The translations under genes and the position numbers were made by a program. This document shows, piece by piece, positions 1 to 64,000 of a DNA stretch of 64,000 nucleotides; the stretch's first letter is position 1, and each line of letters opens with the position of its first letter. The stretch is taken from contig NZ_JACVBX010000008.1 of the NCBI RefSeq assembly GCF_014852585.1, positions 186,001-250,000 on the forward strand, given 5' to 3'. The stretch comes from Pseudomonas sp. PDM18. GTDB taxonomy: Bacteria; Pseudomonadota; Gammaproteobacteria; Pseudomonadales; Pseudomonadaceae. The notes beneath the pieces were generated by a model that was not told where the DNA came from, ran no database searches, and was given only the letters and a program-made list of their open reading frames with translations.

Positions 1-630
1 ACCTTCGACGGAGAAGGCTTCAACCAACCCGTCAGGCGCCAGAGCTTCTACACGAAGGCCGGGCGCCAGACGATCAACGCCCTGGCCGTGAATAGAGTTG
101 ACCTGGAACTGCGAGGGTAGCCCGATACCGGCGAAAACGCCGCCCGGCTGCACGTCGACGACGTGCCGCAGACCATATTGGATTTCAATTGGCTCACCGG
201 CGGGTTCGCGGTGGTCCATGAAGCCTTCGACTTCGTGCACCTTCTGGTGCAGCGGGCCGCCGAAGGCGACGTTCATTTCCTGGAAGCCGCGGCAGATGCC
301 CAGCACCGGAATCCCGGCCGCGACGGCGCGGCGAATCAGCGGCAGCGTCGTACTGTCGCGCTCGGGATCATGAGGAGTGCCTGCAATGCTGGCGGAGCCA
401 CTATAATGATGGGGTTCGACGTTCGACGCCGAGCCTGTGAAGAGCAGGCCGTCGAACGCGGCCAACATGTCTTCCTGGTCGATGGCATCGCCCAGGGAGG
501 GAATGATCAAAGGAATGCCCGAGGCCCCGGAGATCAGCGCTCTGAGGTATTTGTCGCCAGCAACATGGTAGGGTTTGGAACCGATCTGCTTGATGCAGGC
601 GGACACGCCGATTAACGGCAGGCGAGACAT
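1..630 (-). CDS. spuA: SpuA-like class I glutamine amidotransferase (gamma-glutamyl-polyamine hydrolase), 3' end cut by window
   Basis: The visible 210 residues begin MSRLPLIGVSACIKQIG and match the N-terminal part of the PuuD/SpuA peptidase C26 family, which releases GABA from gamma-glutamyl-GABA in polyamine catabolism. The nucleophile elbow is seen as LGICRGFQE, where the Cys is the expected nucleophile; the catalytic His/Glu pair would lie beyond the window edge. The start was chosen because the frame opens there and the protein begins like family members. It is divergent from the glutamine-synthetase-like gene at 909, the arrangement I recall for spuA and spuI in P. aeruginosa. It is incomplete only because the window ends. 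Confidence 0.88.
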   Translation of the reverse strand, partial: MSRLPLIGVSACIKQIGSKPYHVAGDKYLRALISGASGIPLIIPSLGDAIDQEDMLAAFDGLLFTGSASNVEPHHYSGSASIAGTPHDPERDSTTLPLIRRAVAAGIPVLGICRGFQEMNVAFGGPLHQKVHEVEGFMDHREPAGEPIEIQYGLRHVVDVQPGGVFAGIGLPSQFQVNSIHGQGVDRLAPGLRVEALAPDGLVEAFSVEG

Positions 631-686
631 GGGACACCCGTGTTTGTAAGTGTTATGGGCTTGAGGCCGAGCTTAGCCTTGTTCAT

Positions 687-713
687 TTTTTTACACAATA
701 GTCATGTAAAAAA
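687..713. promoter_or_regulatory. Inverted repeat in the divergent spuA/spuI promoter region
   Basis: A perfect 9-bp inverted repeat, TTTTTTACA and TGTAAAAAA, with a 9-nt spacer lies in an AT-rich patch between the divergent spuA and spuI genes. Its position suits an operator or activator site for polyamine control of one or both genes. It could also be part of a terminator-like structure, but no gene ends here. The binding protein is unknown. Confidence 0.4.
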
Positions 714-908
714 TCAAACACGCCCCACTGAACAGCCCGCCAGCAAAGGCTCTCCGCTCATCAAAAGCGGCTCGAAACGCCCCAAAAACGGCCCATCGCG
801 ACCGGTGCGCCCCACTTTGGTGCGACATTGACAACCCTTGCCAATTCGGATTGACTCACACCTCAGCTTTCGAATGATTGAAATTTTTAACAATAAAGGT
901 GTTACATC

Positions 909-2288
909 ATGTCGGTACCCCAGAGTGCCGTGTCGCTCGAAGAAGCGAGTGAGTTCCTGAAGGAACACCCCGAGGTCCAATTCGTCGACCTCCTTATTGC
1001 AGACATGAATGGTGTGGTCCGCGGCAAGCGCATCGAACGCACCAACCTGCCCAAAGTCTATGAGAAAGGCATTAACCTCCCCGCCTCTCTCTTCGCTCTC
1101 GACATCACCGGCTCCACGGTAGAAAGCACCGGCCTCGGCCTGGACATTGGCGACGCGGATCGCGTCTGTTTCCCAATCCCCAACACCCTCTCCATGGAAC
1201 CCTGGCAGAAGCGCCCGACCGCGCAGCTGCTGATGACCATGCACGAGATGGAAGAACGCACGCCGTTTTTCGCCGACCCGCGTGAAGTGCTACGTCAAGT
1301 CGTACAGAAGTTCACCGACATCGGCCTGACCATCGTCGCGGCCTTCGAGCTGGAGTTCTACCTGATCGACCAGGAGAACGTGAACGGCCGTCCGCAGCCG
1401 CCGCGCTCGCCGATCTCCGGCAAACGTCCGCAATCGGTCCAGGTCTACTCCATCGACGACCTCGACGAGTACGCTGACTGCCTGCAGGACATCATCGACG
1501 GCGCTCGCGCCCAGGGCATCCCGGCCGACGCCATCGTCAAGGAGAGCGCCCCGGCACAGTTCGAAGTCAACATGCACCACGTTGACGACGCCCTGAAGGC
1601 TTGCGACTACGCGGTCCTGCTCAAGCGCCTGATCAAGAACGTCGCCTACGACCACGAGATGGACTCGACCTTCATGGCCAAGCCCTACCCGGGTCAGGCC
1701 GGCAACGGTCTGCACGTACACGTCTCGCTGCTCGACAAGGACGGCAAGAACATCTTCACCAGCGAGGATCCCGAGCAGAACGCCGCGTTGCGCCACGCGA
1801 TCGGCGGTGTGCTCGAGACCCTGCCGGCGTCGATGGCGTTCCTCTGCCCGAACGTCAACTCGTACCGCCGTTTCGGTTCGGCCTTCTTCGTGCCGAACGC
1901 ACCGAGCTGGGGCCTGGACAATCGTACCGTTGCCCTGCGCGTACCCACCGGAGCGCCTGAAGCGGTGCGCCTGGAGCACCGCGTCGCCGGCGCCGATGCC
2001 AACCCGTACCTGCTGCTCTCGGCGGTACTGGCCGGCGTCCACCACGGCCTGACCAACGAGGTCGAGCCGGGCGCGCCGATCGAAGGCAACGCCTACGAGC
2101 AACTGGAGCAGAGTCTGCCGAACAACCTGCGCGATGCACTGCGCGAGCTGGACGACAGCGATGTGATGAACAAGTACATCAGCCCCGAGTACATCGACAT
2201 CTTCGTCGCGTGCAAGGAGCATGAGATGCAGGAGTTCGAGTATTCGATCTCCGACCTCGAGTACAACTGGTACTTGCACACCGTATAA
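909..2288 (+). CDS. spuI: Glutamine synthetase family gamma-glutamyl-polyamine synthetase
   Basis: This 459-residue protein has the full glutamine-synthetase fold: an N-terminal beta-grasp domain (about residues 15-110, with DLLIADMNGVVRGKRI) and a catalytic domain with AAFELEFYL, GLHVHVSLLD, an arginine-rich VALRVPTG segment and LEHRVAGADANPYL. The family ligates glutamate to putrescine or other polyamines using ATP, the first step of the gamma-glutamylation route; SpuA would act later in it. The assignment to SpuI rather than a SpuB paralogue rests on its divergent position next to spuA and on the following polyamine-binding protein gene. The start has AAAGGTG about 8 nt upstream. Substrate preference cannot be read from the sequence. 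Confidence 0.88.
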   Translation: MSVPQSAVSLEEASEFLKEHPEVQFVDLLIADMNGVVRGKRIERTNLPKVYEKGINLPASLFALDITGSTVESTGLGLDIGDADRVCFPIPNTLSMEPWQKRPTAQLLMTMHEMEERTPFFADPREVLRQVVQKFTDIGLTIVAAFELEFYLIDQENVNGRPQPPRSPISGKRPQSVQVYSIDDLDEYADCLQDIIDGARAQGIPADAIVKESAPAQFEVNMHHVDDALKACDYAVLLKRLIKNVAYDHEMDSTFMAKPYPGQAGNGLHVHVSLLDKDGKNIFTSEDPEQNAALRHAIGGVLETLPASMAFLCPNVNSYRRFGSAFFVPNAPSWGLDNRTVALRVPTGAPEAVRLEHRVAGADANPYLLLSAVLAGVHHGLTNEVEPGAPIEGNAYEQLEQSLPNNLRDALRELDDSDVMNKYISPEYIDIFVACKEHEMQEFEYSISDLEYNWYLHTV

Positions 2289-2298
2289 GTGGTAAACG

Positions 2299-2324
2299 AA
2301 ACGCCGGCCCTCGCGCCGGCGTTT
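2299..2324 (+). terminator. Intrinsic terminator after spuI
   Basis: A GC-rich hairpin with arms AAACGCCGGC and GCCGGCGTTT and a short loop begins 10 nt after the spuI stop codon and runs into a short T-rich tail. It would separate spuI from the downstream binding-protein gene. Confidence 0.75.
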
Positions 2325-2538
2325 CCTTGTGCCTCTGGCACACCCGGGGAACTGCGACATCGCAACGGCGAGGAGGGGCGCTGAGGCGAGTCACATCCGT
2401 CGTTCCTGCCTGCCTCGCGATGTCTCCATCCGCCCGCCCGGGCGTCCATCGCGTCTGTCGTGTCCTTGCTGTCGCGCTATCGAGCGGCGAATGAATGCCG
2501 CATCCACTGATTACGTGGTTCATTCAGGGAGATCGCCA

Positions 2539-3600
2539 ATGCCACGCCTGTACGCCTTGATTCTGATGCTGTTGTGCCCGCTATCCGCCTGGGCGGACCA
2601 GGTCATCCGCGTCTACAACTGGAACGACTACATCGCCCCCGAAGTGCTCAAGGACTTCGAGAAGGACACCGGCATCCGGGTCGAGTACACGACCTACAGC
2701 ACCGCCGCAGAGGTCAAGAAGGCCCTGGACAGCGGTCAGAAATTCGATGTCGCCGTGCCCTCGCATAATGACCTACCCGCCCTGATCCGCGACAAGCGCA
2801 TCCAGGCGCTGGACTTCAGCAAGCTGCCCAACCGCAGCCACCTCGACACCCAGCTGCTGAGCAAACTGGCCGCCGTCGACCCCAACAACCAGCATGCCGT
2901 GCCCTACCTGTGGGGCGCCGTGGGCCTGGCGATCAACGAACCCGAAGCGGAGAAGGCCTACGGCGGCAAGCTGCCCGACAGCTGGAGCATTCTCTTCGAC
3001 CCGCAGCAGAGCCAGCGCCTGAAGGCCTGCGGCATTAGCCTGCTGGACGCCCCGGACGAAGCCTTCTCGGTGCTGATGAACTACCAGGGCCGCAACTTCG
3101 CCCGCAGCGCGCCGTCGCAGATTCGCCGCGCCGGCGAAGTACTCGCGCAGCTGCGCCCGAACCTGCGCTACATCGACAGCGAGCGCTACATCCAGGACCT
3201 CAACGCCGGCAAGCTGTGCGTCGCCATGGCCTGGGTCGGCGACGCCCTGGGCGCGGCCAACGCCGGCCAGCCGGTACGCTTCGTGGTGCCGCAGGAAGGC
3301 TCGGTGCTGTTCATCGACAACCTGGTGGTCCCCAGCGCATCGGAACACCCGGACCTGGCGCTGAAATTCATCGACTACCTGATGCAGCCCAAGGTCGCCG
3401 CGCAGATCACCGCCGCTACCCTCTACCCCAACGGCAACAAGGACTCTGCGCAGTTCCTCGACGCCGCCCTGCGCGACCAGCCGGGCCTCTACCCGGACCA
3501 GGAAACCAAGCGCCGCCTGTTCGCTCTGGAAACCGCGCCGGAGAAGACCGCCCCAGTGATTACCGAAGTCTGGGGCAAGCTGCGCGACGGCGGCAGCTGA
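2539..3600 (+). CDS. Periplasmic polyamine-binding protein (PotF/SpuD-like)
   Basis: The 353-residue product starts with a signal peptide (about residues 1-19, ending SAWA) followed by DQVIRVYNWNDYIAPEVLKDFE, a hallmark of PotD/PotF/SpuD polyamine-binding proteins. Such proteins capture putrescine, spermidine or agmatine-like ligands in the periplasm for an ABC permease, which is not in this window. The ATG preceding MPRLYALI was chosen because it gives a standard signal peptide; an upstream in-frame ATG would add 16 residues that do not look like one. The gene is followed 55 nt later by the TetR regulator aguR. The position matches PA0295 of P. aeruginosa as I recall it. Confidence 0.85.
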   Translation: MPRLYALILMLLCPLSAWADQVIRVYNWNDYIAPEVLKDFEKDTGIRVEYTTYSTAAEVKKALDSGQKFDVAVPSHNDLPALIRDKRIQALDFSKLPNRSHLDTQLLSKLAAVDPNNQHAVPYLWGAVGLAINEPEAEKAYGGKLPDSWSILFDPQQSQRLKACGISLLDAPDEAFSVLMNYQGRNFARSAPSQIRRAGEVLAQLRPNLRYIDSERYIQDLNAGKLCVAMAWVGDALGAANAGQPVRFVVPQEGSVLFIDNLVVPSASEHPDLALKFIDYLMQPKVAAQITAATLYPNGNKDSAQFLDAALRDQPGLYPDQETKRRLFALETAPEKTAPVITEVWGKLRDGGS

Positions 3601-3655
3601 CTTGCCGAGCACCCCGGAGCTGGCGTCCAATAGCCGCCCAGCTCCGGAGGTCGTC

Positions 3656-4297
3656 ATGCCCGCTCCCTCTCCCTCTCGCAAGCCCCGCGCCAGCAGCCAG
3701 GCACGCATCGCCGTGATCCTCGAGGCTGCCCGCGCCCTGCTGGCCGAGAACGGCGCGGCAAGCCTGTCGATCTACGCCGTGGCCGAGCGCGCAGATATCC
3801 CGCCCTCCTCCGTCTACCACTTCTTCCCCAGCGTACCAGCCCTGCTGCAGGGGCTGACCAGCGACGTCCATGCCGCCTTCCGCGCCTGCCTGGAACAACC
3901 CGTCGACCACGCCGCCCTGCGCGACTGGCGCGACCTCGCGCGACTGGTCGAGCAGCGTACCCTGGCCGTATACGCCGAAGACGCCGCCGCGCGTCAGCTG
4001 ATCCTCGCCAGCCACGGTCTCGCCGAAGTCACCCAAGCCGACAGCCAGCACGACGTGCAACTCGGCCAGGCCATGCGCGAACTGTTCGAGCGCCACTTCG
4101 AGCTGCCGCCGCTGCCGCAGGACATCGAGGTATTCAGCCTGGCCATCGAGCTGGGCGATCGCGTCTACGCCCTCTCCGTGCAGCGCCACGGGCAGATCAC
4201 CGAGCGCCTGGCCGAAGAAGGCATGCGGGTGATCGACGCCTACCTGTCGCTGTACCTGCCGCCCTGCCTGCCGAAACGTCCCACAGCCCTCAAATAA
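3656..4297 (+). CDS. aguR: TetR-family regulator, AguR-like
   Basis: This is a 213-residue TetR-type repressor. The N-terminal helix-turn-helix occupies about residues 20-65 (ILEAARALLAENGAASLSIYAVAERADIPPSSVYHFFPSV), and the rest is the helical ligand-binding domain. The start has GGAGG 5 nt upstream. In P. aeruginosa AguR represses aguBA and is relieved by agmatine or N-carbamoylputrescine. Here it lies directly upstream of aguA, with AT-rich palindromic sites between the two genes. The identification as AguR is from context and fold; the ligand is inferred. Confidence 0.8.
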   Translation: MPAPSPSRKPRASSQARIAVILEAARALLAENGAASLSIYAVAERADIPPSSVYHFFPSVPALLQGLTSDVHAAFRACLEQPVDHAALRDWRDLARLVEQRTLAVYAEDAAARQLILASHGLAEVTQADSQHDVQLGQAMRELFERHFELPPLPQDIEVFSLAIELGDRVYALSVQRHGQITERLAEEGMRVIDAYLSLYLPPCLPKRPTALK

Positions 4298-4298
4298 T

Positions 4299-4375
4299 CG
4301 ATTTTTATCCGATAAATATCCGAATTATCGAGCTGAATATTTCAAAAAATCCCTTCATAAACCGATTTTTATCGG
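4299..4375 (+). promoter_or_regulatory. Candidate AguR operators upstream of aguA
   Basis: The intergenic stretch holds repeated elements of the form CCGATTTTTATCGG (4362-4375, arms CCGAT/ATCGG) and a related pair, CGATTTTTATC and CGAATTATCG, with a central CCGATAAATATCCG (4299-4330). The patch is much more AT-rich than the surrounding genes. Palindromes between a TetR gene and its likely target are the usual binding sites. The rest of the interval up to the aguA start (4376-4567) shows no gene. Confidence 0.55.
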
Positions 4376-4567
4376 ATATAAACTCTCCAATCTGAGAGCA
4401 CCCCGAGGCGATGGCAGGACTGGCGACCTATACTGGCCCTCCTGCGACGCTCGACGGCGCGATCTCCCGAATGACACAACCCGCTCCGCAGGATGGGTGG
4501 AATGCAGCGCTATCCATCGATGGATATCGGCCTCCCCCTCCGCGAAACAACCATCAAGGACCGCCCC

Positions 4568-5677
4568 ATGACCACGCTGACCAGCACTCCCCGCGCCGAT
4601 GGCTTCCGCATGCCGGCGGAATGGGAACCCCAGACCCAGACCTGGATGGTCTGGCCCGAGCGTCCGGACAACTGGCGCCTGGGCGGCAAGCCCGCGCAGG
4701 CCGCCTTCAGCGCCGTGGCCCGCGCCATCGCCCGCTTCGAGCCGGTGACCATCGGCGTCTCCGCCGGCCAGTACGAGAATGCCCGCGCCCAGTTGGCCGA
4801 CGCGGCCAATATCCGCGTGGTGGAGATCAGCAACGACGACGCCTGGGTGCGCGACACCGGCCCGACCTTCGTCACCAACGACAAGGGCGACGTGCGTGGC
4901 GTGGACTGGACCTTCAACGCCTGGGGCGGCCTGGAAGGCGGCCTGTACTTCCCGTGGCACCGCGACGACCAGGTGGCGAGCAAGATCCTCGGCATCGAGC
5001 GCTGCGACGGCTACCGCACCGAAGGCTTCGTACTCGAAGGCGGCTCGATCCACGTCGACGGCGAAGGCACCCTGATCACCACCGAGGAATGCCTGCTCAA
5101 CCACAACCGCAACCCGCACATGAGCCGCGAAGAGATCGAGGACGTGCTGCGCGAGCACCTGGCCATCGACACCGTGATCTGGCTGCCTGACGGCCTGTTC
5201 AACGACGAGACCGACGGCCACGTCGACAACTTCTGCTGCTACGTGCGCCCGGGCGAAGTGCTTCTGGCCTGGACCGACGATCAGAACGACCCGAACTACG
5301 AGCGCTGCCAGGCCGCCATGCGCGTGCTGGAATCCGCCCGCGATGCCAAGGGCCGCCAGCTGACCGTGCACAAGATCGTCATCCCCGGCCCGATCCATGC
5401 GACCGAAACCGAGTGCGAAGGCATCGACCTGGTGATCGGCACCCAGCCGCGCGATCCGTCGATCCGCCTGGCCGGCTCCTACGTCAACTTCCTGATCGTC
5501 AACGGCGGCATCATCGCTCCGCGCTTCGACGACCCGGCGGACGCCGAGGCCGAAGCCACCCTCAAGCGCATCTTCCCCGAGCATGAGATCGTCATGGTGC
5601 CGGGCCGCGAGATCCTCCTGGGCGGCGGCAACATCCACTGCATCACCCAGCAGCAACCGGCGCCGCAGAAACGCTGA
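4568..5677 (+). CDS. aguA: Agmatine deiminase
   Basis: The 369-residue protein matches agmatine deiminase in length and motifs. [26 protein letters not shown] begins about ten residues in, VRDTGPTFV supplies active-site Asp residues, ETDGHVDNF carries the catalytic His region, and [10 protein letters not shown] near the C-terminus contains the nucleophilic Cys of this guanidine-modifying superfamily. It hydrolyses agmatine to N-carbamoylputrescine and ammonia. The next enzyme of the pathway, N-carbamoylputrescine amidohydrolase (AguB), which I would expect in the same operon, is not present here. The ATG was preferred over an upstream in-frame start because the family begins near it and AAGGA lies upstream. 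Confidence 0.95.
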
Positions 5678-5691
5678 TTCGCTGAGTAATG

Positions 5692-5727
5692 AAAGGCCGT
5701 CGCCCCTAACGGAGCGACGGCCTTTTT
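5692..5727 (+). terminator. Intrinsic terminator after aguA
   Basis: A hairpin with arms AAAGGCCGTCGC and GCGACGGCCTTT followed by a run of T lies 14 nt after the aguA stop. This is a strong rho-independent terminator. Confidence 0.85.
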
Positions 5728-5747
5728 CATTGGCAGAGGAATGCCGC

Positions 5748-5815
5748 TGTAGGAGCGAGCTTGCTCGCGAACGGCTTCGCAGCGGGGATCATTCGCGAGC
5801 AAGCTCGCTCCTACA
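5748..5815. repeat. REP/BIME-like inverted repeat, GTAGGAGCGAGC family
   Basis: Long inverted arms TGTAGGAGCGAGCTTGCTCG and CGAGCAAGCTCGCTCCTACA flank a short unique centre. This is a dispersed extragenic palindrome typical of Pseudomonas genomes. It lies between the convergent aguA and porin genes. A related copy is at 37341. Confidence 0.85.
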
Positions 5816-5848
5816 AAAAGCAACGTCCGAAGGTGTGAGGCAGACATG

Positions 5849-5886
5849 AAAAAGCCGCCGTCTCTTGCGAGAACGGCGGCTTTTTT
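5849..5886 (-). terminator. Terminator after the porin gene (bidirectional shape)
   Basis: The arms AAAAAGCCGCCGT and ACGGCGGCTTTTT enclose a short loop. Read on the minus strand, the stem is followed by a T run directly downstream of the porin stop codon. The symmetry means it can also stop transcription from the left. Confidence 0.8.
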
Positions 5887-5899
5887 CAACCCGCGAGGA

Positions 5900-7258
5900 T
5901 TACAGCAGCGGAATGGTGTAGCTGACGATCAGGCGGTTCTCGTCCTGGTCGCGCTGGGTCGCGGTGCCCGAGCCGGCGGTCGGCAGACCGCTGCGCAGGG
6001 CGGCGTTCTTCCAGGTGAAGCCCAGGCCCTTGAAGGTGCCATCCGGAATCACGTAGGCCAGGGAGATATCACGCTCCCACTCGCTCTTGTCGCCGTATTT
6101 GGTATCGATGTTGTCGCCGTGCAGGTACAGGGTCTGGAAGGTCAGGCCCGGCAGGCCGGCCTGGGCGAAGTCGTAGCCGTAGCGGACCTGCCAGGTACGC
6201 TCGCCGGCACGCAGGAACTTGCCGATCTGCACGTCGGTGATCAGGTAGGCGGTAGCGCCATCGCCGTTGTTGATGAACGGGAAGTCACTGTCGCCACTGA
6301 GCTGCTGGTAGCCGGCACCGAAGCTGTGTCCGCTGACGGTGTAGGTGAAGAGGCCGCTCCAGGCGCGGTTGTCGACTTCGCCCTTGGTCACACCGTTGCC
6401 GTAGTAGCCGTTGGTGTAGAAGGCCTTGTCGTGGCCGTTCTTGCCGTCGTCGCTGCTGTGGAAGTAGCGCAGGTCGGATTTCAGCACGCCCGGGCCGATC
6501 GCCCAGTTGTGCTGCAGGCCGAGGAAGTGCTGTTTGTAGAAGTCCTGCAGGTTGCCGTAGTAGTACTGCAGCGTCAGGTCCTTGGTCAGCTTGTAGTCGG
6601 CGCCGCCGTAGTAAAACTTGTTGACGAACTCACCGGTGCGCGCATTGTTGGCGCCGGCGATGGATAGCCCTTCGTTGTTGCTGGAGCTGCGGCCCTTCAT
6701 GTGTTCCAGCTGACCGCCGAGCAGGGTCAGGTCCTTGAACTCGTTCGAGGTGACCTGGCCACCCTCGAAGGTCTGCGGCAGCAGGCGACCGTCGTTGTAG
6801 GTCACGACCGGCAGCTTGGGCAGCAGGGTGCCGTACTGCAGCACGGTGCTGGAAACCTTCACCTTGCCGGTGGCGCCCAGGTGGGAGAAATCGTCAACCG
6901 CGCGACCGTCACCATCGGTGGGGAAGACAGTACCGGAAAAACTCGAGCTGGTCGGGTTGTAATGTGTGCCCTTGCCACTGTCCAGGCGCACGCCCAGCAG
7001 GCCCAGGGCGTCAACGCCGAAGCCCACGGTGCCTTCGGTGAAGCCGGAGGTGTAGTTGAGCAGGAAGCCCTGGCCCCACTCTTCCTGCTTGCTCGGCTCG
7101 GCGGTGCCGTTGCGGTTGTCAGTGTTGATGTAGAAGTTGCGCAGCGTCAGGTTGGCCTTGCTGTCTTCAATGAACCCACCGGCGACGGCGGATTGGGCGA
7201 GGCCTGCGGCAGCGATGGCGAGTGCGAGGCTCGATTGCGTGAGAGTGCGGCGTTTCAT
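5900..7258 (-). CDS. OprD-family outer-membrane porin (OprE-like)
   Basis: The 452-residue product has a signal peptide (MKRRTLTQSSLALAIAAAGLAQSAVA), then GGFIEDSKANLTLRNFYINTDNR, which is characteristic of the OprD/OccD-OccK porin family. The protein continues with alternating beta-strands and ends in SYTIPLL, consistent with an 18-stranded barrel that takes up small carboxylates or amino acids. Its location next to aguA matches oprE (PA0291) of P. aeruginosa as I recall it, but family members are too alike for a firm substrate call. No second porin gene is nearby. Confidence 0.88.
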   Translation of the reverse strand: MKRRTLTQSSLALAIAAAGLAQSAVAGGFIEDSKANLTLRNFYINTDNRNGTAEPSKQEEWGQGFLLNYTSGFTEGTVGFGVDALGLLGVRLDSGKGTHYNPTSSSFSGTVFPTDGDGRAVDDFSHLGATGKVKVSSTVLQYGTLLPKLPVVTYNDGRLLPQTFEGGQVTSNEFKDLTLLGGQLEHMKGRSSSNNEGLSIAGANNARTGEFVNKFYYGGADYKLTKDLTLQYYYGNLQDFYKQHFLGLQHNWAIGPGVLKSDLRYFHSSDDGKNGHDKAFYTNGYYGNGVTKGEVDNRAWSGLFTYTVSGHSFGAGYQQLSGDSDFPFINNGDGATAYLITDVQIGKFLRAGERTWQVRYGYDFAQAGLPGLTFQTLYLHGDNIDTKYGDKSEWERDISLAYVIPDGTFKGLGFTWKNAALRSGLPTAGSGTATQRDQDENRLIVSYTIPLL

Positions 7259-7875
7259 TGGAATTTCCCCATTTTATTGATCTTGGAAAGCAGGCCATTC
7301 AAGACGACCACTGGCTCCAGTGGAGCCCGATCGAACGGCAAGCAGCGGCCATGGCGTGTCAGGCACGCTCGGCATGCGGTAATTCGGCGGTGTACGGCGC
7401 TCCCCTATACGGGGATCGAGCGCAGGCAAGCAGGCGGGAGGGCAGTAGAAGAATGGAATGGCATGGATCGGCTCTCGTGTCTTGTTGTTGTGGCAATGCG
7501 CGGGGCATGCGCCAGTGGCTAGGCAATCCCCAGGCCAACCGACCTTATTGGCCCGACACGCCCGCCATTTCCGACACCCGGAACGATCAGCAAGCAAACA
7601 CCTTCAGAAAAATCAGCGGAAAACCGCCACGAGCCCCCTAATCCTGGCGGATAACCGCCATCCCCCTTCGCTGTCACGGCAACGCTGGAGGCCAAGATAA
7701 AAGAAGCTCTATAAATCAAAAAAGAATTAATTATTACTATGTAATTTCTTTTAGGAATATATGATAGCACGCCGAATGACCGGCGGCGCCTCCCTGAAGA
7801 GGTACCCAGTTCGTGTCAAGTGGCTGACCGTGGGAAAGGGCGTAAGGACTCGGCCTGAGCGGACGAACGCCGAGC
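7259..7875. other. Non-coding interval between the porin gene and the exopolysaccharide operon terminator
   Basis: No convincing gene is visible in these about 600 bases; the open frames lack family resemblance. The right-hand part includes an AT-rich tract around 7700-7760, clearly different in base composition from both neighbours. The left edge must contain the porin promoter, but I could not fix its -10/-35. The composition break is compatible with an insertion boundary for the neighbouring cluster. Confidence 0.5.
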
Positions 7876-7912
7876 AAAAAAAACCCGCCAGCGCTGCAAC
7901 GCGGGCGGGTTC
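7876..7912 (-). terminator. Intrinsic terminator of the exopolysaccharide operon
   Basis: On the minus strand a hairpin with arms ACCCGCC and GGCGGGT is followed by eight consecutive T residues. It lies about 190 nt beyond the wza stop codon and is the only strong terminator seen downstream of the 14 co-oriented genes. Confidence 0.8.
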
Positions 7913-7923
7913 GGGACCCTGTG

Positions 7924-8069
7924 CTAGGGGAAGGTCCCAAAGGAGAGCGGCAGACTGGCGTCCGCCTAGGAGTGGTGCGTCCCTGCACCCGAGGGCGGCG
8001 ATGATGGCCACCGCCGGGTGCGGAGTCGATTCCAGCGATCCACCCGCGGCGGTAGGAAAATTCCCCTAG
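7924..8069. other. Distant 9-bp inverted repeat flanking the 3' untranslated region of wza
   Basis: CTAGGGGAA at 7924-7932 and TTCCCCTAG at 8061-8069 are perfect inverted copies that enclose about 130 nt of non-coding sequence between wza and the terminator. The arms could pair in the transcript and fold the whole 3' untranslated region, or be the ends of a small mobile relic. I recognise no known element. Confidence 0.35.
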
Positions 8070-8102
8070 GCCGTGGGCATTGCCGGAGAGTGCGGGGGGC
8101 GA

Positions 8103-9224
8103 TCAGTTGCCGCCGACGGCCGCGCTGGTGCTGATGATGTTGGCCGACGGCAGCAGTTGGCTGATGAAGCGGTTCCAGCGCGTGATGTTGGCCGGGCCGA
8201 TGAACACCACGTCCTGCGGCTGCATGGCGAATTCCTTGGCCAGGGCGTAGGCGGTCGGCCGCTTGGCTTCCAGGTGGAAGACCTGGGCCCGGAAGGCGCC
8301 CGGCGCGCTGCCGGCGACCGGTTCCGGGTTGCCACGGATCACGTAGACCGAGTCGCCGTCGGAGGTTTCGGGGGCCAGGCCGCCGGCGTTGCCGAGCACT
8401 TCCAGCAGGGACAGACCGGTGGTGCGATAGGTGACCACCTGCGGACGCTCCACTTCACCGACCACGTAGACTTTCTTGCGGTCGTTGTAGGGCAGGTGGA
8501 TCTGGTCGCCGTTCTTCAGGTAGATACCGGTCAGCGTCGAACCGGAGCGGTTGAGCGCGTCGACGTCGAGCACGTATTCGCGGCCATCACGCTTGAGCGT
8601 CAGCCCGGAAAGGTCCGCCTCGCCGGTGATCACCCCGGCCTTGCTGACCGCCTGCACCAGCGTGGTAGGCGTGTTGTTCAGTTCGACCTGACCGCCGTTC
8701 TGGAAGGCCCCGGAGAGCACCACGTGCTGGCTGCCATAGCGCAGCACGGTGACGTCCACCTGCGGGTCGACGATTCCCTTGTTCGCCAGCCGTCGGGACA
8801 GACTCGTACGCAACTGCGCCGGAGTCTGTCCTTCGGCGCGCACCACGCCGGCATAGGGGAAGAAGATGTTGCCGTCGGCGCCGACAACGCGTCCGTTGGC
8901 TTCCATCTGCTGGGTCGAGCCGGGGCTGGTCAGTTCCGGGTGATCCCAGACGGTCACCAGCAGTACGTCGCCACCACCGATCACATAGTCCTCCTGGGGA
9001 GGACGGTAGTTCAGCAGTTCCGTCGGCACGCCGGGCCGGGCGGCGAAATCGGCTTCCTGGCGTTGCAGCACCTGGGCCGTGATGGGCACGAGGGTGATGT
9101 TCATCCCCTGTTTTTGTGCCTCACTCTGGATATCGGAATCCGTCATGTGCTGACCGGGGGAGAACACGCAGCCTTGTAGCGCCAGACTGCCGACTACAAA
9201 GCTGAAAGCGAGCAGGTTTTTCAT
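8103..9224 (-). CDS. wza: Polysaccharide export outer-membrane lipoprotein, Wza-like
   Basis: The 373-residue protein starts MKNLLAFSFVVGSLALQGC, a lipoprotein signal with the acylated Cys at residue 19, and GGAAGG precedes the ATG. YVIGGGDVLLVTVWDHPEL marks the poly-export domain, and SLBB-like repeats follow (VVLSGAFQNGGQV and VYVVGEVERPQVV), as in Wza. Wza forms the octameric translocon through which capsule or exopolysaccharide leaves the cell, working with Wzc. Here it is the last gene of the operon, with Wzc encoded about 10 kb upstream in the same transcript. Length is near that of E. coli Wza. Confidence 0.93.
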   Translation of the reverse strand: MKNLLAFSFVVGSLALQGCVFSPGQHMTDSDIQSEAQKQGMNITLVPITAQVLQRQEADFAARPGVPTELLNYRPPQEDYVIGGGDVLLVTVWDHPELTSPGSTQQMEANGRVVGADGNIFFPYAGVVRAEGQTPAQLRTSLSRRLANKGIVDPQVDVTVLRYGSQHVVLSGAFQNGGQVELNNTPTTLVQAVSKAGVITGEADLSGLTLKRDGREYVLDVDALNRSGSTLTGIYLKNGDQIHLPYNDRKKVYVVGEVERPQVVTYRTTGLSLLEVLGNAGGLAPETSDGDSVYVIRGNPEPVAGSAPGAFRAQVFHLEAKRPTAYALAKEFAMQPQDVVFIGPANITRWNRFISQLLPSANIISTSAAVGGN

Positions 9225-9255
9225 GGCAATCCTTCCTTGAAGCTTGTGTGGAAAC

Positions 9256-10656
9256 TCAATAGGCATTGCGGTGTACGAAACCCTTGAACAGGGTCAGCAA
9301 GACAATCTTCAGGTCCCACCAGACGGACCAGTTCTCGATGTAGTCCAGATCGAACTCGATGCGCTTCTGCATCTTCTCCAGGGTGTCTGTTTCGCCACGC
9401 CAGCCGTTCACCTGGGCCCAGCCGGTAATGCCTGGCTTGACCTTGTGACGCAGCATGTAACGGCTGACCTGACGCCGGTATTGCTCGTTGTGCGCCACGG
9501 CGTGGGGGCGTGGGCCGACCACGGACATGTCGCCGAGCAAGACGTTGAAGAACTGTGGCAATTCATCCAGCGAGGTGCGCCGCAGGAAGGCGCCCAGCGG
9601 GGTGATGCGGCAATCGTTGCGCGAGGCCTGGATAACGGCGGCGCCGTCCTCCATGACTGTCATGCTGCGGAACTTCCAGACGCGGATGGGCCGGCCATCC
9701 ATGCCGTAGCGGGTCTGCCGGAACAGCACCGGGCCGCGCGAGGTGAGCTTCACGGCCACTGCGATGCACAACATGGGCACGGCGATCAGCAGCAGGATCA
9801 ACGAGGCCAGCACGATGTCCTCGATGCGCTTGAGCACGGCGTTGGGGCCGTCCATGGGCGTGTCGAAGATGCTGATGGTGGCCAGCCCGTTGATGCTCTC
9901 GCTGCGCGCGTGCAGCAGGTCGAACATGAACAGGTCGGGGATCAGGTAGACCGACACCGTGGTGTCGGAAAGCTCGCGGATCAGCTCGTTGAGCAGCGGC
10001 TCGCGGGACAGCGGCAGGGTCAGGTAGACCTTGTCGATCTGCCCCGAGCGAGCGGCCTCGATCAGCGCCAGGCGGTCGCCTTTCACCGGTACCCGCTCGC
10101 CCAGTTCCATCTGCTGCGGGCGGTCGTCGTAGAAGCCGATCAGTCGCAGGCCCATCCAGGGTGCGGCAAGGATGGTCTCGGCCAGTCGCGCGCCGACTTC
10201 GCCGGTGCCGTAGATGGCCACATTGCGGCTGTTGAAGCCATGGCGTCGGGCGACGCGCAGCAACATGCGGATGGCCAGGCGGTAGCCGCACATGATCAGC
10301 AGCGCTGCGGCGAACCAGCCCAGGCGCCGGGGTTCTTCCAGCTCCACATGGCGCAGCGAGATGTCCAACAGCAGCACAGCGAAGAACGCAAGCGACCAGT
10401 ACAGGGTGACGCTCAACGACTCACGTAGCAGCGACTCGCCACGCCAGGAGCCGTAGAGCTGGTTCAGCTCGCCGAGCCAGTGAAACAGCATCACGCAGAG
10501 CAGCACCGAGACCCAGATCTGTGCATCCAGCACGCCATTGCCGGCGCCAAGCAGCACGACCCCGGTGAGTACGATCACCAGGATGTCGCTCAGGCGGTGC
10601 GCCAGCGAGATCAGCGACTGGTGCGCACGCAGAATTCCTTTCGTCTTGTTGGGCAT
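9256..10656 (-). CDS. wcaJ: Undecaprenyl-phosphate glucose phosphotransferase (WcaJ/PslA-like initiating transferase)
   Basis: This is a 466-residue polyisoprenyl-phosphate hexose-1-phosphate transferase. Four or more membrane segments lie in the first about 150 residues, followed by a CoA-binding-like Rossmann region (NVAIYGTGEVGARLAE). The C-terminal bacterial sugar transferase domain contains RFRSMTVMEDG, DELPQFFNVLLGDMSVVGPRP and KPGITGWAQVNGWRGE. Such enzymes move the first sugar phosphate, usually glucose, from UDP-sugar to undecaprenyl phosphate at the inner membrane and so start each repeat unit. The gene sits between rmlA and wza. The sugar is inferred from the family. Confidence 0.92.
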   Translation of the reverse strand: MPNKTKGILRAHQSLISLAHRLSDILVIVLTGVVLLGAGNGVLDAQIWVSVLLCVMLFHWLGELNQLYGSWRGESLLRESLSVTLYWSLAFFAVLLLDISLRHVELEEPRRLGWFAAALLIMCGYRLAIRMLLRVARRHGFNSRNVAIYGTGEVGARLAETILAAPWMGLRLIGFYDDRPQQMELGERVPVKGDRLALIEAARSGQIDKVYLTLPLSREPLLNELIRELSDTTVSVYLIPDLFMFDLLHARSESINGLATISIFDTPMDGPNAVLKRIEDIVLASLILLLIAVPMLCIAVAVKLTSRGPVLFRQTRYGMDGRPIRVWKFRSMTVMEDGAAVIQASRNDCRITPLGAFLRRTSLDELPQFFNVLLGDMSVVGPRPHAVAHNEQYRRQVSRYMLRHKVKPGITGWAQVNGWRGETDTLEKMQKRIEFDLDYIENWSVWWDLKIVLLTLFKGFVHRNAY

Positions 10657-10758
10657 GATGACCTCACGACTGCCGGCGTCGCTCCTGGCGCCGCTGCATC
10701 GCAGTCCGTTATCGGGCGCAGTGCCGGCCAGCCCTCCACGGGCTCGCCGGGTGCGGGT

Positions 10759-11634
10759 TCACTGTCGCTTGTCCAGCAGCAGTTGCTGCAGGTAGCGGCC
10801 ATAGCCGGTCTTGCTCAGGCGCTCGGCCTGCAGCGCCAGCTGCGTATCGCTGAGCCAGCCCTGCTGGAAGGCGATCTCCTCCAGGCAGGCGACCTTGAGT
10901 CCCTGGCGCTCCTCGATGGTCTGCACGAAATGGCCGGCCTCCATCAGCGATTCGTGGGTGCCGGTGTCCAGCCAGGCGAACCCGCGGCCGAGCAGGCTGA
11001 CGTGCAGTTCGCCCAGCTCCAGGTAAAGGTTGTTGATGTCGGTGATTTCCAGTTCGCCGCGGGCCGAAGGGCGGATCTGGCGGGCCATGTCCACCACGCG
11101 GTTGTCGTAGAAATACAAACCGGTGACGGCGTAGTTGGAGCGCGGCACGCGGGGTTTTTCCTCGATGGAAAGCACCCGGCCTGCGTCGTCGAACTCGACC
11201 ACGCCGAAGCGCCCCGGGTCCGCCACCTGGTAGCCGAACACGGTGGCGCCCCGGGACCGCGCAGCAGCTTCGCGCAGGGTTTCGGTGAAGCCCTGGCCGT
11301 AGAAGATGTTGTCGCCCAGCACCAGGCACACCGAGTCGTCGCCGATGAATTGCGCGCCGATCAGGAAGGCCTGCGCCAGCCCGTCCGGCGCCGGCTGCAC
11401 GGCGTATTGCAGGCGCACGCCGAACTGCTCGCCGTCACCCAGCAGGGCGCGGAAGTTCGGCAGGTCGGCGGGCGTGCAGATCAGCAGGATGTCGTCGATG
11501 CCGGCGAGCATCAGCACTGATAGCGGGTAGTACACCATCGGCTTGTCGTAGATCGGCAGCAGTTGCTTGGACACACCCAGGGTAATGGGATGCAGGCGGG
11601 TGCCGGAGCCACCGGCGAGGATGATGCCTTTCAT
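10759..11634 (-). CDS. rmlA: Glucose-1-phosphate thymidylyltransferase
   Basis: The 291-residue protein has the nucleotidyltransferase signature [20 protein letters not shown] at its N-terminus and [10 protein letters not shown] in the active site, and matches RmlA/RfbA in length. It forms dTDP-glucose from dTTP and glucose-1-phosphate. No rmlB, rmlC or rmlD is in the cluster, so further conversion of dTDP-glucose would need enzymes encoded elsewhere; the DegT aminotransferase of this operon is a possible user of the product. The gene overlaps the upstream glycosyltransferase by 4 nt and is separated by about 100 nt from the initiating transferase gene. Confidence 0.93.
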
Positions 11635-12749
11635 GATCTGCCTCCTTGCTTGGCGATCTGTTTGGCGTCGAAGCGCGCCGGGTAGTCCGAGCGCTCGGTC
11701 AGAAAGGAGTCGATCAGGCTGGAAAGCCGCAGTGCAGAGATGTCCCAGGAGTAACGCAGGACGTTCTCCTGCCCCAGACGGCGCAGGTCGGCACGCAGCT
11801 TGTGGTCGAGCAGCACGCGGCGCAGGGCGGCGGCAATGCCAGGCGGATCGAGGGGGTCGAAGTACAGCACCGAGTTGCCCAGCACTTCGGGAATCGACGC
11901 ACTGCTGGCGGCCACCACCGGGCAGCCACAGGCCTGTGCTTCCAGCGGCGGGATGCCGAAGCCTTCGTACAGCGACGGGAAGGCGAAGACGGCAGCATTG
12001 CGGTATTGCTCGATCAGCTGATCGTCATCCAGCCGGCCCAGCCAACGCACCCGGTCACCCTGCCCGCTCTGCTGCAGTTGCGCATCGACGAAGCTGCGGT
12101 TGGCGGCACCTACGATGCGCAATTCCACGTCCAGCTCGCCGAGCAGGCGGAACGCTTCGATCAGCCGCGAGAAGTTCTTGTGCGCCGCCGGTGAGGACAC
12201 CGCCAGGACATAGGGACGTTCGAGCAGCGTCGGTTCCAGGCCGGTGCAGAATTCGGCGGATACCGCATTGGCGATCACATGGATGCCTTTGCGGTCGATG
12301 CCATAGTGCGAGGCGATCTCCTCGCGGGAAAACTCGCTGACCGTGACCTGCGCCAGCGAGCGGCGCAGCATCAGCGGGATCATCACGCGATACAGCGCGC
12401 GGAACTTCCAGGAGAAACTTTCCGGGTGGCGCACGTAGGTGATGTCGTGGTGCGTCACCACCTGCCGCGAATATGCCAGCGGCGCCGTGCTACACAGCGA
12501 GACCAGCAGCGGCCGGCCGTGACGGGCCAGCCACAGCGGCAGGTCGATCTGCTCCCAGAGGTGCCCGCTGCGCTGACCGATCTGTTCGACACGGAGTTGG
12601 CTGGCGATATCCGGGCGGAGGATTTCGCCAGGCGGCACGACGAAGTGGAGGTCGCTGCGCAGCCGCGCCAGCGACAGCGAAATCTGTTCGGCGAAGCGCT
12701 GCACACCACTCACTTGCTGGGTGAGAAAACGCGCGTTGATCACGATCAT
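11631..12749 (-). CDS. GT4-family glycosyltransferase
   Basis: The 372-residue protein has a GT-B fold. The N-terminal half begins [22 protein letters not shown] and the C-terminal half carries the nucleotide-sugar site [20 protein letters not shown] and the GT4 motif [19 protein letters not shown]. It resembles mannosyl- or rhamnosyltransferases of the WbaZ/WbdA type, which add a sugar to the lipid-linked repeat unit on the cytoplasmic face. Translation is coupled to rmlA by a 4-nt overlap. Donor and linkage cannot be deduced. Confidence 0.88.
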
Positions 12750-12769
12750 TTAGGTTCTCCGCGATGGAG

Positions 12770-15385
12770 TCAGCGCAACGACAGTTGCGGGGTCGACGCG
12801 CTGCGCACCAGGGTGGGCGACTCGTCGATGCGGATGCTGGCCTGGCAGTCGCCGCCGCCTGCGGGGCACTGCCAGGGCACCGGCCGGCCCTCGCGGCGGG
12901 CGATACCGTCGACGGCGTCCAGGCGCCAGAGGGTGTCGCTGCTGCCGGGCTTGCTGGTGATGTTCAGGGTCTGCTCGTGGCCCAGGGTCCAGGCCACCAG
13001 GATTTCCTCGCTGGCCTTGGCGAAGCGCAGCAGGTAAACGTTGGGATCCTCGTTCGGTACGCGGCCGACGAAGCGGTAGCGGCCGATGATGTCGGCGATG
13101 CTGGCCATCGCGTGGTACGCCGGCTTGGGCTGGCCGCCGGCGGTGAGCAGACCGAAGTTGTGCTCCATGTCCGTGCGGTCGATGCCGTCGTCCACCAGGT
13201 CGTACCACCAGGCGCCCTTCACGTTCGGCAGGCTGCGCACCAGCACATAGGCCCGGGCCAGGTAGGCGGCCTGGCGCTCGCGGCTGATGCCGCAATCGCC
13301 TTCGTGGGCCGGCCAGCTGAACTCGGTGAAGTACAGCGGGACCGGTTTACCGGCGGCGTGTTCCAGCTTCTGGTTGACGCCCTGGAACCAGTTCAGCCAG
13401 GCCTCGGGAGTAGACATCTCGCCCTCGCAGTACACCGAGGGATGCAGCGAGATACCGTCGGCGACATCCAGTACGCCGCCACTGGCGATGCGCTCGGCGA
13501 AGCCCTGGCGAATGCCCTTGAGGGTGACGGCCCCGGCGAGCACCTTCGCCTGCGGGTCTTCCTCGCGGATCACCTTGGCGGCGGCGCGCACCAGGGTCAG
13601 GTAGTCGTCGCTGAAGTCCTTGTCGGTGGCGTTTTCCGAGTCCCACTCGTTCCACACTTCGTAGTAGGCGACCTGCCCTTTGAAGCTGCGCGCCACGTAG
13701 CGCACGTAACGCAGGTAGCCCTCGCGGGAGGCGTCGTCACGCGGCTTGGCGTTGCCGTAGAACTGGTTCTCGTTGCCCAGGATCAGCAGCGTGTCTATCC
13801 CCAAGCTGCGGGTGCTGCGCAGCTGCGCGCGCCAGGCGGCATCGATGGACAACTTGCCGCGCTCGCGCTCGACACTGGACCAGTAGGCGTCGTCGCGGAA
13901 CGACAGGATGCCGGCCTCGCGGGCCAGGCGATTGATGCCATCGCGATTGCCCGCACGGATGTTCTGGTGGGTACTGGCGCCGACGATGAATTCCGCCGGG
14001 CCGAGGTTTGCCACCGGTGCTTCCTTGGCCATGCTGGACGGCGATTGCAGCAGCCCGCCGATCAACAGCGCACAGGCCAGCAGACTGAGCATGCCGCCCT
14101 GCAGGCGCAGGGTGCGCGGTGCCGGTTGCGGCGCGGTTTCGCCCGGCAGGCGCAGGGCGCGGCCGATGGCCAGGCCGAGGAACAGGCTGGGAATCGGCGA
14201 TTCGAGCACGTCGCTGGTCCAGGCGATGAGCAGGATGCAGTAGGCGATGCCGAGCAGCGCGCGGGCTTCACGGCCGGGTTGGCGCTGCAGGCGCATCAGC
14301 ATCGGCACTGCCAGCAGATAGAGAGCAACACCGGCCACGCCGAACAGGCACCAGAGGTAAAGCAGCGAATTGTCCGCCACCGCCAGTTGCTCGACGCCGA
14401 AGATCGGGAAGGCCGCATAGGCGCTGCCGGTCATGCCCAGCCCGGCGCCGGTGTAGATCCAGCCGTTGTAGTCCATCACCTTGATCAGGTTCGGCCAGGT
14501 ATTGACCAGGCGATCGACCATCGAGCCCATCAGGTTGTCGCCGGTGGCGGTCGCCAGGTACGGGTCGACATGGCCGTACAGGCCGTACAGCGGCAACGCC
14601 AGCGCACCGAGCACCACCAGCAGCGTGGCCAGCAGGAACAGCAGGCGCTGGCGGCTGATGCTCATCACCAGCAGGGCCAGGAAGAAGGCGCCGGCGGAGG
14701 ACTTGTTGGTGGTGAGCACGATACCGACCAGCGCAATCAGGTAGATCAGCCCGCGCACCGGCAGTGCCAGGCGGAAGGAACCCAGGTACAGGCTGAACAC
14801 CGCCAGCATCATCGCCAGGCTCGACGACATCCGCGAGAACCCGGCGATGCGATCCAGGCCATAGGCACTCCAGGAACGGTTGCCACTGATTTCGACGCCG
14901 CCCATGGAGTAGGTGTACCCCTTCCAAGGCACGTTGATGGTGAGGTCCAGGGCGATGCCGGCCAGCGAGGCGATCAGGCAGAAGAAGATGATCCAGCCCA
15001 CGGCCTTGCGGTGCATTTCCAGATACTGGCCGCAGAGCAGGCCGAACAGCAGCGGCGCGTAGATAAAGACCGAGAACAAGCCGCTCTGGAACTCGGCGCC
15101 ATGCAGCCGGCCGAGCAGCAGCGAGGCCGCCGCGAGGATCAGCAGCAGCCAAAGGCCGCGCTGCTGTGGGCGGGTGAACAGCTCCCAGCCCACCGCGACG
15201 ATGCAGGCCACTTTGGGCAGGTAGACGATGGCCGACAGGCCGGCCTGGTCGGTGTAGAAGCGCAGCGCACCGTTGAAGGTCTCCACCAGCAGCAAGGCCA
15301 CCAGCACCCCGAGCGCCAGCAACGAGCGGTCGAAGGTCACACGGCGGTCGACCTCAAAGCGTGGATGCGGGGATTGCAGTTCCAT
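12770..15385 (-). CDS. Wzy/WaaL-like polymerase fused to a GH39-like glycoside hydrolase
   Basis: The 871-residue protein joins two parts. Residues about 20-450 hold some 11-12 hydrophobic segments and the pattern of O-antigen polymerase/ligase proteins (for example IVLTTNKSSAGAFFLALLV and a long periplasmic loop). A last hydrophobic stretch (GMLSLLACALLIGGLL) leads into a soluble region that starts near residue 465 and resembles GH39 hydrolases such as PslG. YYEVWNEWD (acid/base Glu near 579) and LYFTEFSW (nucleophile Glu near 687) are intact, and their spacing is close to that of PslG. The hydrolase should face the periplasm. The start MELQSPHP overlaps the upstream GT4 gene by 32 nt. The architecture suggests polymerisation coupled to trimming of the same polymer. 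Confidence 0.85.
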   Translation of the reverse strand: MELQSPHPRFEVDRRVTFDRSLLALGVLVALLLVETFNGALRFYTDQAGLSAIVYLPKVACIVAVGWELFTRPQQRGLWLLLILAAASLLLGRLHGAEFQSGLFSVFIYAPLLFGLLCGQYLEMHRKAVGWIIFFCLIASLAGIALDLTINVPWKGYTYSMGGVEISGNRSWSAYGLDRIAGFSRMSSSLAMMLAVFSLYLGSFRLALPVRGLIYLIALVGIVLTTNKSSAGAFFLALLVMSISRQRLLFLLATLLVVLGALALPLYGLYGHVDPYLATATGDNLMGSMVDRLVNTWPNLIKVMDYNGWIYTGAGLGMTGSAYAAFPIFGVEQLAVADNSLLYLWCLFGVAGVALYLLAVPMLMRLQRQPGREARALLGIAYCILLIAWTSDVLESPIPSLFLGLAIGRALRLPGETAPQPAPRTLRLQGGMLSLLACALLIGGLLQSPSSMAKEAPVANLGPAEFIVGASTHQNIRAGNRDGINRLAREAGILSFRDDAYWSSVERERGKLSIDAAWRAQLRSTRSLGIDTLLILGNENQFYGNAKPRDDASREGYLRYVRYVARSFKGQVAYYEVWNEWDSENATDKDFSDDYLTLVRAAAKVIREEDPQAKVLAGAVTLKGIRQGFAERIASGGVLDVADGISLHPSVYCEGEMSTPEAWLNWFQGVNQKLEHAAGKPVPLYFTEFSWPAHEGDCGISRERQAAYLARAYVLVRSLPNVKGAWWYDLVDDGIDRTDMEHNFGLLTAGGQPKPAYHAMASIADIIGRYRFVGRVPNEDPNVYLLRFAKASEEILVAWTLGHEQTLNITSKPGSSDTLWRLDAVDGIARREGRPVPWQCPAGGGDCQASIRIDESPTLVRSASTPQLSLR

Positions 15386-16586
15386 GCTGGACTCCGCGGG
15401 TAAGCAGGGTGTGGCGCAGGATGGCTTCGTATTCGTCGAGCATCCGTTCCAGGCTGAGCATCGGTGCCACGACCTCACGGGAACGCGAGGCCAGGCGCTG
15501 GCGCAGCACCGGGTCTTGCACCAGGCGCTCGATGGCTTCGCCCAGCGAGTCGCTCCGGTCGGGCGAGCAGAGCAGGCCGTTGATTTCGTCCAGGACGATT
15601 TCCGTCAGGCCGCCCATGCGCGAGGCGATCACCGGCAGGTGGTGGGCGCAGGCTTCCAGCGCCACCAGGCCGAAGGATTCGGGGGAAAGGCTGGGCACCA
15701 CGGCAACGTCGATCTCGGAAAAGAACTCGGCCGCCTTGCGGTAGCCGACGAAGTGCACGCGCTGGGGATCGGCGAGAGACTTCAGCTGGTTTACGTAGGT
15801 GCTGTCGCCCCGTCCGGCGATCAGCAGCGAAGCATCCTCGCCGCGCGCCTGGAACTGCTCGATCAGCCACTCCACGCCTTTGTTCGGGGTCAGCGCGCCG
15901 ATGAAGCCGAAGCGCAGCGGGCGATGCACGCTTACCGACGGCGCGACGGGCACCTCCGCCATTGGCGAGCCGTTGTAGACCACGTGGGTCTGGCTGGCGG
16001 CGAAATACCCGGCATCGAGCAGCGCATTGAGCTGGTAGCGACTGACACCGACCACCGCATCGACGTCGCTGGAAGCCGATGCGTGGGAGCGACGCAGCAG
16101 CGCGCAGGGCGCACATTGCTGCTCGCAGTGGCGGCCCTTGTTGAAGCGCACGCCGCGCGGGCAGGTCAGGTACTGGTCGTGGAGAATCTGCACAATGGGC
16201 AGGTCGGCGTCGCGGATCGCATCCCAGGCCGCGATCGACCAGCCCGACAGGTTGTGGCAGACCACCAGGTCCGGCTCGACCTCTGCCAGCACTTTCGCCA
16301 GCAGTGCACGCATGCTGCGGTTGTAGCGATCCAGTGCGTGCCAGGCGAGGCGTTTCAGCGCGCCGTAGTTCTGTTCGTCGAAGGGCCAGTAGAGATTGCG
16401 CAGACCGGCGCGCAGCACCGGCACCCCGTTGACCGTCTCGCGTTGCAGGCCCGCTTCCGGACCGGTGCAGAGCACCTGCACGTCATGGCCACGCCCGCGC
16501 AGGCCCTCGGCCATGTGCTGCAGCATGACCTCCGTCCCGCCACCGATGTGTGGGGCGTAGAGGGTGTTGAGCAGCAGCAGTCTCAT
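15354..16586 (-). CDS. GT4-family glycosyltransferase
   Basis: The 410-residue GT-B protein begins MRLLLLNTLYAPHIGGGTEVMLQHMAEGLRGRGH, the classic N-terminal acceptor-side segment. Its C-terminal half has RFGFIGALTPNKGVEWLIEQF and PSLSPESFGLVALEACAHHLPVIAS (E-x7-E motif). A Cys cluster CPRGVRFNKGRHCEQQCAPC lies near residue 160, as seen in a subset of GT4 enzymes, and could bind a metal. The ATG overlaps the stop codon of the upstream GT2 gene (ATGA), so translation is coupled. It is expected to act on the lipid-linked oligosaccharide in the cytoplasm. Confidence 0.88.
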   Translation of the reverse strand: MRLLLLNTLYAPHIGGGTEVMLQHMAEGLRGRGHDVQVLCTGPEAGLQRETVNGVPVLRAGLRNLYWPFDEQNYGALKRLAWHALDRYNRSMRALLAKVLAEVEPDLVVCHNLSGWSIAAWDAIRDADLPIVQILHDQYLTCPRGVRFNKGRHCEQQCAPCALLRRSHASASSDVDAVVGVSRYQLNALLDAGYFAASQTHVVYNGSPMAEVPVAPSVSVHRPLRFGFIGALTPNKGVEWLIEQFQARGEDASLLIAGRGDSTYVNQLKSLADPQRVHFVGYRKAAEFFSEIDVAVVPSLSPESFGLVALEACAHHLPVIASRMGGLTEIVLDEINGLLCSPDRSDSLGEAIERLVQDPVLRQRLASRSREVVAPMLSLERMLDEYEAILRHTLLTRGVQHGTAIPASTL

Positions 16587-17581
16587 AGCGGGTAAGCCCG
16601 GTTCATACCCAGCGCGCCGGCCTCGCCATCGCGGATCGCCTGCAGCAGCAGGGCCAGTCGGCTCTCGCGCTGGTGGCGGCGGGCGAAGAAGTGCAGCAGG
16701 CGGATGAACACCCAGCGGTTGAAGCGGTACATCAGCGGCGAGGTGACCCATAGGTTCTTGTCGAACCAGGCCTGGTTGCGCGCGGCGTAGTAGGCGCGCA
16801 GGTCGGAGCTGCCGAGCAAGTAGGTCTCGTAGATGTTGGAGGTGCGCGCCTTGATGTTCCAGGAGTTCTCCAGGTCGTCCAGGCCGGCCTCGGGCACCAG
16901 GTAGAGGTGCCCGCCCAGGGCGCCGATGCGGAAGGTGTATTCGGTGTCGTCGGCGTAGAGCACCAGGTCACGGCGCGGCAGGCCGATGCGGCGGAACAGG
17001 TCGGCATGCCCGAGCAGGCCACCGTAGTAGGCGAACGGCAGCTCCAGCAGCGGCTGCGCCGGGCGCGGCTTCGGCTTGCCCCAGGGGGTGCGGCGCCAGA
17101 GCTTGTAGGGCAGCTGGCGGACATGGAAGCCGAAGTAGCTGGAGCGCGGTGGCGCGATGAAGCGGGTCGGCACGCCGGAGGCGACGTCGGCCTGGTGGGT
17201 CGGCCGGAAACCCAGTACCGCGGTGTTGTCGACACCGTGGCGCAGGGCGCAGTCGATCAGGCGTTGTTTGAGCAGGGGGAAGGAACCCGGCGTCGGCGCG
17301 TTGTCGTCATCCATCAGCCAGATGAAATCGCAGCCGGTCTTCAGCGCGGCATCAATGCCTACGGCGTAGCCATTGGCCGAGCCGGTGTTGCTGTCCAGCT
17401 CGATGACCTGCACGCGATTGGGCCAGAGCATGAACAGCTGGTCCAACTCCGCCACCGAGGCATTGCTGACGACGATGGCGCGGGTGATGTCCTTCTCGCG
17501 GAAGGCGCGGGCCAGCAGTTCCTGCAGGTATTCCAGGCGATCGCCATAAGTCAGCGTCACCAGCACGGTCGATCCATTCAT
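16583..17581 (-). CDS. GT2-family glycosyltransferase (rhamnosyl/galactofuranosyl-transferase type)
   Basis: The 332-residue GT-A protein begins MNGSTVLVTLTYGDRLEYLQELL with AGGAGG 8 nt upstream. SNTGSANGYAVGIDAAL and FIWLMDDDNAPTPGSF supply the nucleotide-sugar site and the metal-binding DDD motif. This pattern resembles GlfT-like galactofuranosyl- and rhamnosyltransferases. The later segment YADDTEYTFRIGALGGHLYLVP is also typical of that subgroup. It is translationally coupled to the following GT4 gene. Donor sugar is unknown. Confidence 0.85.
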   Translation of the reverse strand: MNGSTVLVTLTYGDRLEYLQELLARAFREKDITRAIVVSNASVAELDQLFMLWPNRVQVIELDSNTGSANGYAVGIDAALKTGCDFIWLMDDDNAPTPGSFPLLKQRLIDCALRHGVDNTAVLGFRPTHQADVASGVPTRFIAPPRSSYFGFHVRQLPYKLWRRTPWGKPKPRPAQPLLELPFAYYGGLLGHADLFRRIGLPRRDLVLYADDTEYTFRIGALGGHLYLVPEAGLDDLENSWNIKARTSNIYETYLLGSSDLRAYYAARNQAWFDKNLWVTSPLMYRFNRWVFIRLLHFFARRHQRESRLALLLQAIRDGEAGALGMNRAYPL

Positions 17582-17624
17582 CTCGCCACTCCTCCTTGTA
17601 CCTGGCCTTGTCTGGGGGGGCGCC

Positions 17625-18152
17625 TCAGGCGCGCCAGCCGTCATTGCCGCTCAGCGCCGAGAGCTGGCTGAGCGGGACCCGGATGCGTTGTTCGCGTTGC
17701 AATAGGTTGAGCAGGATCAGGGCGCGTTCGGTGCCGTCGTCGCAGAGGAAGATGGCCTCCACTTCGCATTCGCCAGAACACTTCAGGCGCACGACCTGAC
17801 CTTCGTGGAAGCCACTGGAGGGCCGCTCGGGCATCGCCGCCAGGCGCTCGCGGATGCCGTCCACCAGGTCGTCGGCCACCGCCAGCGGCTGCGCGCCGAA
17901 GCTGACGATGCGCGCAACGCCGCGAGTGGAGCGGATCGGGAACCAGTTGTCGTGCTGCTGATCGAGGCGGATGAACAGATAGCCGGGGAACAGCGGCTGC
18001 GGCCGGCTGCCCTGCTTCACCACCGGGCGGTAGCAGGAGAAGCCCTGGCGACCGAGGTTCTCCTCGGCGCGCAGTTCCTGGTGCGGTTTGGTCTGGATCA
18101 GGTACCAGCGATACTGCGCGGCTTGCAGGCCAACGCTGACAGCGGAATTCAT
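17625..18152 (-). CDS. rfaH: RfaH/NusG-family transcription antitermination factor
   Basis: The 175-residue protein has an N-terminal NGN domain (YRWYLIQTKPHQELRAEENLGRQGFSCYRPVV, then PLFPGYLFIRLD) and a C-terminal KOW-type domain (FHEGQVVRLKCSGECEVEAIFL). Length and spacing fit NusG paralogues such as RfaH, UpxY and LoaP, which load on RNA polymerase at an ops site and suppress termination in long operons. The start codon overlaps the wbqC stop (ATGA). It is the seventh gene of the transcript it would control, and candidate ops elements lie in the operon leader at 26738 and 26825. Action on this operon is an inference. Confidence 0.88.
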   Translation of the reverse strand: MNSAVSVGLQAAQYRWYLIQTKPHQELRAEENLGRQGFSCYRPVVKQGSRPQPLFPGYLFIRLDQQHDNWFPIRSTRGVARIVSFGAQPLAVADDLVDGIRERLAAMPERPSSGFHEGQVVRLKCSGECEVEAIFLCDDGTERALILLNLLQREQRIRVPLSQLSALSGNDGWRA

Positions 18153-18898
18153 GATTCGTACTCCCCAAGAAGATCGGTCGAGGGAGCGGGTCGCTCCAGG
18201 GTGTAGCGGCCTAGCAACCGCTGCATCTCGTCCGGTGGGTTGAACATCAGCACGTCGATGATCGACAGGCTGGGGACGAAATCCGGGCTGAACTGGGGGT
18301 AGCTCAGCTCGTCCATGCGCAGGAACTGCAGCTCCAGGCCATGGGCCTGGAACACGTCGGGCGAGTACAGGTGGCGGCCGCCCTCGGGGTTCAGGTAGAC
18401 GTCGCCGCCGCTCTGCTTCACGGCCTCGATCAGACGCTGGTCGCGGCCGATGTCCTCGGCCAGCTCCAGCTCCGAGGCCCGCACCATCGGCGTGTCGATG
18501 CCGATGTAGTGGCAGATGCGGCGGATCGAGTGCTCGGCGAAGTGCGACAGGTTGCGCTCGGGGTGCTCGAGGATTTCCTCCAGCAGCGGCATCACCTGCT
18601 CGTAGCACGGCGCGCGGTGGTAGGCATGGCGGATGGTGTGCAGCAGCCGCCGGTTGCTCAGCTGCATCTGCTCGCTCAGCCTGCGTTCGTTGATCGCCTG
18701 GGTCTGCGAGCCCTGCTCCAGGGGAAAGCTGAACTGCCAGATCTTCCCGCCGACCAGCAGGCGATTGCGGTTGATCCACCCACGCCGGGTGTACTGCAGA
18801 CTGTCGCCGAGAATGAACAGGCCGCTCGCGGCGATCAGCTGGAAGTACCCCAGGTAGGGGAACAAGTACGGCTGCATGAGGCTGACGATATGGACCAT
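18149..18898 (-). CDS. WbqC-family protein
   Basis: The 249-residue protein opens MVHIVSLMQPYLFPYLGYFQLIAAS and continues with QYTRRGWINRNRLLV and YLNPEGGRHLY, the conserved blocks of the WbqC family (PF08889). Members are found in O-antigen and antibiotic clusters that handle amino sugars or acylated sugars; the exact reaction is not established, and an acyl- or aminoacyl-transfer role has been suggested for some. It lies between wzc and rfaH. Its presence together with the DegT aminotransferase supports an amino-sugar-bearing repeat unit. Confidence 0.85.
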   Translation of the reverse strand: MVHIVSLMQPYLFPYLGYFQLIAASGLFILGDSLQYTRRGWINRNRLLVGGKIWQFSFPLEQGSQTQAINERRLSEQMQLSNRRLLHTIRHAYHRAPCYEQVMPLLEEILEHPERNLSHFAEHSIRRICHYIGIDTPMVRASELELAEDIGRDQRLIEAVKQSGGDVYLNPEGGRHLYSPDVFQAHGLELQFLRMDELSYPQFSPDFVPSLSIIDVLMFNPPDEMQRLLGRYTLERPAPSTDLLGEYES

Positions 18899-18926
18899 GG
18901 CTGCATCCTTTCCCTAGATTCCCTTT

Positions 18927-21140
18927 TCAGTCCTTGGCGTCGTAGCGGTAGGCGTAGGCGCCGTAGTCGTATGCCGCCGTCGAAGCCTTGCGTTTCACAC
19001 CGTTGAGGATGGCGCCCTGCAGGTGGATGCCGCTCTGCGCCAGGCGCCGCCGCGCGGTGTCGATCTCGCTCGCCGGGCTCTGGCCGAAGCGCGTCACCAG
19101 CAGGCAGATGCCGCACAGCCGACCGACCAGGGCCGCGTCGGTCACCGCCAGCACCGGCGGGGTGTCGACTATCACCAGGTCGTACATCGACGAGGCATCG
19201 CGCAGCAGCTGGGCGAAGTTGTCGTGCATCAGCAGCTCGGACGGGTTCGGCGCGGCGAAGCCGCAGGAGATGAAGTCCAGCTCCGGCACCTCGGTAGGCA
19301 GGATCACTTCGCTCAGCGGACGGTGCGAACTCAGCGCGTCGGACAGGCCGTGACGCGGCGTCAGGCCGAATACCCGGTGCAGGTAACCCTTGCGCATGTC
19401 GGCGTCGATCAGCAGGGTGCGCAGGCCCGATTGCGCAACGATGGCCGCGAGGTTGCTGGAGACGAACGACTTGCCGGCGCCCGGCGCCGGGCTGGTGAGC
19501 ATCACCACGTTGTTGCGCGCTTCGAGCAGGGCGAAGTGCAGGTTGGTGCGCAGGCTGCGGATCGCCTCGTTGGCCAGGTCGCCGGGGGCGGACGCGGCGA
19601 GCAGCTTGGGCGTATGGCCGAGGACATCGCTCTTGCGTTCCTTCTCCAGGCGCTCCTGCTGCCGCGAGTAGGGAACCGCGGCGAGCACGGAGAGGCCCAG
19701 CTGTTCGATCGCTTCGGGATTCTCCACGCCACGGTAGAAGGCCTGGCGCAGGAACAGGATGGCGAGGGCGACGCAGAAGCCGAGCAGGGTGGCGAGCAGC
19801 ACGATGACCTTGCGCATGGGCTTGGCCGGCTGCTCGACGTTGGCCTGGGCGGTGTCGATCACTCGCACGTTGCCGATGGTGCCGGCGCGAATGATGTCCT
19901 GCTCCTGGGCCTTGTTCAGCAGGCTGGTGTAGGTCTGCCGGGTGACCTGCATGTCACGGGACAGGCGCAGCAATTCCTGCTGGGTGGCCGGCAGGGTCTG
20001 GATGCGTTTCTGCAGTTGCGCCTTGCGGTCCTGCAGGCTGCTGACCTGCTTGAGCAGGGCCTGGTAGGTCGGGTGAGTCGGGGTGTAGAGGCGATCGTAC
20101 TCGTCGCGCTTGAGCTTGAGCTCGGAGAGCTGGTTGTCGATACCCACTACCTGGTCCAGGACGCCGCGGGTCTCGACGCTGATGTCGGCAGACTTGGCGG
20201 TAGTCTGGTAGGCGTTATACGCAGCTTCGGCCTTTTCCAGATCCATGCGCACCACCGGCAACTGCGAGCGCAGGAACTGCAGGCGCTGGGAGGCTTCGGC
20301 GGAGCTGCGTTCGACGTTCTGCAGTACGTAGAGGTGGCTGATCTTGTCGAGGATGCGGTCAGCCTGCTGCGGGCTCGGATCTTCCAGGGTCATGTAGATG
20401 ATCCCCGAGTCCTTGCCGGCCTCGACCACCTTGAGCAGCTTCTGGTAGTTCAGGGTGGTGGTCAGCAGGCGGTTCTTCGCCACGATGAATTCGGTGCCGG
20501 GCCGCGCCACCAGTTCGTCCACCTCGATGCTGAAGCCCTTTTCCAGCACCGGCTTCTTCAGCTCGCCGCGCAGGATCAGTTGATCGTCGGCATTGAGCAG
20601 GTGGTAGGCGTCGCCGCCATCGGCCACCAAGGTCAGCGGCTCGCCGAGGTACTCCTCCGGCACATCGAGGGAGAACACCTTGATCTGCTCGCCACCCCAG
20701 CCATAGGAACCCATGCCCAACCAGGGTGCGGACAGGGCCTCACCGGCCTCGGGCTTGTAGCGCCGCGCCAGGTAGTCACCGATCAGCGGCAGGTGCTTGG
20801 GCTTGGCGATGATATCCAGCTTCAGCAGCTCGACCGCCTTGCCGAGTACCGCGCGGGATTTCAGCAGCTCGATCTCGGTGGCGGCGATGGACACGGAGTC
20901 CGGGCGGTTGATCACCTCCGGCGTGCCGTTCAGACCGTTCTTCTTCTGCTCGATCTGGATCATCGCGCCGGAGACGTAGATCGGCGTGGCGATCACCGCG
21001 TAGAAGAGCCCGAGTACGGCGAACAGGCCGGTGACAGCCAGGATCATTTTCTTGTGATCGAACAGCAGGCGCAGCAGGCCTGCAACGTCGATGCGGGTGT
21101 CCTGGAGCGTTTCCAGGGACGAGCGGGGCATGACACTCAT
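18927..21140 (-). CDS. wzc: Polysaccharide co-polymerase / bacterial tyrosine kinase, Wzc-like
   Basis: The 737-residue inner-membrane protein has an N-terminal Wzz segment with a first transmembrane helix (MILAVTGLFAVLGLFYAV). A periplasmic coiled-coil region spans about residues 90-430, and a second helix (VIVLLATLLGFCVALAILFL) precedes the cytoplasmic BY-kinase domain. Walker A (PAPGAGKS, near residue 555), Walker A-prime (LLIDADMRKG) and Walker B (LVIVDTPP) are intact. The C-terminus has a tyrosine cluster (AYDYGAYAYRYDAKD), the usual autophosphorylation tail. Wzc controls chain length and export with Wza. No separate Wzb phosphatase gene is seen in the cluster. Confidence 0.94.
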   Translation of the reverse strand: MSVMPRSSLETLQDTRIDVAGLLRLLFDHKKMILAVTGLFAVLGLFYAVIATPIYVSGAMIQIEQKKNGLNGTPEVINRPDSVSIAATEIELLKSRAVLGKAVELLKLDIIAKPKHLPLIGDYLARRYKPEAGEALSAPWLGMGSYGWGGEQIKVFSLDVPEEYLGEPLTLVADGGDAYHLLNADDQLILRGELKKPVLEKGFSIEVDELVARPGTEFIVAKNRLLTTTLNYQKLLKVVEAGKDSGIIYMTLEDPSPQQADRILDKISHLYVLQNVERSSAEASQRLQFLRSQLPVVRMDLEKAEAAYNAYQTTAKSADISVETRGVLDQVVGIDNQLSELKLKRDEYDRLYTPTHPTYQALLKQVSSLQDRKAQLQKRIQTLPATQQELLRLSRDMQVTRQTYTSLLNKAQEQDIIRAGTIGNVRVIDTAQANVEQPAKPMRKVIVLLATLLGFCVALAILFLRQAFYRGVENPEAIEQLGLSVLAAVPYSRQQERLEKERKSDVLGHTPKLLAASAPGDLANEAIRSLRTNLHFALLEARNNVVMLTSPAPGAGKSFVSSNLAAIVAQSGLRTLLIDADMRKGYLHRVFGLTPRHGLSDALSSHRPLSEVILPTEVPELDFISCGFAAPNPSELLMHDNFAQLLRDASSMYDLVIVDTPPVLAVTDAALVGRLCGICLLVTRFGQSPASEIDTARRRLAQSGIHLQGAILNGVKRKASTAAYDYGAYAYRYDAKD

Positions 21141-21171
21141 GGACTTCCATCCTCCATTGAGGTGGCGCGGC

Positions 21172-22101
21172 TCAGCGCGCCGAAATCGGGTTCAGCCGCT
21201 TGAGCAGGTTGGCGCCGTGGTTGCCGATCAGCAGCAGGAAGGCCTGCACCTTGCGCATGGGCGAGACGGCGGCCATGGACATCCGGCAGACCTGCATCAG
21301 GAAGTACTCGTTGAGCTCCTGGTTGCCCAGGCGCTGGTAATAGCGCGCCAGGCAGTAGTAGGTGTGCAGGGTCATCTGCTGCTGCACGCGATCAGCCTGC
21401 ATGGAGAAGATCCCGCCCTGATGCACGCGGTAAGCCGCCGGGCGGATTTCCTCGATGAAACGGCCCTTGCCATAGGCGCCCAGCAGCGACCACCAGCACA
21501 GGTCGACCATGCGCGTGGTGCGCAGCTCCTCCGGCATCTCGGTGAGGACATTGCGGAAGCAGGTGGTGAGGGTGGAGATCGGCCGCGCCTGTTGCAGCTC
21601 CAGGCGGCTGGCGTCGCGGCGGTACTTGCCGGTGAGCTGCCGGGGCTTGATCACGCCGTCCTCGTTGTAGGTGTAGGCGTCGTGGTAGGTGATCACGTAG
21701 TCCGGGTTCTGCTCCAGGAAGTCGACCTGGATCTGCAGCTTGCGCGGGTCGGTCCAGAAGTCGTCACCTTCGCAGTAGGCGATGTAGCGGCCACGGCATT
21801 TCCTGAACACCGGCAAACCGTGGGAGACGCCCTTGGAGTACTGGTTTTCCTTGTGGAAGATCGGCTTGATGATGTGCGGGTAGCGCGCGGCGTAATCGGC
21901 GATCAGCTCGCTGGTGCCGTCGTTGGAGGCGTCGTCGTTGACCAGCACTTCAAAGCGGAAGTCGGTGACCTGCTCCAGGAAGCTGTCCAGCGTGCGGCCG
22001 ATGTAGTTCACCTGGTTGTAGGCCAGGCAGACGATGCTCAAAAGAGGCTTGGGGTCTTCCGGCCAGTTGGAGAGGATCTGCAGCTCGGAGCGGATATCCA
22101 T
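21172..22101 (-). CDS. GT2-family glycosyltransferase
   Basis: The 309-residue GT-A protein begins MDIRSELQILSNWPEDPKPLLSIVCLAYNQVNYIGRTLDSFLEQ. It contains VLVNDDASNDGTSELI and YIAYCEGDDFWTDPRKL, the two metal and nucleotide-binding motifs of the family. It starts 2 nt after the wzx stop codon. It should add a sugar to the lipid-linked repeat unit. A longer upstream start would overlap wzx heavily and lacks resemblance to the family, so this ATG was chosen. Confidence 0.88.
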   Translation of the reverse strand: MDIRSELQILSNWPEDPKPLLSIVCLAYNQVNYIGRTLDSFLEQVTDFRFEVLVNDDASNDGTSELIADYAARYPHIIKPIFHKENQYSKGVSHGLPVFRKCRGRYIAYCEGDDFWTDPRKLQIQVDFLEQNPDYVITYHDAYTYNEDGVIKPRQLTGKYRRDASRLELQQARPISTLTTCFRNVLTEMPEELRTTRMVDLCWWSLLGAYGKGRFIEEIRPAAYRVHQGGIFSMQADRVQQQMTLHTYYCLARYYQRLGNQELNEYFLMQVCRMSMAAVSPMRKVQAFLLLIGNHGANLLKRLNPISAR

Positions 22102-22103
22102 GT

Positions 22104-23624
22104 CTAGACACTCGGCTTGTGGGACGGTTTGAACAGGCGCAGCAAAGCCGGGGCAGAGCCCGCGCCAACGAGGAACAGGGTGATCAGGCCGCACACGGCC
22201 AGCGCCACCAGCAGCCACAGCCGCTCGCCGGAGCGGGCCAGCAGCGCGTAGAAGGGCTCGCTGAGCAGCAGGCCGGCGGCGCTGAGCGCGGCGATCTGCA
22301 GGGTGTCGCGCAGCCACGGGCCATGCAGGCCGGGAGCGAAGGCGTGGTGCACGATCGCTGGCCAGATCAGGAACGACACCAGGCGCAGGCCGAACCAGCA
22401 CAGCGCCACGCCGAGCACGCCATAGAGGTAGGCGCTGGCGATCACCAGCGGCACGGTCACCAGGGTGGAGATGACCGTGTACCAGACGTGCATGCGCAGC
22501 AGGCCGTGGGCGTATTGCAGGTAGAACTGGAAGCTGGCCACCGCCAGCAGGCCTGAGCCGAGTACGTACCAGGCCAGGATCGGCCGGCACCAACTGGCGG
22601 CCACGGCATCGCCGCTCCAGGCCAGAACCAGGTCATGACCATGAGCGGCGATCACCGCGACCATCGGGAACAGCAGCACACAGACGAAGCGGTTCGCCTT
22701 CAGATAGAGCTGCTGCATGTCTTCGTGGCGTTGTTCGGCGACCAGCACGGTCATGCGCGGCAGCAGTGACTGCGCCAGCGGATTGACCAGCGTGAGGACG
22801 CCGCCGGAAATCAGCGCCACCAGGGAGAAGTAGCCGTACTGCTGCAATGGCAGCAGGTTCGACAGCAAGACCTTGTCCAGCTGAGTGAGCACGATCCACA
22901 GGCAGGACGTGAAGGACATGCCCAGTGCAAAGGGCAGCACCGGGCGTACCGTGTCCCAGCAGAAGCGGGTCAGCAGACGCACGTCCATCCACAGGTAAGC
23001 CTTGCCGCCCAGCAGTAGCGCCTCGATCAGCGATACCGCCACTTGGAACTGGAAGAACACCAGCGGATCCTGGCTGACCTGCGCCACCAGCAGTAGGCCG
23101 CCGAAATAGCGCAGGGTGGTGATGACGACGTTCACCGCGTTGATGAAACCGTGCAGCTCCTGCCCCTGCAGCGCGCTGCGGTACAGGGTGGCGTACAGCC
23201 GCAAGGCCACCAGCAGACCCATGAGGCTGATGCACTGCGCGACCAGCTCGGGCGAGAGTTGCTGTACGTTGAGCCACTGCCCGGCCACCCAGTTGCTGCC
23301 GCCCCAGACCGCCAGGCTGCTGAGGACAGTCAACGGCAGCAGGATCAGCTCGAAGGAACGCAGCAGGCGGGCATGGGCCTGTTCTTCGCCACTCACGCCG
23401 CGGCCGTGGGCAACCTGGCGCACCAGCGCCGGCGACAGGCCCATGTCGAGCAACAGCAGCCAGCTCTGCAGCACCGCGAAAAAGCCGATCAGCCCGTAGG
23501 CCTCGGCCCCGAGGTGGCCGAGGTAGAACGGCTGGATCAGGATGCCGATGACGATGGCGTACGCCTGCCCCGCGTAATTGAGCAGGGTATTGCGGACCAT
23601 CGACAGCGAGCGTGCGGTGCGCAT
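22104..23624 (-). CDS. wzx: Oligosaccharide flippase, Wzx-like
   Basis: The 506-residue protein is almost entirely hydrophobic with about 12-14 predicted membrane helices. Its first segment, NTLLNYAGQAYAIVIGILIQPFYLGHLGAEAYGLIGFF, is typical of the MOP-superfamily polysaccharide flippases (RfbX/Wzx). It would move the completed lipid-linked repeat unit to the periplasmic face for the Wzy-like polymerase. It lies directly after the DegT gene (10-nt gap) and before a glycosyltransferase gene. Confidence 0.9.
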   Translation of the reverse strand: MRTARSLSMVRNTLLNYAGQAYAIVIGILIQPFYLGHLGAEAYGLIGFFAVLQSWLLLLDMGLSPALVRQVAHGRGVSGEEQAHARLLRSFELILLPLTVLSSLAVWGGSNWVAGQWLNVQQLSPELVAQCISLMGLLVALRLYATLYRSALQGQELHGFINAVNVVITTLRYFGGLLLVAQVSQDPLVFFQFQVAVSLIEALLLGGKAYLWMDVRLLTRFCWDTVRPVLPFALGMSFTSCLWIVLTQLDKVLLSNLLPLQQYGYFSLVALISGGVLTLVNPLAQSLLPRMTVLVAEQRHEDMQQLYLKANRFVCVLLFPMVAVIAAHGHDLVLAWSGDAVAASWCRPILAWYVLGSGLLAVASFQFYLQYAHGLLRMHVWYTVISTLVTVPLVIASAYLYGVLGVALCWFGLRLVSFLIWPAIVHHAFAPGLHGPWLRDTLQIAALSAAGLLLSEPFYALLARSGERLWLLVALAVCGLITLFLVGAGSAPALLRLFKPSHKPSV

Positions 23625-23634
23625 GATCGTCCCC

Positions 23635-24729
23635 TTACACCGCGACGGCGACGCGGCCGCTTTCCAGCAGCAGCACTTCGATCACCGCGCGCTGGACCTC
23701 CTGCGGCAGGCCCGGGTACAGCGGCAGGCAGAGGATGCGCTGGCTCAGCTCGCGGGACAGCACTTGCGGCACCTGCGGGGCGAGGTAGTAGAGGGTATCC
23801 AGCGACGGGTAGAAGTAGCGCCGCGGGTTGACCCCGATCTCGTTCAGCGCGGTGCGCACGCGCAGCACCTGGGCCTCGTCGCGCAGGCCGATGGGGTAGT
23901 AACTGTTGTTCAGCCGCGCGTAGCTCTCGCTGGCCTGCAGGTCGTAGTAACCGCTGAGCGCGGCGGTATAGCGGGCGGCGATCTCCTCGCGCTGGGCGAG
24001 GATGCTGTCGATATCGTCGAGCACGCACAGGCCCATGGCGGCGGAGAACTCGTTGAGCTTGGCGTTGATCCCCAGGCCGACGATCTGGTCGACGCCGGCG
24101 ATGCCGAAGTTGCACATCAGGCGGATCTGCTTCGCCAGCTCGTCATCGGAGGTGACGATGGCGCCGCCCTCGATGGTGTGGAACAGCTTGGTGGCATGAA
24201 AGCTCAGGGTGGTGGCATCACCCCAAGCCAGCACCGACCGGTCGCGGTAGCGCGAACCGAAGGCATGGGCGCCGTCGTAGATCACTTTCAACTGGTTGCG
24301 CTGGGCCACCGCCTGAATCTCCTCCACCGCACAGGGATTACCGAACACGTGGGTGGCGACGATGGCGGTGGTATCCGGCGCAAGGCTGGCTTCGATGCGC
24401 GCAGGGTCGAGGTTCCAGGTCCGCGGGTCGATGTCGGCGAAGCGCGGGCGGATGCTCTCCCACTGCAGCGTGCTGCTGGTGGCAACGAAGCTGAAGGGGG
24501 TGGTCACGGCACTGCCGGTCACGCCCAGGGCCCGGTAGGCCACTTGCAGGGCAATGGTGCCGTTGTTGGTCAGAATCACATGACGAACGCCGAAGTAGTC
24601 CTGCAGGCGCTCTTCCAGTTCCGTGACGAAGGGGCCGTGGTTGGTGATCCAGCCGGAGGCATAGATCTGGTCCACGTAGGCCTTGAACTTGTCCGGGTTG
24701 CCCAGGTAGGTCTTGGTCACATTGATCAC
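23635..24729 (-). CDS. DegT/DnrJ/EryC1 family sugar aminotransferase
   Basis: The 364-residue PLP enzyme starts MINVTKTYLGNPDKFKAYVDQIYASGWITNHGPFVTELEERL. It has LTNNGTIALQVAYRALG in the phosphate-binding region and SFHATKLFHTIEGG, where the Lys near residue 180 is the expected PLP lysine. This version of the motif is the one seen in VioA/FdtB/QdtB-type transaminases acting on dTDP-ketosugars. RmlA in the same operon would supply dTDP-glucose, but no 4,6-dehydratase is present here. It probably makes an amino sugar for the repeat unit. The exact sugar is unknown. Confidence 0.87.
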   Translation of the reverse strand: MINVTKTYLGNPDKFKAYVDQIYASGWITNHGPFVTELEERLQDYFGVRHVILTNNGTIALQVAYRALGVTGSAVTTPFSFVATSSTLQWESIRPRFADIDPRTWNLDPARIEASLAPDTTAIVATHVFGNPCAVEEIQAVAQRNQLKVIYDGAHAFGSRYRDRSVLAWGDATTLSFHATKLFHTIEGGAIVTSDDELAKQIRLMCNFGIAGVDQIVGLGINAKLNEFSAAMGLCVLDDIDSILAQREEIAARYTAALSGYYDLQASESYARLNNSYYPIGLRDEAQVLRVRTALNEIGVNPRRYFYPSLDTLYYLAPQVPQVLSRELSQRILCLPLYPGLPQEVQRAVIEVLLLESGRVAVAV

Positions 24730-24786
24730 GGTCGCATCCCTCTCTTGGATGGAAAGTCCGTTAGCTGTCGAGCCGGCGCGCGCCGC

Positions 24787-26196
24787 TCAACCCAGCGCCG
24801 ACAGCGCGAAGGGCGCGTCGTCGATGTCGTTATCCACGGGATGCGCCGCTCGAGACGCGCGGCTGGCCAGGTGTTCCTGCAGGGCCTCGATGACCCGGCC
24901 GCTGGCGTCGTTGTGGAACTGCCAGACGCCGTAGATACGGCTGTCAAAGGAACGCTCGCTACCCAGCATCGGGTTGGCCGCAAGACCGGAGCCGAGGCCG
25001 AAGCTGTAGAGACCAGGAATCGGCCGGCCGGTGTGATCGCGCAGGCAGCCGGCGGCGTCGGAGTCCAGCCCGCCCTTGCTCTCGCGCACCTGCAGCGGCT
25101 CGCCGTTGGCGCGGCGCAGGGCCGGCAGGCACGGCTGGTAGCCAATGGCCTGGACGAACACACCGTCGTCGCTGCAGCACTGCTCCAGACGCTCGCGCAC
25201 GGCGGGTGAGCGATCTTCCAGGCACAGCAGTTCGACCTTCACCCGGGTGCCGCTGACCACGCCGTTGGAGAGCACGTCGGTGCCGACCTGGTGGGCACGG
25301 TAGCGCAGACCGCCGGAGCGGTTGACCCTCCCGGATACCGGGCAGACATCCATGCCCTCGTCCACCCCATAGCCGGCCGCACGAGCCTCCTCGACGCTCT
25401 CGAAGAACAGGCGGATCGGCGCACGGTGCAGCAAGGTGATCTGCTCGAGGCCCAGGCAGTCCAGGGCGCAGGCGAGGTTGTCGAGGATCGAGAAGGCGCT
25501 GTGGGAACCGCCGACCACGGTGAAGCGGGTGCCCGGGGTCACCCGGTCGCCGAACAGTTCCACCAGCTCGGCGGCGTTCAGGCTCAGCAACGCGTCGGAG
25601 GAGTAGACCGTGGGGCCATCGTGGGACAGGTGCAGGTCCTGCTCGGCCAGGCTCCAGTTCAAGTACTCGCGGTTCTGCCGGCCGCCCAGGTTCATCACCA
25701 GCGCGCCTGCGTCAATCTGCGCGGTGTGGGAGCCGCTACGCAGCGCCAGCTGGAAGCTGCCGTCGTCCAGTGCGGTGATTTTTTCGATACGCGTACCCAG
25801 CGCCACTTCGACACCCAGGTGCTCGGTGACGTAGCGCATGAACAGCGTCGAGGCGTGCGCCAGCAGCTCGCCCACTTGCGTGAGCATCGGCGCGCCATGC
25901 GGGTCGTTCTGCAGGGCACGGAACGCGCGGGAATGCGCCAACGGCGCAAAAATGGGCAACAACGCCGGATCACGCAGGCAGTCGAGGAACACGTCGCCCA
26001 CCGAGTTGGCGGTGATGTGGTAATCCCCCAACCGGCCGCGGCCGACCGCCAGCGCAGCGTCCACGACCAGCAGGCCATCGCGGGCGAGGCTCGCCAGCGC
26101 ACCGGTCTTGTAGGCGTTGAACAGGAAGCCCATGCCTGCCGGGCCGGCACCGCCGACCACACAGGCATAGTTGGAACGAAGCGATTGCTCGGCCAT
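24787..26196 (-). CDS. FAD/NAD(P)-binding oxidoreductase of unknown substrate
   Basis: The 469-residue protein opens the operon. GGAGPAGMG (residues 15-23) is an FAD-binding Rossmann motif, and FTVVGGSHSAFSILDNL (about residue 227) is a second dinucleotide site. The C-terminal GLYSFGLGSGLAANPMLG resembles the closing FAD-contact segment of lysine/ornithine N-monooxygenase-like and related flavoproteins. It is unusual as the first gene of a polysaccharide cluster. With the DegT and WbqC genes it may prepare a modified amino sugar or its substituent, for example by N-oxidation or ketosugar oxidation. This function is inferred from context only. The membrane is not involved; no signal peptide is visible. 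Confidence 0.7.
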   Translation of the reverse strand: MAEQSLRSNYACVVGGAGPAGMGFLFNAYKTGALASLARDGLLVVDAALAVGRGRLGDYHITANSVGDVFLDCLRDPALLPIFAPLAHSRAFRALQNDPHGAPMLTQVGELLAHASTLFMRYVTEHLGVEVALGTRIEKITALDDGSFQLALRSGSHTAQIDAGALVMNLGGRQNREYLNWSLAEQDLHLSHDGPTVYSSDALLSLNAAELVELFGDRVTPGTRFTVVGGSHSAFSILDNLACALDCLGLEQITLLHRAPIRLFFESVEEARAAGYGVDEGMDVCPVSGRVNRSGGLRYRAHQVGTDVLSNGVVSGTRVKVELLCLEDRSPAVRERLEQCCSDDGVFVQAIGYQPCLPALRRANGEPLQVRESKGGLDSDAAGCLRDHTGRPIPGLYSFGLGSGLAANPMLGSERSFDSRIYGVWQFHNDASGRVIEALQEHLASRASRAAHPVDNDIDDAPFALSALG

Positions 26197-26375
26197 CAGC
26201 CTTGACTCCCAGCGCGGCGGGGCGCGCGGCTCTCGTGAGGCCGGCGCTGTCGGCCGGCAGGGTGGCAGCGCTCGCGCCGGAATTCCGTCACTCGCGGCGC
26301 AGCCGCCGTCGCGCGGACCTTCTTCGGGAAGGTCGCGGGAGTCAGTTCGGAATGGATGGCGAACGCCTGCAGGAG

Positions 26376-26419
26376 AACTTCGGCAGATGGCCGAAGTTGC
26401 TGTTTCAGGAATGAAACAG
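26376..26419 (-). other. Tandem RNA hairpins in the operon leader
   Basis: A 9-bp stem AACTTCGGC/GCCGAAGTT with a 5-nt loop (26376-26398) and an 8-bp stem CTGTTTCA/TGAAACAG with a 4-nt loop (26400-26419) lie side by side about 180 nt upstream of the first gene. Neither is followed by a T run on the minus strand, so they are not ordinary terminators. They may be pause or protein-binding structures. Confidence 0.6.
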
Positions 26420-26737
26420 AGTGCGTCTGGCGCGGACCTGATTCAGCGGAAAGTTCATGGTTGTTACACCCGGACTTACAACTTGAGAGAGGGGCATAAC
26501 AAAATCTCGAACTAACAAAATTAGCTCGACTAACCTTCTTATTAACGCCACGGGGATTGGCGTCAAACTTCCGCAGTTTCAGCAGCGAAACACTTCCCGC
26601 CTGGGAAGCGTCGTTCTTTTTGCTTGAAAGGGCGGACTTGGAAGTTCCGTCACTTTGTATTCTTCCAGCGGCCATCGTCACTCACTCCAGTCCAGGAGGT
26701 GCTCTACGCCGGGCCAACTTTAAAATTCGAAGACAAG

Positions 26738-26747
26738 GCTACCGCCC
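26738..26747 (-). promoter_or_regulatory. ops-like element, downstream copy
   Basis: On the minus strand the sequence reads GGGCGGTAGCCTTG, which includes GGCGGTAGC, the core of the ops element bound by RfaH (E. coli GGCGGTAGCGTG). It is 87 bp downstream of a second copy. The motif is short and the same 10-mer also occurs by chance elsewhere (18025-18034, plus strand), so position and duplication carry the argument. Confidence 0.6.
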
Positions 26748-26824
26748 GAGTTCGAATGACCCGATTCGATTAACGACAATCAACTGTTCGTCCCTGGAGT
26801 GGCCGTTACTTTTCGCTGGGCAAA

Positions 26825-26834
26825 GCTACCGCCC
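26825..26834 (-). promoter_or_regulatory. ops-like element, upstream copy
   Basis: On the minus strand this copy reads GGGCGGTAGCTTTG, differing by one base from the copy at 26738 over 14 nt. It would be transcribed about 195 nt after the predicted start site. RfaH family proteins recognise this core in the non-template strand of the paused polymerase. Confidence 0.6.
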
Positions 26835-27035
26835 ATCGGCCAAGTTCCGAAAATCTGGAAAAACAAAAGCAAAAATCTATCGCGCTTCCGCAGCGAGGTA
26901 CTGGCGAAAGTTGTCAGGCAGCGATAGGAAAATGACAGGAAGAAGAGGTGGCAGAATCTTCCATGACCTTACTGCTCGTGCGACTGCTCCCTGAGGTGTC
27001 TCATCCGGACACCACACGATATTGCTATGTGGATA

Positions 27036-27065
27036 GTAATAGTGGGGGGGAGGAAGGCATGTCAA
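27036..27065 (-). promoter_or_regulatory. Candidate sigma-70 promoter of the exopolysaccharide operon
   Basis: On the minus strand a perfect -35 hexamer TTGACA (27060-27065) is followed after 18 nt by TATTAC (27036-27041) as a plausible -10. Transcription would start near 27029. The spacer is a pyrimidine run with seven C residues. It is the best promoter-like sequence seen upstream of the cluster. Confidence 0.5.
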
Positions 27066-27066
27066 T

Positions 27067-27083
27067 GTAGGAAGCCTTCCTAC
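27067..27083. promoter_or_regulatory. Palindromic operator next to the operon -35 box
   Basis: GTAGGAAG, one central base, then CTTCCTAC form a perfect 17-nt palindrome ending 1 bp from the TTGACA hexamer. The position, just upstream of -35, is typical of an activator site or of a repressor that blocks polymerase. The binding protein is unknown. Confidence 0.5.
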
Positions 27084-27250
27084 GCCGGGATTCCGACAGA
27101 AGGCAAATCACGATTCGTAACTCATTGATTATTAAAGCGCCATAAAGCCGACACGGGCATTTTGACAGCAAAAACATACGGCCCCGAATCTGCGAAAAAG
27201 GGATTAATCAGAAAGTATTAATGTTTCCAGCACGGACAGGCTGGAGTGTT

Positions 27251-28219
27251 TCATCCCTGAACAATGCGGTCCTTGCCGGTGCGTTTCGCCTGATACAGGG
27301 CCGCATCGGAACGGCTGTAGAGCGCGGAAAGATTCTGGTCATCCGGCTGTAACAGTGTCATCCCCTGGCTGATGGTCACGCTGAAGAAATGCTCGCCCTC
27401 GTTGAAGCGCAGGCGCTGCACCTCGCGCTGCAGGCGCTCGCCGATCTGCCGCGCCATATTCTCATCGCAGCCGGGCAGCAGCACGGCGAACTCCTCGCCG
27501 CCGATACGCCCGAACAGGTCGCCGCGACGCAGCGCGCCTGCACCGCTCTGGGCGATGCGCTGCAGGACCACGTCACCGACCTGGTGACCGTAGACGTCGT
27601 TGATCTTCTTGAAGTCGTCCACGTCCAGCAGCAGGAAGGCCAGCGGCGTGGAGGTCGCCTTGCAGTCGCGGAAGGCCTGCTCGGCGCTGTCGAAGAAGTA
27701 GCGGCGGTTGCTGCTCTGGGTCAGCACGTCAGTGGTGGCCAGTCGGTGCAGCTCGGTTTCCAGGTGCTTCTTGTCGGTGATGTCCTCGGCGATGCCGACG
27801 ATCATCAGTGGGAGGCCGGCATCGCTGTGCTGGCTGACGAAGCATTTGTCGCTGAGCCAGCGCACTTCGCCGTCGGCACGCAGGATGCGGTATTCGCGCT
27901 GCTCGATAGCGCCGCGCTGCAGGACTTCCTGCAGGGTGCTCTGGGCGTAGTCCAGGTCATCGGGGTAGATGCAGTTGCGCCACTCGTTGTAGTCCGCCAG
28001 CAGCAGGGCGGCGGAGCGGCCGAAGATGCGCTCGTACGCCGGGCTGACATAGACCATGCGCTGGGCTTGCCAGTCGAAGGCCCAGAGCACCGAGTTCACG
28101 CTCGCCAGCAGCGCGCTGAAAAGCTGTTCGCGCTCCTTCAGCCGCGTCACCTCGGCGCGGCTGTGCAGCAGTGCCAGCAAAGCCTCTTCCTGATCGGCCG
28201 GCAATTTATTCTCATCCAT
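27251..28219 (-). CDS. PAS-GGDEF diguanylate cyclase
   Basis: The 322-residue cytoplasmic protein has a PAS/PAC domain (about residues 35-150, with YVSPAYERIFGRS and EREYRILRADGEVRWLS-like segments) and a GGDEF domain (about 160-320). The active-site motif is GGEEF near residue 240, so cyclic-di-GMP synthesis should be possible. TDVLTQSSNRRYFF replaces the more common DxLTGLxNR start of the domain. It is oriented toward the exopolysaccharide operon, with no clear intrinsic terminator between them. In position it corresponds to PA0290 of P. aeruginosa as I recall it. Confidence 0.9.
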   Translation of the reverse strand: MDENKLPADQEEALLALLHSRAEVTRLKEREQLFSALLASVNSVLWAFDWQAQRMVYVSPAYERIFGRSAALLLADYNEWRNCIYPDDLDYAQSTLQEVLQRGAIEQREYRILRADGEVRWLSDKCFVSQHSDAGLPLMIVGIAEDITDKKHLETELHRLATTDVLTQSSNRRYFFDSAEQAFRDCKATSTPLAFLLLDVDDFKKINDVYGHQVGDVVLQRIAQSGAGALRRGDLFGRIGGEEFAVLLPGCDENMARQIGERLQREVQRLRFNEGEHFFSVTISQGMTLLQPDDQNLSALYSRSDAALYQAKRTGKDRIVQG

Positions 28220-28289
28220 GTATCAGCGTCCTCCCGCTCATTGACCGGGGCTATGACCGCAAACTACGCCAGGCTGCTGCAAATTAAAC

Positions 28290-28316
28290 GAAAAGCCCGC
28301 CGAACGGCGGGCTTTT
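28290..28316 (-). terminator. Intrinsic terminator after desA
   Basis: A hairpin AAAAGCCCGCC/GGCGGGCTTTT lies 40 nt beyond the desA stop codon and upstream of the GGDEF gene. Its A and T tails make it usable in both directions, and it separates the two co-oriented genes. Confidence 0.8.
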
Positions 28317-28356
28317 CTGAGACGCATCTCTCAACGTCCTAGGACGTTTCCGCCAA

Positions 28357-29538
28357 TCAGACGGCCGGACGCAGGGAGTAGGTCTTCAGTTGCTCGGCGA
28401 ACTCGCGCAGGGACTGGATGCCACTGGCTTCCGCCTCGTGCACCCACTGCTTGATTGCGGCGAGCATGTCGTGGCCGTTGGCACTGGTTTTCACCCAAAT
28501 CTGCTGCAGGGCCAGGCGCTTCTCGTAGATCACCTGCAGGGACTGGCTCTGCGCGAGCAGGTCCTGGATGCGCGCGTGGTGGCGCTCTTCCAGCAGGCTG
28601 GTTTCACGCGAGAGCAGGCGCTTGGCGCGGCGGAACAGGTGGCGCACCGACTCGTCGGCCTTGGCCAGTTCCTGCTTCACCAGCGGGCCGATCACCAGCT
28701 TGCGGTACTGGGCCATGATCTGGAAACGGTTGTTGAGGATGGCCATGGCGGTGTCCATGTCCAGGCTTCCCTTGCCTTCCACACGATGTGCGATGGGCGC
28801 CACGCGGGCGACCTTGGCCAGTCGCAGGAAGCTGAACACCTTGATCCAGGCCCAGCCCAGGTCGAACTCCCACTTCTTCACCGACAGCTTCGCCGAGTTT
28901 GGGTAGGTGTGGTGGTTGTTGTGCAGTTCCTCACCGCCGATCAGGATGCCCCAGGGCACGAGATTGGTCGCGGCGTCGCGGCATTCGAAGTTGCGGTAGC
29001 CAACGGCATGGCCCAGGCCGTTGATGACACCGGCAGCCCAGACGGGGATCCACATCATCTGCACGGCCCAGACGGTCATGCCGAGCACGCCGAACAGGGC
29101 GAGGTCGATGATCGCCATCAGCACGATGCCACCGATGGGGTAGCGCGAGTAGACGTTGCGCTCGATCCAGTCTTCCGGGCAGTTCTTGCCGTAGATACGC
29201 AGGGTGTCGGGGTTCTCCGCCTCCTTGCGATACAGCTCGGCGCCGGTGCGCAGCACGGTGCCCAGGCCCTTGTATACCGGGCTGTGCGGGTCTTCGGCAG
29301 TTTCGCACTTGGCGTGGTGCTTGCGGTGGATGGCGGTCCACTCGCGGGTGTTCATGGCGGTGGTCATCCACAGCCAGAAACGGAAGAAATGCTGCAGCGC
29401 CGGATGCAGCTCGAGCGCGCGGTGCGCCGAGTAGCGATGCAGATAGACGGTGACGCTGACGATGGTGATATGCGTCAGGACCAGAGTGACTGCCACCAGT
29501 TGCCACGGCGACAGGTCAAGGAAACCGTTGTACCACAT
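28357..29538 (-). CDS. desA: Delta-9 acyl desaturase DesA
   Basis: The 393-residue membrane protein has the three histidine boxes of membrane desaturases, HRYSAH, HRKHH and HNNHH, which hold the di-iron centre, set among four hydrophobic segments. It introduces a cis double bond into membrane phospholipid acyl chains under aerobic conditions, as described for DesA (PA0286) of P. aeruginosa. A charged helical C-terminal extension of about 120 residues follows the desaturase core. It is divergent from the PAS-GGDEF-EAL gene with a 180-nt gap. Confidence 0.92.
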   Translation of the reverse strand: MWYNGFLDLSPWQLVAVTLVLTHITIVSVTVYLHRYSAHRALELHPALQHFFRFWLWMTTAMNTREWTAIHRKHHAKCETAEDPHSPVYKGLGTVLRTGAELYRKEAENPDTLRIYGKNCPEDWIERNVYSRYPIGGIVLMAIIDLALFGVLGMTVWAVQMMWIPVWAAGVINGLGHAVGYRNFECRDAATNLVPWGILIGGEELHNNHHTYPNSAKLSVKKWEFDLGWAWIKVFSFLRLAKVARVAPIAHRVEGKGSLDMDTAMAILNNRFQIMAQYRKLVIGPLVKQELAKADESVRHLFRRAKRLLSRETSLLEERHHARIQDLLAQSQSLQVIYEKRLALQQIWVKTSANGHDMLAAIKQWVHEAEASGIQSLREFAEQLKTYSLRPAV

Positions 29539-29717
29539 AGGCGATACTGTACCTCGGAAGGGGTGTAGGACTACGCCCTGCTGGGCGTGCTGTACCGGGA
29601 AAAGACAGCCGCATTATCACCAAGCAGGTCCGGATTACCATCCGGTCTTTTAGATACGAATGTGGCCACGTGGCCATCATTTATACTGCACAGCCAATAA
29701 ATCCAACCCACTACCGC

Positions 29718-31991
29718 ATGAATCCACGCCTTAGCGCCCTGCGCATCAGCTTTCTGTACCTGGTCGCCGCCACCCTCTGGGTCTGGCTGGGTGACCAATG
29801 GTTACAAAATGTCCTGCTCGACCCCGCCGAGCTGGCGCGGGCAATGGAGCTGAAGAAATACGGATTCCTCGCGGTTACCTTCCTCGTGCTGTTCTTCCTG
29901 CTCTGGCGGCACTTCCGCCGGCAGTACGCCGCCTTCACCGCGCTGGCCGACAACGAGCAGCGCCTGAGCCGCGCTTTCGCGGTGGTCGAGGACGGCATCT
30001 GGGACTGGGACCTGGAAACCCAGCGCGTTTATTATTCATCCGGCTACGCCAACTTGCTCGGCCTGCCCCTGGAGCACCTGAGCGATGACGTGCTGCTGTG
30101 GGAAAACCGCCTGCATCCGGAAGACCGCGCACGCGTCCTCGCCCTCCACCAGGATTGCCTCCAAGGCCTGCGCACGCGCCTGGAGTGCGTCTACCGCATC
30201 CGCCACAGCGACGGTACCTACCGCTGGGTACGCAGCAGCGGCCGCCTGACCCGCGGCGAGGATGGCCGCGCGCTGCGCCTGACCGGCGTCAACCGCGACA
30301 TCACACACCAACGCAGCAACGAAGATCATCTGCGCCAAGCCGCCGCGGTCTTCGAGGCGACCCAGGAAGGCCTGCTGGTGACCGACGCGGGCGGTGTGAT
30401 CGTGCACACCAATTCCTCCTTCTCGCGCATCACCGGTTACAGCGCCGAGGACGTGCTCGGCGGGCAGCCGTCGCTGCTCAAGTCGGGCCGCCAGGACGAC
30501 GCCTTCTATCAGCGCATGTGGACCGCTCTGCGCGAAAACGACGTGTGGAGCGGCGAGATCTGGAATCGCCGCAAGAGCGGCGAGGTGTACCCGCAATGGC
30601 AGCACATCCGCGCCGTACGCAATGACGAGGGCGAACTGACCCACTACGTCGCGGTGTTCTCCGACCTCAGCAGCCTCAAGCGCTCGCAGCACGAACTGGA
30701 TTTTCTCGCCCACCACGACCCGCTGACCGGACTGCCCAATCGCCTGCTACTGCGCGAGCGCATCGAACAGGCGCTGGCTCGCGCCGAGCGCGAACAGGGC
30801 GGCGGCGCGCTACTGAGCATCGACCTCGATCACTTCAAGCACATCAACGACAGCCTCGGGCACAACATCGGCGACCTGCTGATCCGCTCGGTGGCCCAAC
30901 GTCTGGAAGACTGCCTGGACGAACGCTGCTGCCTGGCGCGACTGGGTGGCGACGAGTTTGCCGTAGTCCTCGAAAGCCAGCAGCCGCACCACGCCAGCAG
31001 CCTCGCCCAGCGCCTGCTGGAGGCGATGAGTGCGCCCTTCGAGGTCAACGACCAGGTCATCTACATATCGGCGAGCCTGGGCGTCAGCCTGTTCCCCGAA
31101 GACGCGCGCAACGTCGACCACCTGCTGCAGCACGCCGACGCCGCGCTGTTCCAGGCCAAGGCCAGCGGACGCAACCTCTACGCCTTCTATACCCCCGAGT
31201 TGACCGCCCGCGCGCGCTCCCACGTGCAGGTGGAATCCGCTCTGCGCCACGCACTGGACCACGACGAACTGCGCCTGTATTTCCAGCCGGTGCACGACCT
31301 GGCCAGCGGCCGCATGGTTGGCGTGGAGTCGCTGGTGCGCTGGCAGCACCCGACCCAGGGGCTGATCCCGCCCAGCGAATTCATCCCGGTGGCCGAGGAA
31401 AGCGGCCTGATCACCGCCATCGACGCCTGGGTGCTGGAGCAGGCCTGCCGGCAGATGCGCCAATGGCTGGACGCTGGCGTCAGTCTGGACTTCATCGCGG
31501 TCAACGTCTCCAGCCGCCTGTTCGGTCGTGGCGGCCTGGAGGAACGCGTGGCTCTGGCTCTGGAGCAGAGCGGCCTGGAGCCCCATCACCTGGAGCTGGA
31601 AGTCACCGAGAGTGCGGTGATGGAAAACTTCGACCAAGCCCTGGAACTGCTCTGCCAGCTGCGCCTGCTGGGCGTTCACCTGGCCATCGACGATTTCGGC
31701 ACCGGCTATTCGTCGCTGATGCGCCTGAAGCGCATGCCGGTGCACAAGTTGAAGATCGACCAGGGCTTCGTCGCCGGCCTGCCGGACGATTCCGAAGACG
31801 CCGCGATCGCCTGCGCGGTGATCGCCCTGGGCCAGAGCATGGGCCTGCAAGTGGTCGCCGAGGGCATCGAGCGCCCTGACCAGGCTGCTTTCCTCATTAC
31901 TCACGCCTGCAACTTCGGCCAGGGTTACTGGTACGGTGCCCCTCAGCCGGCCACTACGCTGCTGGCACAATTGCCTCGCGACCCCGCATAA
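29718..31991 (+). CDS. Membrane PAS-PAS-GGDEF-EAL cyclic-di-GMP enzyme (PipA-like)
   Basis: The 757-residue protein has two N-terminal membrane helices (about residues 10-30 and 50-70), two PAS domains (about 80-200 and 210-325), a GGDEF domain with intact LGGDEF near residue 410, and an EAL domain. The EAL signature is ESLVRW near residue 536, a common functional variant, with DDFGTGYSS and the catalytic loop intact; phosphodiesterase activity is therefore likely. The position between desA and oscA matches PA0285 (PipA) as I recall it. The ATG at MNPRLSAL was chosen over an upstream GTG because it places the membrane helix at the usual distance. Confidence 0.88.
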   Translation: MNPRLSALRISFLYLVAATLWVWLGDQWLQNVLLDPAELARAMELKKYGFLAVTFLVLFFLLWRHFRRQYAAFTALADNEQRLSRAFAVVEDGIWDWDLETQRVYYSSGYANLLGLPLEHLSDDVLLWENRLHPEDRARVLALHQDCLQGLRTRLECVYRIRHSDGTYRWVRSSGRLTRGEDGRALRLTGVNRDITHQRSNEDHLRQAAAVFEATQEGLLVTDAGGVIVHTNSSFSRITGYSAEDVLGGQPSLLKSGRQDDAFYQRMWTALRENDVWSGEIWNRRKSGEVYPQWQHIRAVRNDEGELTHYVAVFSDLSSLKRSQHELDFLAHHDPLTGLPNRLLLRERIEQALARAEREQGGGALLSIDLDHFKHINDSLGHNIGDLLIRSVAQRLEDCLDERCCLARLGGDEFAVVLESQQPHHASSLAQRLLEAMSAPFEVNDQVIYISASLGVSLFPEDARNVDHLLQHADAALFQAKASGRNLYAFYTPELTARARSHVQVESALRHALDHDELRLYFQPVHDLASGRMVGVESLVRWQHPTQGLIPPSEFIPVAEESGLITAIDAWVLEQACRQMRQWLDAGVSLDFIAVNVSSRLFGRGGLEERVALALEQSGLEPHHLELEVTESAVMENFDQALELLCQLRLLGVHLAIDDFGTGYSSLMRLKRMPVHKLKIDQGFVAGLPDDSEDAAIACAVIALGQSMGLQVVAEGIERPDQAAFLITHACNFGQGYWYGAPQPATTLLAQLPRDPA

Positions 31992-32022
31992 AATCGCGCT
32001 AAAAACTTTCGGATATATAAAA

Positions 32023-32047
32023 ATTCTTAAACAGTATTTTTAAGAAT
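32023..32047 (+). promoter_or_regulatory. Inverted repeat upstream of oscA, possible CysB operator
   Basis: ATTCTTAAA and TTTAAGAAT form a perfect 9-bp inverted repeat around a 7-nt spacer, 86 bp before oscA, in a strongly AT-rich stretch. CysB activates sulfur-starvation genes from AT-rich sites upstream of -35, so this is a good candidate. It lacks a following T run, so a terminator for the upstream gene is less likely. Confidence 0.45.
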
Positions 32048-32132
32048 ATCCAGCTCCTGCCTAAGATGCGCTCACACCGCACGCGCCGTTGGTGAATCGG
32101 CCGGTGGTCAACCCTTCTAGGAGCAGATACCC

Positions 32133-32315
32133 ATGAGCGCAACCCTCCGTAGCCTGGACGGCCAGGACGAAGCCAACATCCTGCGCGAAGTGCAGAGCGC
32201 CCTGCGTGGCCTGCGTTTCGGCGCCGTCGAGATCACCGTGCACAACGGCCAGGTCGTGCAGATCGAGCGCAAGGAAAAATTCCGCCTGCAACAGAGCCCC
32301 GGCAAACCTGCCTGA
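32133..32315 (+). CDS. oscA: OscA, small sulfur-starvation protein
   Basis: The 60-residue protein MSATLRSLDGQDEANILREV (followed by LRGLRFGAVEITVHNGQVVQ) is the DUF2292 protein OscA. OscA is encoded upstream of sbp in Pseudomonas and is needed for growth on organosulfur compounds and for chromate tolerance through sulfur supply. AGGAG lies 11 nt upstream of the ATG. Its biochemical role is not known. It probably shares a transcript with sbp, 158 nt downstream. Confidence 0.9.
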   Translation: MSATLRSLDGQDEANILREVQSALRGLRFGAVEITVHNGQVVQIERKEKFRLQQSPGKPA

Positions 32316-32352
32316 GCCCTGATCGAACCGACTGGACATCCGGAGCGTCGCC

Positions 32353-32406
32353 ATGACCGAACTGCCCCACCGGTATTGCAGCTGCCAGCCACGAATGCGT
32401 GGCTGA
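32353..32406 (+). CDS. Possible 17-residue cysteine-containing leader peptide upstream of sbp
   Basis: An ATG with GGAG 8 nt upstream opens a 17-codon frame, MTELPHRYCSCQPRMRG, that ends 67 nt before sbp. It has two Cys codons and one Ser codon close together. Its last codons overlap a perfect 8-bp hairpin CAGCCACG/CGTGGCTG with a 4-nt loop (32386-32405). The arrangement resembles a translation-controlled attenuator sensing cysteine, but no T run follows the hairpin, so the mechanism is open. Expression is unproven. Confidence 0.35.
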   Translation: MTELPHRYCSCQPRMRG

Positions 32407-32473
32407 CAACGCCCCTCCCCCGAAAGACCCTGCCCAACAAACATAAAGAACTGCATTTTTTCAGGAGCTGCAC

Positions 32474-33472
32474 ATGTCCATCCGCCGTTTCGCCCTGGCC
32501 GCACTGGCCAGCGCATTGATTGCCGGCCCGGTTTCCGCCGCCACCCAACTGCTGAACGTTTCCTACGACCCGACCCGCGAGCTGTACCAGACCTACAACG
32601 CCGCCTTCATTAAGCACTGGAAGGCCCAGGGCGGCGACGACCTGACCGTGCAGCAATCCCACGGTGGCTCGGGCAAGCAGGCCCGCGCCGTGATCGACGG
32701 CCTGAAGGCCGACGTGGTGACCCTGGCCCTGGCCGGCGACATCGACGAGCTCAACAAGCTGGGCAAGCTGCTGCCCGCCGACTGGCAGGCCCGCCTGCCC
32801 GATAACAGCACCCCTTACACCTCGACCATCGTGTTCCTGGTGCGCAAGGGCAACCCGAAAGGCATCAAGGACTGGGGCGACCTGACCAAGCAGGGCGTGG
32901 AAGTCATCACCCCGAACCCGAAGACCTCCGGCGGCGCCCGCTGGAACTTCCTGGCCGCCTGGGCCTGGGCGAAGAAGCAGTACGGTAGCGAAGAGAAAGC
33001 CCAGGAATACGTGCAGAACCTGTACAAGCACGTGCCGGTTCTGGACACTGGCGCCCGCGGTTCGACCATCACCTTCGTCAACAACAACATCGGCGACGTG
33101 CTGCTGGCCTGGGAGAACGAAGCTTTCCTGGCCAAGAAGGAACAGGGCGGCGAGAACTTCGAGATCGTCGTTCCGTCCGTGTCCATCCTGGCTGAACCGC
33201 CGGTGGCCGTGGTCGACAAGACCGTCGACAAGAAAGGCACCCGCAAGGTCGCCGAGGAATACCTGAAGTACCTGTACAGCGAAGAAGGCCAGCGCATCGC
33301 CGCGCAGAACTTCTACCGCCCGCGTGATGCCAAGGTCGCTGCCGAGTTCGCCAACCAGTTCCCGAAACTCAACCTAGTGACCATCGACAAGGACTTCGGC
33401 GGCTGGAAAGTCGCGCAGCCCAAGTTCTTCAACGACGGCGGCATCTTCGACAAGATCTACCAGGCGCAGTAA
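32474..33472 (+). CDS. sbp: Periplasmic sulfate-binding protein
   Basis: The 332-residue protein has a signal peptide ([22 protein letters not shown]) followed by [20 protein letters not shown], and carries [18 protein letters not shown] and [16 protein letters not shown], all hallmarks of the Sbp/CysP family. It binds sulfate or thiosulfate for the CysTWA transporter encoded downstream. AGGAG precedes the ATG. A strong hairpin and a mobile repeat separate it from cysT, so sbp may be expressed above the membrane components. Confidence 0.95.
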
Positions 33473-33480
33473 TGCGCCAC

Positions 33481-33503
33481 CCGCCCGGCCTTGCGCCGGG
33501 CGG
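33481..33503 (+). other. Stable stem-loop after sbp
   Basis: A perfect 9-bp GC stem CCGCCCGGC/GCCGGGCGG with a 5-nt loop follows the sbp stop codon by 8 nt. There is no T run, so it is more likely a 3' mRNA stabiliser or attenuator than a full terminator. This is common between a binding protein gene and its permease genes. Confidence 0.55.
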
Positions 33504-33570
33504 CCCGATCCGCGCAGGCCGGTGCACAGCCCGCGCGGAACGAAAACCCCCGTCCCATGGCGGGGGGCAC

Positions 33571-33712
33571 AGAACCTGTTTACGATCTTGCGAGCTAGGG
33601 CAGGACAAGGCGAAAACAGGCGAGGAAGCGCAGTTTACGAGCTGTAAATGAGCAATCCGAGCCTGTTTTCAACGCAGTCATGCCGACGCGCAGCAGATCG
33701 TAATCAGGTTCT
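33571..33712. mobile_element. 142-bp miniature inverted-repeat element between sbp and cysT
   Basis: The ends AGAACCTGTTTACGATCT and AGATCGTAATCAGGTTCT are 18-bp terminal inverted repeats with one mismatch. Internal subterminal segments also pair (GGCGAAAACAGGC with GCCTGTTTTC). It encodes no protein. I recognise the sequence type as a dispersed MITE-like repeat of pseudomonads from memory, which a genome-wide search would settle. It sits in the 5' region of cysT and ends 28 bp before the gene. Confidence 0.75.
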
Positions 33713-33739
33713 CAACGCGTTCACGAGAAAGGACAGCAA

Positions 33740-34558
33740 ATGTCGCGACGCATCTCCCCGGTCATACCCGGCTTCGGGCTGACTCTGGGCTACACCCTGG
33801 TGTATCTCAGCCTGTTGGTGCTGATTCCGCTGGGGGCCATGTTCCTGAAGACGACCCAACTCTCCTGGGATCAGTTCTGGACCATCATCACCGCGCCGCG
33901 AGTCATCGCCGCGCTCAAGCTGAGCTTCGGCACCGCACTGATCGCCGCCCTGATCAACGGCGTGATCGGCACCCTGCTGGCCTGGGTACTGGTGCGCTAC
34001 CGCTTCCCGGGGCGCAAGATCATCGATGCGATGATCGACCTGCCCTTCGCCCTCCCCACCGCCGTTGCCGGTATCGCGCTGACCGCGCTGTACGCGCCCA
34101 ACGGCATGGTCGGTCGCTTCGCCACCGAGTTGGGCTTCAAGATCGCCTACACCCCGCTGGGCATCACCCTGGCGCTGACCTTCGTGGTCCTGCCGTTCGT
34201 GGTGCGCACGGTGCAACCGGTGCTGGCGGACATCCCGCGTGAGATCGAAGAAGCCGCCGCCTGCCTGGGCGCCAAGCCGCTGCAGGTATTCCGCCACGTG
34301 CTTCTACCGGCGCTGCTGCCGGCCTGGCTGACCGGATTCGCCCTGGCATTCGCCCGTGGCGTCGGCGAGTACGGCTCGGTGATCTTCATCGCCGGCAACA
34401 TGCCGATGAAGACCGAGATCCTGCCGCTGCTGATCATGGTCAAGCTGGACCAGTACGACTACACCGGCGCCACCGCCATTGGCGTGCTGATGCTGGTCGT
34501 CGCCTTCGTCCTGCTGCTGCTGATCAACCTGCTGCAGCGCCGCATCGAAACGCCTTGA
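33740..34558 (+). CDS. cysT: Sulfate/thiosulfate ABC transporter permease CysT
   Basis: The 272-residue inner-membrane protein has about six membrane helices and the permease EAA loop ([28 protein letters not shown]). It begins [19 protein letters not shown] with a short Shine-Dalgarno (GAAAGGA) upstream. It pairs with CysW to form the sulfate channel, driven by CysA. The cysT, cysW and cysA genes are spaced by 10-14 nt and form one unit. Confidence 0.95.
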
Positions 34559-34568
34559 GGAGCGCGCC

Positions 34569-35441
34569 ATGAGTACCGCAAGCCTTTCCGCCGCGGCCGC
34601 TGCCAACGCTGCTCGCCGGGGTAATATCTGGGGCCGTCGCGCCCTGATCGCACTGGCCTGGCTGGCCTTCGCCGTGTTCCTGCTGCTGCCGCTGTTCGTG
34701 GTGCTGAGCGAGGCGCTGAAGCAGGGCTTCGGCACCTTCTTCGACGCCATCATGGAGCCCGACGCGCTGGCCGCGCTGAAGCTGACGCTGATCGCCGTGG
34801 GCATCTCGGTGCCCCTGAACCTGGTGTTCGGCGTGGCCGCCGCCTGGTGCGTGACCAAGTTCGAGTTCCCCGGCAAGAGCATCCTGGTCACCCTGATCGA
34901 CCTGCCGTTCTCGGTCTCGCCGGTGATCGCGGGCCTGATCTACGTGCTGCTGTTCGGCGCCCAGGGCTACTTCGGCGAGTGGCTGAGCGACCACGACATC
35001 CAGATCGTCTTCGCCGTGCCCGGCATCGTCCTGGCGACCATCTTCGTTACCTTCCCCTTCGTCGCCCGCGAACTGATCCCGCTGATGCAGGAACAGGGCA
35101 CCCAGGAGGAAGAGGCCGCGCGCCTGCTCGGCGCCAACGGCTGGCAGATGTTCTGGCACGTGACCCTGCCGAACATCAAGTGGGGCCTGATCTACGGCGT
35201 GGTGCTGTGCACCGCGAGGGCCATGGGCGAGTTCGGCGCAGTGTCGGTGGTCTCCGGGCACATCCGCGGCGTCACCAACACCCTGCCGCTGCACGTCGAA
35301 ATCCTCTACAACGAATACAACCACGTCGCCGCTTTCAGCGTAGCCACCCTGTTGCTGCTGATGGCCCTCGTCATCCTGCTGCTCAAGCAGTGGAGCGAGT
35401 CGCGCCTGTCCCGCACCAAAGTCAAAGCTGACGATGAATAA
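34569..35441 (+). CDS. cysW: Sulfate/thiosulfate ABC transporter permease CysW
   Basis: The 290-residue permease shares the fold of CysT, with about six helices, the loop [33 protein letters not shown], and [15 protein letters not shown] near the end, as in CysW. GAGG lies just upstream of the ATG. It is the second half of the heterodimeric channel. Confidence 0.95.
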
Positions 35442-35455
35442 GTGAGAGCCACGCC

Positions 35456-36445
35456 ATGAGCATCGAGATCCGTAACGTCAGCAAGAACTTCAACGCCTTC
35501 AAGGCGCTGAACGACATCAACCTCGACATCCACAGCGGCGAGCTGGTTGCCCTGCTCGGCCCGTCCGGCTGTGGCAAGACCACCCTGCTACGCATCATCG
35601 CCGGCCTGGAAACCCCGGATGCCGGCAACATCGTGTTCCACGGCGAGGACGTCTCGCAGCACGACGTGCGTGACCGAAACGTCGGCTTCGTGTTCCAGCA
35701 CTACGCGCTGTTCCGCCATATGACCGTATTCGACAACGTCGCCTTCGGCCTGCGCATGAAGCCGAAGAAGGAGCGTCCGAGCGAAGCGCGCATCGCCGAA
35801 AAGGTCCACGAACTGCTCAACATGGTGCAGTTGGACTGGCTCTCCGACCGCTACCCCGAGCAGCTCTCCGGCGGCCAGCGCCAGCGTATCGCCCTGGCCC
35901 GCGCACTGGCGGTGGAACCGAAGATCCTGCTGCTCGACGAACCCTTCGGCGCCCTCGACGCCAAGGTTCGTAAAGAGCTGCGTCGCTGGCTCGCACGCCT
36001 GCACGAGGAGATCAACCTGACCTCCGTGTTCGTCACCCACGACCAGGAAGAAGCGATGGAAGTCGCCGACCGCATCGTGGTGATGAACAAGGGCGTGATC
36101 GAGCAGATCGGCTCGCCGGGCGAGGTCTACGAGAACCCGGCCAGCGACTTCGTCTACCACTTCCTCGGCGACTCCAACCGCCTGCACATCGGCGGTGACG
36201 AACACGTGCTGTTCCGCCCGCACGAAATCTCGCTGTCGCGCTCCGAAGTGGCCGAACACCGCGCCGCCGAAGTCCGCGACATCCGCCCGCTGGGCGCGAT
36301 CACCCGCGTGACCCTCAAGGTCGACGGCCAGGACGAGCTGATCGAGGCCGAAGTGGTGAAGGACCACGACAGCCTGACCGGCCTCGCCCGTGGCGAGACG
36401 CTGTACTTCAAGCCGAAGGCATACCAACCGGTGGCGAATATCTGA
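35456..36445 (+). CDS. cysA: Sulfate/thiosulfate ABC transporter ATPase CysA
   Basis: The 329-residue ATPase has Walker [10 protein letters not shown], the Q-loop FVFQHYALF, the signature LSGGQRQR, Walker [13 protein letters not shown] and the H-loop VFVTHDQ. The C-terminal extension (about residues 240-329, with [11 protein letters not shown]) is the regulatory TOBE-like domain of CysA. It completes the sbp-cysTWA uptake system. Confidence 0.95.
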
Positions 36446-36456
36446 TGTATCCGTAG

Positions 36457-36511
36457 ACCTGCAGGATGCGTCCCATGGACGCGCTCGCGGGCATGGCCCG
36501 CTCCTGCAGGT
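36457..36511. repeat. Compound inverted repeat after cysA
   Basis: ACCTGCAGGA and TCCTGCAGGT are outer inverted arms 11 nt after the cysA stop codon. Inside are two further short palindromes, GCGTCC/GGACGC and GCGGGC/GCCCGC. The structure could fold into a cloverleaf-like RNA that ends or stabilises the cys transcript, or be an extragenic palindromic repeat. Confidence 0.5.
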
Positions 36512-36570
36512 TCGCGTCGACCCTCGATCTTCCGTATCCTGCCCCGGTCCTTTTCACGCCAGGCCCGACC

Positions 36571-37320
36571 ATGTTCGACGCCCTCCCCCAGCACCTCGAG
36601 CTGATCGTCCTCACCTTCCTCCTCGCCGGTCTGGTGAAGGGCGTGGTGGGGCTCGGCCTGCCCACGGTCGCCGTCGGGCTGCTCGGGCTGGTGATGCCGC
36701 CGATGCAGGCGGCCGCCATTCTCGTGGTGCCCTCTACCGTTACCAACATCTGGCAGCTCGCAGCAGGGCCACGCTTCCTCGGGCTGCTCAAGCGCCTATG
36801 GGGCATGCTCGTCGGCATCGTCATCGGCACCCTGGTGGTGGGCTGGCTGCTGGCTGGGCGCAACTGGCCGGCGGCGACGCCGTTGCTGGGCGTGGCGCTG
36901 ATCCTCTATGCACTGCTGGGGCTGTCGAACAAGCGCTTCAGCGTGGCGCCGCGGCATGAGCGCTGGCTGTCGCCACTGATCGGCGTGATCACCGGTGGCA
37001 TCACCGCGGTGACCGGCGTCTTCGTGATTCCCGCCGTGCCTTTCCTGCAGGCGCTCGGGTTGGAAAAGGACGATTTGGTGCAGGCGCTGGGACTGTCCTT
37101 CACCATCTCCACGCTGGCCCTGGCAATCACCCTCAGCCAGCATGGCTCGCTGCTGCAGGCGGATGTGCTCGGCCTGTCGCTGCTGGCGCTGTTGCCGGCA
37201 CTGGCGGGCATGTACCTGGGCACCTGGCTGCGTTCGCGGATCAGCCCGCTGGCGTTTCGCCGCTGCTTCTTCGGCGGCTTGCTGCTGCTCGGCGCCGACC
37301 TCGCCATCCGCGGTCTCTGA
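36571..37320 (+). CDS. TSUP-family membrane permease (TauE/SafE)
   Basis: The 249-residue protein has eight or so hydrophobic helices and begins MFDALPQHLELIVLTFLLAGLVKGVVGLGLPTV, the glycine-rich first TSUP repeat; ITGGITAVTGVFVIPAVPFLQALG is the second. TSUP proteins export or import sulfite, sulfonates and other anions, which fits its place behind the sulfate genes, though it may be independent. The chosen ATG gives a normal first helix; longer starts run into the preceding repeat. Confidence 0.85.
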   Translation: MFDALPQHLELIVLTFLLAGLVKGVVGLGLPTVAVGLLGLVMPPMQAAAILVVPSTVTNIWQLAAGPRFLGLLKRLWGMLVGIVIGTLVVGWLLAGRNWPAATPLLGVALILYALLGLSNKRFSVAPRHERWLSPLIGVITGGITAVTGVFVIPAVPFLQALGLEKDDLVQALGLSFTISTLALAITLSQHGSLLQADVLGLSLLALLPALAGMYLGTWLRSRISPLAFRRCFFGGLLLLGADLAIRGL

Positions 37321-37340
37321 CCCGCGCCGCGGTGCTTTTC

Positions 37341-37424
37341 GTAGGAGCGAGGGGGACGCCTAGTTATTGCTCGCGAACCCGGCCTCCGCAGCGAAGGCTT
37401 GTTCGCGAGCAAGCTCGCTCCTAC
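37341..37424. repeat. REP/BIME-like inverted repeat with an altered left arm
   Basis: The right arm TTCGCGAGCAAGCTCGCTCC matches the copy at 5748. The left arm begins GTAGGAGCGA but is interrupted by about 18 bp (GGGGGACGCCTAGTTATT) before GCTCGCGAAC resumes. The copy thus carries a small insertion or a variant arm. Confidence 0.75.
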
Positions 37425-37445
37425 AGGTTCAGGTCCCGCTCAACT

Positions 37446-37516
37446 GTAGGGCGCATAACGCCTACGGCGTTATCCGCCATCCCGGCGGATAACCCGTGCC
37501 GGGTTATGCGCCCTAC
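37446..37516. repeat. GTAGGGCGCATAAC-type extragenic palindrome, copy 1
   Basis: Outer arms GTAGGGCGCATAAC and GTTATGCGCCCTAC enclose inner GTTATCCGCC/GGCGGATAAC arms. Two relatives occur at 39573 and 55762. This copy lies next to the GTAGGAGCG repeat in the convergent gap after the TSUP gene. Confidence 0.85.
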
Positions 37517-37527
37517 GGGATCGCACC

Positions 37528-38091
37528 TCACTTCTCATCGAGATGCCGCAGCAAAAACTCCCGGCTCGATTCGATGATCGTCGTCTGGGTCTTTTCGCTG
37601 GCAACCATCCGCGCCACCACCAGCGCGCCGACGCACTGTGCCAGTAGCGCCCAGGCATCCTCCGGCGAACCCAGCGCCTCGGCCCAGGCCTGCTGCAACT
37701 CCACCAGCGCATCCTCGGCGCTCTGCCGCACGGACTCATCGGCGCGGGCGATCTCCGCGCCCAGCGCCGGAATCGCGCAGCCGGCGCTGGCGTCCTGCAC
37801 GTGGGCGACGCTCAGGTAGCGCTTCAGGCCGCGCTCCAGGCGCGCACGATCGAGCACCTTGCCCTTGGCCGCGAGGCGCTCGACGCTCTGCTGCAACTCC
37901 CGCTCGACGATAGCGGCGAACAGTTCGTCCTTCGACCTGAAGTGGTTGTAGAACGCCCCGCCCGACAAGCCCACCGCCTTCATCAGCGCGTCCACGCCGC
38001 TGGTGGCGAAGCCGCCCTGCTTGGCGAGCGCGCCGCTGCTGTCGAGCAGGCGCTGGCGGGTTTCTTCCTTGTGGGAGGCTGAGTAGCGCAT
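37528..38091 (-). CDS. TetR-family regulator
   Basis: The 187-residue protein has an N-terminal TetR helix-turn-helix (TRQRLLDSSGALAKQGGFATSGVDALMKAVGLSGGAFYNHFRSKDELF) and a C-terminal TetR_C-like domain with AGCAIPALGAEIARADESVR. That segment is typical of repressors that control neighbouring oxidoreductase genes in response to electrophiles or quinones. It is divergent from the SDR gene, with a palindromic operator in between. Ligand unknown. Confidence 0.88.
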   Translation of the reverse strand: MRYSASHKEETRQRLLDSSGALAKQGGFATSGVDALMKAVGLSGGAFYNHFRSKDELFAAIVERELQQSVERLAAKGKVLDRARLERGLKRYLSVAHVQDASAGCAIPALGAEIARADESVRQSAEDALVELQQAWAEALGSPEDAWALLAQCVGALVVARMVASEKTQTTIIESSREFLLRHLDEK

Positions 38092-38138
38092 CGGGGCGAC
38101 TCCGGCGAAGCGGTTGACGTTGAAGTCGAGAGTAACAT

Positions 38139-38163
38139 AACGTTCGTTTACCTAACGACCGTT
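38139..38163. promoter_or_regulatory. TetR operator between the regulator and the SDR gene
   Basis: AACGTTCGTT and AACGACCGTT lie 5 bp apart; each half has the form AACGnnCGTT. The arrangement lies in the 103-bp divergent gap and is the only palindromic repeat there. It is the probable site through which the regulator controls itself and the SDR/isomerase pair. Confidence 0.6.
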
Positions 38164-38194
38164 TACCCACTTCGCGCAACCCCGAGGAACGAAA

Positions 38195-38923
38195 ATGTCG
38201 AACAAGAAAGTCGTCCTGGTCATCGGCGCCGGCGACGCTACCGGCGGCGCCATCGCCCGCCGCTTCGCCCGTGAAGGCTACGTCGCCTGCGTCACCCGGC
38301 GCTCGGCGGACAAACTACAGCCGTTGGTGGAGCAGATCCGCGCCGAGGGCGGCGAGGCCCACGGTTTCGCCTCCGACGCGCGCAAGGAAGAGGCGGTGGT
38401 CGAATTGGTGGAAACCATCGAGCGCGACATCGGCCCCATCGAAGCCTTTGTCTTCAACATCGGCGCCAACGTGCCCTGCAGCATTCTCGAAGAGACCGCG
38501 CGCAAGTACTTCAAGATCTGGGAAATGGCCTGCTTCTCCGGCTTCCTCACCGGTCGTGAAGTAGCCAAGCGCATGGTCAAGCGCCAGCGCGGCACGATCC
38601 TCTTCACCGGCGCCACCGCCGGCCTGCGCGGCGCCTCGGGCTTCGCCGCCTTTGCCGGGGCCAAGCACGGCATCCGCGCACTGGCCCAGAGCATGGCCCG
38701 CGAGTTGGGGCCGATGGGCCTGCACGTCGCCCACGTGGTGGTGGATGGCGCCATCGACACCGAATTCATCCGCGAAACCTTCCCCGAGCGCTACGCGCTG
38801 AAGGACCAGGACGGCATCCTCGACCCCGAGCACATCGCCGACAGCTACTGGTACCTGCACAGCCAACCGCGCGACGCCTGGACCTTCGAACTCGACTTGC
38901 GCCCGTGGATCGAGCGCTGGTGA
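38195..38923 (+). CDS. Short-chain dehydrogenase/reductase family protein with Phe in place of the catalytic Tyr
   Basis: The 242-residue protein has a Rossmann start VVLVIGAGDATGGAIARRFAREG and an NxGxN-like FNIGANVPCS segment. At the site of the usual YxxxK motif it has FAGAK, so the catalytic Tyr is Phe while Lys remains. A subfamily of SDR proteins with FASAK-type motifs is known, so the change is probably natural; classical oxidoreductase chemistry is doubtful. It is followed 35 nt later by the DsbA-like isomerase and controlled by the divergent TetR protein. Confidence 0.85.
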   Translation: MSNKKVVLVIGAGDATGGAIARRFAREGYVACVTRRSADKLQPLVEQIRAEGGEAHGFASDARKEEAVVELVETIERDIGPIEAFVFNIGANVPCSILEETARKYFKIWEMACFSGFLTGREVAKRMVKRQRGTILFTGATAGLRGASGFAAFAGAKHGIRALAQSMARELGPMGLHVAHVVVDGAIDTEFIRETFPERYALKDQDGILDPEHIADSYWYLHSQPRDAWTFELDLRPWIERW

Positions 38924-38958
38924 TCCACCCATAACGACAACAAGAAAGAGAGCCACTC

Positions 38959-39549
38959 ATGAGCAAGAGCGTCGAGTTCTACTTCGATTTCGGCAGCCCG
39001 ACTTCCTACCTGGCCTACACCCAGCTACCAGGCATCTGCGCCGAGGCCGGCGCCGAACTGGTCTATCGCCCCGTGCTGCTGGGCGGGGTGTTCCAGGCCA
39101 CCGGCAATGCCTCGCCCATCGCCATCCCGGCCAAGGGCCGCTACACGATGATCGACATGCTGCGTTTCGCCCGTCGCTACGGCGTGCCGTTGAAGATGAA
39201 CCCGTACTTCCCGATCAACACCCTCACCCTGATGCGCGCCGCCACCGGCGTGCAGTTGCGCCAGCCGGAGCGCTTCGAGGCGCTGCTGGCCTGCGTGTTC
39301 AAGGGCATGTGGGTGGACGCGCTGAACCTGGGCGACCCGTCGGTACTCGGCCCGTTGCTGGCCGAGGCGGGTTTCGAACCGCAGGTGCTGCTGGCGCTGA
39401 CTGCTGAGCAGGAAGTGAAGGACGCGCTGAAGGCCAACACCGAGGCGGCAATCAAACGCGGGATGTTCGGCGCACCGACCATGTTCGTCGCTGACGAAAT
39501 GTTCTTCGGCCAGGATCGCCTCGATTTCGTTCGCGAAGCCCTGGCATAA
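38959..39549 (+). CDS. DsbA-family 2-hydroxychromene-2-carboxylate isomerase-like protein
   Basis: The 196-residue protein begins MSKSVEFYFDFGSPTSYLAY, with the Ser at the glutathione-contact position seen in HCCA isomerases (NahD, kappa-class GST), and has RGMFGAPTMFVADEMFFGQDRLDFV at the end. Such enzymes use glutathione to isomerise aromatic ring-cleavage products. No other naphthalene-type genes are nearby, so the substrate is unknown. It forms a two-gene operon with the SDR gene. Confidence 0.87.
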   Translation: MSKSVEFYFDFGSPTSYLAYTQLPGICAEAGAELVYRPVLLGGVFQATGNASPIAIPAKGRYTMIDMLRFARRYGVPLKMNPYFPINTLTLMRAATGVQLRQPERFEALLACVFKGMWVDALNLGDPSVLGPLLAEAGFEPQVLLALTAEQEVKDALKANTEAAIKRGMFGAPTMFVADEMFFGQDRLDFVREALA

Positions 39550-39572
39550 GGCGTTCCGTATCCCGCAGCACC

Positions 39573-39648
39573 GTAGGGCGCATAACCTGGAACAGGTTAT
39601 CCGCCGGATTCAGTCCAGCGGATAACGCTGGCGCGTTATGCGCCCTAC
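39573..39648. repeat. GTAGGGCGCATAAC-type extragenic palindrome, copy 2
   Basis: The arms GTAGGGCGCATAAC and GTTATGCGCCCTAC are identical to those of the copy at 37446, with a different centre. It fills the gap between the convergent isomerase and membrane-protein genes. Confidence 0.85.
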
Positions 39649-39659
39649 GGGTGGTGCAG

Positions 39660-40061
39660 TCACAGGGCCAGAACAGCCGACCGGCGCAGTCCGAAGAACT
39701 CCAGCTCCGCCAGCAGCAGCACCACCAGCGCCTGACCGATGACGAAGGCATAGCCCAGGGCAGTCGGCTGCACGTAGCCAGTCACCAGCAGGGCGACACT
39801 CTCCACCACCCACAGCGCGTTCAGGGCGATGACCGCCCAGACGCCGGTGCGTGACAGCAGCGTCTGGTTGCTCATCCAGTAGAGCACCAGCGCCAACGGC
39901 AGGAGCACGATGCCGGCTACCAGCAACAGGACGAACGGCAGGCCCAGCAGCGTGCCCAGCGGTTGTGCGGCGAGGGCCATCAGCAGGCCCATGGCGCCAC
40001 CGGCGATGGCATCGACTTTCAGGGTCAGGCGAAGCAGCGGGGAGGGTTGCAGCAGAGTCAT
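39660..40061 (-). CDS. Small four-helix integral membrane protein of unknown function
   Basis: The 133-residue protein is mostly hydrophobic, with about four membrane helices (for example GGAMGLLMALAAQPLGTLLGLPFVLLL and ALGYAFVIGQALVVLLLAEL). I do not recognise a characterised family. It is divergent from the XRE regulator gene at 40190, with a palindrome between them, which suggests that this protein is a target of the regulator. No catalytic motif is evident. Confidence 0.75.
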   Translation of the reverse strand: MTLLQPSPLLRLTLKVDAIAGGAMGLLMALAAQPLGTLLGLPFVLLLVAGIVLLPLALVLYWMSNQTLLSRTGVWAVIALNALWVVESVALLVTGYVQPTALGYAFVIGQALVVLLLAELEFFGLRRSAVLAL

Positions 40062-40136
40062 GGCGAAGCTCCTTCAGAGGTCACCGCCGGTTGGCGGCGT
40101 GTGGCTGAAGAATCCGCCCGGGACGTAGGCGCGTCG

Positions 40137-40153
40137 ATTACCTGCCAGGTAAT
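40137..40153. promoter_or_regulatory. Palindromic operator between the membrane protein and XRE regulator genes
   Basis: ATTACCTG, one central base, then CAGGTAAT form a perfect 17-nt palindrome, 36 bp before the XRE gene start. It is the most likely binding site of that regulator for both divergent genes. Confidence 0.6.
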
Positions 40154-40189
40154 GGCCGTTACCGGGCGACAGGTCTATCGTTCGATGCC

Positions 40190-40993
40190 ATGAACAGATC
40201 AGCCCACGAAAACCCTGCCCAACCGGTCGGCGCCCTCCTCCGCCAATGGCGCCAGCGCCGCCGGCTCAGCCAGCTCGACCTCGCCTGCGACGCGGAGATT
40301 TCCACGCGCCACCTGAGCTTCGTCGAAACCGGCCGCGCCCTCCCCAGCCGCGAGATGCTGCTGCATCTGGCCGAACAGCTGGACATTCCCCTGCGCGAAC
40401 GCAACCGCCTGCTCAGTGCCGCCGGCTACGCCCCGGTGTATTCGGAGAAGGGCCTGGACGACCCAGCACTGACCGTGGCCCGGCAGGCCATCGACCAGCT
40501 GCTCAAGGCCCATGAGCCGAACCCGGCAATGGTCGTGGACCGCCACTGGAACCTGCTGGCGTCCAACCGCACGGTGGACATCTTCCTGATCGGCGTCGAC
40601 CCGGAGCTGCTGCAGCCGCCGATCAACGTGCTGCGCATGAGCCTGCACCCCAAGGGCCTGGCGCCGCGCATTCTCAATCTCGGGCCGTGGAAGGCGCATG
40701 TGGTGGAGCGCCTGCAGCGCGACTTCGAGGCCAGCGGCGACCCCGCGCTAGCGGCGCTGCGCGATGAGGTGGCGGCCTACCCGGCGCCGCCATACGACGA
40801 AGCGGCCAGCGGCGACATGGTGCTGATCCCGGTGCAACTGCAGACGGAGCTGGGCGTGTGCAGCTTGATCGGCACCATCACGGTGTTCGGTACACCGGTA
40901 GACGTGACGCTGTCGGAGCTGGCCCTGGAAACCTTCTTCCCGGCCGACCCCGACAGCGCACGAATCCTGCGTCAGCTCAGCGGTACGGACTGA
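40190..40993 (+). CDS. XRE-family regulator with MmyB-like ligand domain
   Basis: The 267-residue protein has an N-terminal helix-turn-helix (about residues 12-65, RQWRQRRRLSQLDLACDAEISTRHLSFVETGRALPSREM) and a C-terminal MmyB-like PAS-type domain (NPAMVVDRHWNLLASNRTVDIFL). Family members respond to fatty-acid or other small ligands and often control an adjacent short-chain dehydrogenase or membrane gene. Here the candidate target is the divergent small membrane protein. Confidence 0.88.
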   Translation: MNRSAHENPAQPVGALLRQWRQRRRLSQLDLACDAEISTRHLSFVETGRALPSREMLLHLAEQLDIPLRERNRLLSAAGYAPVYSEKGLDDPALTVARQAIDQLLKAHEPNPAMVVDRHWNLLASNRTVDIFLIGVDPELLQPPINVLRMSLHPKGLAPRILNLGPWKAHVVERLQRDFEASGDPALAALRDEVAAYPAPPYDEAASGDMVLIPVQLQTELGVCSLIGTITVFGTPVDVTLSELALETFFPADPDSARILRQLSGTD

Positions 40994-40999
40994 AGCGAA

Positions 41000-41524
41000 T
41001 CAGGCAGTCGCGTTCTTCTCGCGGATACAGGTGGGGCCGGCGCGCTCTTCCACGGCGCGGCGCACTTCATCGCGCAGGCCGAGCAGGAAGGCCGCTTCGG
41101 CAGCGACGAACAGCGGGCCGACGATCAGCCCGGTAAGGTCATCGACGAACGCCGGCTTGCGTCCTTCGTACCAGTGGCCAACGAACTGGATGATCCAGCC
41201 CACCACGAACAGGCCGATGCCCCAGGTGAGCCAGTAGGTGGTGCTCCCGGCGGCAAAGCCGGCGCCCAGCCATAGCGACAGCGCCAGCAGCACGGTCATC
41301 AGCAGGCCGAAGCGCAGGTCCAGGCGCAGATAGAAGACCACCGACGCCAGTGCCAGCAACGTAGCGGGCGAGACCAGCAGACCGGCCAGCTCAAAGCCGG
41401 GACGCGACAGCAGGGTAGCGATAGCCAGCACGATCATCGGAATCCCGATGAAATGGCTGACGATGTTCCGCCGGTCACGGTGGTAGGCGGCATATTGGGC
41501 AAGGTGATCGACCAGAGTTTTCAT
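41000..41524 (-). CDS. Mpo1-like membrane protein (DUF962)
   Basis: The 174-residue protein begins MKTLVDHLAQYAAYHRDRRNIVSHFIGIPMIV and carries the matching second motif VGHWYEGRKPAF, with about four hydrophobic helices. This is the Mpo1/YGL010w family; the yeast enzyme oxidises 2-hydroxy fatty acids using an iron centre held by His residues. Bacterial members have no firm role. It converges with the XRE gene with only 6 nt between. Confidence 0.85.
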   Translation of the reverse strand: MKTLVDHLAQYAAYHRDRRNIVSHFIGIPMIVLAIATLLSRPGFELAGLLVSPATLLALASVVFYLRLDLRFGLLMTVLLALSLWLGAGFAAGSTTYWLTWGIGLFVVGWIIQFVGHWYEGRKPAFVDDLTGLIVGPLFVAAEAAFLLGLRDEVRRAVEERAGPTCIREKNATA

Positions 41525-41598
41525 TGTTGTTCTCCCGCAAGGTACTGGCATGATGGCGATCTGTGCCTTGCCACTCTGTCAGCTAGCCGACATTGCCC

Positions 41599-42288
41599 AT
41601 GACCGACGCCAAGCCCTACCTCGCCTGCCTGCAAGATGGCCGCTGGTTCCAGACCCTCCCCGAGGGCCTGCGCCAGGCGCTGTGCGATGCCGCCGTAGTG
41701 CGCCGCCTGCCCGCCGGCCAGCGCCTGTTCGCCCGTGGCGATGCGCCATGCGGCCTGTATTGCGTAGTGGAGGGCGCGATGCGCGTCAGCGTGGTCGGCG
41801 AAACCGGCAAGGAAGCGCTGCTGGCGCTGGTGGAAGCGCCCAACTGGTTCGGCGAAATCTGCCTGTTCGACGGCCAGCCGCGCACCCACGACGCCTACGC
41901 CGAGGGCGCCACGGTGCTGCTGCAGGTACCGCTGGCACCGTTGCAGGCACTGCTGGCGCAGCACCCGGAATACTGGCGCGACTTCGCCCTGCTGATGAGC
42001 CACAAGCTGCGCATCACGTTCGCCGTGCTGGAGGAGCTGTCGCTGCTGCCGGCCGCCCCGCGCCTGGCCCGGCGCCTGCTGATGATCGCCGAGGGCTACG
42101 GCGAATCGGCCACCGCTAAGCGCGAGCTGCACCTGCCCCAGGAGCAACTGGCCGCCATGCTCTCGCTGTCGCGGCAGACCACCAACCAGATCCTCAAGGA
42201 GTTGGAAGCCCAGGGCATCGTGCGCCTGAGCTACGGTGGCATCGAGATACTGGATCGCGAACGCCTACGCCTGGCTGCCCACGCCTGA
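41599..42288 (+). CDS. Crp/Fnr-family transcriptional regulator
   Basis: The 229-residue protein has a cyclic-nucleotide-binding-like beta-roll (about residues 25-140, with GDAPCGLYCVVEGAMRVSV and NWFGEICLFDGQPR) and a winged helix-turn-helix (LPQEQLAAMLSLSRQTTNQILKELEAQGIV). It lacks the N-terminal Cys cluster of Fnr/Anr, so it does not look like an oxygen sensor. The ATG is preferred over an in-frame TTG 6 nt upstream. It is divergent from the Mpo1-like gene. Ligand and targets are unknown. Confidence 0.87.
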   Translation: MTDAKPYLACLQDGRWFQTLPEGLRQALCDAAVVRRLPAGQRLFARGDAPCGLYCVVEGAMRVSVVGETGKEALLALVEAPNWFGEICLFDGQPRTHDAYAEGATVLLQVPLAPLQALLAQHPEYWRDFALLMSHKLRITFAVLEELSLLPAAPRLARRLLMIAEGYGESATAKRELHLPQEQLAAMLSLSRQTTNQILKELEAQGIVRLSYGGIEILDRERLRLAAHA

Positions 42289-42479
42289 TCCTGCCCCGCC
42301 GCCTCTAGAACAAAAGCCAGGCGAGTCTCGACAGGCTTCGATGGTCGCGCACGCTACCGCCCCGCTCTAATGCCCTCGCCGCTGCGCCGACGCCGAAAAG
42401 CCCGCGCCAGGGCGGCAACCCAACCCCTCCGCAACACAGCAAGGCGGCCGGTGCTCGATGCCGGCCGCAAGGGAATCCT

Positions 42480-42977
42480 ATGCGCCTTTCGAAACTCCTC
42501 TGCGCCCTCGCCCTGACCGCTCCGGCCTTGGCCATGGCCGACGACAGCGGTCTCTACGTCGGGGGCGGCGTCACCCGCCTCGAGATCGACGACCGCTCCT
42601 TCGACGACCAGGACGACAGCTACAAGCTGTACGCCGGCTACCGCCTGAACAACTACCTGTCCCTGGAGGGCGCGGTGGTCGACTTCGGCGACATGAGCGA
42701 CAGCAAGAAGCACTTCGACGGCGAATCGCTGCAGGCCAATGTGCACCTGGGCTTCCCCATCGGCCAGCGCATCCGCCTGTACGGAATTGCAGGCGTGCAC
42801 GCCTGGCATGCCGATGACGATGTCGCCGGCAAGTCCGACGACGTGGACGCGCTCTACGGCTTCGGCGGCGAAATGGACGTGCTCGGCGGCCTGGGCGTGC
42901 GCCTGGAACAGGAATACCTGGACGTCGGCGACATCGACCTCGATCAGACCACGCTTTCCGCCTACTGGCGCTTCTGA
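42480..42977 (+). CDS. Outer-membrane beta-barrel protein
   Basis: The 165-residue protein has a signal peptide (MRLSKLLCALALTAPALAMA), then DDSGLYVGGGVTRLEIDD and alternating strands such as SYKLYAGYRLNNYLSLEGAVV. It ends TLSAYWRF with the C-terminal Phe recognised by the Bam complex. It resembles the eight-stranded OmpA/OmpW-like barrel family (outer membrane protein beta-barrel domain). Function unknown. Confidence 0.85.
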   Translation: MRLSKLLCALALTAPALAMADDSGLYVGGGVTRLEIDDRSFDDQDDSYKLYAGYRLNNYLSLEGAVVDFGDMSDSKKHFDGESLQANVHLGFPIGQRIRLYGIAGVHAWHADDDVAGKSDDVDALYGFGGEMDVLGGLGVRLEQEYLDVGDIDLDQTTLSAYWRF

Positions 42978-43247
42978 AGCCAGCCGGCCACTCAAGCCCG
43001 GCGGAAGGCCCGGCTCTCTCCCCAGGGCAGTCCTCCTTCCCGACCTTCCGCCGGCACTTTCACTCGTACAGAGCGTCACCCGCGCAGAGCGTCATCCGTA
43101 CAGGACATCGCCTGCACAAATCACTCTTTCGGTCGGTTGCAGGGACCTCGTTCGCGACTAGCCTAGAGATAGCTGCGTTTCTGGCGCCAAAAAGACACAT
43201 ATCCGGCGAATCGCGCGGCTCACAATAACAATAAGGACGCCTCCGCC

Positions 43248-44015
43248 ATGCTCCGGAATCTCGATGTCGTTCGTGGGTTCATGCTGTGCTGTTTCGGACT
43301 CTTCGCCCTCGCCGCCCAGGCCAATCTCCCCAGCGAGGAACTGCAGTTGCAGACCCTGCAGGTGTACACCTGCCGCTCGATCAACAGCCTGTTGCTGCTG
43401 CGCGGCGAAGGCTTCCAGGAAACCCATGCCGCCCAGTTGGAAAAGGACCTGGCTACGCTGGACAACGCCATCAAGGGCTTTCCCAAGGCCGATGACGCGC
43501 TGAAGAAGGCGCACGATGCCTTCGTTACCCAGATTCGCAACGGCGTTTCCTACGGCCCCAAGGAAGAAGACCTGCCCTGGCGCTACAACCAGGACCTGAG
43601 CCGCTCCCTGCGCGACCTGCTCAACCAGATCGAGCGTTACATCCCCGCCAGCGCCGACGCCAGCCAGATCCCGCTGTGGGAGTTGCCCGTGCGCGTGGAA
43701 TACCTCGCCACCCAGTACCTGGGCCGTACTTACATGAGCGGCTTGGAGCTGGCCCGCGAGCAGCCGCAGGAATACCTCGGCCAGGACGAGAGCGTATTGG
43801 TGCCGCTGCTATCCCAACGCATCAGCCAATTGCCCGACAACGATGCGACCAAGAAGCTGCGCACCCGCTGGGAGTACCTGAGCAAGGCGCTGCTGGACAT
43901 GAACAGCAAGAGCAACGCGCTGGTCAGCGCATCGGGTCGGCCCTGGGCGCCGATCATCGTCGATCGCAACGCCCGCGCCGTCTCCGGCCAGCTCATGCTG
44001 ATCAGCCAGCAGTAG
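43248..44015 (+). CDS. Conserved periplasmic protein of unknown function
   Basis: The 255-residue protein has a signal peptide (about residues 1-25, ending ALAAQA) and a mostly alpha-helical mature region with several charged helices (for example DLATLDNAIKGFPKADDALKKAHDAFVTQI). I do not recognise a domain; a periplasmic, perhaps peptide- or envelope-related role is all that can be said. The ATG was chosen for its signal peptide. It converges with ppk2 (4-nt gap) and is preceded by about 270 nt without a gene, in which short repeats of CGTCA and GTACA occur. Confidence 0.65.
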   Translation: MLRNLDVVRGFMLCCFGLFALAAQANLPSEELQLQTLQVYTCRSINSLLLLRGEGFQETHAAQLEKDLATLDNAIKGFPKADDALKKAHDAFVTQIRNGVSYGPKEEDLPWRYNQDLSRSLRDLLNQIERYIPASADASQIPLWELPVRVEYLATQYLGRTYMSGLELAREQPQEYLGQDESVLVPLLSQRISQLPDNDATKKLRTRWEYLSKALLDMNSKSNALVSASGRPWAPIIVDRNARAVSGQLMLISQQ

Positions 44016-44019
44016 TGCC

Positions 44020-45015
44020 TCAGGCCGGGATGGGCTCTGCTTCCGGCACCTGTACCGCCCCCATTGCTTGCGCCGGGCGCTCCAGCTCGTCGCGGTCCAT
44101 CAGCGCGGCGCGCCCCGTCAGCAGCGCATCCGGCGCGCGGGCGATCTTCGGGTTCTTGTCCGGGTAATCCAGGCTGTGCAGGAAGTGCCGCAGGCAGTTG
44201 AGCCGCGCGCGCTTCTTGTCGTCGGACTTGACCACCACCCAGGGCGCATCGGCGGTGTCGGTGTGGAAGAACATCGCTTCCTTGGCCTGGGTGTAGTCGT
44301 CCCAGCGGTCCAGCGACTGGATGTCGATGGGCGACAGCTTCCAATGCTTGAGCGGGTCGTCGCGGCGCGAGACGAAGCGGCGCAGCTGCTCCTCGCGGCT
44401 CACCGAGAACCAGAACTTGAACAGGTGGATGCCATTGCGCACCAGCATGCGCTCCAGCTCCGGCGTCTGCTGCATGAACTCCAGGTACTGGCGCGGCGAG
44501 CAGAAGCCCATCACCCGCTCGACCCCAGCGCGGTTGTACCAGGAGCGGTCGAAGAAGACGATTTCACCAGCCGTGGGCAAGTGCTGGATGTAGCGCTGGA
44601 AGTACCACTGGCCGCGCTCGGCGTCGCTGGGTTTCTCCAGCGCCACCACGCGGGCACCGCGCGGGTTGAGGTGCTCGGTGAAGCGCTTGATGGTGCCGCC
44701 CTTGCCGGCGGCGTCGCGGCCCTCGAAGAGCAGGACGATGCGCTGGCCGGTCTCTTTCACCCAGTTCTGCACCTTCAGCAGCTCGATCTGCAGTTCGGCC
44801 TTGGCCTTCTCGTATTCCCTGCGCTGCAGGCGCTTGCGGTAGGGATAGCTGGCGGGCAACTGGGCGGAGCCGGAGTCCTCGTTGCTGCCGCGCGGGGCCA
44901 TGGCAACGGTCAGCGCGACCGGGCCGCGGCTCTGCGCCTGGATCTGCGCGCCGCCCTCGGTGGTGGCTTCGGGCAGTGCGGCGATGGCGGGTTTGTTCGC
45001 TTCGGGTTGCGGCAT
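44020..45015 (-). CDS. ppk2: Polyphosphate kinase 2
   Basis: The 331-residue protein contains the PPK2 core: Walker A FEGRDAAGKGGTIKRFTEHL, FFDRSWYNRAGVERVMGFC (Walker B and lid) and FKFWFSVSREEQLRRFVSRRDDPLKHWKLS. A roughly 60-residue low-complexity N-terminal extension precedes it. PPK2 enzymes phosphorylate nucleoside mono- or diphosphates from polyphosphate; the class I type with an AKELR-like core mostly uses GDP or ADP. GGAGGAG precedes the ATG. It is the first of two minus-strand genes facing the CorA gene from downstream. Confidence 0.93.
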   Translation of the reverse strand: MPQPEANKPAIAALPEATTEGGAQIQAQSRGPVALTVAMAPRGSNEDSGSAQLPASYPYRKRLQRREYEKAKAELQIELLKVQNWVKETGQRIVLLFEGRDAAGKGGTIKRFTEHLNPRGARVVALEKPSDAERGQWYFQRYIQHLPTAGEIVFFDRSWYNRAGVERVMGFCSPRQYLEFMQQTPELERMLVRNGIHLFKFWFSVSREEQLRRFVSRRDDPLKHWKLSPIDIQSLDRWDDYTQAKEAMFFHTDTADAPWVVVKSDDKKRARLNCLRHFLHSLDYPDKNPKIARAPDALLTGRAALMDRDELERPAQAMGAVQVPEAEPIPA

Positions 45016-45097
45016 GGTCTCCTCCTGTGAGACGTGGGGACGGCCCTCCACTGTGCTACCCGTGCCGCTAGCCTTTCTTGACCCGCATCAACCCCGT

Positions 45098-46063
45098 CTA
45101 GAGCCAGCCTTTGTACTTGAACCAGTAGTAGGGAATGATCGCCGAGATCACCATCGCCACCAGTGCCATCGGGTAGCCGGCCAACCACTGCAGTTCCGGC
45201 ATGTGCGCGAAGTTCATGCCGTACACCGTGCCCACCAGGGTCGGCGGCAGGAACAGCACGGCAGCGATGGAGAACACCTTGATGATGCTGTTCTGCTCGA
45301 TGTTGATCAGGCCCAGGGTGGCGTCCAGCAGGAAGGTAATTTCCCCGGCCATCTTCGTCTGGTACTCGCTGAGCGAGCGTACGTCGCGCTCCACGGACTT
45401 CATGCCCAGCTTCACCTCGTCGCTGATCCAGCCGTTGCTGCCCTGGCGGAAGTAGGACAGCGGCCGGCTGATGCTCAAAAGGCTCTCGTTGAGCTTGGAC
45501 AGCAGCGAGTTACCCCGCCCCAACTGCTTGACCACTTCCTGCAGGTCGGCCTTCTCGCTGGCTGGGCCCTCGCGGAAGATGCTGGTGCCGAGGCTGTCGA
45601 GCTGCTTCTGCACGTTCTCCAGCACGTCGGCGATACGGTCCACCACGCTGTCCATCAGGGTCACGAATAGCTGGTCGCTGCGCCCCTCGCAGCCGCCTCG
45701 CTGGGTCCGCGACTCGAAGGTACGGAAGGCCAGCAGGTCGGCGTAGCGCACCGTCACCAGCCAGTGAGGGGTCAGCACGCAGGTGACTTCCGAGCTGCTT
45801 GGTTTGTGCTCGCGGATGCCGCCGACCACCGTGGTGGTCATATACAACGCGCCATTGCTCTCGTAGAAGCGAGAGGAGTCCTCGATCTCGGCCATTTCTT
45901 CCTGGGTCGGTACATCCACCTCGATGATCGACTCCAGCAGCTGCTCCTCCTCCGCCGTGGGCCGGAACAGGTCGATCCACAACGTGTCCTTGGGCATGCC
46001 GTGGCACTCGTTGCCGTTGTGGCGCACCAGGCGGTCGCCGACGAGGGTGTAATAGGTGATCAT
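45098..46063 (-). CDS. corA: CorA-family magnesium transporter
   Basis: The 321-residue protein has the CorA cytoplasmic domain and two C-terminal helices, with the signature GMN seen as VYGMNFAHMPEL and ending in KYKGWL. It forms a pentameric channel for Mg2+ (also Co2+ or Ni2+) in the inner membrane. The ATG starting MITYYTLVGDRLVRHNG fits the family; the longer upstream frame would overlap the divergent gene's promoter. Confidence 0.93.
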   Translation of the reverse strand: MITYYTLVGDRLVRHNGNECHGMPKDTLWIDLFRPTAEEEQLLESIIEVDVPTQEEMAEIEDSSRFYESNGALYMTTTVVGGIREHKPSSSEVTCVLTPHWLVTVRYADLLAFRTFESRTQRGGCEGRSDQLFVTLMDSVVDRIADVLENVQKQLDSLGTSIFREGPASEKADLQEVVKQLGRGNSLLSKLNESLLSISRPLSYFRQGSNGWISDEVKLGMKSVERDVRSLSEYQTKMAGEITFLLDATLGLINIEQNSIIKVFSIAAVLFLPPTLVGTVYGMNFAHMPELQWLAGYPMALVAMVISAIIPYYWFKYKGWL

Positions 46064-46152
46064 GTCGCCCGACGATCCTTTTACGCACCTGAAGTTGCCC
46101 CGCAGGTTGGCCAACTTCCCGGCGCTTCACAAGTCCAGCGGAGCATCCCGTG

Positions 46153-46434
46153 ATGAGCGAGCAAGACGACAGCGAAGAAACCTTCGCCGAAGACACCCTG
46201 ATCCAGGCCATCGAGAACCAGATCGAAAGCGAGAGCCCGGCGGCGGCCCGCGCAGTGTTCAACAAGCTGACCCTGGTCGGCTACGAACGCGAGGACGCCC
46301 TGCACCTGATGGCCCTGGTGCTCGCCCACGAGATCGAGGCGATGCTCGCCGAAGACCGCCCGTTCAACGGCGAGTGGTACGAGCAGGCCCTGCGCGCGCT
46401 GCCGACCCTGCCCGACGGCACAGTTGCCGAATAA
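46153..46434 (+). CDS. Conserved small acidic protein
   Basis: The 93-residue protein MSEQDDSEETFAEDTLIQAI is acidic and helical, with LVGYEREDALHLMALVLAHEIEAML as a conserved-looking core. I do not recognise a characterised family; the position upstream of cyaA suggests the PA5271-like hypothetical protein of P. aeruginosa. The ATG is preferred over a GTG 3 nt upstream. Confidence 0.7.
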   Translation: MSEQDDSEETFAEDTLIQAIENQIESESPAAARAVFNKLTLVGYEREDALHLMALVLAHEIEAMLAEDRPFNGEWYEQALRALPTLPDGTVAE

Positions 46435-46515
46435 GTCAGCGACATAACAGCGCTTGCCGAACCGGTCGGACTTGAGACTACACTGAAGCCTCATTGACCA
46501 TCGGGAGTTAGGCGA

Positions 46516-46749
46516 ATGGCTTTCACGAAAGAAATGGTTGAGGAACTGGACCTGCTGGCGCTCTTTGACCTGGAGAACAGCCAGGCGGGATTGAAAGTCC
46601 ACCACGATGCTTCCGCCGAAGCCGTGGCGGCTGCCGGCCGGCTTCACGCCAAGGGCCTGATCGACAAGCAGGACGGCGGCTATCTCACCGGTCTGGGGCT
46701 CGACGCCGCCGAGCACGCCCAGGTCCTGCTCGGCATCCTGCGCAGCTGA
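46516..46749 (+). CDS. TIGR02647-family protein
   Basis: The 77-residue protein MAFTKEMVEELDLLALFDLE continues as a winged-helix-like fold with GLIDKQDGGYLTGLGLDAAEHAQVLLGIL, the pattern of the TIGR02647 family found near cyaA in pseudomonads. GGGAG lies upstream of the ATG. Function unknown; the fold suggests nucleic-acid or protein binding. Confidence 0.8.
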   Translation: MAFTKEMVEELDLLALFDLENSQAGLKVHHDASAEAVAAAGRLHAKGLIDKQDGGYLTGLGLDAAEHAQVLLGILRS

Positions 46750-46841
46750 CCTCAAGTTCCCCCGCGAGCGGGCGATAAACTGGCACACTTCCGAGCGCCG
46801 CATTCCCTGATGCGGCGCCGCTGGCCAGACAGCAGTACGCC

Positions 46842-49691
46842 ATGACGCTCACCCCCGAGATCCGCCCGGACATCGACGACGGCATCGACCGAAAGGTGCT
46901 GACGCAGCTGCGTCAGCGCTTCCTCAAGGTCAACGCCGCGCGGCTGCATCGGGCCAGCGAAGCGCTTTCCACGCGACAGCAGCTTGTCCTGAAGCTGCTG
47001 CCGCTGCTGCTGGACGTGAACCATCCGCTGCTGCCCGGCTACGTCTCGGCCGGCACGCCCGCCGGGCTGTCCAACTTTGTCCCGGACGACGACATCCTTG
47101 CCGAAGCCCAGCGCCTCACCCGTTCCTTCAGCTACAAGACCCGCCGCGGCAACCCGTCGTTGCCGATCCACGGGCTGTTCCTGATGGGCAGCCTGGGCAC
47201 TGTCGCCCAGGCCGAGCAGAGCGACCTGGACCTTTGGGTCTGCCACGCCTCCGACCTCACCGAGCGGGAACTGACGGAGCTGCGCCGCAAGTGCGAACTG
47301 CTCGAGCAATGGGCCGCGACCCAGGGCGCCGAGGTGCACTGCTTCCTCGTCGACCCGCAGCACTACACCCAGGGCGCCCGCGAGGCCCGACTGACCTCCG
47401 ACGACTGCGGCACCAGCCAGCACTACCTGCTGCTGGACGAGTTCTACCGCACCGCCATCTGGCTCGGCGGCCGCACGCCCCTGTGGTGGCTGGTGCCGGT
47501 CTATGAAGAGAACCGCTACGCCGAGTACTGCCAGACGCTGCTGAACAAGCGCTTCATCCGTGCCGACGACGTCCTCGACCTCGGCCACCTGGCGCGCATC
47601 CCGCCGGGCGAGTTCATCGGTGCCGGCATGTGGCAGCTGTTCAAAGGCATCGAGTCGCCCTACAAATCGGTGCTCAAGTTGCTGCTCACCGAGGTCTACG
47701 CCAGCGAACACCCGCAGGTGTCCTGCCTGAGCCTGCGCTACAAACAGGCGATCTACGCCGGGCGCCTGGATGTGGAGGAGCTGGACCCCTACGTCATGCT
47801 CTACCGCCGCCTGGAGGAATACCTCAAGGAGCGCGGCGAAACCGAGCGCCTGGAGCTTATCCGCCGCTGCCTCTACCTGAAGGTCGGCAAGAAGCTCAGC
47901 CGCCCGCCGCGCCAGGGTCACAAGAGCTGGCAGCGCAAGGTGATGGAGCGCGTCTCGGCGCCCTGGAAGTGGGACAGCCGCGCCTTCGCCCAGCTCGACA
48001 GCCGCAGTCAGTGGAAGGTCCGCCAGGTGCTGCTGGAGCGCCGCGCGCTGGTCAACGAACTGACCCACAGTTACCGCTTCCTCTCGCAGTTCGCCCGCCT
48101 GCAGCACGCCGCCAGCGGCATCAACCCGCGGGACATGGGCATCCTCGGCCGGCGCCTGTACGCCGCCTTCGAGCGCAAGGCCGGCAAGGTCGAATTCATC
48201 AACCCGGGCATCGCCCCGGACATGGCCGAAGACATCCTCACCCTCGCCCAGCTGCCCGGCGGCGAGGCGGGCAAGCCACCGTACTGGGCGCTGTTCGGCG
48301 GCAACCTGTCGCTGCAGGAAATGGCCGACTTCGCCCCGCTGCGCCGCGCACGCGACCTCATGGAGCTGCTCACCTGGAGCCATCGCAATGGGGTGATCGA
48401 CGCCAGCACGCGGCTGTCCCTGCAACCGGGCAGCAGCGACCTGACCGAGTTCGAGCTGCAGAACCTGCTGGGTTGCCTGCAGCAGGCCGTACCACTGCCG
48501 CTCAACGAAGTGCCGGAAAGCGCCCTGCTGCGCAGCACGGTGCCTTCGCAGGTGTTGCTGCTGGTGAACGTCGGCGTCGATCCTCTGCGCCAGCACAGCC
48601 AGATGAACGTGCACATGACCACCGAGCGCACCGACTCGCTGGGCTATTCCGGGGTGCGCGACAACCTGGTGCTGACCCTGGACCAGATCACCCTGAACAG
48701 CTGGAACGAACTGCTGGTCAGCCGTTACTCCGGGCCCCACGCGCTGCTCGACTGCCTGCGTGAATTCCTCAACAACGTGCCCTCCGACGCGCCGCCGCCG
48801 CGCCTGATGGTCCGCTGCTTCTGCCGCAACCGCGCCACGGCCATCGCCCAGCGCGTGGAAGACCTGTTCCGTGACGCCCACGCGCAGCTTGCCAGCGGCA
48901 AGGGCGGGCGTTACCTGCTGCAGGTGCGGCAGCACTTCCACCTGCTGCACCTGGTGCCGGGCAGCGTCAGTCATCGGGTGATCGACGGGTTGCCGGCACT
49001 GGTCGAGCACCTGGGCGACACCCAGGACGACAGCGGCTTCCTGCAACTGGACCGGCACGCGCTGGAGGGCGACGACCTCGCCATGATCCTGCCGCTGGGC
49101 CGAGCCAACACCGTGCAGGTGTTCTACCGCCTGGACGAAGGCAGCGCGGAAATCACCATCCTCGACGAGCGCAACGCCCTCTGGCGGCGCCGCCAGGAAT
49201 ACGACACCGAGGAAGGCCTGCTGCTGCCGCTGCAGCGTTTCCTGCAATCAGTGCAGTACCGCCGCAACGCCGTTATCTCGCTACTGGAGATCCAGGGCCC
49301 GGTCGGGGCGGACATCCTTTTTTATGAAGTGGTGACCAACGGCCACCAGCGCGCGCAACGCATCGAACGGCGCAACGCGCCGCAGCCCCTGGAAGCCTTG
49401 CCGTTCTATAACGTGCAGGCGATCGTCGAACCGGGCGAGGGCCAGCGCGCGCGGACCACGCTGTTCTGCAACCACCGCGAATTCTCAGAACTGGAGTTCG
49501 GCAGCGAGCTGTTCCAGGCCGTGGCCCGGCACATCCTCGATCGGCGTCGCGGCCAGGAGCGCTACCCCTGCTACATCACCGACCTGGACCTGTCGGCCAT
49601 GCGTGAGGGTGGAGAACTGCAGACGGTGCATTTCCTGCGCTACAAGCAGAGCCTGGAGCAGGCGCTGAACCGGGCGCTGACCGAAGCCTGA
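46842..49691 (+). CDS. cyaA: Class I adenylate cyclase
   Basis: The 949-residue protein has the class I cyclase architecture. The N-terminal catalytic half includes the nucleotidyltransferase-type motif GLFLMGSLGTVAQAEQSDLDLWVC (GS and DxD residues), followed by a long regulatory C-terminal half. It converts ATP to cyclic AMP, the ligand of Vfr/Crp. The N-terminus PDIDDGIDRKVLTQLRQRFLKVNAARLHRA is typical. It is single and not followed closely by another gene on the same strand; rnk converges on it. Confidence 0.94.
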   Translation: MTLTPEIRPDIDDGIDRKVLTQLRQRFLKVNAARLHRASEALSTRQQLVLKLLPLLLDVNHPLLPGYVSAGTPAGLSNFVPDDDILAEAQRLTRSFSYKTRRGNPSLPIHGLFLMGSLGTVAQAEQSDLDLWVCHASDLTERELTELRRKCELLEQWAATQGAEVHCFLVDPQHYTQGAREARLTSDDCGTSQHYLLLDEFYRTAIWLGGRTPLWWLVPVYEENRYAEYCQTLLNKRFIRADDVLDLGHLARIPPGEFIGAGMWQLFKGIESPYKSVLKLLLTEVYASEHPQVSCLSLRYKQAIYAGRLDVEELDPYVMLYRRLEEYLKERGETERLELIRRCLYLKVGKKLSRPPRQGHKSWQRKVMERVSAPWKWDSRAFAQLDSRSQWKVRQVLLERRALVNELTHSYRFLSQFARLQHAASGINPRDMGILGRRLYAAFERKAGKVEFINPGIAPDMAEDILTLAQLPGGEAGKPPYWALFGGNLSLQEMADFAPLRRARDLMELLTWSHRNGVIDASTRLSLQPGSSDLTEFELQNLLGCLQQAVPLPLNEVPESALLRSTVPSQVLLLVNVGVDPLRQHSQMNVHMTTERTDSLGYSGVRDNLVLTLDQITLNSWNELLVSRYSGPHALLDCLREFLNNVPSDAPPPRLMVRCFCRNRATAIAQRVEDLFRDAHAQLASGKGGRYLLQVRQHFHLLHLVPGSVSHRVIDGLPALVEHLGDTQDDSGFLQLDRHALEGDDLAMILPLGRANTVQVFYRLDEGSAEITILDERNALWRRRQEYDTEEGLLLPLQRFLQSVQYRRNAVISLLEIQGPVGADILFYEVVTNGHQRAQRIERRNAPQPLEALPFYNVQAIVEPGEGQRARTTLFCNHREFSELEFGSELFQAVARHILDRRRGQERYPCYITDLDLSAMREGGELQTVHFLRYKQSLEQALNRALTEA

Positions 49692-49736
49692 AGGGCTCGA
49701 CCGGGCACCCGGGGAGAGAGATTCCCGAAGGGGAAC

Positions 49737-50141
49737 TCAGCGATCGAAGTCGCCGGCCGCTTCCGGCTGGTATTCCACTTCCAGCAGAGTCAGTTTCAGC
49801 GTCTTGCCGCTGGGCGCCGGCCAGTCGATGGTCTGCCCGGTGGTCAGGCCGAGCAGCGCCGTGCCCACCGGGGCGAGGATCGAGACCTTGCCCTCACCCT
49901 TCATGTCGGTCGGGTAGGCCAGGGTCAGGTGGTACTCCTTGCCGCTGCCTTCCTCGCGGCAACGCACCGTGGAGTTCATCGTGACCACACCCGGCGGTAT
50001 CTCGTCGTGGCCGACCACGGTGGCACGGGCCAGCTCGGCCTCCAGCGCCTCGGCCGCGGGGCCGTACTCATCCAGGCTGTCGAGCATGCGCTCCAGACGT
50101 TGCAGGTCGAGTCGAGTAACGGTGATCGGTGTCGTGGTCAT
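49737..50141 (-). CDS. rnk: Regulator of nucleoside diphosphate kinase
   Basis: The 134-residue protein has the GreA-like C-terminal domain seen in Rnk (VSILAPVGTALLGLTTGQTIDWPAP). The N-terminal half is helical (LQRLERMLDSLDEYGPAAEALEAELARA), too short for a GreA-type coiled coil. Rnk affects Ndk levels and alginate-related GTP supply, and can bind RNA polymerase. The ATG begins MTTTPITVTRL; the AAGGAG site is rather distant (13 nt), so the exact start is less certain. It converges with cyaA. Confidence 0.87.
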   Translation of the reverse strand: MTTTPITVTRLDLQRLERMLDSLDEYGPAAEALEAELARATVVGHDEIPPGVVTMNSTVRCREEGSGKEYHLTLAYPTDMKGEGKVSILAPVGTALLGLTTGQTIDWPAPSGKTLKLTLLEVEYQPEAAGDFDR

Positions 50142-50254
50142 GATGGTTGGCAGTCTCCTTACAGGAGAGCCCCGGACGCTCACGCGCTCGGGGCCCTGGG
50201 TATTCTGGCAGTAAAGACGCTCGGAAACCGAACGTATAGTGAAATTCGAAAAAT

Positions 50255-50284
50255 GAAAAACCCCGCCCTAAGGCGGGGTTTTTC
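50255..50284 (-). terminator. Intrinsic terminator after the DUF1289 gene
   Basis: A hairpin AAAAACCCCGCC/GGCGGGGTTTTT lies 41 nt beyond the DUF1289 stop codon. It ends the AraC-cyaY-DUF1289 transcript and insulates rnk. Confidence 0.85.
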
Positions 50285-50325
50285 CGGACACTAACACAGC
50301 ACAGAAAATAATCAACACCGACCGG

Positions 50326-50532
50326 TCACCACTTCGGTGAGTGGTTGTTTCGGCGCTTTTCGCAGTCCGCCAGGATCGCCAGGCGCCGCTCACTATCGGC
50401 CTCGTTCCACTCCAGTATCTCGCCCAGGGTGCGCCCGCAGCCGACGCAGATGTCCGTGTCGTCCAGGCAGCAGCGCCGGCAGCAGGGCGAGGCGACGCTC
50501 GCCTGCGGGTCAGACGCCGGGGAAGTCGACAT
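50326..50532 (-). CDS. DUF1289 cysteine-rich small protein
   Basis: The 68-residue protein MSTSPASDPQASVASPCCRR has four or more Cys residues in CCRRCCLDDTDICVGCGRTLGEI, the pattern of DUF1289, which probably binds zinc or iron-sulfur. It overlaps the cyaY end by 23 nt, so it is part of the same operon. Function unknown; co-expression with CyaY hints at iron-sulfur metabolism. Confidence 0.82.
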   Translation of the reverse strand: MSTSPASDPQASVASPCCRRCCLDDTDICVGCGRTLGEILEWNEADSERRLAILADCEKRRNNHSPKW

Positions 50533-50845
50533 CCTCGCCTGCCTGCTCCAGGGTCGCGCGGTTGAGCAACGCGCCCAGCGGTTCGCGGGTGCTGTCGCAG
50601 ATCCACAGCGAGCCGGATTCGTCGTAGTCGAAGTGGAAGCCGCCGGAGCGCGCCGCGACCCACAGCTGGCGCAGCGCCGGCTGGCGGCTGAGGATCAGCT
50701 GGGTGCCGTTCTCGAAACGCACGGTCAGCACGCCGCTGGAGTTCTCCAGGTCCAGGTCCAGGTCGCTGTCGTCGAAGGCGTCCTCCACCGTTACCTGTAC
50801 GGCGTCCACCAGGTCATGGAAGCGGGCTTCGCTCAAAGTGCTCAT
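50510..50845 (-). CDS. cyaY: Frataxin-like iron donor CyaY
   Basis: The 111-residue protein begins MSTLSEARFHDLVDAVQVTVEDAFDDSDLDLDLENSSGVLTVRFENG, an acidic first helix with the beta-sheet core QLILSRQPALRQLWVAARSGGFHFDYDE of frataxin. It regulates iron-sulfur cluster assembly by interacting with IscS. It overlaps the end of the AraC gene by 4 nt (ATGA), so the two are translationally coupled. Confidence 0.92.
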   Translation of the reverse strand: MSTLSEARFHDLVDAVQVTVEDAFDDSDLDLDLENSSGVLTVRFENGTQLILSRQPALRQLWVAARSGGFHFDYDESGSLWICDSTREPLGALLNRATLEQAGEDVDFPGV

Positions 50846-51903
50846 GCATCGTCCTCGGGATCAGTCAAAGGCACCAGTTTACGCCGGTATTCGCCCAGAC
50901 TCTGCCCCGTCCAGCGCCGGAATGCGCGAGCGAGCGAGCCGGCCTCGCTGAAGCCCAGCAGGTAGGCGATGTCGGCGGTGTCCAGCGCCGGGTCGCGCAG
51001 GTAGTGCAACACCAGCTGCTGGCGGGTTTCGTCAACCAGCTGGCTGAATGACAGGCCGGTGTCGCGCAGCCGCCGCTGCAGGGTGCGCGGGCTCAGCGCC
51101 AGCGTCTGCGACAGGCGTTCCAGGTCCGCCCCCTGCTCGGGCAACTGACGCGCCAGCTCCAGGCGCGCGCGGTCGAGCACGGTGTCGCCCTTGTTGATTT
51201 CTACCAGCAGGCGTTCGGCGTAGGCATCCAGGGTGCGTTGCACCTGGGCGTCGGCCTGGCCGAGCGGCAGCGAAAGCAGGCGCTTGGGGAAGACCAACGC
51301 GTTGTCCGGCTGATCGAACAGCACCGGGCAGCGGAAGATGCGCTCGTGCTCGCCGACATCCGCCGGGGCGCTGTGACTGAAGCGCACTTCGAACGGCACT
51401 TCGTCCACGCCGCTGACCCAATGACCGAAGCTGACCCAACCGGCCAGCGTCTCTTCGCTCATCTGCCGTTGCTGTTGCGGCAGCAGCGGCTCCCAGCTGT
51501 GTTTCACCAGTGCCTCGCAACCGGCACGTGGCGGCTCATCGGCCAGCTCGACGCGGCCCAGGTTGCCCACCAGCGAGGCATAGCGAGCCTGCCGGTGCAG
51601 AGCGTCGGCGAGCGTCGCGCAACTCATGATCAGGTAGCCGAGCACGCCGTAGTAGCCGGGGCGCACCGCCTCGCCCAGGTGCAGACCGAGGTTGTCGTCG
51701 CCGCTCAGGCGCACGCCGGCGCCCACCAGTTCCAGGTAGGCGCTGGCGGCGATGCGCTGGTCGCGCTGGGCAAGGATCGAGGGCTCCAGGTGCACCGTCG
51801 CCAGCAACTGCGCCGGGTCCACGCCCTGGCGCTGCAGATGCTCCACGAGGCCCTGCAGGTAAGCCACCGACACCGAACTGGGCAGGGGATCGCGATAGTC
51901 CAT
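50842..51903 (-). CDS. AraC-family transcriptional regulator
   Basis: The 353-residue protein has an N-terminal Arabinose_bd-type domain (PF12625 pattern, about residues 15-200) and a C-terminal AraC double helix-turn-helix with LSQTLALSPRTLQRRLRDTGLSFSQLV and IAYLLGFSEAGSLARAFRRWTGQSLGEYRR. An in-frame ATG 12 nt upstream is also possible. It is coupled to cyaY. Related regulators control fatty acid, ornithine or virulence functions; the ligand is not predictable. Confidence 0.88.
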   Translation of the reverse strand: MDYRDPLPSSVSVAYLQGLVEHLQRQGVDPAQLLATVHLEPSILAQRDQRIAASAYLELVGAGVRLSGDDNLGLHLGEAVRPGYYGVLGYLIMSCATLADALHRQARYASLVGNLGRVELADEPPRAGCEALVKHSWEPLLPQQQRQMSEETLAGWVSFGHWVSGVDEVPFEVRFSHSAPADVGEHERIFRCPVLFDQPDNALVFPKRLLSLPLGQADAQVQRTLDAYAERLLVEINKGDTVLDRARLELARQLPEQGADLERLSQTLALSPRTLQRRLRDTGLSFSQLVDETRQQLVLHYLRDPALDTADIAYLLGFSEAGSLARAFRRWTGQSLGEYRRKLVPLTDPEDDA

Positions 51904-52056
51904 CAGGCATTCCATTTTTTGCCCGCCATCATAGGGCCACCGGCCCTTTCGGCGCGAGCCGCAAGCCCCGCCGGGCGGGAGTCCGCCTGAATAGGCAAGC
52001 CGGCGGGGGGTCGGTATACTCCGGACCCATTGACGCTTTATCACAAGGATTCCGCC

Positions 52057-52197
52057 ATGAAGCGACTGCTGCTTCCCTTCGTCGCGCTCGCCGTCTTCAC
52101 CGCCGCGCTGGCCGGCTGTGGCCAGAAAGGCCCGCTGTACCTGCCGGACGACCAGAAGGCCAAGAGCGAGCACAGCAAGGACCGCTACGGTCTCTGA
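52057..52197 (+). CDS. lppL: LppL-like small lipoprotein
   Basis: The 46-residue product [20 protein letters not shown] has a lipobox ending AGC with the acylated Cys at residue 20, followed by [11 protein letters not shown], the signature of the LptM/YifL family (small lipoproteins near dapF). In Pseudomonas it precedes lysA. LptM-type proteins stabilise the LptDE lipopolysaccharide translocon in E. coli. AAGGA precedes the ATG. Confidence 0.9.
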
Positions 52198-52207
52198 GGG
52201 CGTTCCC

Positions 52208-52519
52208 ATGGACGCCTTCGACGTCCGCGACGGGCAACTGTTCGCGGCAGACCTGTCGTTGCCGGCAATCGCCGGGCGTTTTGGTATGCCGCCAAGCGGT
52301 AACGGCGACCTCCTCGCCCGACTCCGCAGCCCAGTCCGCGAAGAAGGTGGCCTGCTGGCCGTCCGTTCGGCCGGCGCCTATGGTTTCGTCATGAATTCCA
52401 ACTACAACACCCGGGGCCGCGCCGCCGAGGTGCTGGTGGATAGCTCGGCCGCGCACTGGGTGCGTCGCCACGGAACACGACCAGAGCTGTTCGCCGGCGA
52501 AAGCCTGCTGCCGGACTGA
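52208..52519 (+). pseudogene. lysA: Diaminopimelate decarboxylase remnant with internal in-frame deletion
   Basis: The 103-residue frame begins MDAFDVRDGQLFAADLSLPA, which is the LysA N-terminus. After about residue 28 it jumps to the LysA C-terminus: GDLLARLRSPVREEGGLLAV and then [24 protein letters not shown], ending FAGESLLPD. The roughly 300 residues between, including the TIM barrel with the PLP lysine, are missing, and the reading frame is kept. The full enzyme is about 415 residues and performs the last step of lysine synthesis. As it stands this copy cannot decarboxylate diaminopimelate. It still lies between lppL and dapF as in other pseudomonads. A second lysA elsewhere would be needed for prototrophy. 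Confidence 0.85.
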
Positions 52520-52532
52520 GGCCGAGACGACG

Positions 52533-53363
52533 ATGCTTCTGCGTTTTACCAAGATGCATGGGCTGGGCAATGACTTCATGGTCCTGGACCTGGTCAGCCA
52601 GCACGCCCATGTGCAACCACGCCACGTCAAACAGTGGGGCGACCGCAACTTCGGGGTCGGCTTCGATCAACTGCTGATCGTCGAGCCACCAAGCACTCCG
52701 GACGCCGACTTCCGCTACCGCATCTTCAACTGCGACGGTACTGAGGTCGAACAATGCGGCAACGGCGCACGCTGTTTCGCCCGCTTCGTGGTCGACAAGC
52801 GCCTGACCGCGAAGAAGACCATCCGTGTGGAAACCAAGGGCGGCATGATCGAGCTGACCATGGCCAACGATGGCCAGGTCATCGTCGACATGGGCCCGCC
52901 GCGCCTGCAACCCGAGCAGGTGCCGTTCCAGGCCGGTGCCGAAGCGCTGAGCTACCCCCTCGAAGTGGACGGCCAGCAGTACGAGCTGGCAGCGATCTCC
53001 ATGGGCAACCCGCACGGCGTACTGCGCGTGGATGACGTGGACAGCGCTCCGGTCCGCACCCTGGGGCCGAAACTGGAAATCCACGAAAGCTTCCCGCAGA
53101 AGGCCAACATCGGCTTCCTGCAGATCGTCAATCCGCACCAGGCGCGCCTGCGCGTCTGGGAACGCGGCGCAGGCGAGACGCTGGCCTGCGGCACTGGCGC
53201 CTGCGCCGCCGCGGTCGCCGGCATTCGCCAGGGCTGGCTGCAATCGCCGGTACAGATCGACCTTCCCGGCGGACGGTTGTCCATCGAGTGGGCAGGACCG
53301 GGTCAGCCCGTTATGATGACCGGGCCCGCCGTGCGGGTGTTCGAAGGCCAGGTACGTCTATAA
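52533..53363 (+). CDS. dapF: Diaminopimelate epimerase
   Basis: The 276-residue protein has both catalytic cysteine motifs, CGNGARC (near residue 73) and ACGTGACA (near residue 218), and begins [20 protein letters not shown] as expected. It interconverts LL- and meso-diaminopimelate for lysine and peptidoglycan. It is intact, unlike the preceding lysA. The gap from the lysA remnant is 13 nt. Confidence 0.95.
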
Positions 53364-53374
53364 CCGGGACGCTT

Positions 53375-54076
53375 ATGACCGATACTCCGCAGGACCCCAC
53401 CGTTACGCTCGAAGCCGAACAGGTCGCCGACTATCTTCGCCGGCACCCTGAATTCTTCGTCGATCATGACGAGCTGATCCCGGAGATGCGCATACCGCAC
53501 CAGCCGGGCGATGCCGTGTCGCTGGTGGAGCGCCAGGTACGCCTGCTGCGCGAGCGCAACATCGAGATGCGCCATCGGCTGTCGCAGCTGATGGACGTGG
53601 CCCGCGACAACGACCGCCTGTTCGACAAGACCCGCCGCCTGGTGCTCGACCTGCTCGACGCGACCAGCCTCGAGGAAATCGTCAGCACGACGGAAGACAG
53701 CCTGCGCCACGAGTTCCTCGTGCCCTACGTCAGCCTGATCCTGTTCAGCGACAACAACCTGCCGGTGGGTCGCTCAGTGAGCAGCGCCGAGGCGCATCAG
53801 GCCATCGGCGGACTTCTATCGGGCGGCAAGACCGTCTGCGGCGTGCTGCGCCCCCACGAGCTGGCCTTCCTGTTCTGCGAAAGCGAACGCGAGCAGGTCG
53901 GCTCCGCCGCCGTGGTGCCGCTGACCTTCCAGGGCCTGCACGGCGTACTGGCGATCGGCAGCCCCGACCCGCAGCACTACAAGAGCTCGCTGGGCACCCT
54001 GTTCCTGGGCTACGTCGCCGAAGTCCTCGCGCGGACCCTGCCGCGCTTCTCCACGCCACTGCGCTCGGTGCGCTGA
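53375..54076 (+). CDS. DUF484 family protein (GAF-like)
   Basis: The 233-residue protein starts [34 protein letters not shown], the N-terminal DUF484 segment, followed by a helical linker and a GAF-like C-terminal half ([25 protein letters not shown]). Members are conserved in the dapF-xerC operon of gammaproteobacteria; the role is unknown. The gap to dapF is 11 nt. Confidence 0.88.
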
Positions 54077-54110
54077 TCCCGCCGGGCCTTCACCGCTGGG
54101 AGCTGATCGC

Positions 54111-55016
54111 TTGTCGCTCGAAGCCGACCTGGATGCCTACCTGGAACACCTGCGCAGCGAGCGTCAGGTGTCCGTCCATACCCTCGACGGCTATCGCCGC
54201 GACCTGCTGCGCCTCGCCACACTCTGCGAAAAATCCTCGCTGAACGAGTGGCCTGCGCTGCAGGTGCGCGACCTGCGCATGTTCGTCGCCCGCCTGCACC
54301 AGCAGGGCCTCGCCAGCCGCAGCCTGGCGCGCCTGCTGTCGGCCACCCGCGGGCTGTACCAGTACCTGATCCGCGAAGGCCGCTGCCGACACAACCCTGC
54401 CGACGGTCTCGCCGCGCCCAAGGGCGCACGCAAACTGCCACGCACGCTGGATACCGACCGCACCGCGCAACTGCTCGACGGCGGCGTCGAGGACGACTTC
54501 ATCGCCCGCCGCGACCAGGCGCTGCTGGAGCTGTTCTATTCCTCGGGCCTGCGCCTCTCCGAACTGGTCGGCCTCGACCTGGAATGGCTGGACCTCAAGG
54601 ACGGTCTGGTGCGCGTGCACGGCAAGGGCAACAAGGTGCGCGAGCTGCCAGTCGGCCGCGCCGCACGGCAAGCCATCGAAAACTGGCTACCGCTGCGCGC
54701 CCTCGCCTCGCCGCAGGACAACGCCGTGTTCATCGGCCGCAGCGGCAAGCGCCTGACGCCCCGAGCGATCCAGCTGCGGGTGCGTGAAGCCGGCGTGCGC
54801 GAGCTGGGCCAGCACCTGCATCCGCACATGCTGCGGCACTCCTTCGCCAGCCACATGCTCGAATCCTCCCAGGACCTGCGCGCGGTGCAGGAGTTGCTCG
54901 GTCACGCCGACATCGCCACCACGCAGATCTACACCCACCTGGATTTCCAACACCTGGCCACGGTCTATGACCAGGCGCACCCACGGGCACGCCGTAAACC
55001 CGGAGCAGAAGAATGA
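54111..55016 (+). CDS. xerC: Site-specific tyrosine recombinase XerC
   Basis: The 301-residue recombinase has an N-terminal core-binding domain ([26 protein letters not shown]) and a C-terminal catalytic domain with the Arg in [26 protein letters not shown] and the nucleophile Tyr in [10 protein letters not shown]. With XerD it resolves chromosome dimers at dif. The start is a TTG with GGGAG upstream, since no suitable ATG precedes the conserved N-terminus. It overlaps the HAD gene by 4 nt. Confidence 0.93.
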
Positions 55017-55705
55017 GTATCCGCCTGGTCACCTTCGACCTCGATGACACGCTGTGGGACGTCGCCCCAGTGATGAACAGCGCCGAAGCCACCCTGCGCG
55101 ACTGGCTGGCGGTGAATGCCGCGCAACTGGGCCCAGTGCCCATCGAGCACCTGTGGGCGATCCGCTCGCGGTTGATGGAGCAGGACCCGATGCTCAAGCA
55201 CCGCCTGAGCGAGCTGCGCCGACGCATCCTGTTCCACGCCCTGCTCGACGCCGGTTATCCACAGGCCGAGGCCAGCGATCTGGCCGAAGCCGGCTTCCAG
55301 ACCTTCCTCCAAGCACGCCACCAGGTGGCGCTCTTCCCCGAGGTGCATCCGACCCTGGAGCAACTGGCCAACCGATTCATCCTTGGCGTGCTCACCAACG
55401 GCAATGCTGACGTGCGTCGCCTGGGCCTGGCCGATTACTTCCAGTTCGCCCTGTGCGCGGAAGAGCTGGGCATCGGCAAACCCGACCCGCACCCGTTCCA
55501 GGAAGCACTCAAGCGCGGCGGCGTGGCGGCGGAACACGCCGTGCATATCGGCGACCACCCCAGCGATGACATCGCCGGCGCGCGGCGTGCGGGCATGAAG
55601 GCGATCTGGTTCAACCCGGCGCACAAGGCGTGGGATGGCGAAGAGGCGCCCAGCGCGATCATCCATAACCTTGCCGAGTTGCCGGGGGTTCTAGCGAAGC
55701 TCTAA
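55013..55705 (+). CDS. HAD-superfamily hydrolase (YigB-like)
   Basis: The 230-residue protein has the HAD nucleophile motif [10 protein letters not shown] at the N-terminus, a helical cap, [11 protein letters not shown] (motif II) and [12 protein letters not shown] / [22 protein letters not shown] (motifs III and IV). It resembles YigB, which dephosphorylates FMN or 5-amino-6-ribitylamino-uracil phosphate. It is the last gene of the lppL-dapF-xerC transcription unit and overlaps xerC by 4 nt. Confidence 0.88.
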
Positions 55706-55761
55706 TGCTCCTGCTCCGCGGGCAACACTGACGCTCAGGCATCCACCCTCTACCCACGACC

Positions 55762-55837
55762 GTAAGGTGCATAACCCGGAACGGGTTATCCGCCGATTGC
55801 GTCGCGGCGGATAACGCTGGCGCGTTATGCGCCCTAC
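55762..55837. repeat. GTAGGGCGCATAAC-type extragenic palindrome, copy 3 with diverged left arm
   Basis: The right arm GTTATGCGCCCTAC is intact. The left arm GTAAGGTGCATAACC has two changes from the copies at 37446 and 39573. It lies in the convergent gap between the HAD and sutA genes. Confidence 0.8.
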
Positions 55838-55875
55838 GATCTGCTCGCTCCCACAAGACCCTTACCAACGGACAT

Positions 55876-55917
55876 GAAAAAGCCCCGCCGCTCCGAGGGA
55901 GCGGCGGGGCTTTTTTA
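55876..55917 (-). terminator. Terminator between the HAD and sutA genes
   Basis: The hairpin AAAAAGCCCCGCCGCTCC / GGAGCGGCGGGGCTTTTT is strong and symmetrical, with A and T tails, and can end the sutA transcript from the right and the HAD transcript from the left. Confidence 0.85.
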
Positions 55918-55931
55918 TAAAGCGTCAGATA

Positions 55932-56264
55932 TCAGATAGGGCGGCTGCCGTATTTGCTATCCGGCTTCTTGGGCGGGTCGGCCACGACGTTCGGCTCGAT
56001 CTCCTGCACCTTGCCGCCGCGAGTGAGGAATTCCTCCATCGCGCGGGCAAGCGCATCACGATCCTTCTGCTTGGCTTCGACCGAGGGCAGTTCCTCTTCT
56101 TCCGCAGCGGCCTTGGCTTTCTTGCCACCGCCCTTGGGAGAAGGGGCTTCATCCCCATCGCCGCTGTCTGCTTCGGCGTCGCTGTCGTCCGCTGCGGCGA
56201 GTTCTTCGCCATCGTCCTCGTCAGCGCCGTCCAGTTCGTCCTGTTCCAGTTCTTCGTCGCTCAT
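55932..56264 (-). CDS. sutA: SutA RNA polymerase-associated regulator
   Basis: The 110-residue protein begins MSDEELEQDELDGADEDDGE with a very acidic, low-complexity N-terminus. It then has a helix (SVEAKQKDRDALARAMEEFLTRGGKVQEIEPNVVADPPKKPDSKYGSRPI) that I recognise from SutA of P. aeruginosa. SutA binds RNA polymerase and promotes transcription during slow growth. The protein is probably disordered at both ends. It is transcribed alone toward the terminator at 55876. Confidence 0.93.
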   Translation of the reverse strand: MSDEELEQDELDGADEDDGEELAAADDSDAEADSGDGDEAPSPKGGGKKAKAAAEEEELPSVEAKQKDRDALARAMEEFLTRGGKVQEIEPNVVADPPKKPDSKYGSRPI

Positions 56265-56342
56265 TATTCAACCTCTGTGGTGCTGCAAAGCACGTTAGTT
56301 ATAGCCCAGCTGCGCGCTTTGACGAACGCAGCCGGAAAAAAT

Positions 56343-56768
56343 TCATACAAGCTCGCCCTGCCAGGTCGCCACGATCTTTCGCGGCCCGCCGTGGTCGCGG
56401 TGCTCGCCCAGATAGATACCTTGCCAAGTGCCCATTGCCAAGCCTCCCTCCTGTATCGGCAGCGTCAGCTGGCAGCCCAGCAGGCTCGACTTGAAATGCG
56501 CCGGAAGGTCATCCGGACCTTCGTAGTCATGTTCATAGCCGCTCTCGCCCTGGGGCACCAGGCGATTGAAGAATCGCTCGAAATCGCGGCGCACCGAGGG
56601 ATCGGCATTCTCATTGACCGTCAGCGAAGCGGAGGTGTGCTGCAACAGCAGGTGCAGCAGGCCGACCCGGCACTTCGACAACTCCGGCAGCGCGGCCAGG
56701 ATCTCGTCGGTGACCAGGTGGAAACCTCGCGGGCGAGGGCGCAGGGTGATGGTCTTCTGCTGCCACAT
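56343..56768 (-). CDS. yjbQ: YjbQ family protein (secondary thiamine-phosphate synthase type)
   Basis: The 141-residue protein starts [24 protein letters not shown] and has the UPF0047 motifs [28 protein letters not shown] and [20 protein letters not shown]. The conserved His, Asp and Glu residues can bind a metal. E. coli YjbQ has weak thiamine-phosphate synthase activity, but the physiological function is not settled. It is in the same orientation as sutA, 78 nt upstream. Confidence 0.9.
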
Positions 56769-56823
56769 GGCGGGCAATCCTTCCGTCGCTAACGGTGATG
56801 CGCGCGCATTCTAGCGTGCTGCC

Positions 56824-56855
56824 AAAAAAAACAAAGGGCGCCTGAGGGCGCCCTT
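56824..56855 (-). terminator. Intrinsic terminator after amtB
   Basis: On the minus strand a hairpin AAGGGCGCC/GGCGCCCTT is followed by TTG and a run of eight T residues, 20 nt past the amtB stop codon. It ends the glnK-amtB operon. Confidence 0.85.
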
Positions 56856-56875
56856 CGTCGAACTTGCGCGACCCC

Positions 56876-58210
56876 TTACAGGTTGTAGCCGCGCTCGTTG
56901 TGCAGGGAGAGGTCCAGGCCCACGGTTTCCTCTTCCTCGGTGACGCGCAGGCCCATGACCAGGTCCAGGACCTTGAGGATCACGAAGCTGACGATACCGG
57001 TGTAGACGATGGTGAAGGCCACGCCCTTGAACTGGGTGAACAGCTGCGCGCCGATGTCGGTCACGGTGCCGAAGCCGCCCAGAGCCGGAGCTGCGAACAC
57101 GCCGGTGAGCAGGGCGCCGACGATGCCGCCGACCGCATGCACGCCGAAGGCGTCCAGGGAGTCGTCATAGCCGACGGCACGCTTGAGGCTGGTGGCGGCG
57201 AAGAAGCAGATCACGCCGGCCGCCAGGCCGATGACGATGGCGCCCATCGGGCCGCAGGTGCCGGCGGCCGGGGTGATGGCGACCAGGCCGGCAACCACGC
57301 CGGAAGCGATGCCCAGGGCGCTTGGCTTACCGTGGGTGATCCACTCGGCGAACATCCAGCCCAGGGCAGCGGCGGCGGTAGCGATCTGGGTGACCAGCAT
57401 GGCCATGCCGGCGGTGCCGTTGGCAGCGGCGGCGGAACCGGCGTTGAAGCCGAACCAGCCCACCCACAGCAGCGCAGCGCCGATCAGGGTGTAGCCCAGG
57501 TTGTGCGGGGCCATGGCCGCGGTCGGGTAGCCTTTGCGCTTGCCGAGCACGATGCACGCCACCAGGCCGGCGATACCAGCGTTGATGTGCACCACGGTGC
57601 CGCCGGCGAAGTCCAGCACGCCCCAGTCCCACAACAGGCCGCCGTCACCGCTCCAGACCATGTGGGCGATCGGTGCGTAGACCAGGGTGAACCACAGCGC
57701 GGTGAAGATCAGCATGGCCGAGAACTTCATGCGCTCGGCGAAGGCGCCGACAATCAGGGCCGGAGTGATGATCGCGAAGGTCATCTGGAACATCACGAAG
57801 ACGCTCTCAGGGAACAGCGCGGCGGCGGAAGTCAGGCCGCTGGTGGTCAGGCCGCTGAGGAAGGCCTTGTCCAGTCCACCGACGAAGGAAGCGAAGTTGA
57901 CCACGCCCTTTTCCATGCCAACGGTATCGAAGGCCAGGCTGTAGCCGTAGACGACCCAGAGGATGCTGATCAGCGCGGTGATCGCGAAGCATTGCATCAT
58001 GATCGACAGGACGTTCTTGGCGCGCACCATCCCGCCGTAGAACAGGGCCAGGCCGGGGATGGTCATCAGCAGCACCAGGGCGCTGGAAATCAGCATCCAG
58101 GCGGTGTCACCGCTGTTCAGGACGGGGGCCGCGGCCTCGTCGGCCAAGGCCAGACCGGGCATTGCGAGGGGCAATAGGGCGCCTAGCCCTGCGTATTTGC
58201 GCAGAGTCAT
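56876..58210 (-). CDS. amtB: Ammonium transporter AmtB
   Basis: The 444-residue protein has a signal peptide (MTLRKYAGLGALLPLAMPGLALA) and 11 membrane helices with AAGTCGPMGAIVIGLAAGVICFFA and FDFAGGTVVHINAGIAGLVA-like segments carrying the pore histidines. It conducts ammonium across the inner membrane and is gated by GlnK. The gene lies 41 nt downstream of glnK in the same operon, the standard glnK-amtB order. Confidence 0.95.
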   Translation of the reverse strand: MTLRKYAGLGALLPLAMPGLALADEAAAPVLNSGDTAWMLISSALVLLMTIPGLALFYGGMVRAKNVLSIMMQCFAITALISILWVVYGYSLAFDTVGMEKGVVNFASFVGGLDKAFLSGLTTSGLTSAAALFPESVFVMFQMTFAIITPALIVGAFAERMKFSAMLIFTALWFTLVYAPIAHMVWSGDGGLLWDWGVLDFAGGTVVHINAGIAGLVACIVLGKRKGYPTAAMAPHNLGYTLIGAALLWVGWFGFNAGSAAAANGTAGMAMLVTQIATAAAALGWMFAEWITHGKPSALGIASGVVAGLVAITPAAGTCGPMGAIVIGLAAGVICFFAATSLKRAVGYDDSLDAFGVHAVGGIVGALLTGVFAAPALGGFGTVTDIGAQLFTQFKGVAFTIVYTGIVSFVILKVLDLVMGLRVTEEEETVGLDLSLHNERGYNL

Positions 58211-58251
58211 TGTTGTTTCTCCTGGGGCGTGGGGTTCGGTGTGGGCTTGGC

Positions 58252-58818
<567 letters not shown>

Positions 58819-58872
58819 TCAGGCACTTGGCCTGAAATGGTGCTTTCTGGCGATTCGCCAGCGCCGCTCTGG

Positions 58873-58889
58873 CGCACCGAAAGCGCGCA
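58873..58889 (-). promoter_or_regulatory. Candidate NtrC-binding site upstream of glnK
   Basis: On the minus strand TGCGCGCTTTCGGTGCG has the two half-sites (TGCnC and GGTGC) of the NtrC consensus TGCACCnnnnnGGTGCA-type enhancer, about 80 bp upstream of the sigma-54 promoter. Its position is typical for NtrC enhancers. A weaker GCAC/GGTGC pair lies between it and the promoter. Confidence 0.5.
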
Positions 58890-58993
58890 CGCCAAGCGGG
58901 CACACTGCTCAAAAAGCGTGCAACCCCGCGCGCCGCAGCCGGTACCGGCTGCGTGTTAGACTGCGCTCTGATTCAATCCGGAACCCATGAACC

Positions 58994-59275
58994 ATGCTGC
59001 CGCCCAAAGCCTTCCTCGATGCCATCAGCCAACAAGCCGGACGCCTGTTCGGTGGCGAATCGCCCCTGCCGAAGGCCGAGCTGGAAGCCCAGTTCAAGGT
59101 TCTGATGCAGAGTGCCTTCAGCAAACTCGACCTGGTCAGCCGCGACGAGTTCGACAGCCAGATGGTCGTCCTCGCGCGCACCCGCGCTCGCCTCGAAGCA
59201 CTGGAAGCCAAGGTCGCGGAGATGGAAGCCAAGTTCTCACCGCCCGCCGCACCAGCCCCCGCCGCCGAAGACTGA
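58994..59275 (+). CDS. ubiK: UbiK (BMFP-type accessory factor)
   Basis: The 93-residue protein MLPPKAFLDAISQQAGRLFG has a helical region ending in a coiled coil (ARTRARLEALEAKVAEMEAKF) and a Pro/Ala-rich tail, the pattern of UbiK/BMFP proteins. UbiK assists ubiquinone biosynthesis in aerobic conditions together with UbiJ. It lies directly upstream of comM. Confidence 0.88.
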   Translation: MLPPKAFLDAISQQAGRLFGGESPLPKAELEAQFKVLMQSAFSKLDLVSRDEFDSQMVVLARTRARLEALEAKVAEMEAKFSPPAAPAPAAED

Positions 59276-59314
59276 TCCCCGCCTGGCGGGCGGCATGGAA
59301 TCCAGGAGTGATCC

Positions 59315-60805
59315 ATGTCCCTCGCCATCGTCCATAGCCGCGCCCAGGTCGGCGTGGAAGCGCCCGGCGTCACAGTCGAGTCGCATCTCGCCAACGGCTT
59401 GCCGTCGCTGACCCTCGTCGGCTTGCCCGAGGGCGCCGTAAAGGAGAGCAAGGACCGCGTACGCAGCGCCCTGCTCAACTCGGGCTTCGATTTCCCCAAC
59501 CGACGCATCACCCTTAACCTCGCCCCGGCTGACTTGCCGAAAGACGGCGGACGCTTCGACCTGGCCATCGCCCTGGGCATTCTCGCCGCCAGCGGCCAGT
59601 TGGCCGATGCCGCCGGGCTGGATGAGCTGGAATGCCTGGGTGAACTGGCGCTCTCCGGTACGCTGCGACCGGTCCCCGGTGTACTGCCCGCAGCACTGGC
59701 GGCCCGCGCCGCCGGGCGCGCCCTGGTGGTGCCCAGGGAGAACGCTGAGGAAGCCAGCCTCGCCAGCGGCCTGACCGTCTATGCCGTCGGCCACCTGCTC
59801 GAGCTGGCCGCGCACTTCAGCGGCCAGGAGCGCCTGCGCCCCTATGAAGCCAATGGTCTGATGCGGGTAACGCCGCCCTATCCCGACCTGTCGGAAGTCC
59901 AGGGGCAGGCCGCCGCCAAGCGTGCGCTGCTGGTCGCCGCCGCCGGCGCGCACAACCTGTTGCTCAGCGGACCACCCGGCACCGGCAAGACTCTGCTCGC
60001 CAGCCGCCTGCCCGGCCTGATGCCACCACTGGATGAGGACGAGGCGCTGCAGGTGGCAGCGATCCATTCCGTCGCTGGGCGCGGGCCGCTGACCCACTGG
60101 CCGCAACGCCCATTCCGCCAGCCCCACCACACCGCTTCCGCACCCGCTCTGGTCGGTGGCGGCAGTCGCCCGCAGCCGGGAGAAATCACCCTGGCCCATG
60201 AAGGGGTCCTGTTCCTCGATGAGCTGCCGGAGTTCGATCGCAAGGTATTGGAGGTGCTGCGCGAGCCGCTGGAAGGTGGCGAAATCGTCATCGCCCGGGC
60301 CAACGGCCGCGTACGTTTCCCGGCGCGTTTCCAACTGGTGGCGGCGATGAACCCCTGCCCCTGCGGCTATCTTGGCGACCCGAGCGGCCGTTGCCGCTGC
60401 TCGCAGGAACAGGTCCAGCGCTATCGCGCCAAGCTCTCCGGGCCGCTGCTGGACCGCATAGACCTGCACCTCACCGTCAGCCGGGAAAGCACCAGCCTCG
60501 CCCCCAGTGGGCCGAGTACCAGCAGCGCCGAACTCGCCGTCCAGGTCGCCGCCGCCCGCCACCGCCAGCTCACCCGCCAGGGTTGCGCCAACGCCTTTCT
60601 GACGTTGAAGAAGATGCACCAATATTGTGCATTGAGCCCGGAAGACCAGGCCTGGCTGGAGAAGGCCGGCGAGCGCCTGAACCTGTCACTGCGGGCCCTG
60701 CACCGGATTCTCAAGGTCGCCCGCACCCTCGCCGACCTGCAGCAGGTCGACAATATCGCCCGCCCGCATCTGGCCGAAGCGCTGCAATACCGCGCGGGGC
60801 ATTAG
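59315..60805 (+). CDS. comM: ComM/YifB family Mg-chelatase-like AAA ATPase
   Basis: The 496-residue protein has an N-terminal Lon-substrate-like domain (SLAIVHSRAQVGVEAPGVTVESHLANGLPSLTLVGLPEG) and an AAA core with Walker A SGPPGTGKTLLASRLPG, Walker B GVLFLDELPEF and the Mg_chelatase C-terminal domain with a Cys cluster NPCPCGYLGDPSGRCRC. ComM is a hexameric helicase that drives branch migration during natural transformation. It ends overlapping the convergent RidA gene by 4 nt. Confidence 0.93.
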   Translation: MSLAIVHSRAQVGVEAPGVTVESHLANGLPSLTLVGLPEGAVKESKDRVRSALLNSGFDFPNRRITLNLAPADLPKDGGRFDLAIALGILAASGQLADAAGLDELECLGELALSGTLRPVPGVLPAALAARAAGRALVVPRENAEEASLASGLTVYAVGHLLELAAHFSGQERLRPYEANGLMRVTPPYPDLSEVQGQAAAKRALLVAAAGAHNLLLSGPPGTGKTLLASRLPGLMPPLDEDEALQVAAIHSVAGRGPLTHWPQRPFRQPHHTASAPALVGGGSRPQPGEITLAHEGVLFLDELPEFDRKVLEVLREPLEGGEIVIARANGRVRFPARFQLVAAMNPCPCGYLGDPSGRCRCSQEQVQRYRAKLSGPLLDRIDLHLTVSRESTSLAPSGPSTSSAELAVQVAAARHRQLTRQGCANAFLTLKKMHQYCALSPEDQAWLEKAGERLNLSLRALHRILKVARTLADLQQVDNIARPHLAEALQYRAGH

Positions 60806-61290
60806 CGGGGGCGATCGAGCGCAACCGCCAGGAGGTTCAGCTCGACCGTCGCGCCCTTCGGCAACTGGTAGACGCCGACCGAAGTGCGCGTGTGCACGCC
60901 GGCCGCACCCAGCACCTCATACAGCACCGCCGAAGCGCCATCGGCCACCTCGCTAAGCTGAGTGAAGTGCTCGGCGCACTGCACGAACACATTGAGCTGC
61001 AGCACCTTGCGCACACGGTCGAGGTCGCCCAGCGCCTGCTGCAGCAACGCCAGCGCCCGCATCACGCAGACCTTCGCGGCGAGCTGGGCCTCGACCAACG
61101 AGACCTCGCTGCCCGCCCGGCCGCGTACGACGATCTCATCGCCCACTCGAGGAATCTGCCCACTGAGGTGCACCTCGTTCCCCTCAATGAGGAAGGGCAC
61201 GTAGTTACCGCCGAGCTTCATTTCACCGCTGAAGTCGTAGCCGAGTTCGGCGGCGACCCGCTCAAACGCGGTAGCGCGCGTCTCGCTCAT
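60802..61290 (-). CDS. RidA/YjgF-family protein
   Basis: The 162-residue protein has a RidA-like fold with VHLSGQIPR and the conserved Arg and Glu region HTRTSVGVYQLPKGATVELNLLAVA. The longer N-terminus (residues 1-35) places it in the RidA subfamily with an extra helix (YjgH/Rid7-like) rather than classic RidA, which is about 128 residues. RidA hydrolyses reactive enamine/imine intermediates from PLP enzymes. It converges with comM. Confidence 0.85.
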   Translation of the reverse strand: MSETRATAFERVAAELGYDFSGEMKLGGNYVPFLIEGNEVHLSGQIPRVGDEIVVRGRAGSEVSLVEAQLAAKVCVMRALALLQQALGDLDRVRKVLQLNVFVQCAEHFTQLSEVADGASAVLYEVLGAAGVHTRTSVGVYQLPKGATVELNLLAVALDRPR

Positions 61291-61316
61291 TAAGCATTCC
61301 CTGTTGAGCCGTTTTA

Positions 61317-61547
61317 TCAGCAGCGCCAGAACGGCCGCATCGCTTCCAGTTTCGCCTGCTCGCGACTGATGCCGATGTCGCGCAGTTGCTCGTCGCTCAA
61401 CTCCAGTAATTGCTTGCGAGTGCGCACTCGACGCCAGAACTGCTGCCAGCGGTTTTCACCGGGAACACGCAGATCGATGCGCGCGCCGGGGATATCCAGT
61501 AGTTCCTGTTGATAAAGGGTCAGCCGCACATCACTCAGGCCGCTCAT
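61317..61547 (-). CDS. DUF1127 domain protein
   Basis: The 76-residue protein carries the DUF1127 core WRRVRTRKQLLELSDEQLRDIGISREQAKLEA, an amphipathic, basic segment found in small regulators that bind RNA polymerase or RNA in proteobacteria. The first 30 residues have no recognisable match. It is transcribed with the RidA gene, 26 nt apart, and away from the divergent MocR gene. Confidence 0.82.
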   Translation of the reverse strand: MSGLSDVRLTLYQQELLDIPGARIDLRVPGENRWQQFWRRVRTRKQLLELSDEQLRDIGISREQAKLEAMRPFWRC

Positions 61548-61611
61548 GTCGTCGCTCCTCCAGTCGGGTATTCCAGACGTGTGACTAGCGTGATGAATCG
61601 GCGGAAATCAT

Positions 61612-61692
61612 TACAGATTCAACTCGGTAAAGTTTTTTCCATACAGACTCGAGCGAAATCCTTCTGAATGGCGTATTTTTTCCTAATCTGTA
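61612..61692. promoter_or_regulatory. Repeated TACAGATTC-type sites upstream of the MocR regulator
   Basis: TACAGATTC (61612) and TACAGACTC (61642) are direct repeats 30 bp apart, about three helical turns. An inverted copy AATCTGTA lies at 61685-61692. MocR proteins commonly bind direct repeats, so these may be autoregulatory sites or sites for the divergent DUF1127 gene. Confidence 0.45.
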
Positions 61693-61731
61693 CTGCATTC
61701 CGCCGAGAGATTCCGGCACCGGAGATCTGTC

Positions 61732-63180
61732 ATGAAACGCTACGCGCAGCTGGCCGCCACACTCGGCGAACGCATCGAGCAGGGCCTGTATCGTCCCGGT
61801 GACCGCCTGCCTTCGGTACGAGCGCTGAGCGAGGAGCACGGCGTCAGCATCAGCACCGTGCAGCAGGCTTACCGCGTACTGGAGGATTCCGGGCTGGTGG
61901 AGCCCAGACCAAAATCCGGCTACTTCGTGCCCGAACGCCGCGAGCTGCCGCCGATGCCGGCGATGACCCGCCCGGCGCAGCGGCCGGTGGATGTCTCGCA
62001 GTGGGACCAGGTGCTGGAACAGGTCCGCCGCGCGCCGGGCGGCGATTTCGTCCAGCTCGGGCGCGGCACGCCGGATATCGCCAGCCCGTCGCTCAAGCCG
62101 CTGCAGCGGGCGATGGTGCACGCCGCGCGCCGCACCGACCTGCAGAGCCTCGGCTACGAAGGCATCCAGGGTTCGCTGCCGCTGCGCGAGCAGATCGCCC
62201 GGCTGATGCTGGATTCCGGCTGCCAGGTGCCGCCCAGCGAGATCGTCATCACCACCGGCTGCCAGGAGGCGCTGGCGATCACCCTGCGCGCCATCTGCGA
62301 GCCGGGTGACATCATCGCCATCGACTCACCGAGCTTCCACGGCGCCATGCAGGCGCTAAAAGCTTACGGCCTCAAAGCGCTGGAAATCCCCACCGATCCC
62401 ACCAACGGTATCAGCCTGGAAGCGCTGGAGCTGGCCATGGAGCAGTGGCCGGTGAAGCTCATCCTGCTCACCCCCAACTGCAACAACCCACTGGGCTACA
62501 TCATGCCCGACGCCCGCAAGCGCGCCCTGCTCACGCTGGCGGCGCGCTACGACGTGCCAATCCTCGAAGACGACGTCTACGGCGAACTGGCCTACGCCTT
62601 CCCGCGCCCGCGCAGCATCAAGTCTTTCGACACCGACGACCGCGTGCTGCTGGCCAGCTCCTTCTCCAAGACCGTGGCGCCCGGCCTGCGCACCGGCTGG
62701 GTGGTGCCGGGGCGCTACCTGGACCGCATCCTCCACTTCAAGTACATCGCCAGCGGCACCTGCGCGCCGCAACCGCAGATGGCCCTGGCCGAGTTCATCG
62801 GCGGCGGCCACTACGAGCCGCACATCCGCCGCATGCGCGCGCAGTACCAGCGCCACCGCGACCTGATGACCGAGTGGGTCGGCCAGTCCTTCCCCGCCGG
62901 CAGCCTCGTCAGTCGACCGCGCGGTGGCTTCATGCTCTGGGTCGAGTTGCACCCGCAATTCGACAGCGTTCGGCTGAACCAGGAGTTGCGGCGGGACAAT
63001 GTGCAGGTAGCGGCGGGCAACATCTTTTCCGCCTCGGGCAAGTACCGCAACTGCATCCGCATGAACTACTCGAACCGCGATCTGGCGGTGATCGAGGACG
63101 CCGTGCGCAAGGTCGGCGCCTGCGCCCGGAGGCTGACCGCCGAGCTGCGCGAGCAGCAGGCCGAGCCGCTGCCGGCCTGA
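61732..63180 (+). CDS. MocR-type PLP-dependent transcriptional regulator
   Basis: The 482-residue protein fuses an N-terminal GntR winged helix (YAQLAATLGERIEQGLYRPGDRLPSVRALSEEHGVSISTVQQAYRVLEDSGLVEPRPKSGYFV) to an aminotransferase-like domain. That domain carries the PLP lysine (SSFSKTVAPGLRTGWV) and NPLGY (the Asn that contacts PLP). MocR regulators sense amino acids or vitamins through the PLP domain. No obvious target gene is beside it except the divergent DUF1127 gene. It resembles the PA5293/PdxR-like group in length. Confidence 0.88.
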   Translation: MKRYAQLAATLGERIEQGLYRPGDRLPSVRALSEEHGVSISTVQQAYRVLEDSGLVEPRPKSGYFVPERRELPPMPAMTRPAQRPVDVSQWDQVLEQVRRAPGGDFVQLGRGTPDIASPSLKPLQRAMVHAARRTDLQSLGYEGIQGSLPLREQIARLMLDSGCQVPPSEIVITTGCQEALAITLRAICEPGDIIAIDSPSFHGAMQALKAYGLKALEIPTDPTNGISLEALELAMEQWPVKLILLTPNCNNPLGYIMPDARKRALLTLAARYDVPILEDDVYGELAYAFPRPRSIKSFDTDDRVLLASSFSKTVAPGLRTGWVVPGRYLDRILHFKYIASGTCAPQPQMALAEFIGGGHYEPHIRRMRAQYQRHRDLMTEWVGQSFPAGSLVSRPRGGFMLWVELHPQFDSVRLNQELRRDNVQVAAGNIFSASGKYRNCIRMNYSNRDLAVIEDAVRKVGACARRLTAELREQQAEPLPA

Positions 63181-63262
63181 GGCGAAACATTTATCCACAG
63201 CCCGGCGCTGCCCCGTGGCCGCGCCCTGCTGTACCTTGGTTTCCTTTTGCCAGGCACCCGCT

Positions 63263-64000
63263 TTGACCAGTCTCACCCTCGGCCCGCTGGCCCTTCCCCT
63301 GCCCCACGTGCTGCTCTACCTCGGCTTCTTCGGCGCCCTGCTGGCCGGCTGGCTGGCCGGGCGCAAGCGCGGTGCCAACCCCGAAGGCGCGCTGTTCGCC
63401 ATGCTCATCAGTGGCCTGCTGGTGGCGCGGCTGACCTTCGTCGCGCGCTATTTCGAGCAGTACGCGGCGACGCCACTGAGCATCGTGGATATCCGCGATG
63501 GCGGCTTTCTCGCCCTGCCGGGAGTGATCGCCGCCGCATTGATCGGCGCGCTGCTGGCCTGGAAGCGGACAGAGCTGCGCCGCCCGCTGGCCGTCGCGGC
63601 CGTGGTCGGTGTGTGCCTGTGGGGTGGCGGCAAGGCCGTGACCTCGGCGCTGGACCGCAGCCAGCAGATTCCCGAACTCACGGTGATGGACCTGCGCGGT
63701 GCCGCCGTGGACCTGCGCGCGCTGGATGGCCGGCCCATGGTGGTGAACCTCTGGGCGACCTGGTGCCCGCCGTGTCGACGCGAGATGCCGGTGCTGGAGG
63801 CCGCCCAGCAGCAGCGCAGCGATGTGCGCTTCCTGCTGGTCAACCAGGGCGAGAACGCCGAAGCCGTGCAGCGCTTCCTGCGCGACCAGGGCCTGAGCGA
63901 AGCGGCGGTGCTGCTCGACAGCGGCAACCGTCTCGGCCAGGCCACCGGCTCCTACGGCATGCCCACCACGCTGTTCTACGACGCCCAGGGGCGGCTGAAG
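63263..64000 (+). CDS. TlpA-like thioredoxin fused to a membrane domain, 3' end cut by window
   Basis: The visible 246 residues begin at a TTG with several hydrophobic helices (for example VLLYLGFFGALLAGWLAG, then ALLVARLTFVARYF-like and VAAVVGVCLWGGG). The first region resembles a prolipoprotein diacylglyceryl transferase-like membrane domain, and a periplasmic thioredoxin domain follows with WATWCPPCRREMP. The CPPC site makes it a likely thiol-disulfide reductase. The gene continues beyond the window. A start upstream of TTG was not found in a better context. Confidence 0.8.
   Translation, partial: MTSLTLGPLALPLPHVLLYLGFFGALLAGWLAGRKRGANPEGALFAMLISGLLVARLTFVARYFEQYAATPLSIVDIRDGGFLALPGVIAAALIGALLAWKRTELRRPLAVAAVVGVCLWGGGKAVTSALDRSQQIPELTVMDLRGAAVDLRALDGRPMVVNLWATWCPPCRREMPVLEAAQQQRSDVRFLLVNQGENAEAVQRFLRDQGLSEAAVLLDSGNRLGQATGSYGMPTTLFYDAQGRLK

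Follow-up and report, generated by a model that had tools for sequence, protein, structure and literature searches.

Two ops-type elements in the leader of a Pseudomonas exopolysaccharide operon with an internal rfaH gene: a candidate self-fed antitermination system

The 64,000-nucleotide stretch of Pseudomonas sp. PDM18 DNA analysed here (the window) contains an 18-kb operon of 14 co-oriented exopolysaccharide genes on the minus strand, the seventh of which, rfaH-A (17625..18152), encodes a paralogue of the RfaH/NusG family. Reading from the leader, the operon begins with an FAD-like gene 1 (24787..26196; 469 aa, weak Pyr_redox_2 match), followed by genes for a DegT/DnrJ aminotransferase (23635..24729), a Wzx-like flippase (22104..23624; NCBIfam WZX_like score below the cut-off), a family 2 glycosyltransferase (GT2; 21172..22101), a Wzc-type tyrosine kinase (18927..21140) and a WbqC family protein (18149..18898). 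Downstream of rfaH-A lie genes 8-14 (8103..17644), encoding GT2, GT1, Wzy-like/GH39, GT1, RmlA, WcaJ-type transferase and Wza. Gene order and domain matches agree with the preliminary description, which had placed an RfaH/NusG-family gene seventh of 14. With the ORFs as listed, the gaps between them range from -169 (taking the first possible start codons) to +102 bp. Inspection of the sequence shows, 3' of wza, a terminator-like repeat that includes an A/T run (7876..7911, minus strand) and is a probable intrinsic terminator; the terminator scan of the window did not list it. Within the genus, rfaH-A is present in 16 of 25 genomes at 81-100% identity, and gene 1 is found in the same 16; outside the genus, gene 1 recurs at 42-49% identity in 8 of 60 family loci.

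RfaH-A (175 aa) has a PF02357 match and scores above the cut-off of the NCBIfam RfaH model TIGR01955 (150.7 bits, cut-off 144.5), while falling below the narrower PRK09014 model (101 of 124), the UpxY model NF033644 (33.2 bits, cut-off 100) and the LoaP model NF033641 (24.8 bits, cut-off 125). The window protein retains the ops-reading residues K10, R16, R23, Q24, T72, R73, G74 and V75, and differs from E. coli RfaH at H20 (N), T68 (P), N70 (R) and A71 (S). In E. coli RfaH, as passages of PMC5995543 describe, the retained residues contact ops or weaken recruitment when lost. Seven of them (R16, R23, Q24, T72, R73, G74 and V75) occur in 65/65 upstream-type RfaHs and K10 in 64/65, whereas none of K10, R16, R23, Q24 and R73-V75 is found in NusG of the same genome. 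In the tree, the 65 upstream-type RfaHs make up one side of a single branch (support 100/90). E. coli RfaH uses H20 and requires E48 and I93 for autoinhibition; in all 16 RfaH-A proteins of the genus these positions are N, Q and V, respectively, and the interdomain contact residues F130 and R138 are retained. Given these three substitutions, the dependence of RfaH-A on ops may be looser. A single-sequence AlphaFold2 model of the window protein, built without an alignment, reached a mean pLDDT of 32.4, too poor to be used for the state of the C-terminal domain. The window genome encodes both RfaH-A and a second factor, RfaH-B; in 10 of the 16 genus genomes carrying the operon, RfaH-A is the sole RfaH match at E 1e-10.

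The leader of this long operon carries two ops-type sites on its coding strand, ops1 (GGGCGGTAGCTTTG, 26821..26834) and ops2 (GGGCGGTAGCCTTG, 26734..26747), spaced 87 bp apart, with ops2 lying 71 bp 5' of the start of a leader ORF. The two near-identical sites reported in the preliminary description are located here; the coordinates 26825 and 26738 given there are the low ends of 9-mers. Their designation as ops-like stands insofar as both contain the core GCGGTAGC, but neither is the exact E. coli element, GGCGGTAGCGTG: positions 10-13 read TTTG and CTTG, with T11 kept and G10 and G12 absent, and the pause-end TG is displaced one base later, giving GCGGTAGC-NN-TG at both sites. The caution that so short a motif also arises by chance was well placed, as the 9-mer GGCGGTAGC occurs eight times in the window against 0.74 expected, with six copies outside the leader, and is by itself weak evidence. 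The 13-mer GGCGGTAGCNTTG has four copies in the 6.4-Mb genome, two of them in this leader, and the 14-mer GGGCGGTAGCYTTG is confined to the leader within the window genome.

Across the 25 genus genomes the 14-mer occurs 32 times, exactly twice in each of 16 and always in this leader; it is absent from the remaining nine, which lack the operon, and the reversed-pattern control gave four matches in the same genomes. The ops1 sequence is unchanged in 16/16 genus leaders, and ops2 varies at position 10 only (C or T). Conserved blocks occur elsewhere in the genus leader too, so that conservation within the genus alone cannot single out the ops sites. Outside the genus, we drew 60 family loci from RfaH matches; in 49 of them the operon core recurs and encloses rfaH. 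Two GCGGTAGC cores are present in the leader segment of 44 of these 49 operons and one core in the other five; shuffled leader segments never contained two (0/1960). In the 44 leaders the twin cores lie 51-120 bp apart and 7.5-8.2 kb 5' of rfaH, with different flanks. The preliminary description had held that lack of conservation in related leaders would refute it; both sites are kept in 16/16 leaders of the genus, and two cores are present in 44/49 elsewhere in the family. The GCGGTAGC-NN-TG form occurs at 35 of the 44 first sites and 20 of the 44 second sites, the latter being an even mix of ops forms (20 and 21 of 44). In the 49 leader segments GCGGTAGC occurs 93 times on the coding strand and 20 times on the opposite strand, and the 8-mer alone is therefore not diagnostic; across the 60 family loci, 65 copies of the 11-mer GGCGGTAGCNT share the strand of rfaH and a single copy is on the opposite one.

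We also scanned genome contigs by pattern, blind to rfaH, for two copies of GGCGGTAGCNT 71-101 bp apart, which returned at least 118 stretches. Of the 28 measurable stretches, which were selected for being Pseudomonas or similar, 27 have rfaH 6.5-8.7 kb downstream on the same strand. Twin matches in other taxa were set aside. The context of the twin was read for 93 (80 + 13) of the 118 stretches listed. Among the 80 loci, read over up to 8 kb each, an RfaH match was found in only one (L088); for the non-Pseudomonas matches, the whole-genome RfaH search covered L088 and L121. A family scan for two GCGGTAGC 87-117 bp apart matched 190 of 398 genomes, many places among the matches listed being plainly other than this leader, and this 8-mer pair scan neither helps nor hurts the case for twin sites.

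Further elements surround the two sites. A putative promoter, TTGACA-18-TATTAC (27036..27065, minus strand), is present in 15/15 covering leaders of the 16, with a spacer of 17 in some relatives; in the remaining genome (G007) this part is missing at the end of a contig, and a pattern scan did not list the element. On the same strand, the stem of a 5' leader hairpin, GGTGTC...GACACC (26995..27013), is unchanged in 15/15 leaders. Between it and ops1 lies a terminator-like hairpin with a T-rich run on its 3' side (26871..26925), with 96.1% of cells paired and both-side changes in 4 of 12 pairs, the rows representing two clades and thus few independent events. This covarying hairpin is 5' of ops1, and RfaH loaded at ops could therefore not help there. 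Each site is enclosed in a predicted nested RNA stem-loop (ops1, 26801..26841; ops2, 26710..26763), the pairs of which are nearly invariant and so carry no covariation signal. Downstream, a CTCC-N6-GGAG hairpin (26685..26698), which would pair the Shine-Dalgarno sequence of the leader ORF, keeps its four pairs in 15/15 leaders with none varying; this piece alone folds no better than shuffles (z 0.79). A long-range helix (leader alignment A2, columns 62-91 with 275-296) is only suggestive: 97.6% of cells are paired and 3 of 17 pairs show both-side changes, a count reached by 122 of 500 shuffles. Within 26150-27300, the JUMPstart RNA family RF01707 gave no match up to E 5, and the Rfam search of the leader returned only a sub-threshold Pyrobac-1 match. 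Simple scans found no conserved terminator needing antitermination 3' of ops2; of the sites returned, one (26529-26507) is not retained in all relatives and the other (8888-8868) lies within wza.

The leader ORF (26196..26675, minus strand; 159 codons) ends in TGATG, running into gene 1, and matches no Pfam family. In most genus genomes its frame is conserved and its peptide is not. An ordinary gene is ruled out by changes equal across codon positions (0.268/0.282/0.272 in 11 genomes with the intact form), the corresponding values for the first 480 nt of gene 1 being 0.030/0.022/0.225 (10 genomes). A plain non-coding leader is difficult to reconcile with the stop counts, 5 in frame versus 78 and 114 in the other two frames (16 genomes).

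With two conserved sites on the coding strand, paired with an rfaH-A gene whose product retains the ops-reading residues, the leader elements very probably serve the RfaH-A of the same operon, completing the 18-kb transcript with positive feedback. As a plausible mechanism, RNA polymerase leaving the promoter would meet first ops1 and then ops2, and RfaH-A would recognise GCGGTAGC on the non-template strand exposed there. Once bound at ops, RfaH-A would bind RNA polymerase, exclude NusG, and so Rho, and aid ribosome coupling, so that the transcript could be finished past rfaH and beyond. As rfaH is gene 7, complete reading would raise the supply of RfaH, and from this operon layout we infer positive feedback, a self-sustaining and possibly switch-like loop. 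Most simply, the second site would give a scarce factor another opportunity to load.

Other divisions of labour between the sites may be considered. It is possible, at the level of a tentative proposal, that the leader works in two steps, with RfaH loading at ops1 and pausing polymerase at ops2, ahead of the first start codon; this pause would depend on RfaH and keep the RfaH-bound polymerase in place until a ribosome arrives, and the leader ORF would be the first to be translated. The twin sites in 44/49 leaders, the position of ops2 71 bp 5' of a conserved ATG in the window, the Shine-Dalgarno sequence inside the conserved CTCC/GGAG pairing and an ORF that keeps its frame without its peptide are consistent with such a pause, whereas the variable spacing between the last core and the likely first start (15 other loci) and the single core in five of the 49 leaders argue against it. 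Carried further, RfaH-A would load at ops1 and brake at ops2 until a ribosome starts a leader ORF that exists only for translation, the whole forming a self-amplifying exopolysaccharide switch whose register-shifted ops class may insulate it from the second RfaH; we regard this two-stroke scheme as doubtful. The two sites are unlikely to serve two RfaHs, for instance RfaH-A from within the operon and RfaH-B acting in trans, which would create cross-talk between polysaccharide loci: the window genome does encode both factors and the ops forms differ between first and second sites in the family (35/44 against the 20/21 mix), but the 10 of 16 genus genomes with RfaH-A as their only match retain both sites, and the two sites in the window share one form.

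Loading at the leader would be dispensable if RfaH-A acted strictly in cis during its own translation, with GCGGTAGC kept for pausing or RNA structure only. With the E48A change, E. coli RfaH is active in the absence of ops, passages of PMC13015549, a 2026 preprint, propose cis recruitment for in-operon, non-autoinhibited RfaHs, and the Q at position 48 in 16/16 genus RfaH-A proteins fits this picture. However, RfaH-A retains most ops-reading residues, a few of which are missing from the monomorphic proteins described there, and loading at gene 7 would be useless to genes 1-6 and would need no sites 8 kb upstream, making this reading quite improbable. That the matches arose by chance or from coding sequence and were preserved by shared ancestry, as the eight 9-mers in the window, the frequent 8-mer pairs in the family and the further conserved leader blocks might suggest, is very hard to credit against a 14-mer pair exclusive to operon-bearing genus genomes, the 65:1 ratio of 11-mer copies between the rfaH strand and its opposite, and two cores at the same place amid different flanks in 44/49 outside-genus loci.

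Self-fed antitermination by RfaH-A would share with the E. coli RfaH/ops (JUMPstart) system an RfaH-type NusG paralogue, a long envelope-polysaccharide operon with GCGGTAGC in its leader and most ops-reading residues; it differs in having rfaH within the target operon, two sites, the GCGGTAGC-NN-TG form in the window and no JUMPstart family match. An antiterminator gene within or beside the long operon served is common to UpxY (Bacteroides), TaA (Myxococcus) and LoaP (Bacillus), as parts of PMC7593976 and PMC7819879 describe. RfaH-A does not reach the model cut-offs for UpxY and LoaP, and ops-type DNA sites are evident here. The monomorphic RfaH homologues of the Idiomarina group, according to passages of PMC13015549, are likewise encoded in or next to long envelope operons, lack a few ops-binding residues and showed activity in every ops context tested, whereas the RfaH-A clade retains most of these residues together with the leader twin sites. 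The RfaH-B loci of the genus also combine an RfaH-type gene in a polysaccharide locus with same-strand ops; in 13/13 of them GGCGGTAGCGT lies 78-584 bp 3' of the matched rfaH end, followed by G in 12/13, and one has an additional site farther downstream.

The preliminary description had considered a twin-site, in-operon arrangement notable. The in-operon part has precedent, as section 11 of PMC7593976 already places RfaH-like factors in their own target operons (TaA, UpxY and the Shewanella cluster CL7). The tandem sites are new, as are the one-base pause-end shift in most first sites and the leader ORF that keeps its frame but not its peptide; in the literature searched, which left most subscription journals outside its scope, we found neither tandem ops nor ops in Pseudomonadaceae. 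The recruitment of in-operon RfaH/NusG paralogues is called unknown in a passage of PMC7593976, and this operon family would offer a direct, testable answer: duplicated ops elements in the leader, about 8 kb 5' of the gene and recurrent in Pseudomonadaceae. Through it one could also ask, in a natural setting, what maintains two sites, whether antitermination is capable of bistability and, within one cell, whether different ops forms are read by paralogous RfaHs.

The preliminary description placed an RfaH-type gene inside the exopolysaccharide operon and two ops-like sites in its leader, and both claims stand. The gene, rfaH-A (17625-18152, minus strand; 175 aa), stands seventh among 14 tightly spaced genes that share one orientation and extend from 26196 to 8103 on this stretch of a 6.4-Mb genome; its product scores above the NCBIfam RfaH cut-off (150.7 versus 144.5 bits) and, in family model scoring, far under the UpxY and LoaP cut-offs. 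The sites, ops1 and ops2, are read from the sequence at 26821-26834 and 26734-26747 (minus strand). Given these sites, their conservation, their pairing with rfaH-A and the residues of the protein, we consider it very probable that RfaH-A loads onto polymerase at ops1 and ops2. Loaded RfaH-A would shut out NusG and Rho, couple ribosomes and take the polymerase across 18 kb, its own gene included, and this read-through of rfaH-A would feed back on output. The simplest reason for two sites would be two chances to load scarce RfaH-A. A bolder alternative casts ops2 as an RfaH-dependent brake before the translation start, in line with the pausing of RfaH-bound polymerase at a downstream, engineered ops described in excerpts of PMC7819879.

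In the genus, the leader runs 5' to 3' from a putative promoter (TTGACA-18-TATTAC) through a hairpin invariant in 15/15 leaders, a terminator-like hairpin with a T-rich tail (26871-26925, minus strand), ops1 and ops2, both predicted to sit in nested stem-loops of their own, and a CTCC-N6-GGAG pairing over the Shine-Dalgarno sequence to an ATG 71 bp past the ops2 core. None of five single leader pieces folds far better than shuffles (z -1.73 to 0.79). Both-side changes support the terminator-like stem and weakly support a long-range leader helix, independent events being few because the 15 leader rows form two clades; the ops1 and ops2 stem-loops are nearly invariant and speak neither for nor against an RNA role. 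Since the terminator-like hairpin sits upstream of ops1, RfaH loading at ops could not act on it, and it is possibly a separate attenuator. Simple scans of the window operon gave no conserved terminator downstream of ops2, only a weak site at 26529-26507 (minus strand), which is not retained in all relatives, and one more inside wza; this empty search makes us slightly less sure of loading at the leader followed by read-through.

The ATG opens an extra ORF (26196-26675, minus strand) between ops2 and gene 1, the FAD-like first gene of the operon, and the weak terminator-like site lies inside it. Its frame is kept: over 16 genomes it holds 5 in-frame stops, the other two frames having 78 and 114, and 59 of its 76 gap runs, counted per row and not per event, are of 3, 12 or 18 bases (12 are of 11 and 5 of 1), compared with 161/197 runs of 1 or 2 bases upstream. 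In 11/16 genomes it spans 150-159 codons from the aligned ATG and ends in a TGATG overlapping gene 1; in 3/16 it has 151 codons and stops 12 nt short of the ATG of gene 1, and one genome each shows an ORF open into gene 1 and a stop at codon 36. Differences are spread evenly over the three codon positions (11 genomes), and the peptide bears no sign of constraint. From this pattern we take the ORF to be a spacer that most of the genus has preserved in translatable form.

Directly 5' of the leader lies a PAS-GGDEF gene (27251-28219, minus strand), and a PAS-GGDEF-EAL gene is nearby (29670-31991, plus strand); a c-di-GMP link to the operon is possible. A single ORF at 28357-29538 (minus strand) matches both a fatty acid desaturase (11-214) and a DDE_Tnp_ISL3 transposase (286-387), and a 902-aa ORF at 12770-15478 (minus strand) fuses a membrane part, Wzy-like by eye, to a GH39-type domain.

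The earlier caution that the motif also arises by chance was justified, the 9-mer core occurring eight times in the window versus 0.74 expected. The 14-mer GGGCGGTAGCYTTG, however, has two copies in each of 16/25 genus genomes, every copy in the operon leader, and is absent from the other nine in the pattern scan; a reversed-pattern control gave four matches over all 25. These 16 genomes are exactly those with operon gene 1 and rfaH-A at 81-100% identity, and the proposed comparison of related Pseudomonas leaders finds both sites kept in 16/16, their 14-mers invariant save position 10 of ops2. The same leader type occurs in records of Pseudomonas nitroreducens TX1 and 381H, P. pseudonitroreducens and P. 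nicosulfuronedens. The 200 nt 5' of ops1 differ by only ~9% among 11 genomes (27% in the leader ORF), and as other 5' leader blocks are conserved too, genus conservation alone would not single out the ops sites; this slightly raises the weight of a chance match, which we still regard as very improbable, because at sequence level exclusive occurrence and the wider family do single them out. A canonical ops 14-mer, GGGGCGGTAGCGTG, also lies at 42350-42363 (minus strand), with no polysaccharide genes after it in the ORFs listed around; in two genomes (G008 and G010) such a 14-mer precedes the twin sites by 15.4-15.7 kb.

Across the family, RfaH-A has matches in 204/398 genomes. Among the matches listed outside the genus we took 60 loci: 47 down the ranking from the top, skipping one at a contig end (G248), and 13 chosen lower down. 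In these, GGCGGTAGCNT occurs 65 times on the rfaH strand versus once on the opposite strand; ten loci carry a single canonical ops just 3' of rfaH, and one (G376) carries none. The core DegT-wzx-GT2-wzc-rfaH is found in 49/60, with wbqC before rfaH in 40 of them. Two exact GGCGGTAGCNT occur in 17 of these 49, and two GCGGTAGC cores in 44 leaders (one core in five), the second sites so gained being mostly GTGCGGTAGC forms. Shuffled leader segments never held two cores (0/1960), although the 8-mer GCGGTAGC alone is not diagnostic, with 93 cores on the coding strand versus 20 on the opposite. The flanks of the cores, as printed for each locus, differ. The ORF after ops2 is dioxygenase-like (a label by eye) in 12/15 examined core-operon loci, and FAD-like, as in the window, in 3/15 (8/60 overall); the former 12 have their first gene soon after ops2, without a comparable spacer, and the latter three have shorter ORFs (54, 61 and 117 codons) at a similar position.

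Scanning genome contigs for two GGCGGTAGCNT 71-101 bp apart returned at least 118 stretches, some in genomes of the 60 loci, and twin context was read for 80 plus 13 more. All 27 genomes chosen among the 80 for a leader-like twin (Pseudomonas, Marinobacter and one gammaproteobacterial locus) have an RfaH match. Distances were taken at 28 loci, 26 of these 27 (L057 has rfaH on a different contig) plus L141 and L159; in 27 of them site 1 precedes rfaH on the same strand by 6,478-8,681 bp. In the exception, Marinobacter santoriniensis (L088), two ops sites 80 bp from each other follow rfaH at a distance of ~3 kb, which shows that tandem sites also occur outside the in-operon layout.

The sites come in two forms at the pause end, short GCGGTAGC-N-TG, as in the E. 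coli ops, which we take to be GGCGGTAGCGTG, and long GCGGTAGC-NN-TG, one base more; positions 2-9 are fixed by the search. First sites of the 44 two-core leaders are long in 35, short in eight and neither in one; second sites are long in 20, short in 21 and neither in three. Both ops1 and ops2 are long. According to excerpts of PMC5995543, polymerase pauses at U11 of the E. coli ops, with a C3:G8 pair and T6 flipped out.

The window's genome encodes NusG, RfaH-A and a second paralogue, RfaH-B, also present in 6/16 genus genomes with RfaH-A. Its gene (minus strand, on another contig, C44; locus L008:17160-18352) is preceded by wzc and has GGCGGTAGCGTGC 100 bp 3' of it; a similar site follows all 13 RfaH-B genes in the genus, the nearest site being short in 12/13. 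On a 92-row tree, the 65 RfaHs with operon sites 5' of rfaH form one side of a branch (support 100/90), and those with ops just 3' need three changes; the placement of NusG, Marinobacter and E. coli is unsure owing to long branches. Ops-reading residues are mostly kept in both types. In 16/16 genus genomes RfaH-A has H20 replaced by N, E48 by Q and I93 by V. In E. coli, autoinhibition depends on E48 and I93 together with F130 (PMC7593976, in part), so genus RfaH-A may be more readily active.

An in-operon RfaH-like gene is itself already known: the portions of PMC7593976 consulted list TaA, UpxY and Shewanella cluster CL7, state that recruitment of such factors is unknown, and treat RfaH loss and duplication in Pseudomonadaceae with no mention of an ops site there. 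Our literature search, with most subscription journals outside its coverage, found no description of an in-operon RfaH with tandem leader ops. For RfaHs that lack autoinhibition and are encoded within or close to their operons, a 2026 preprint (PMC13015549, in part) makes the case for action in cis. Compared with these, the RfaH-A clade is in-operon, and the tandem leader ops sites, together with most ops-reading residues being kept, set it apart.
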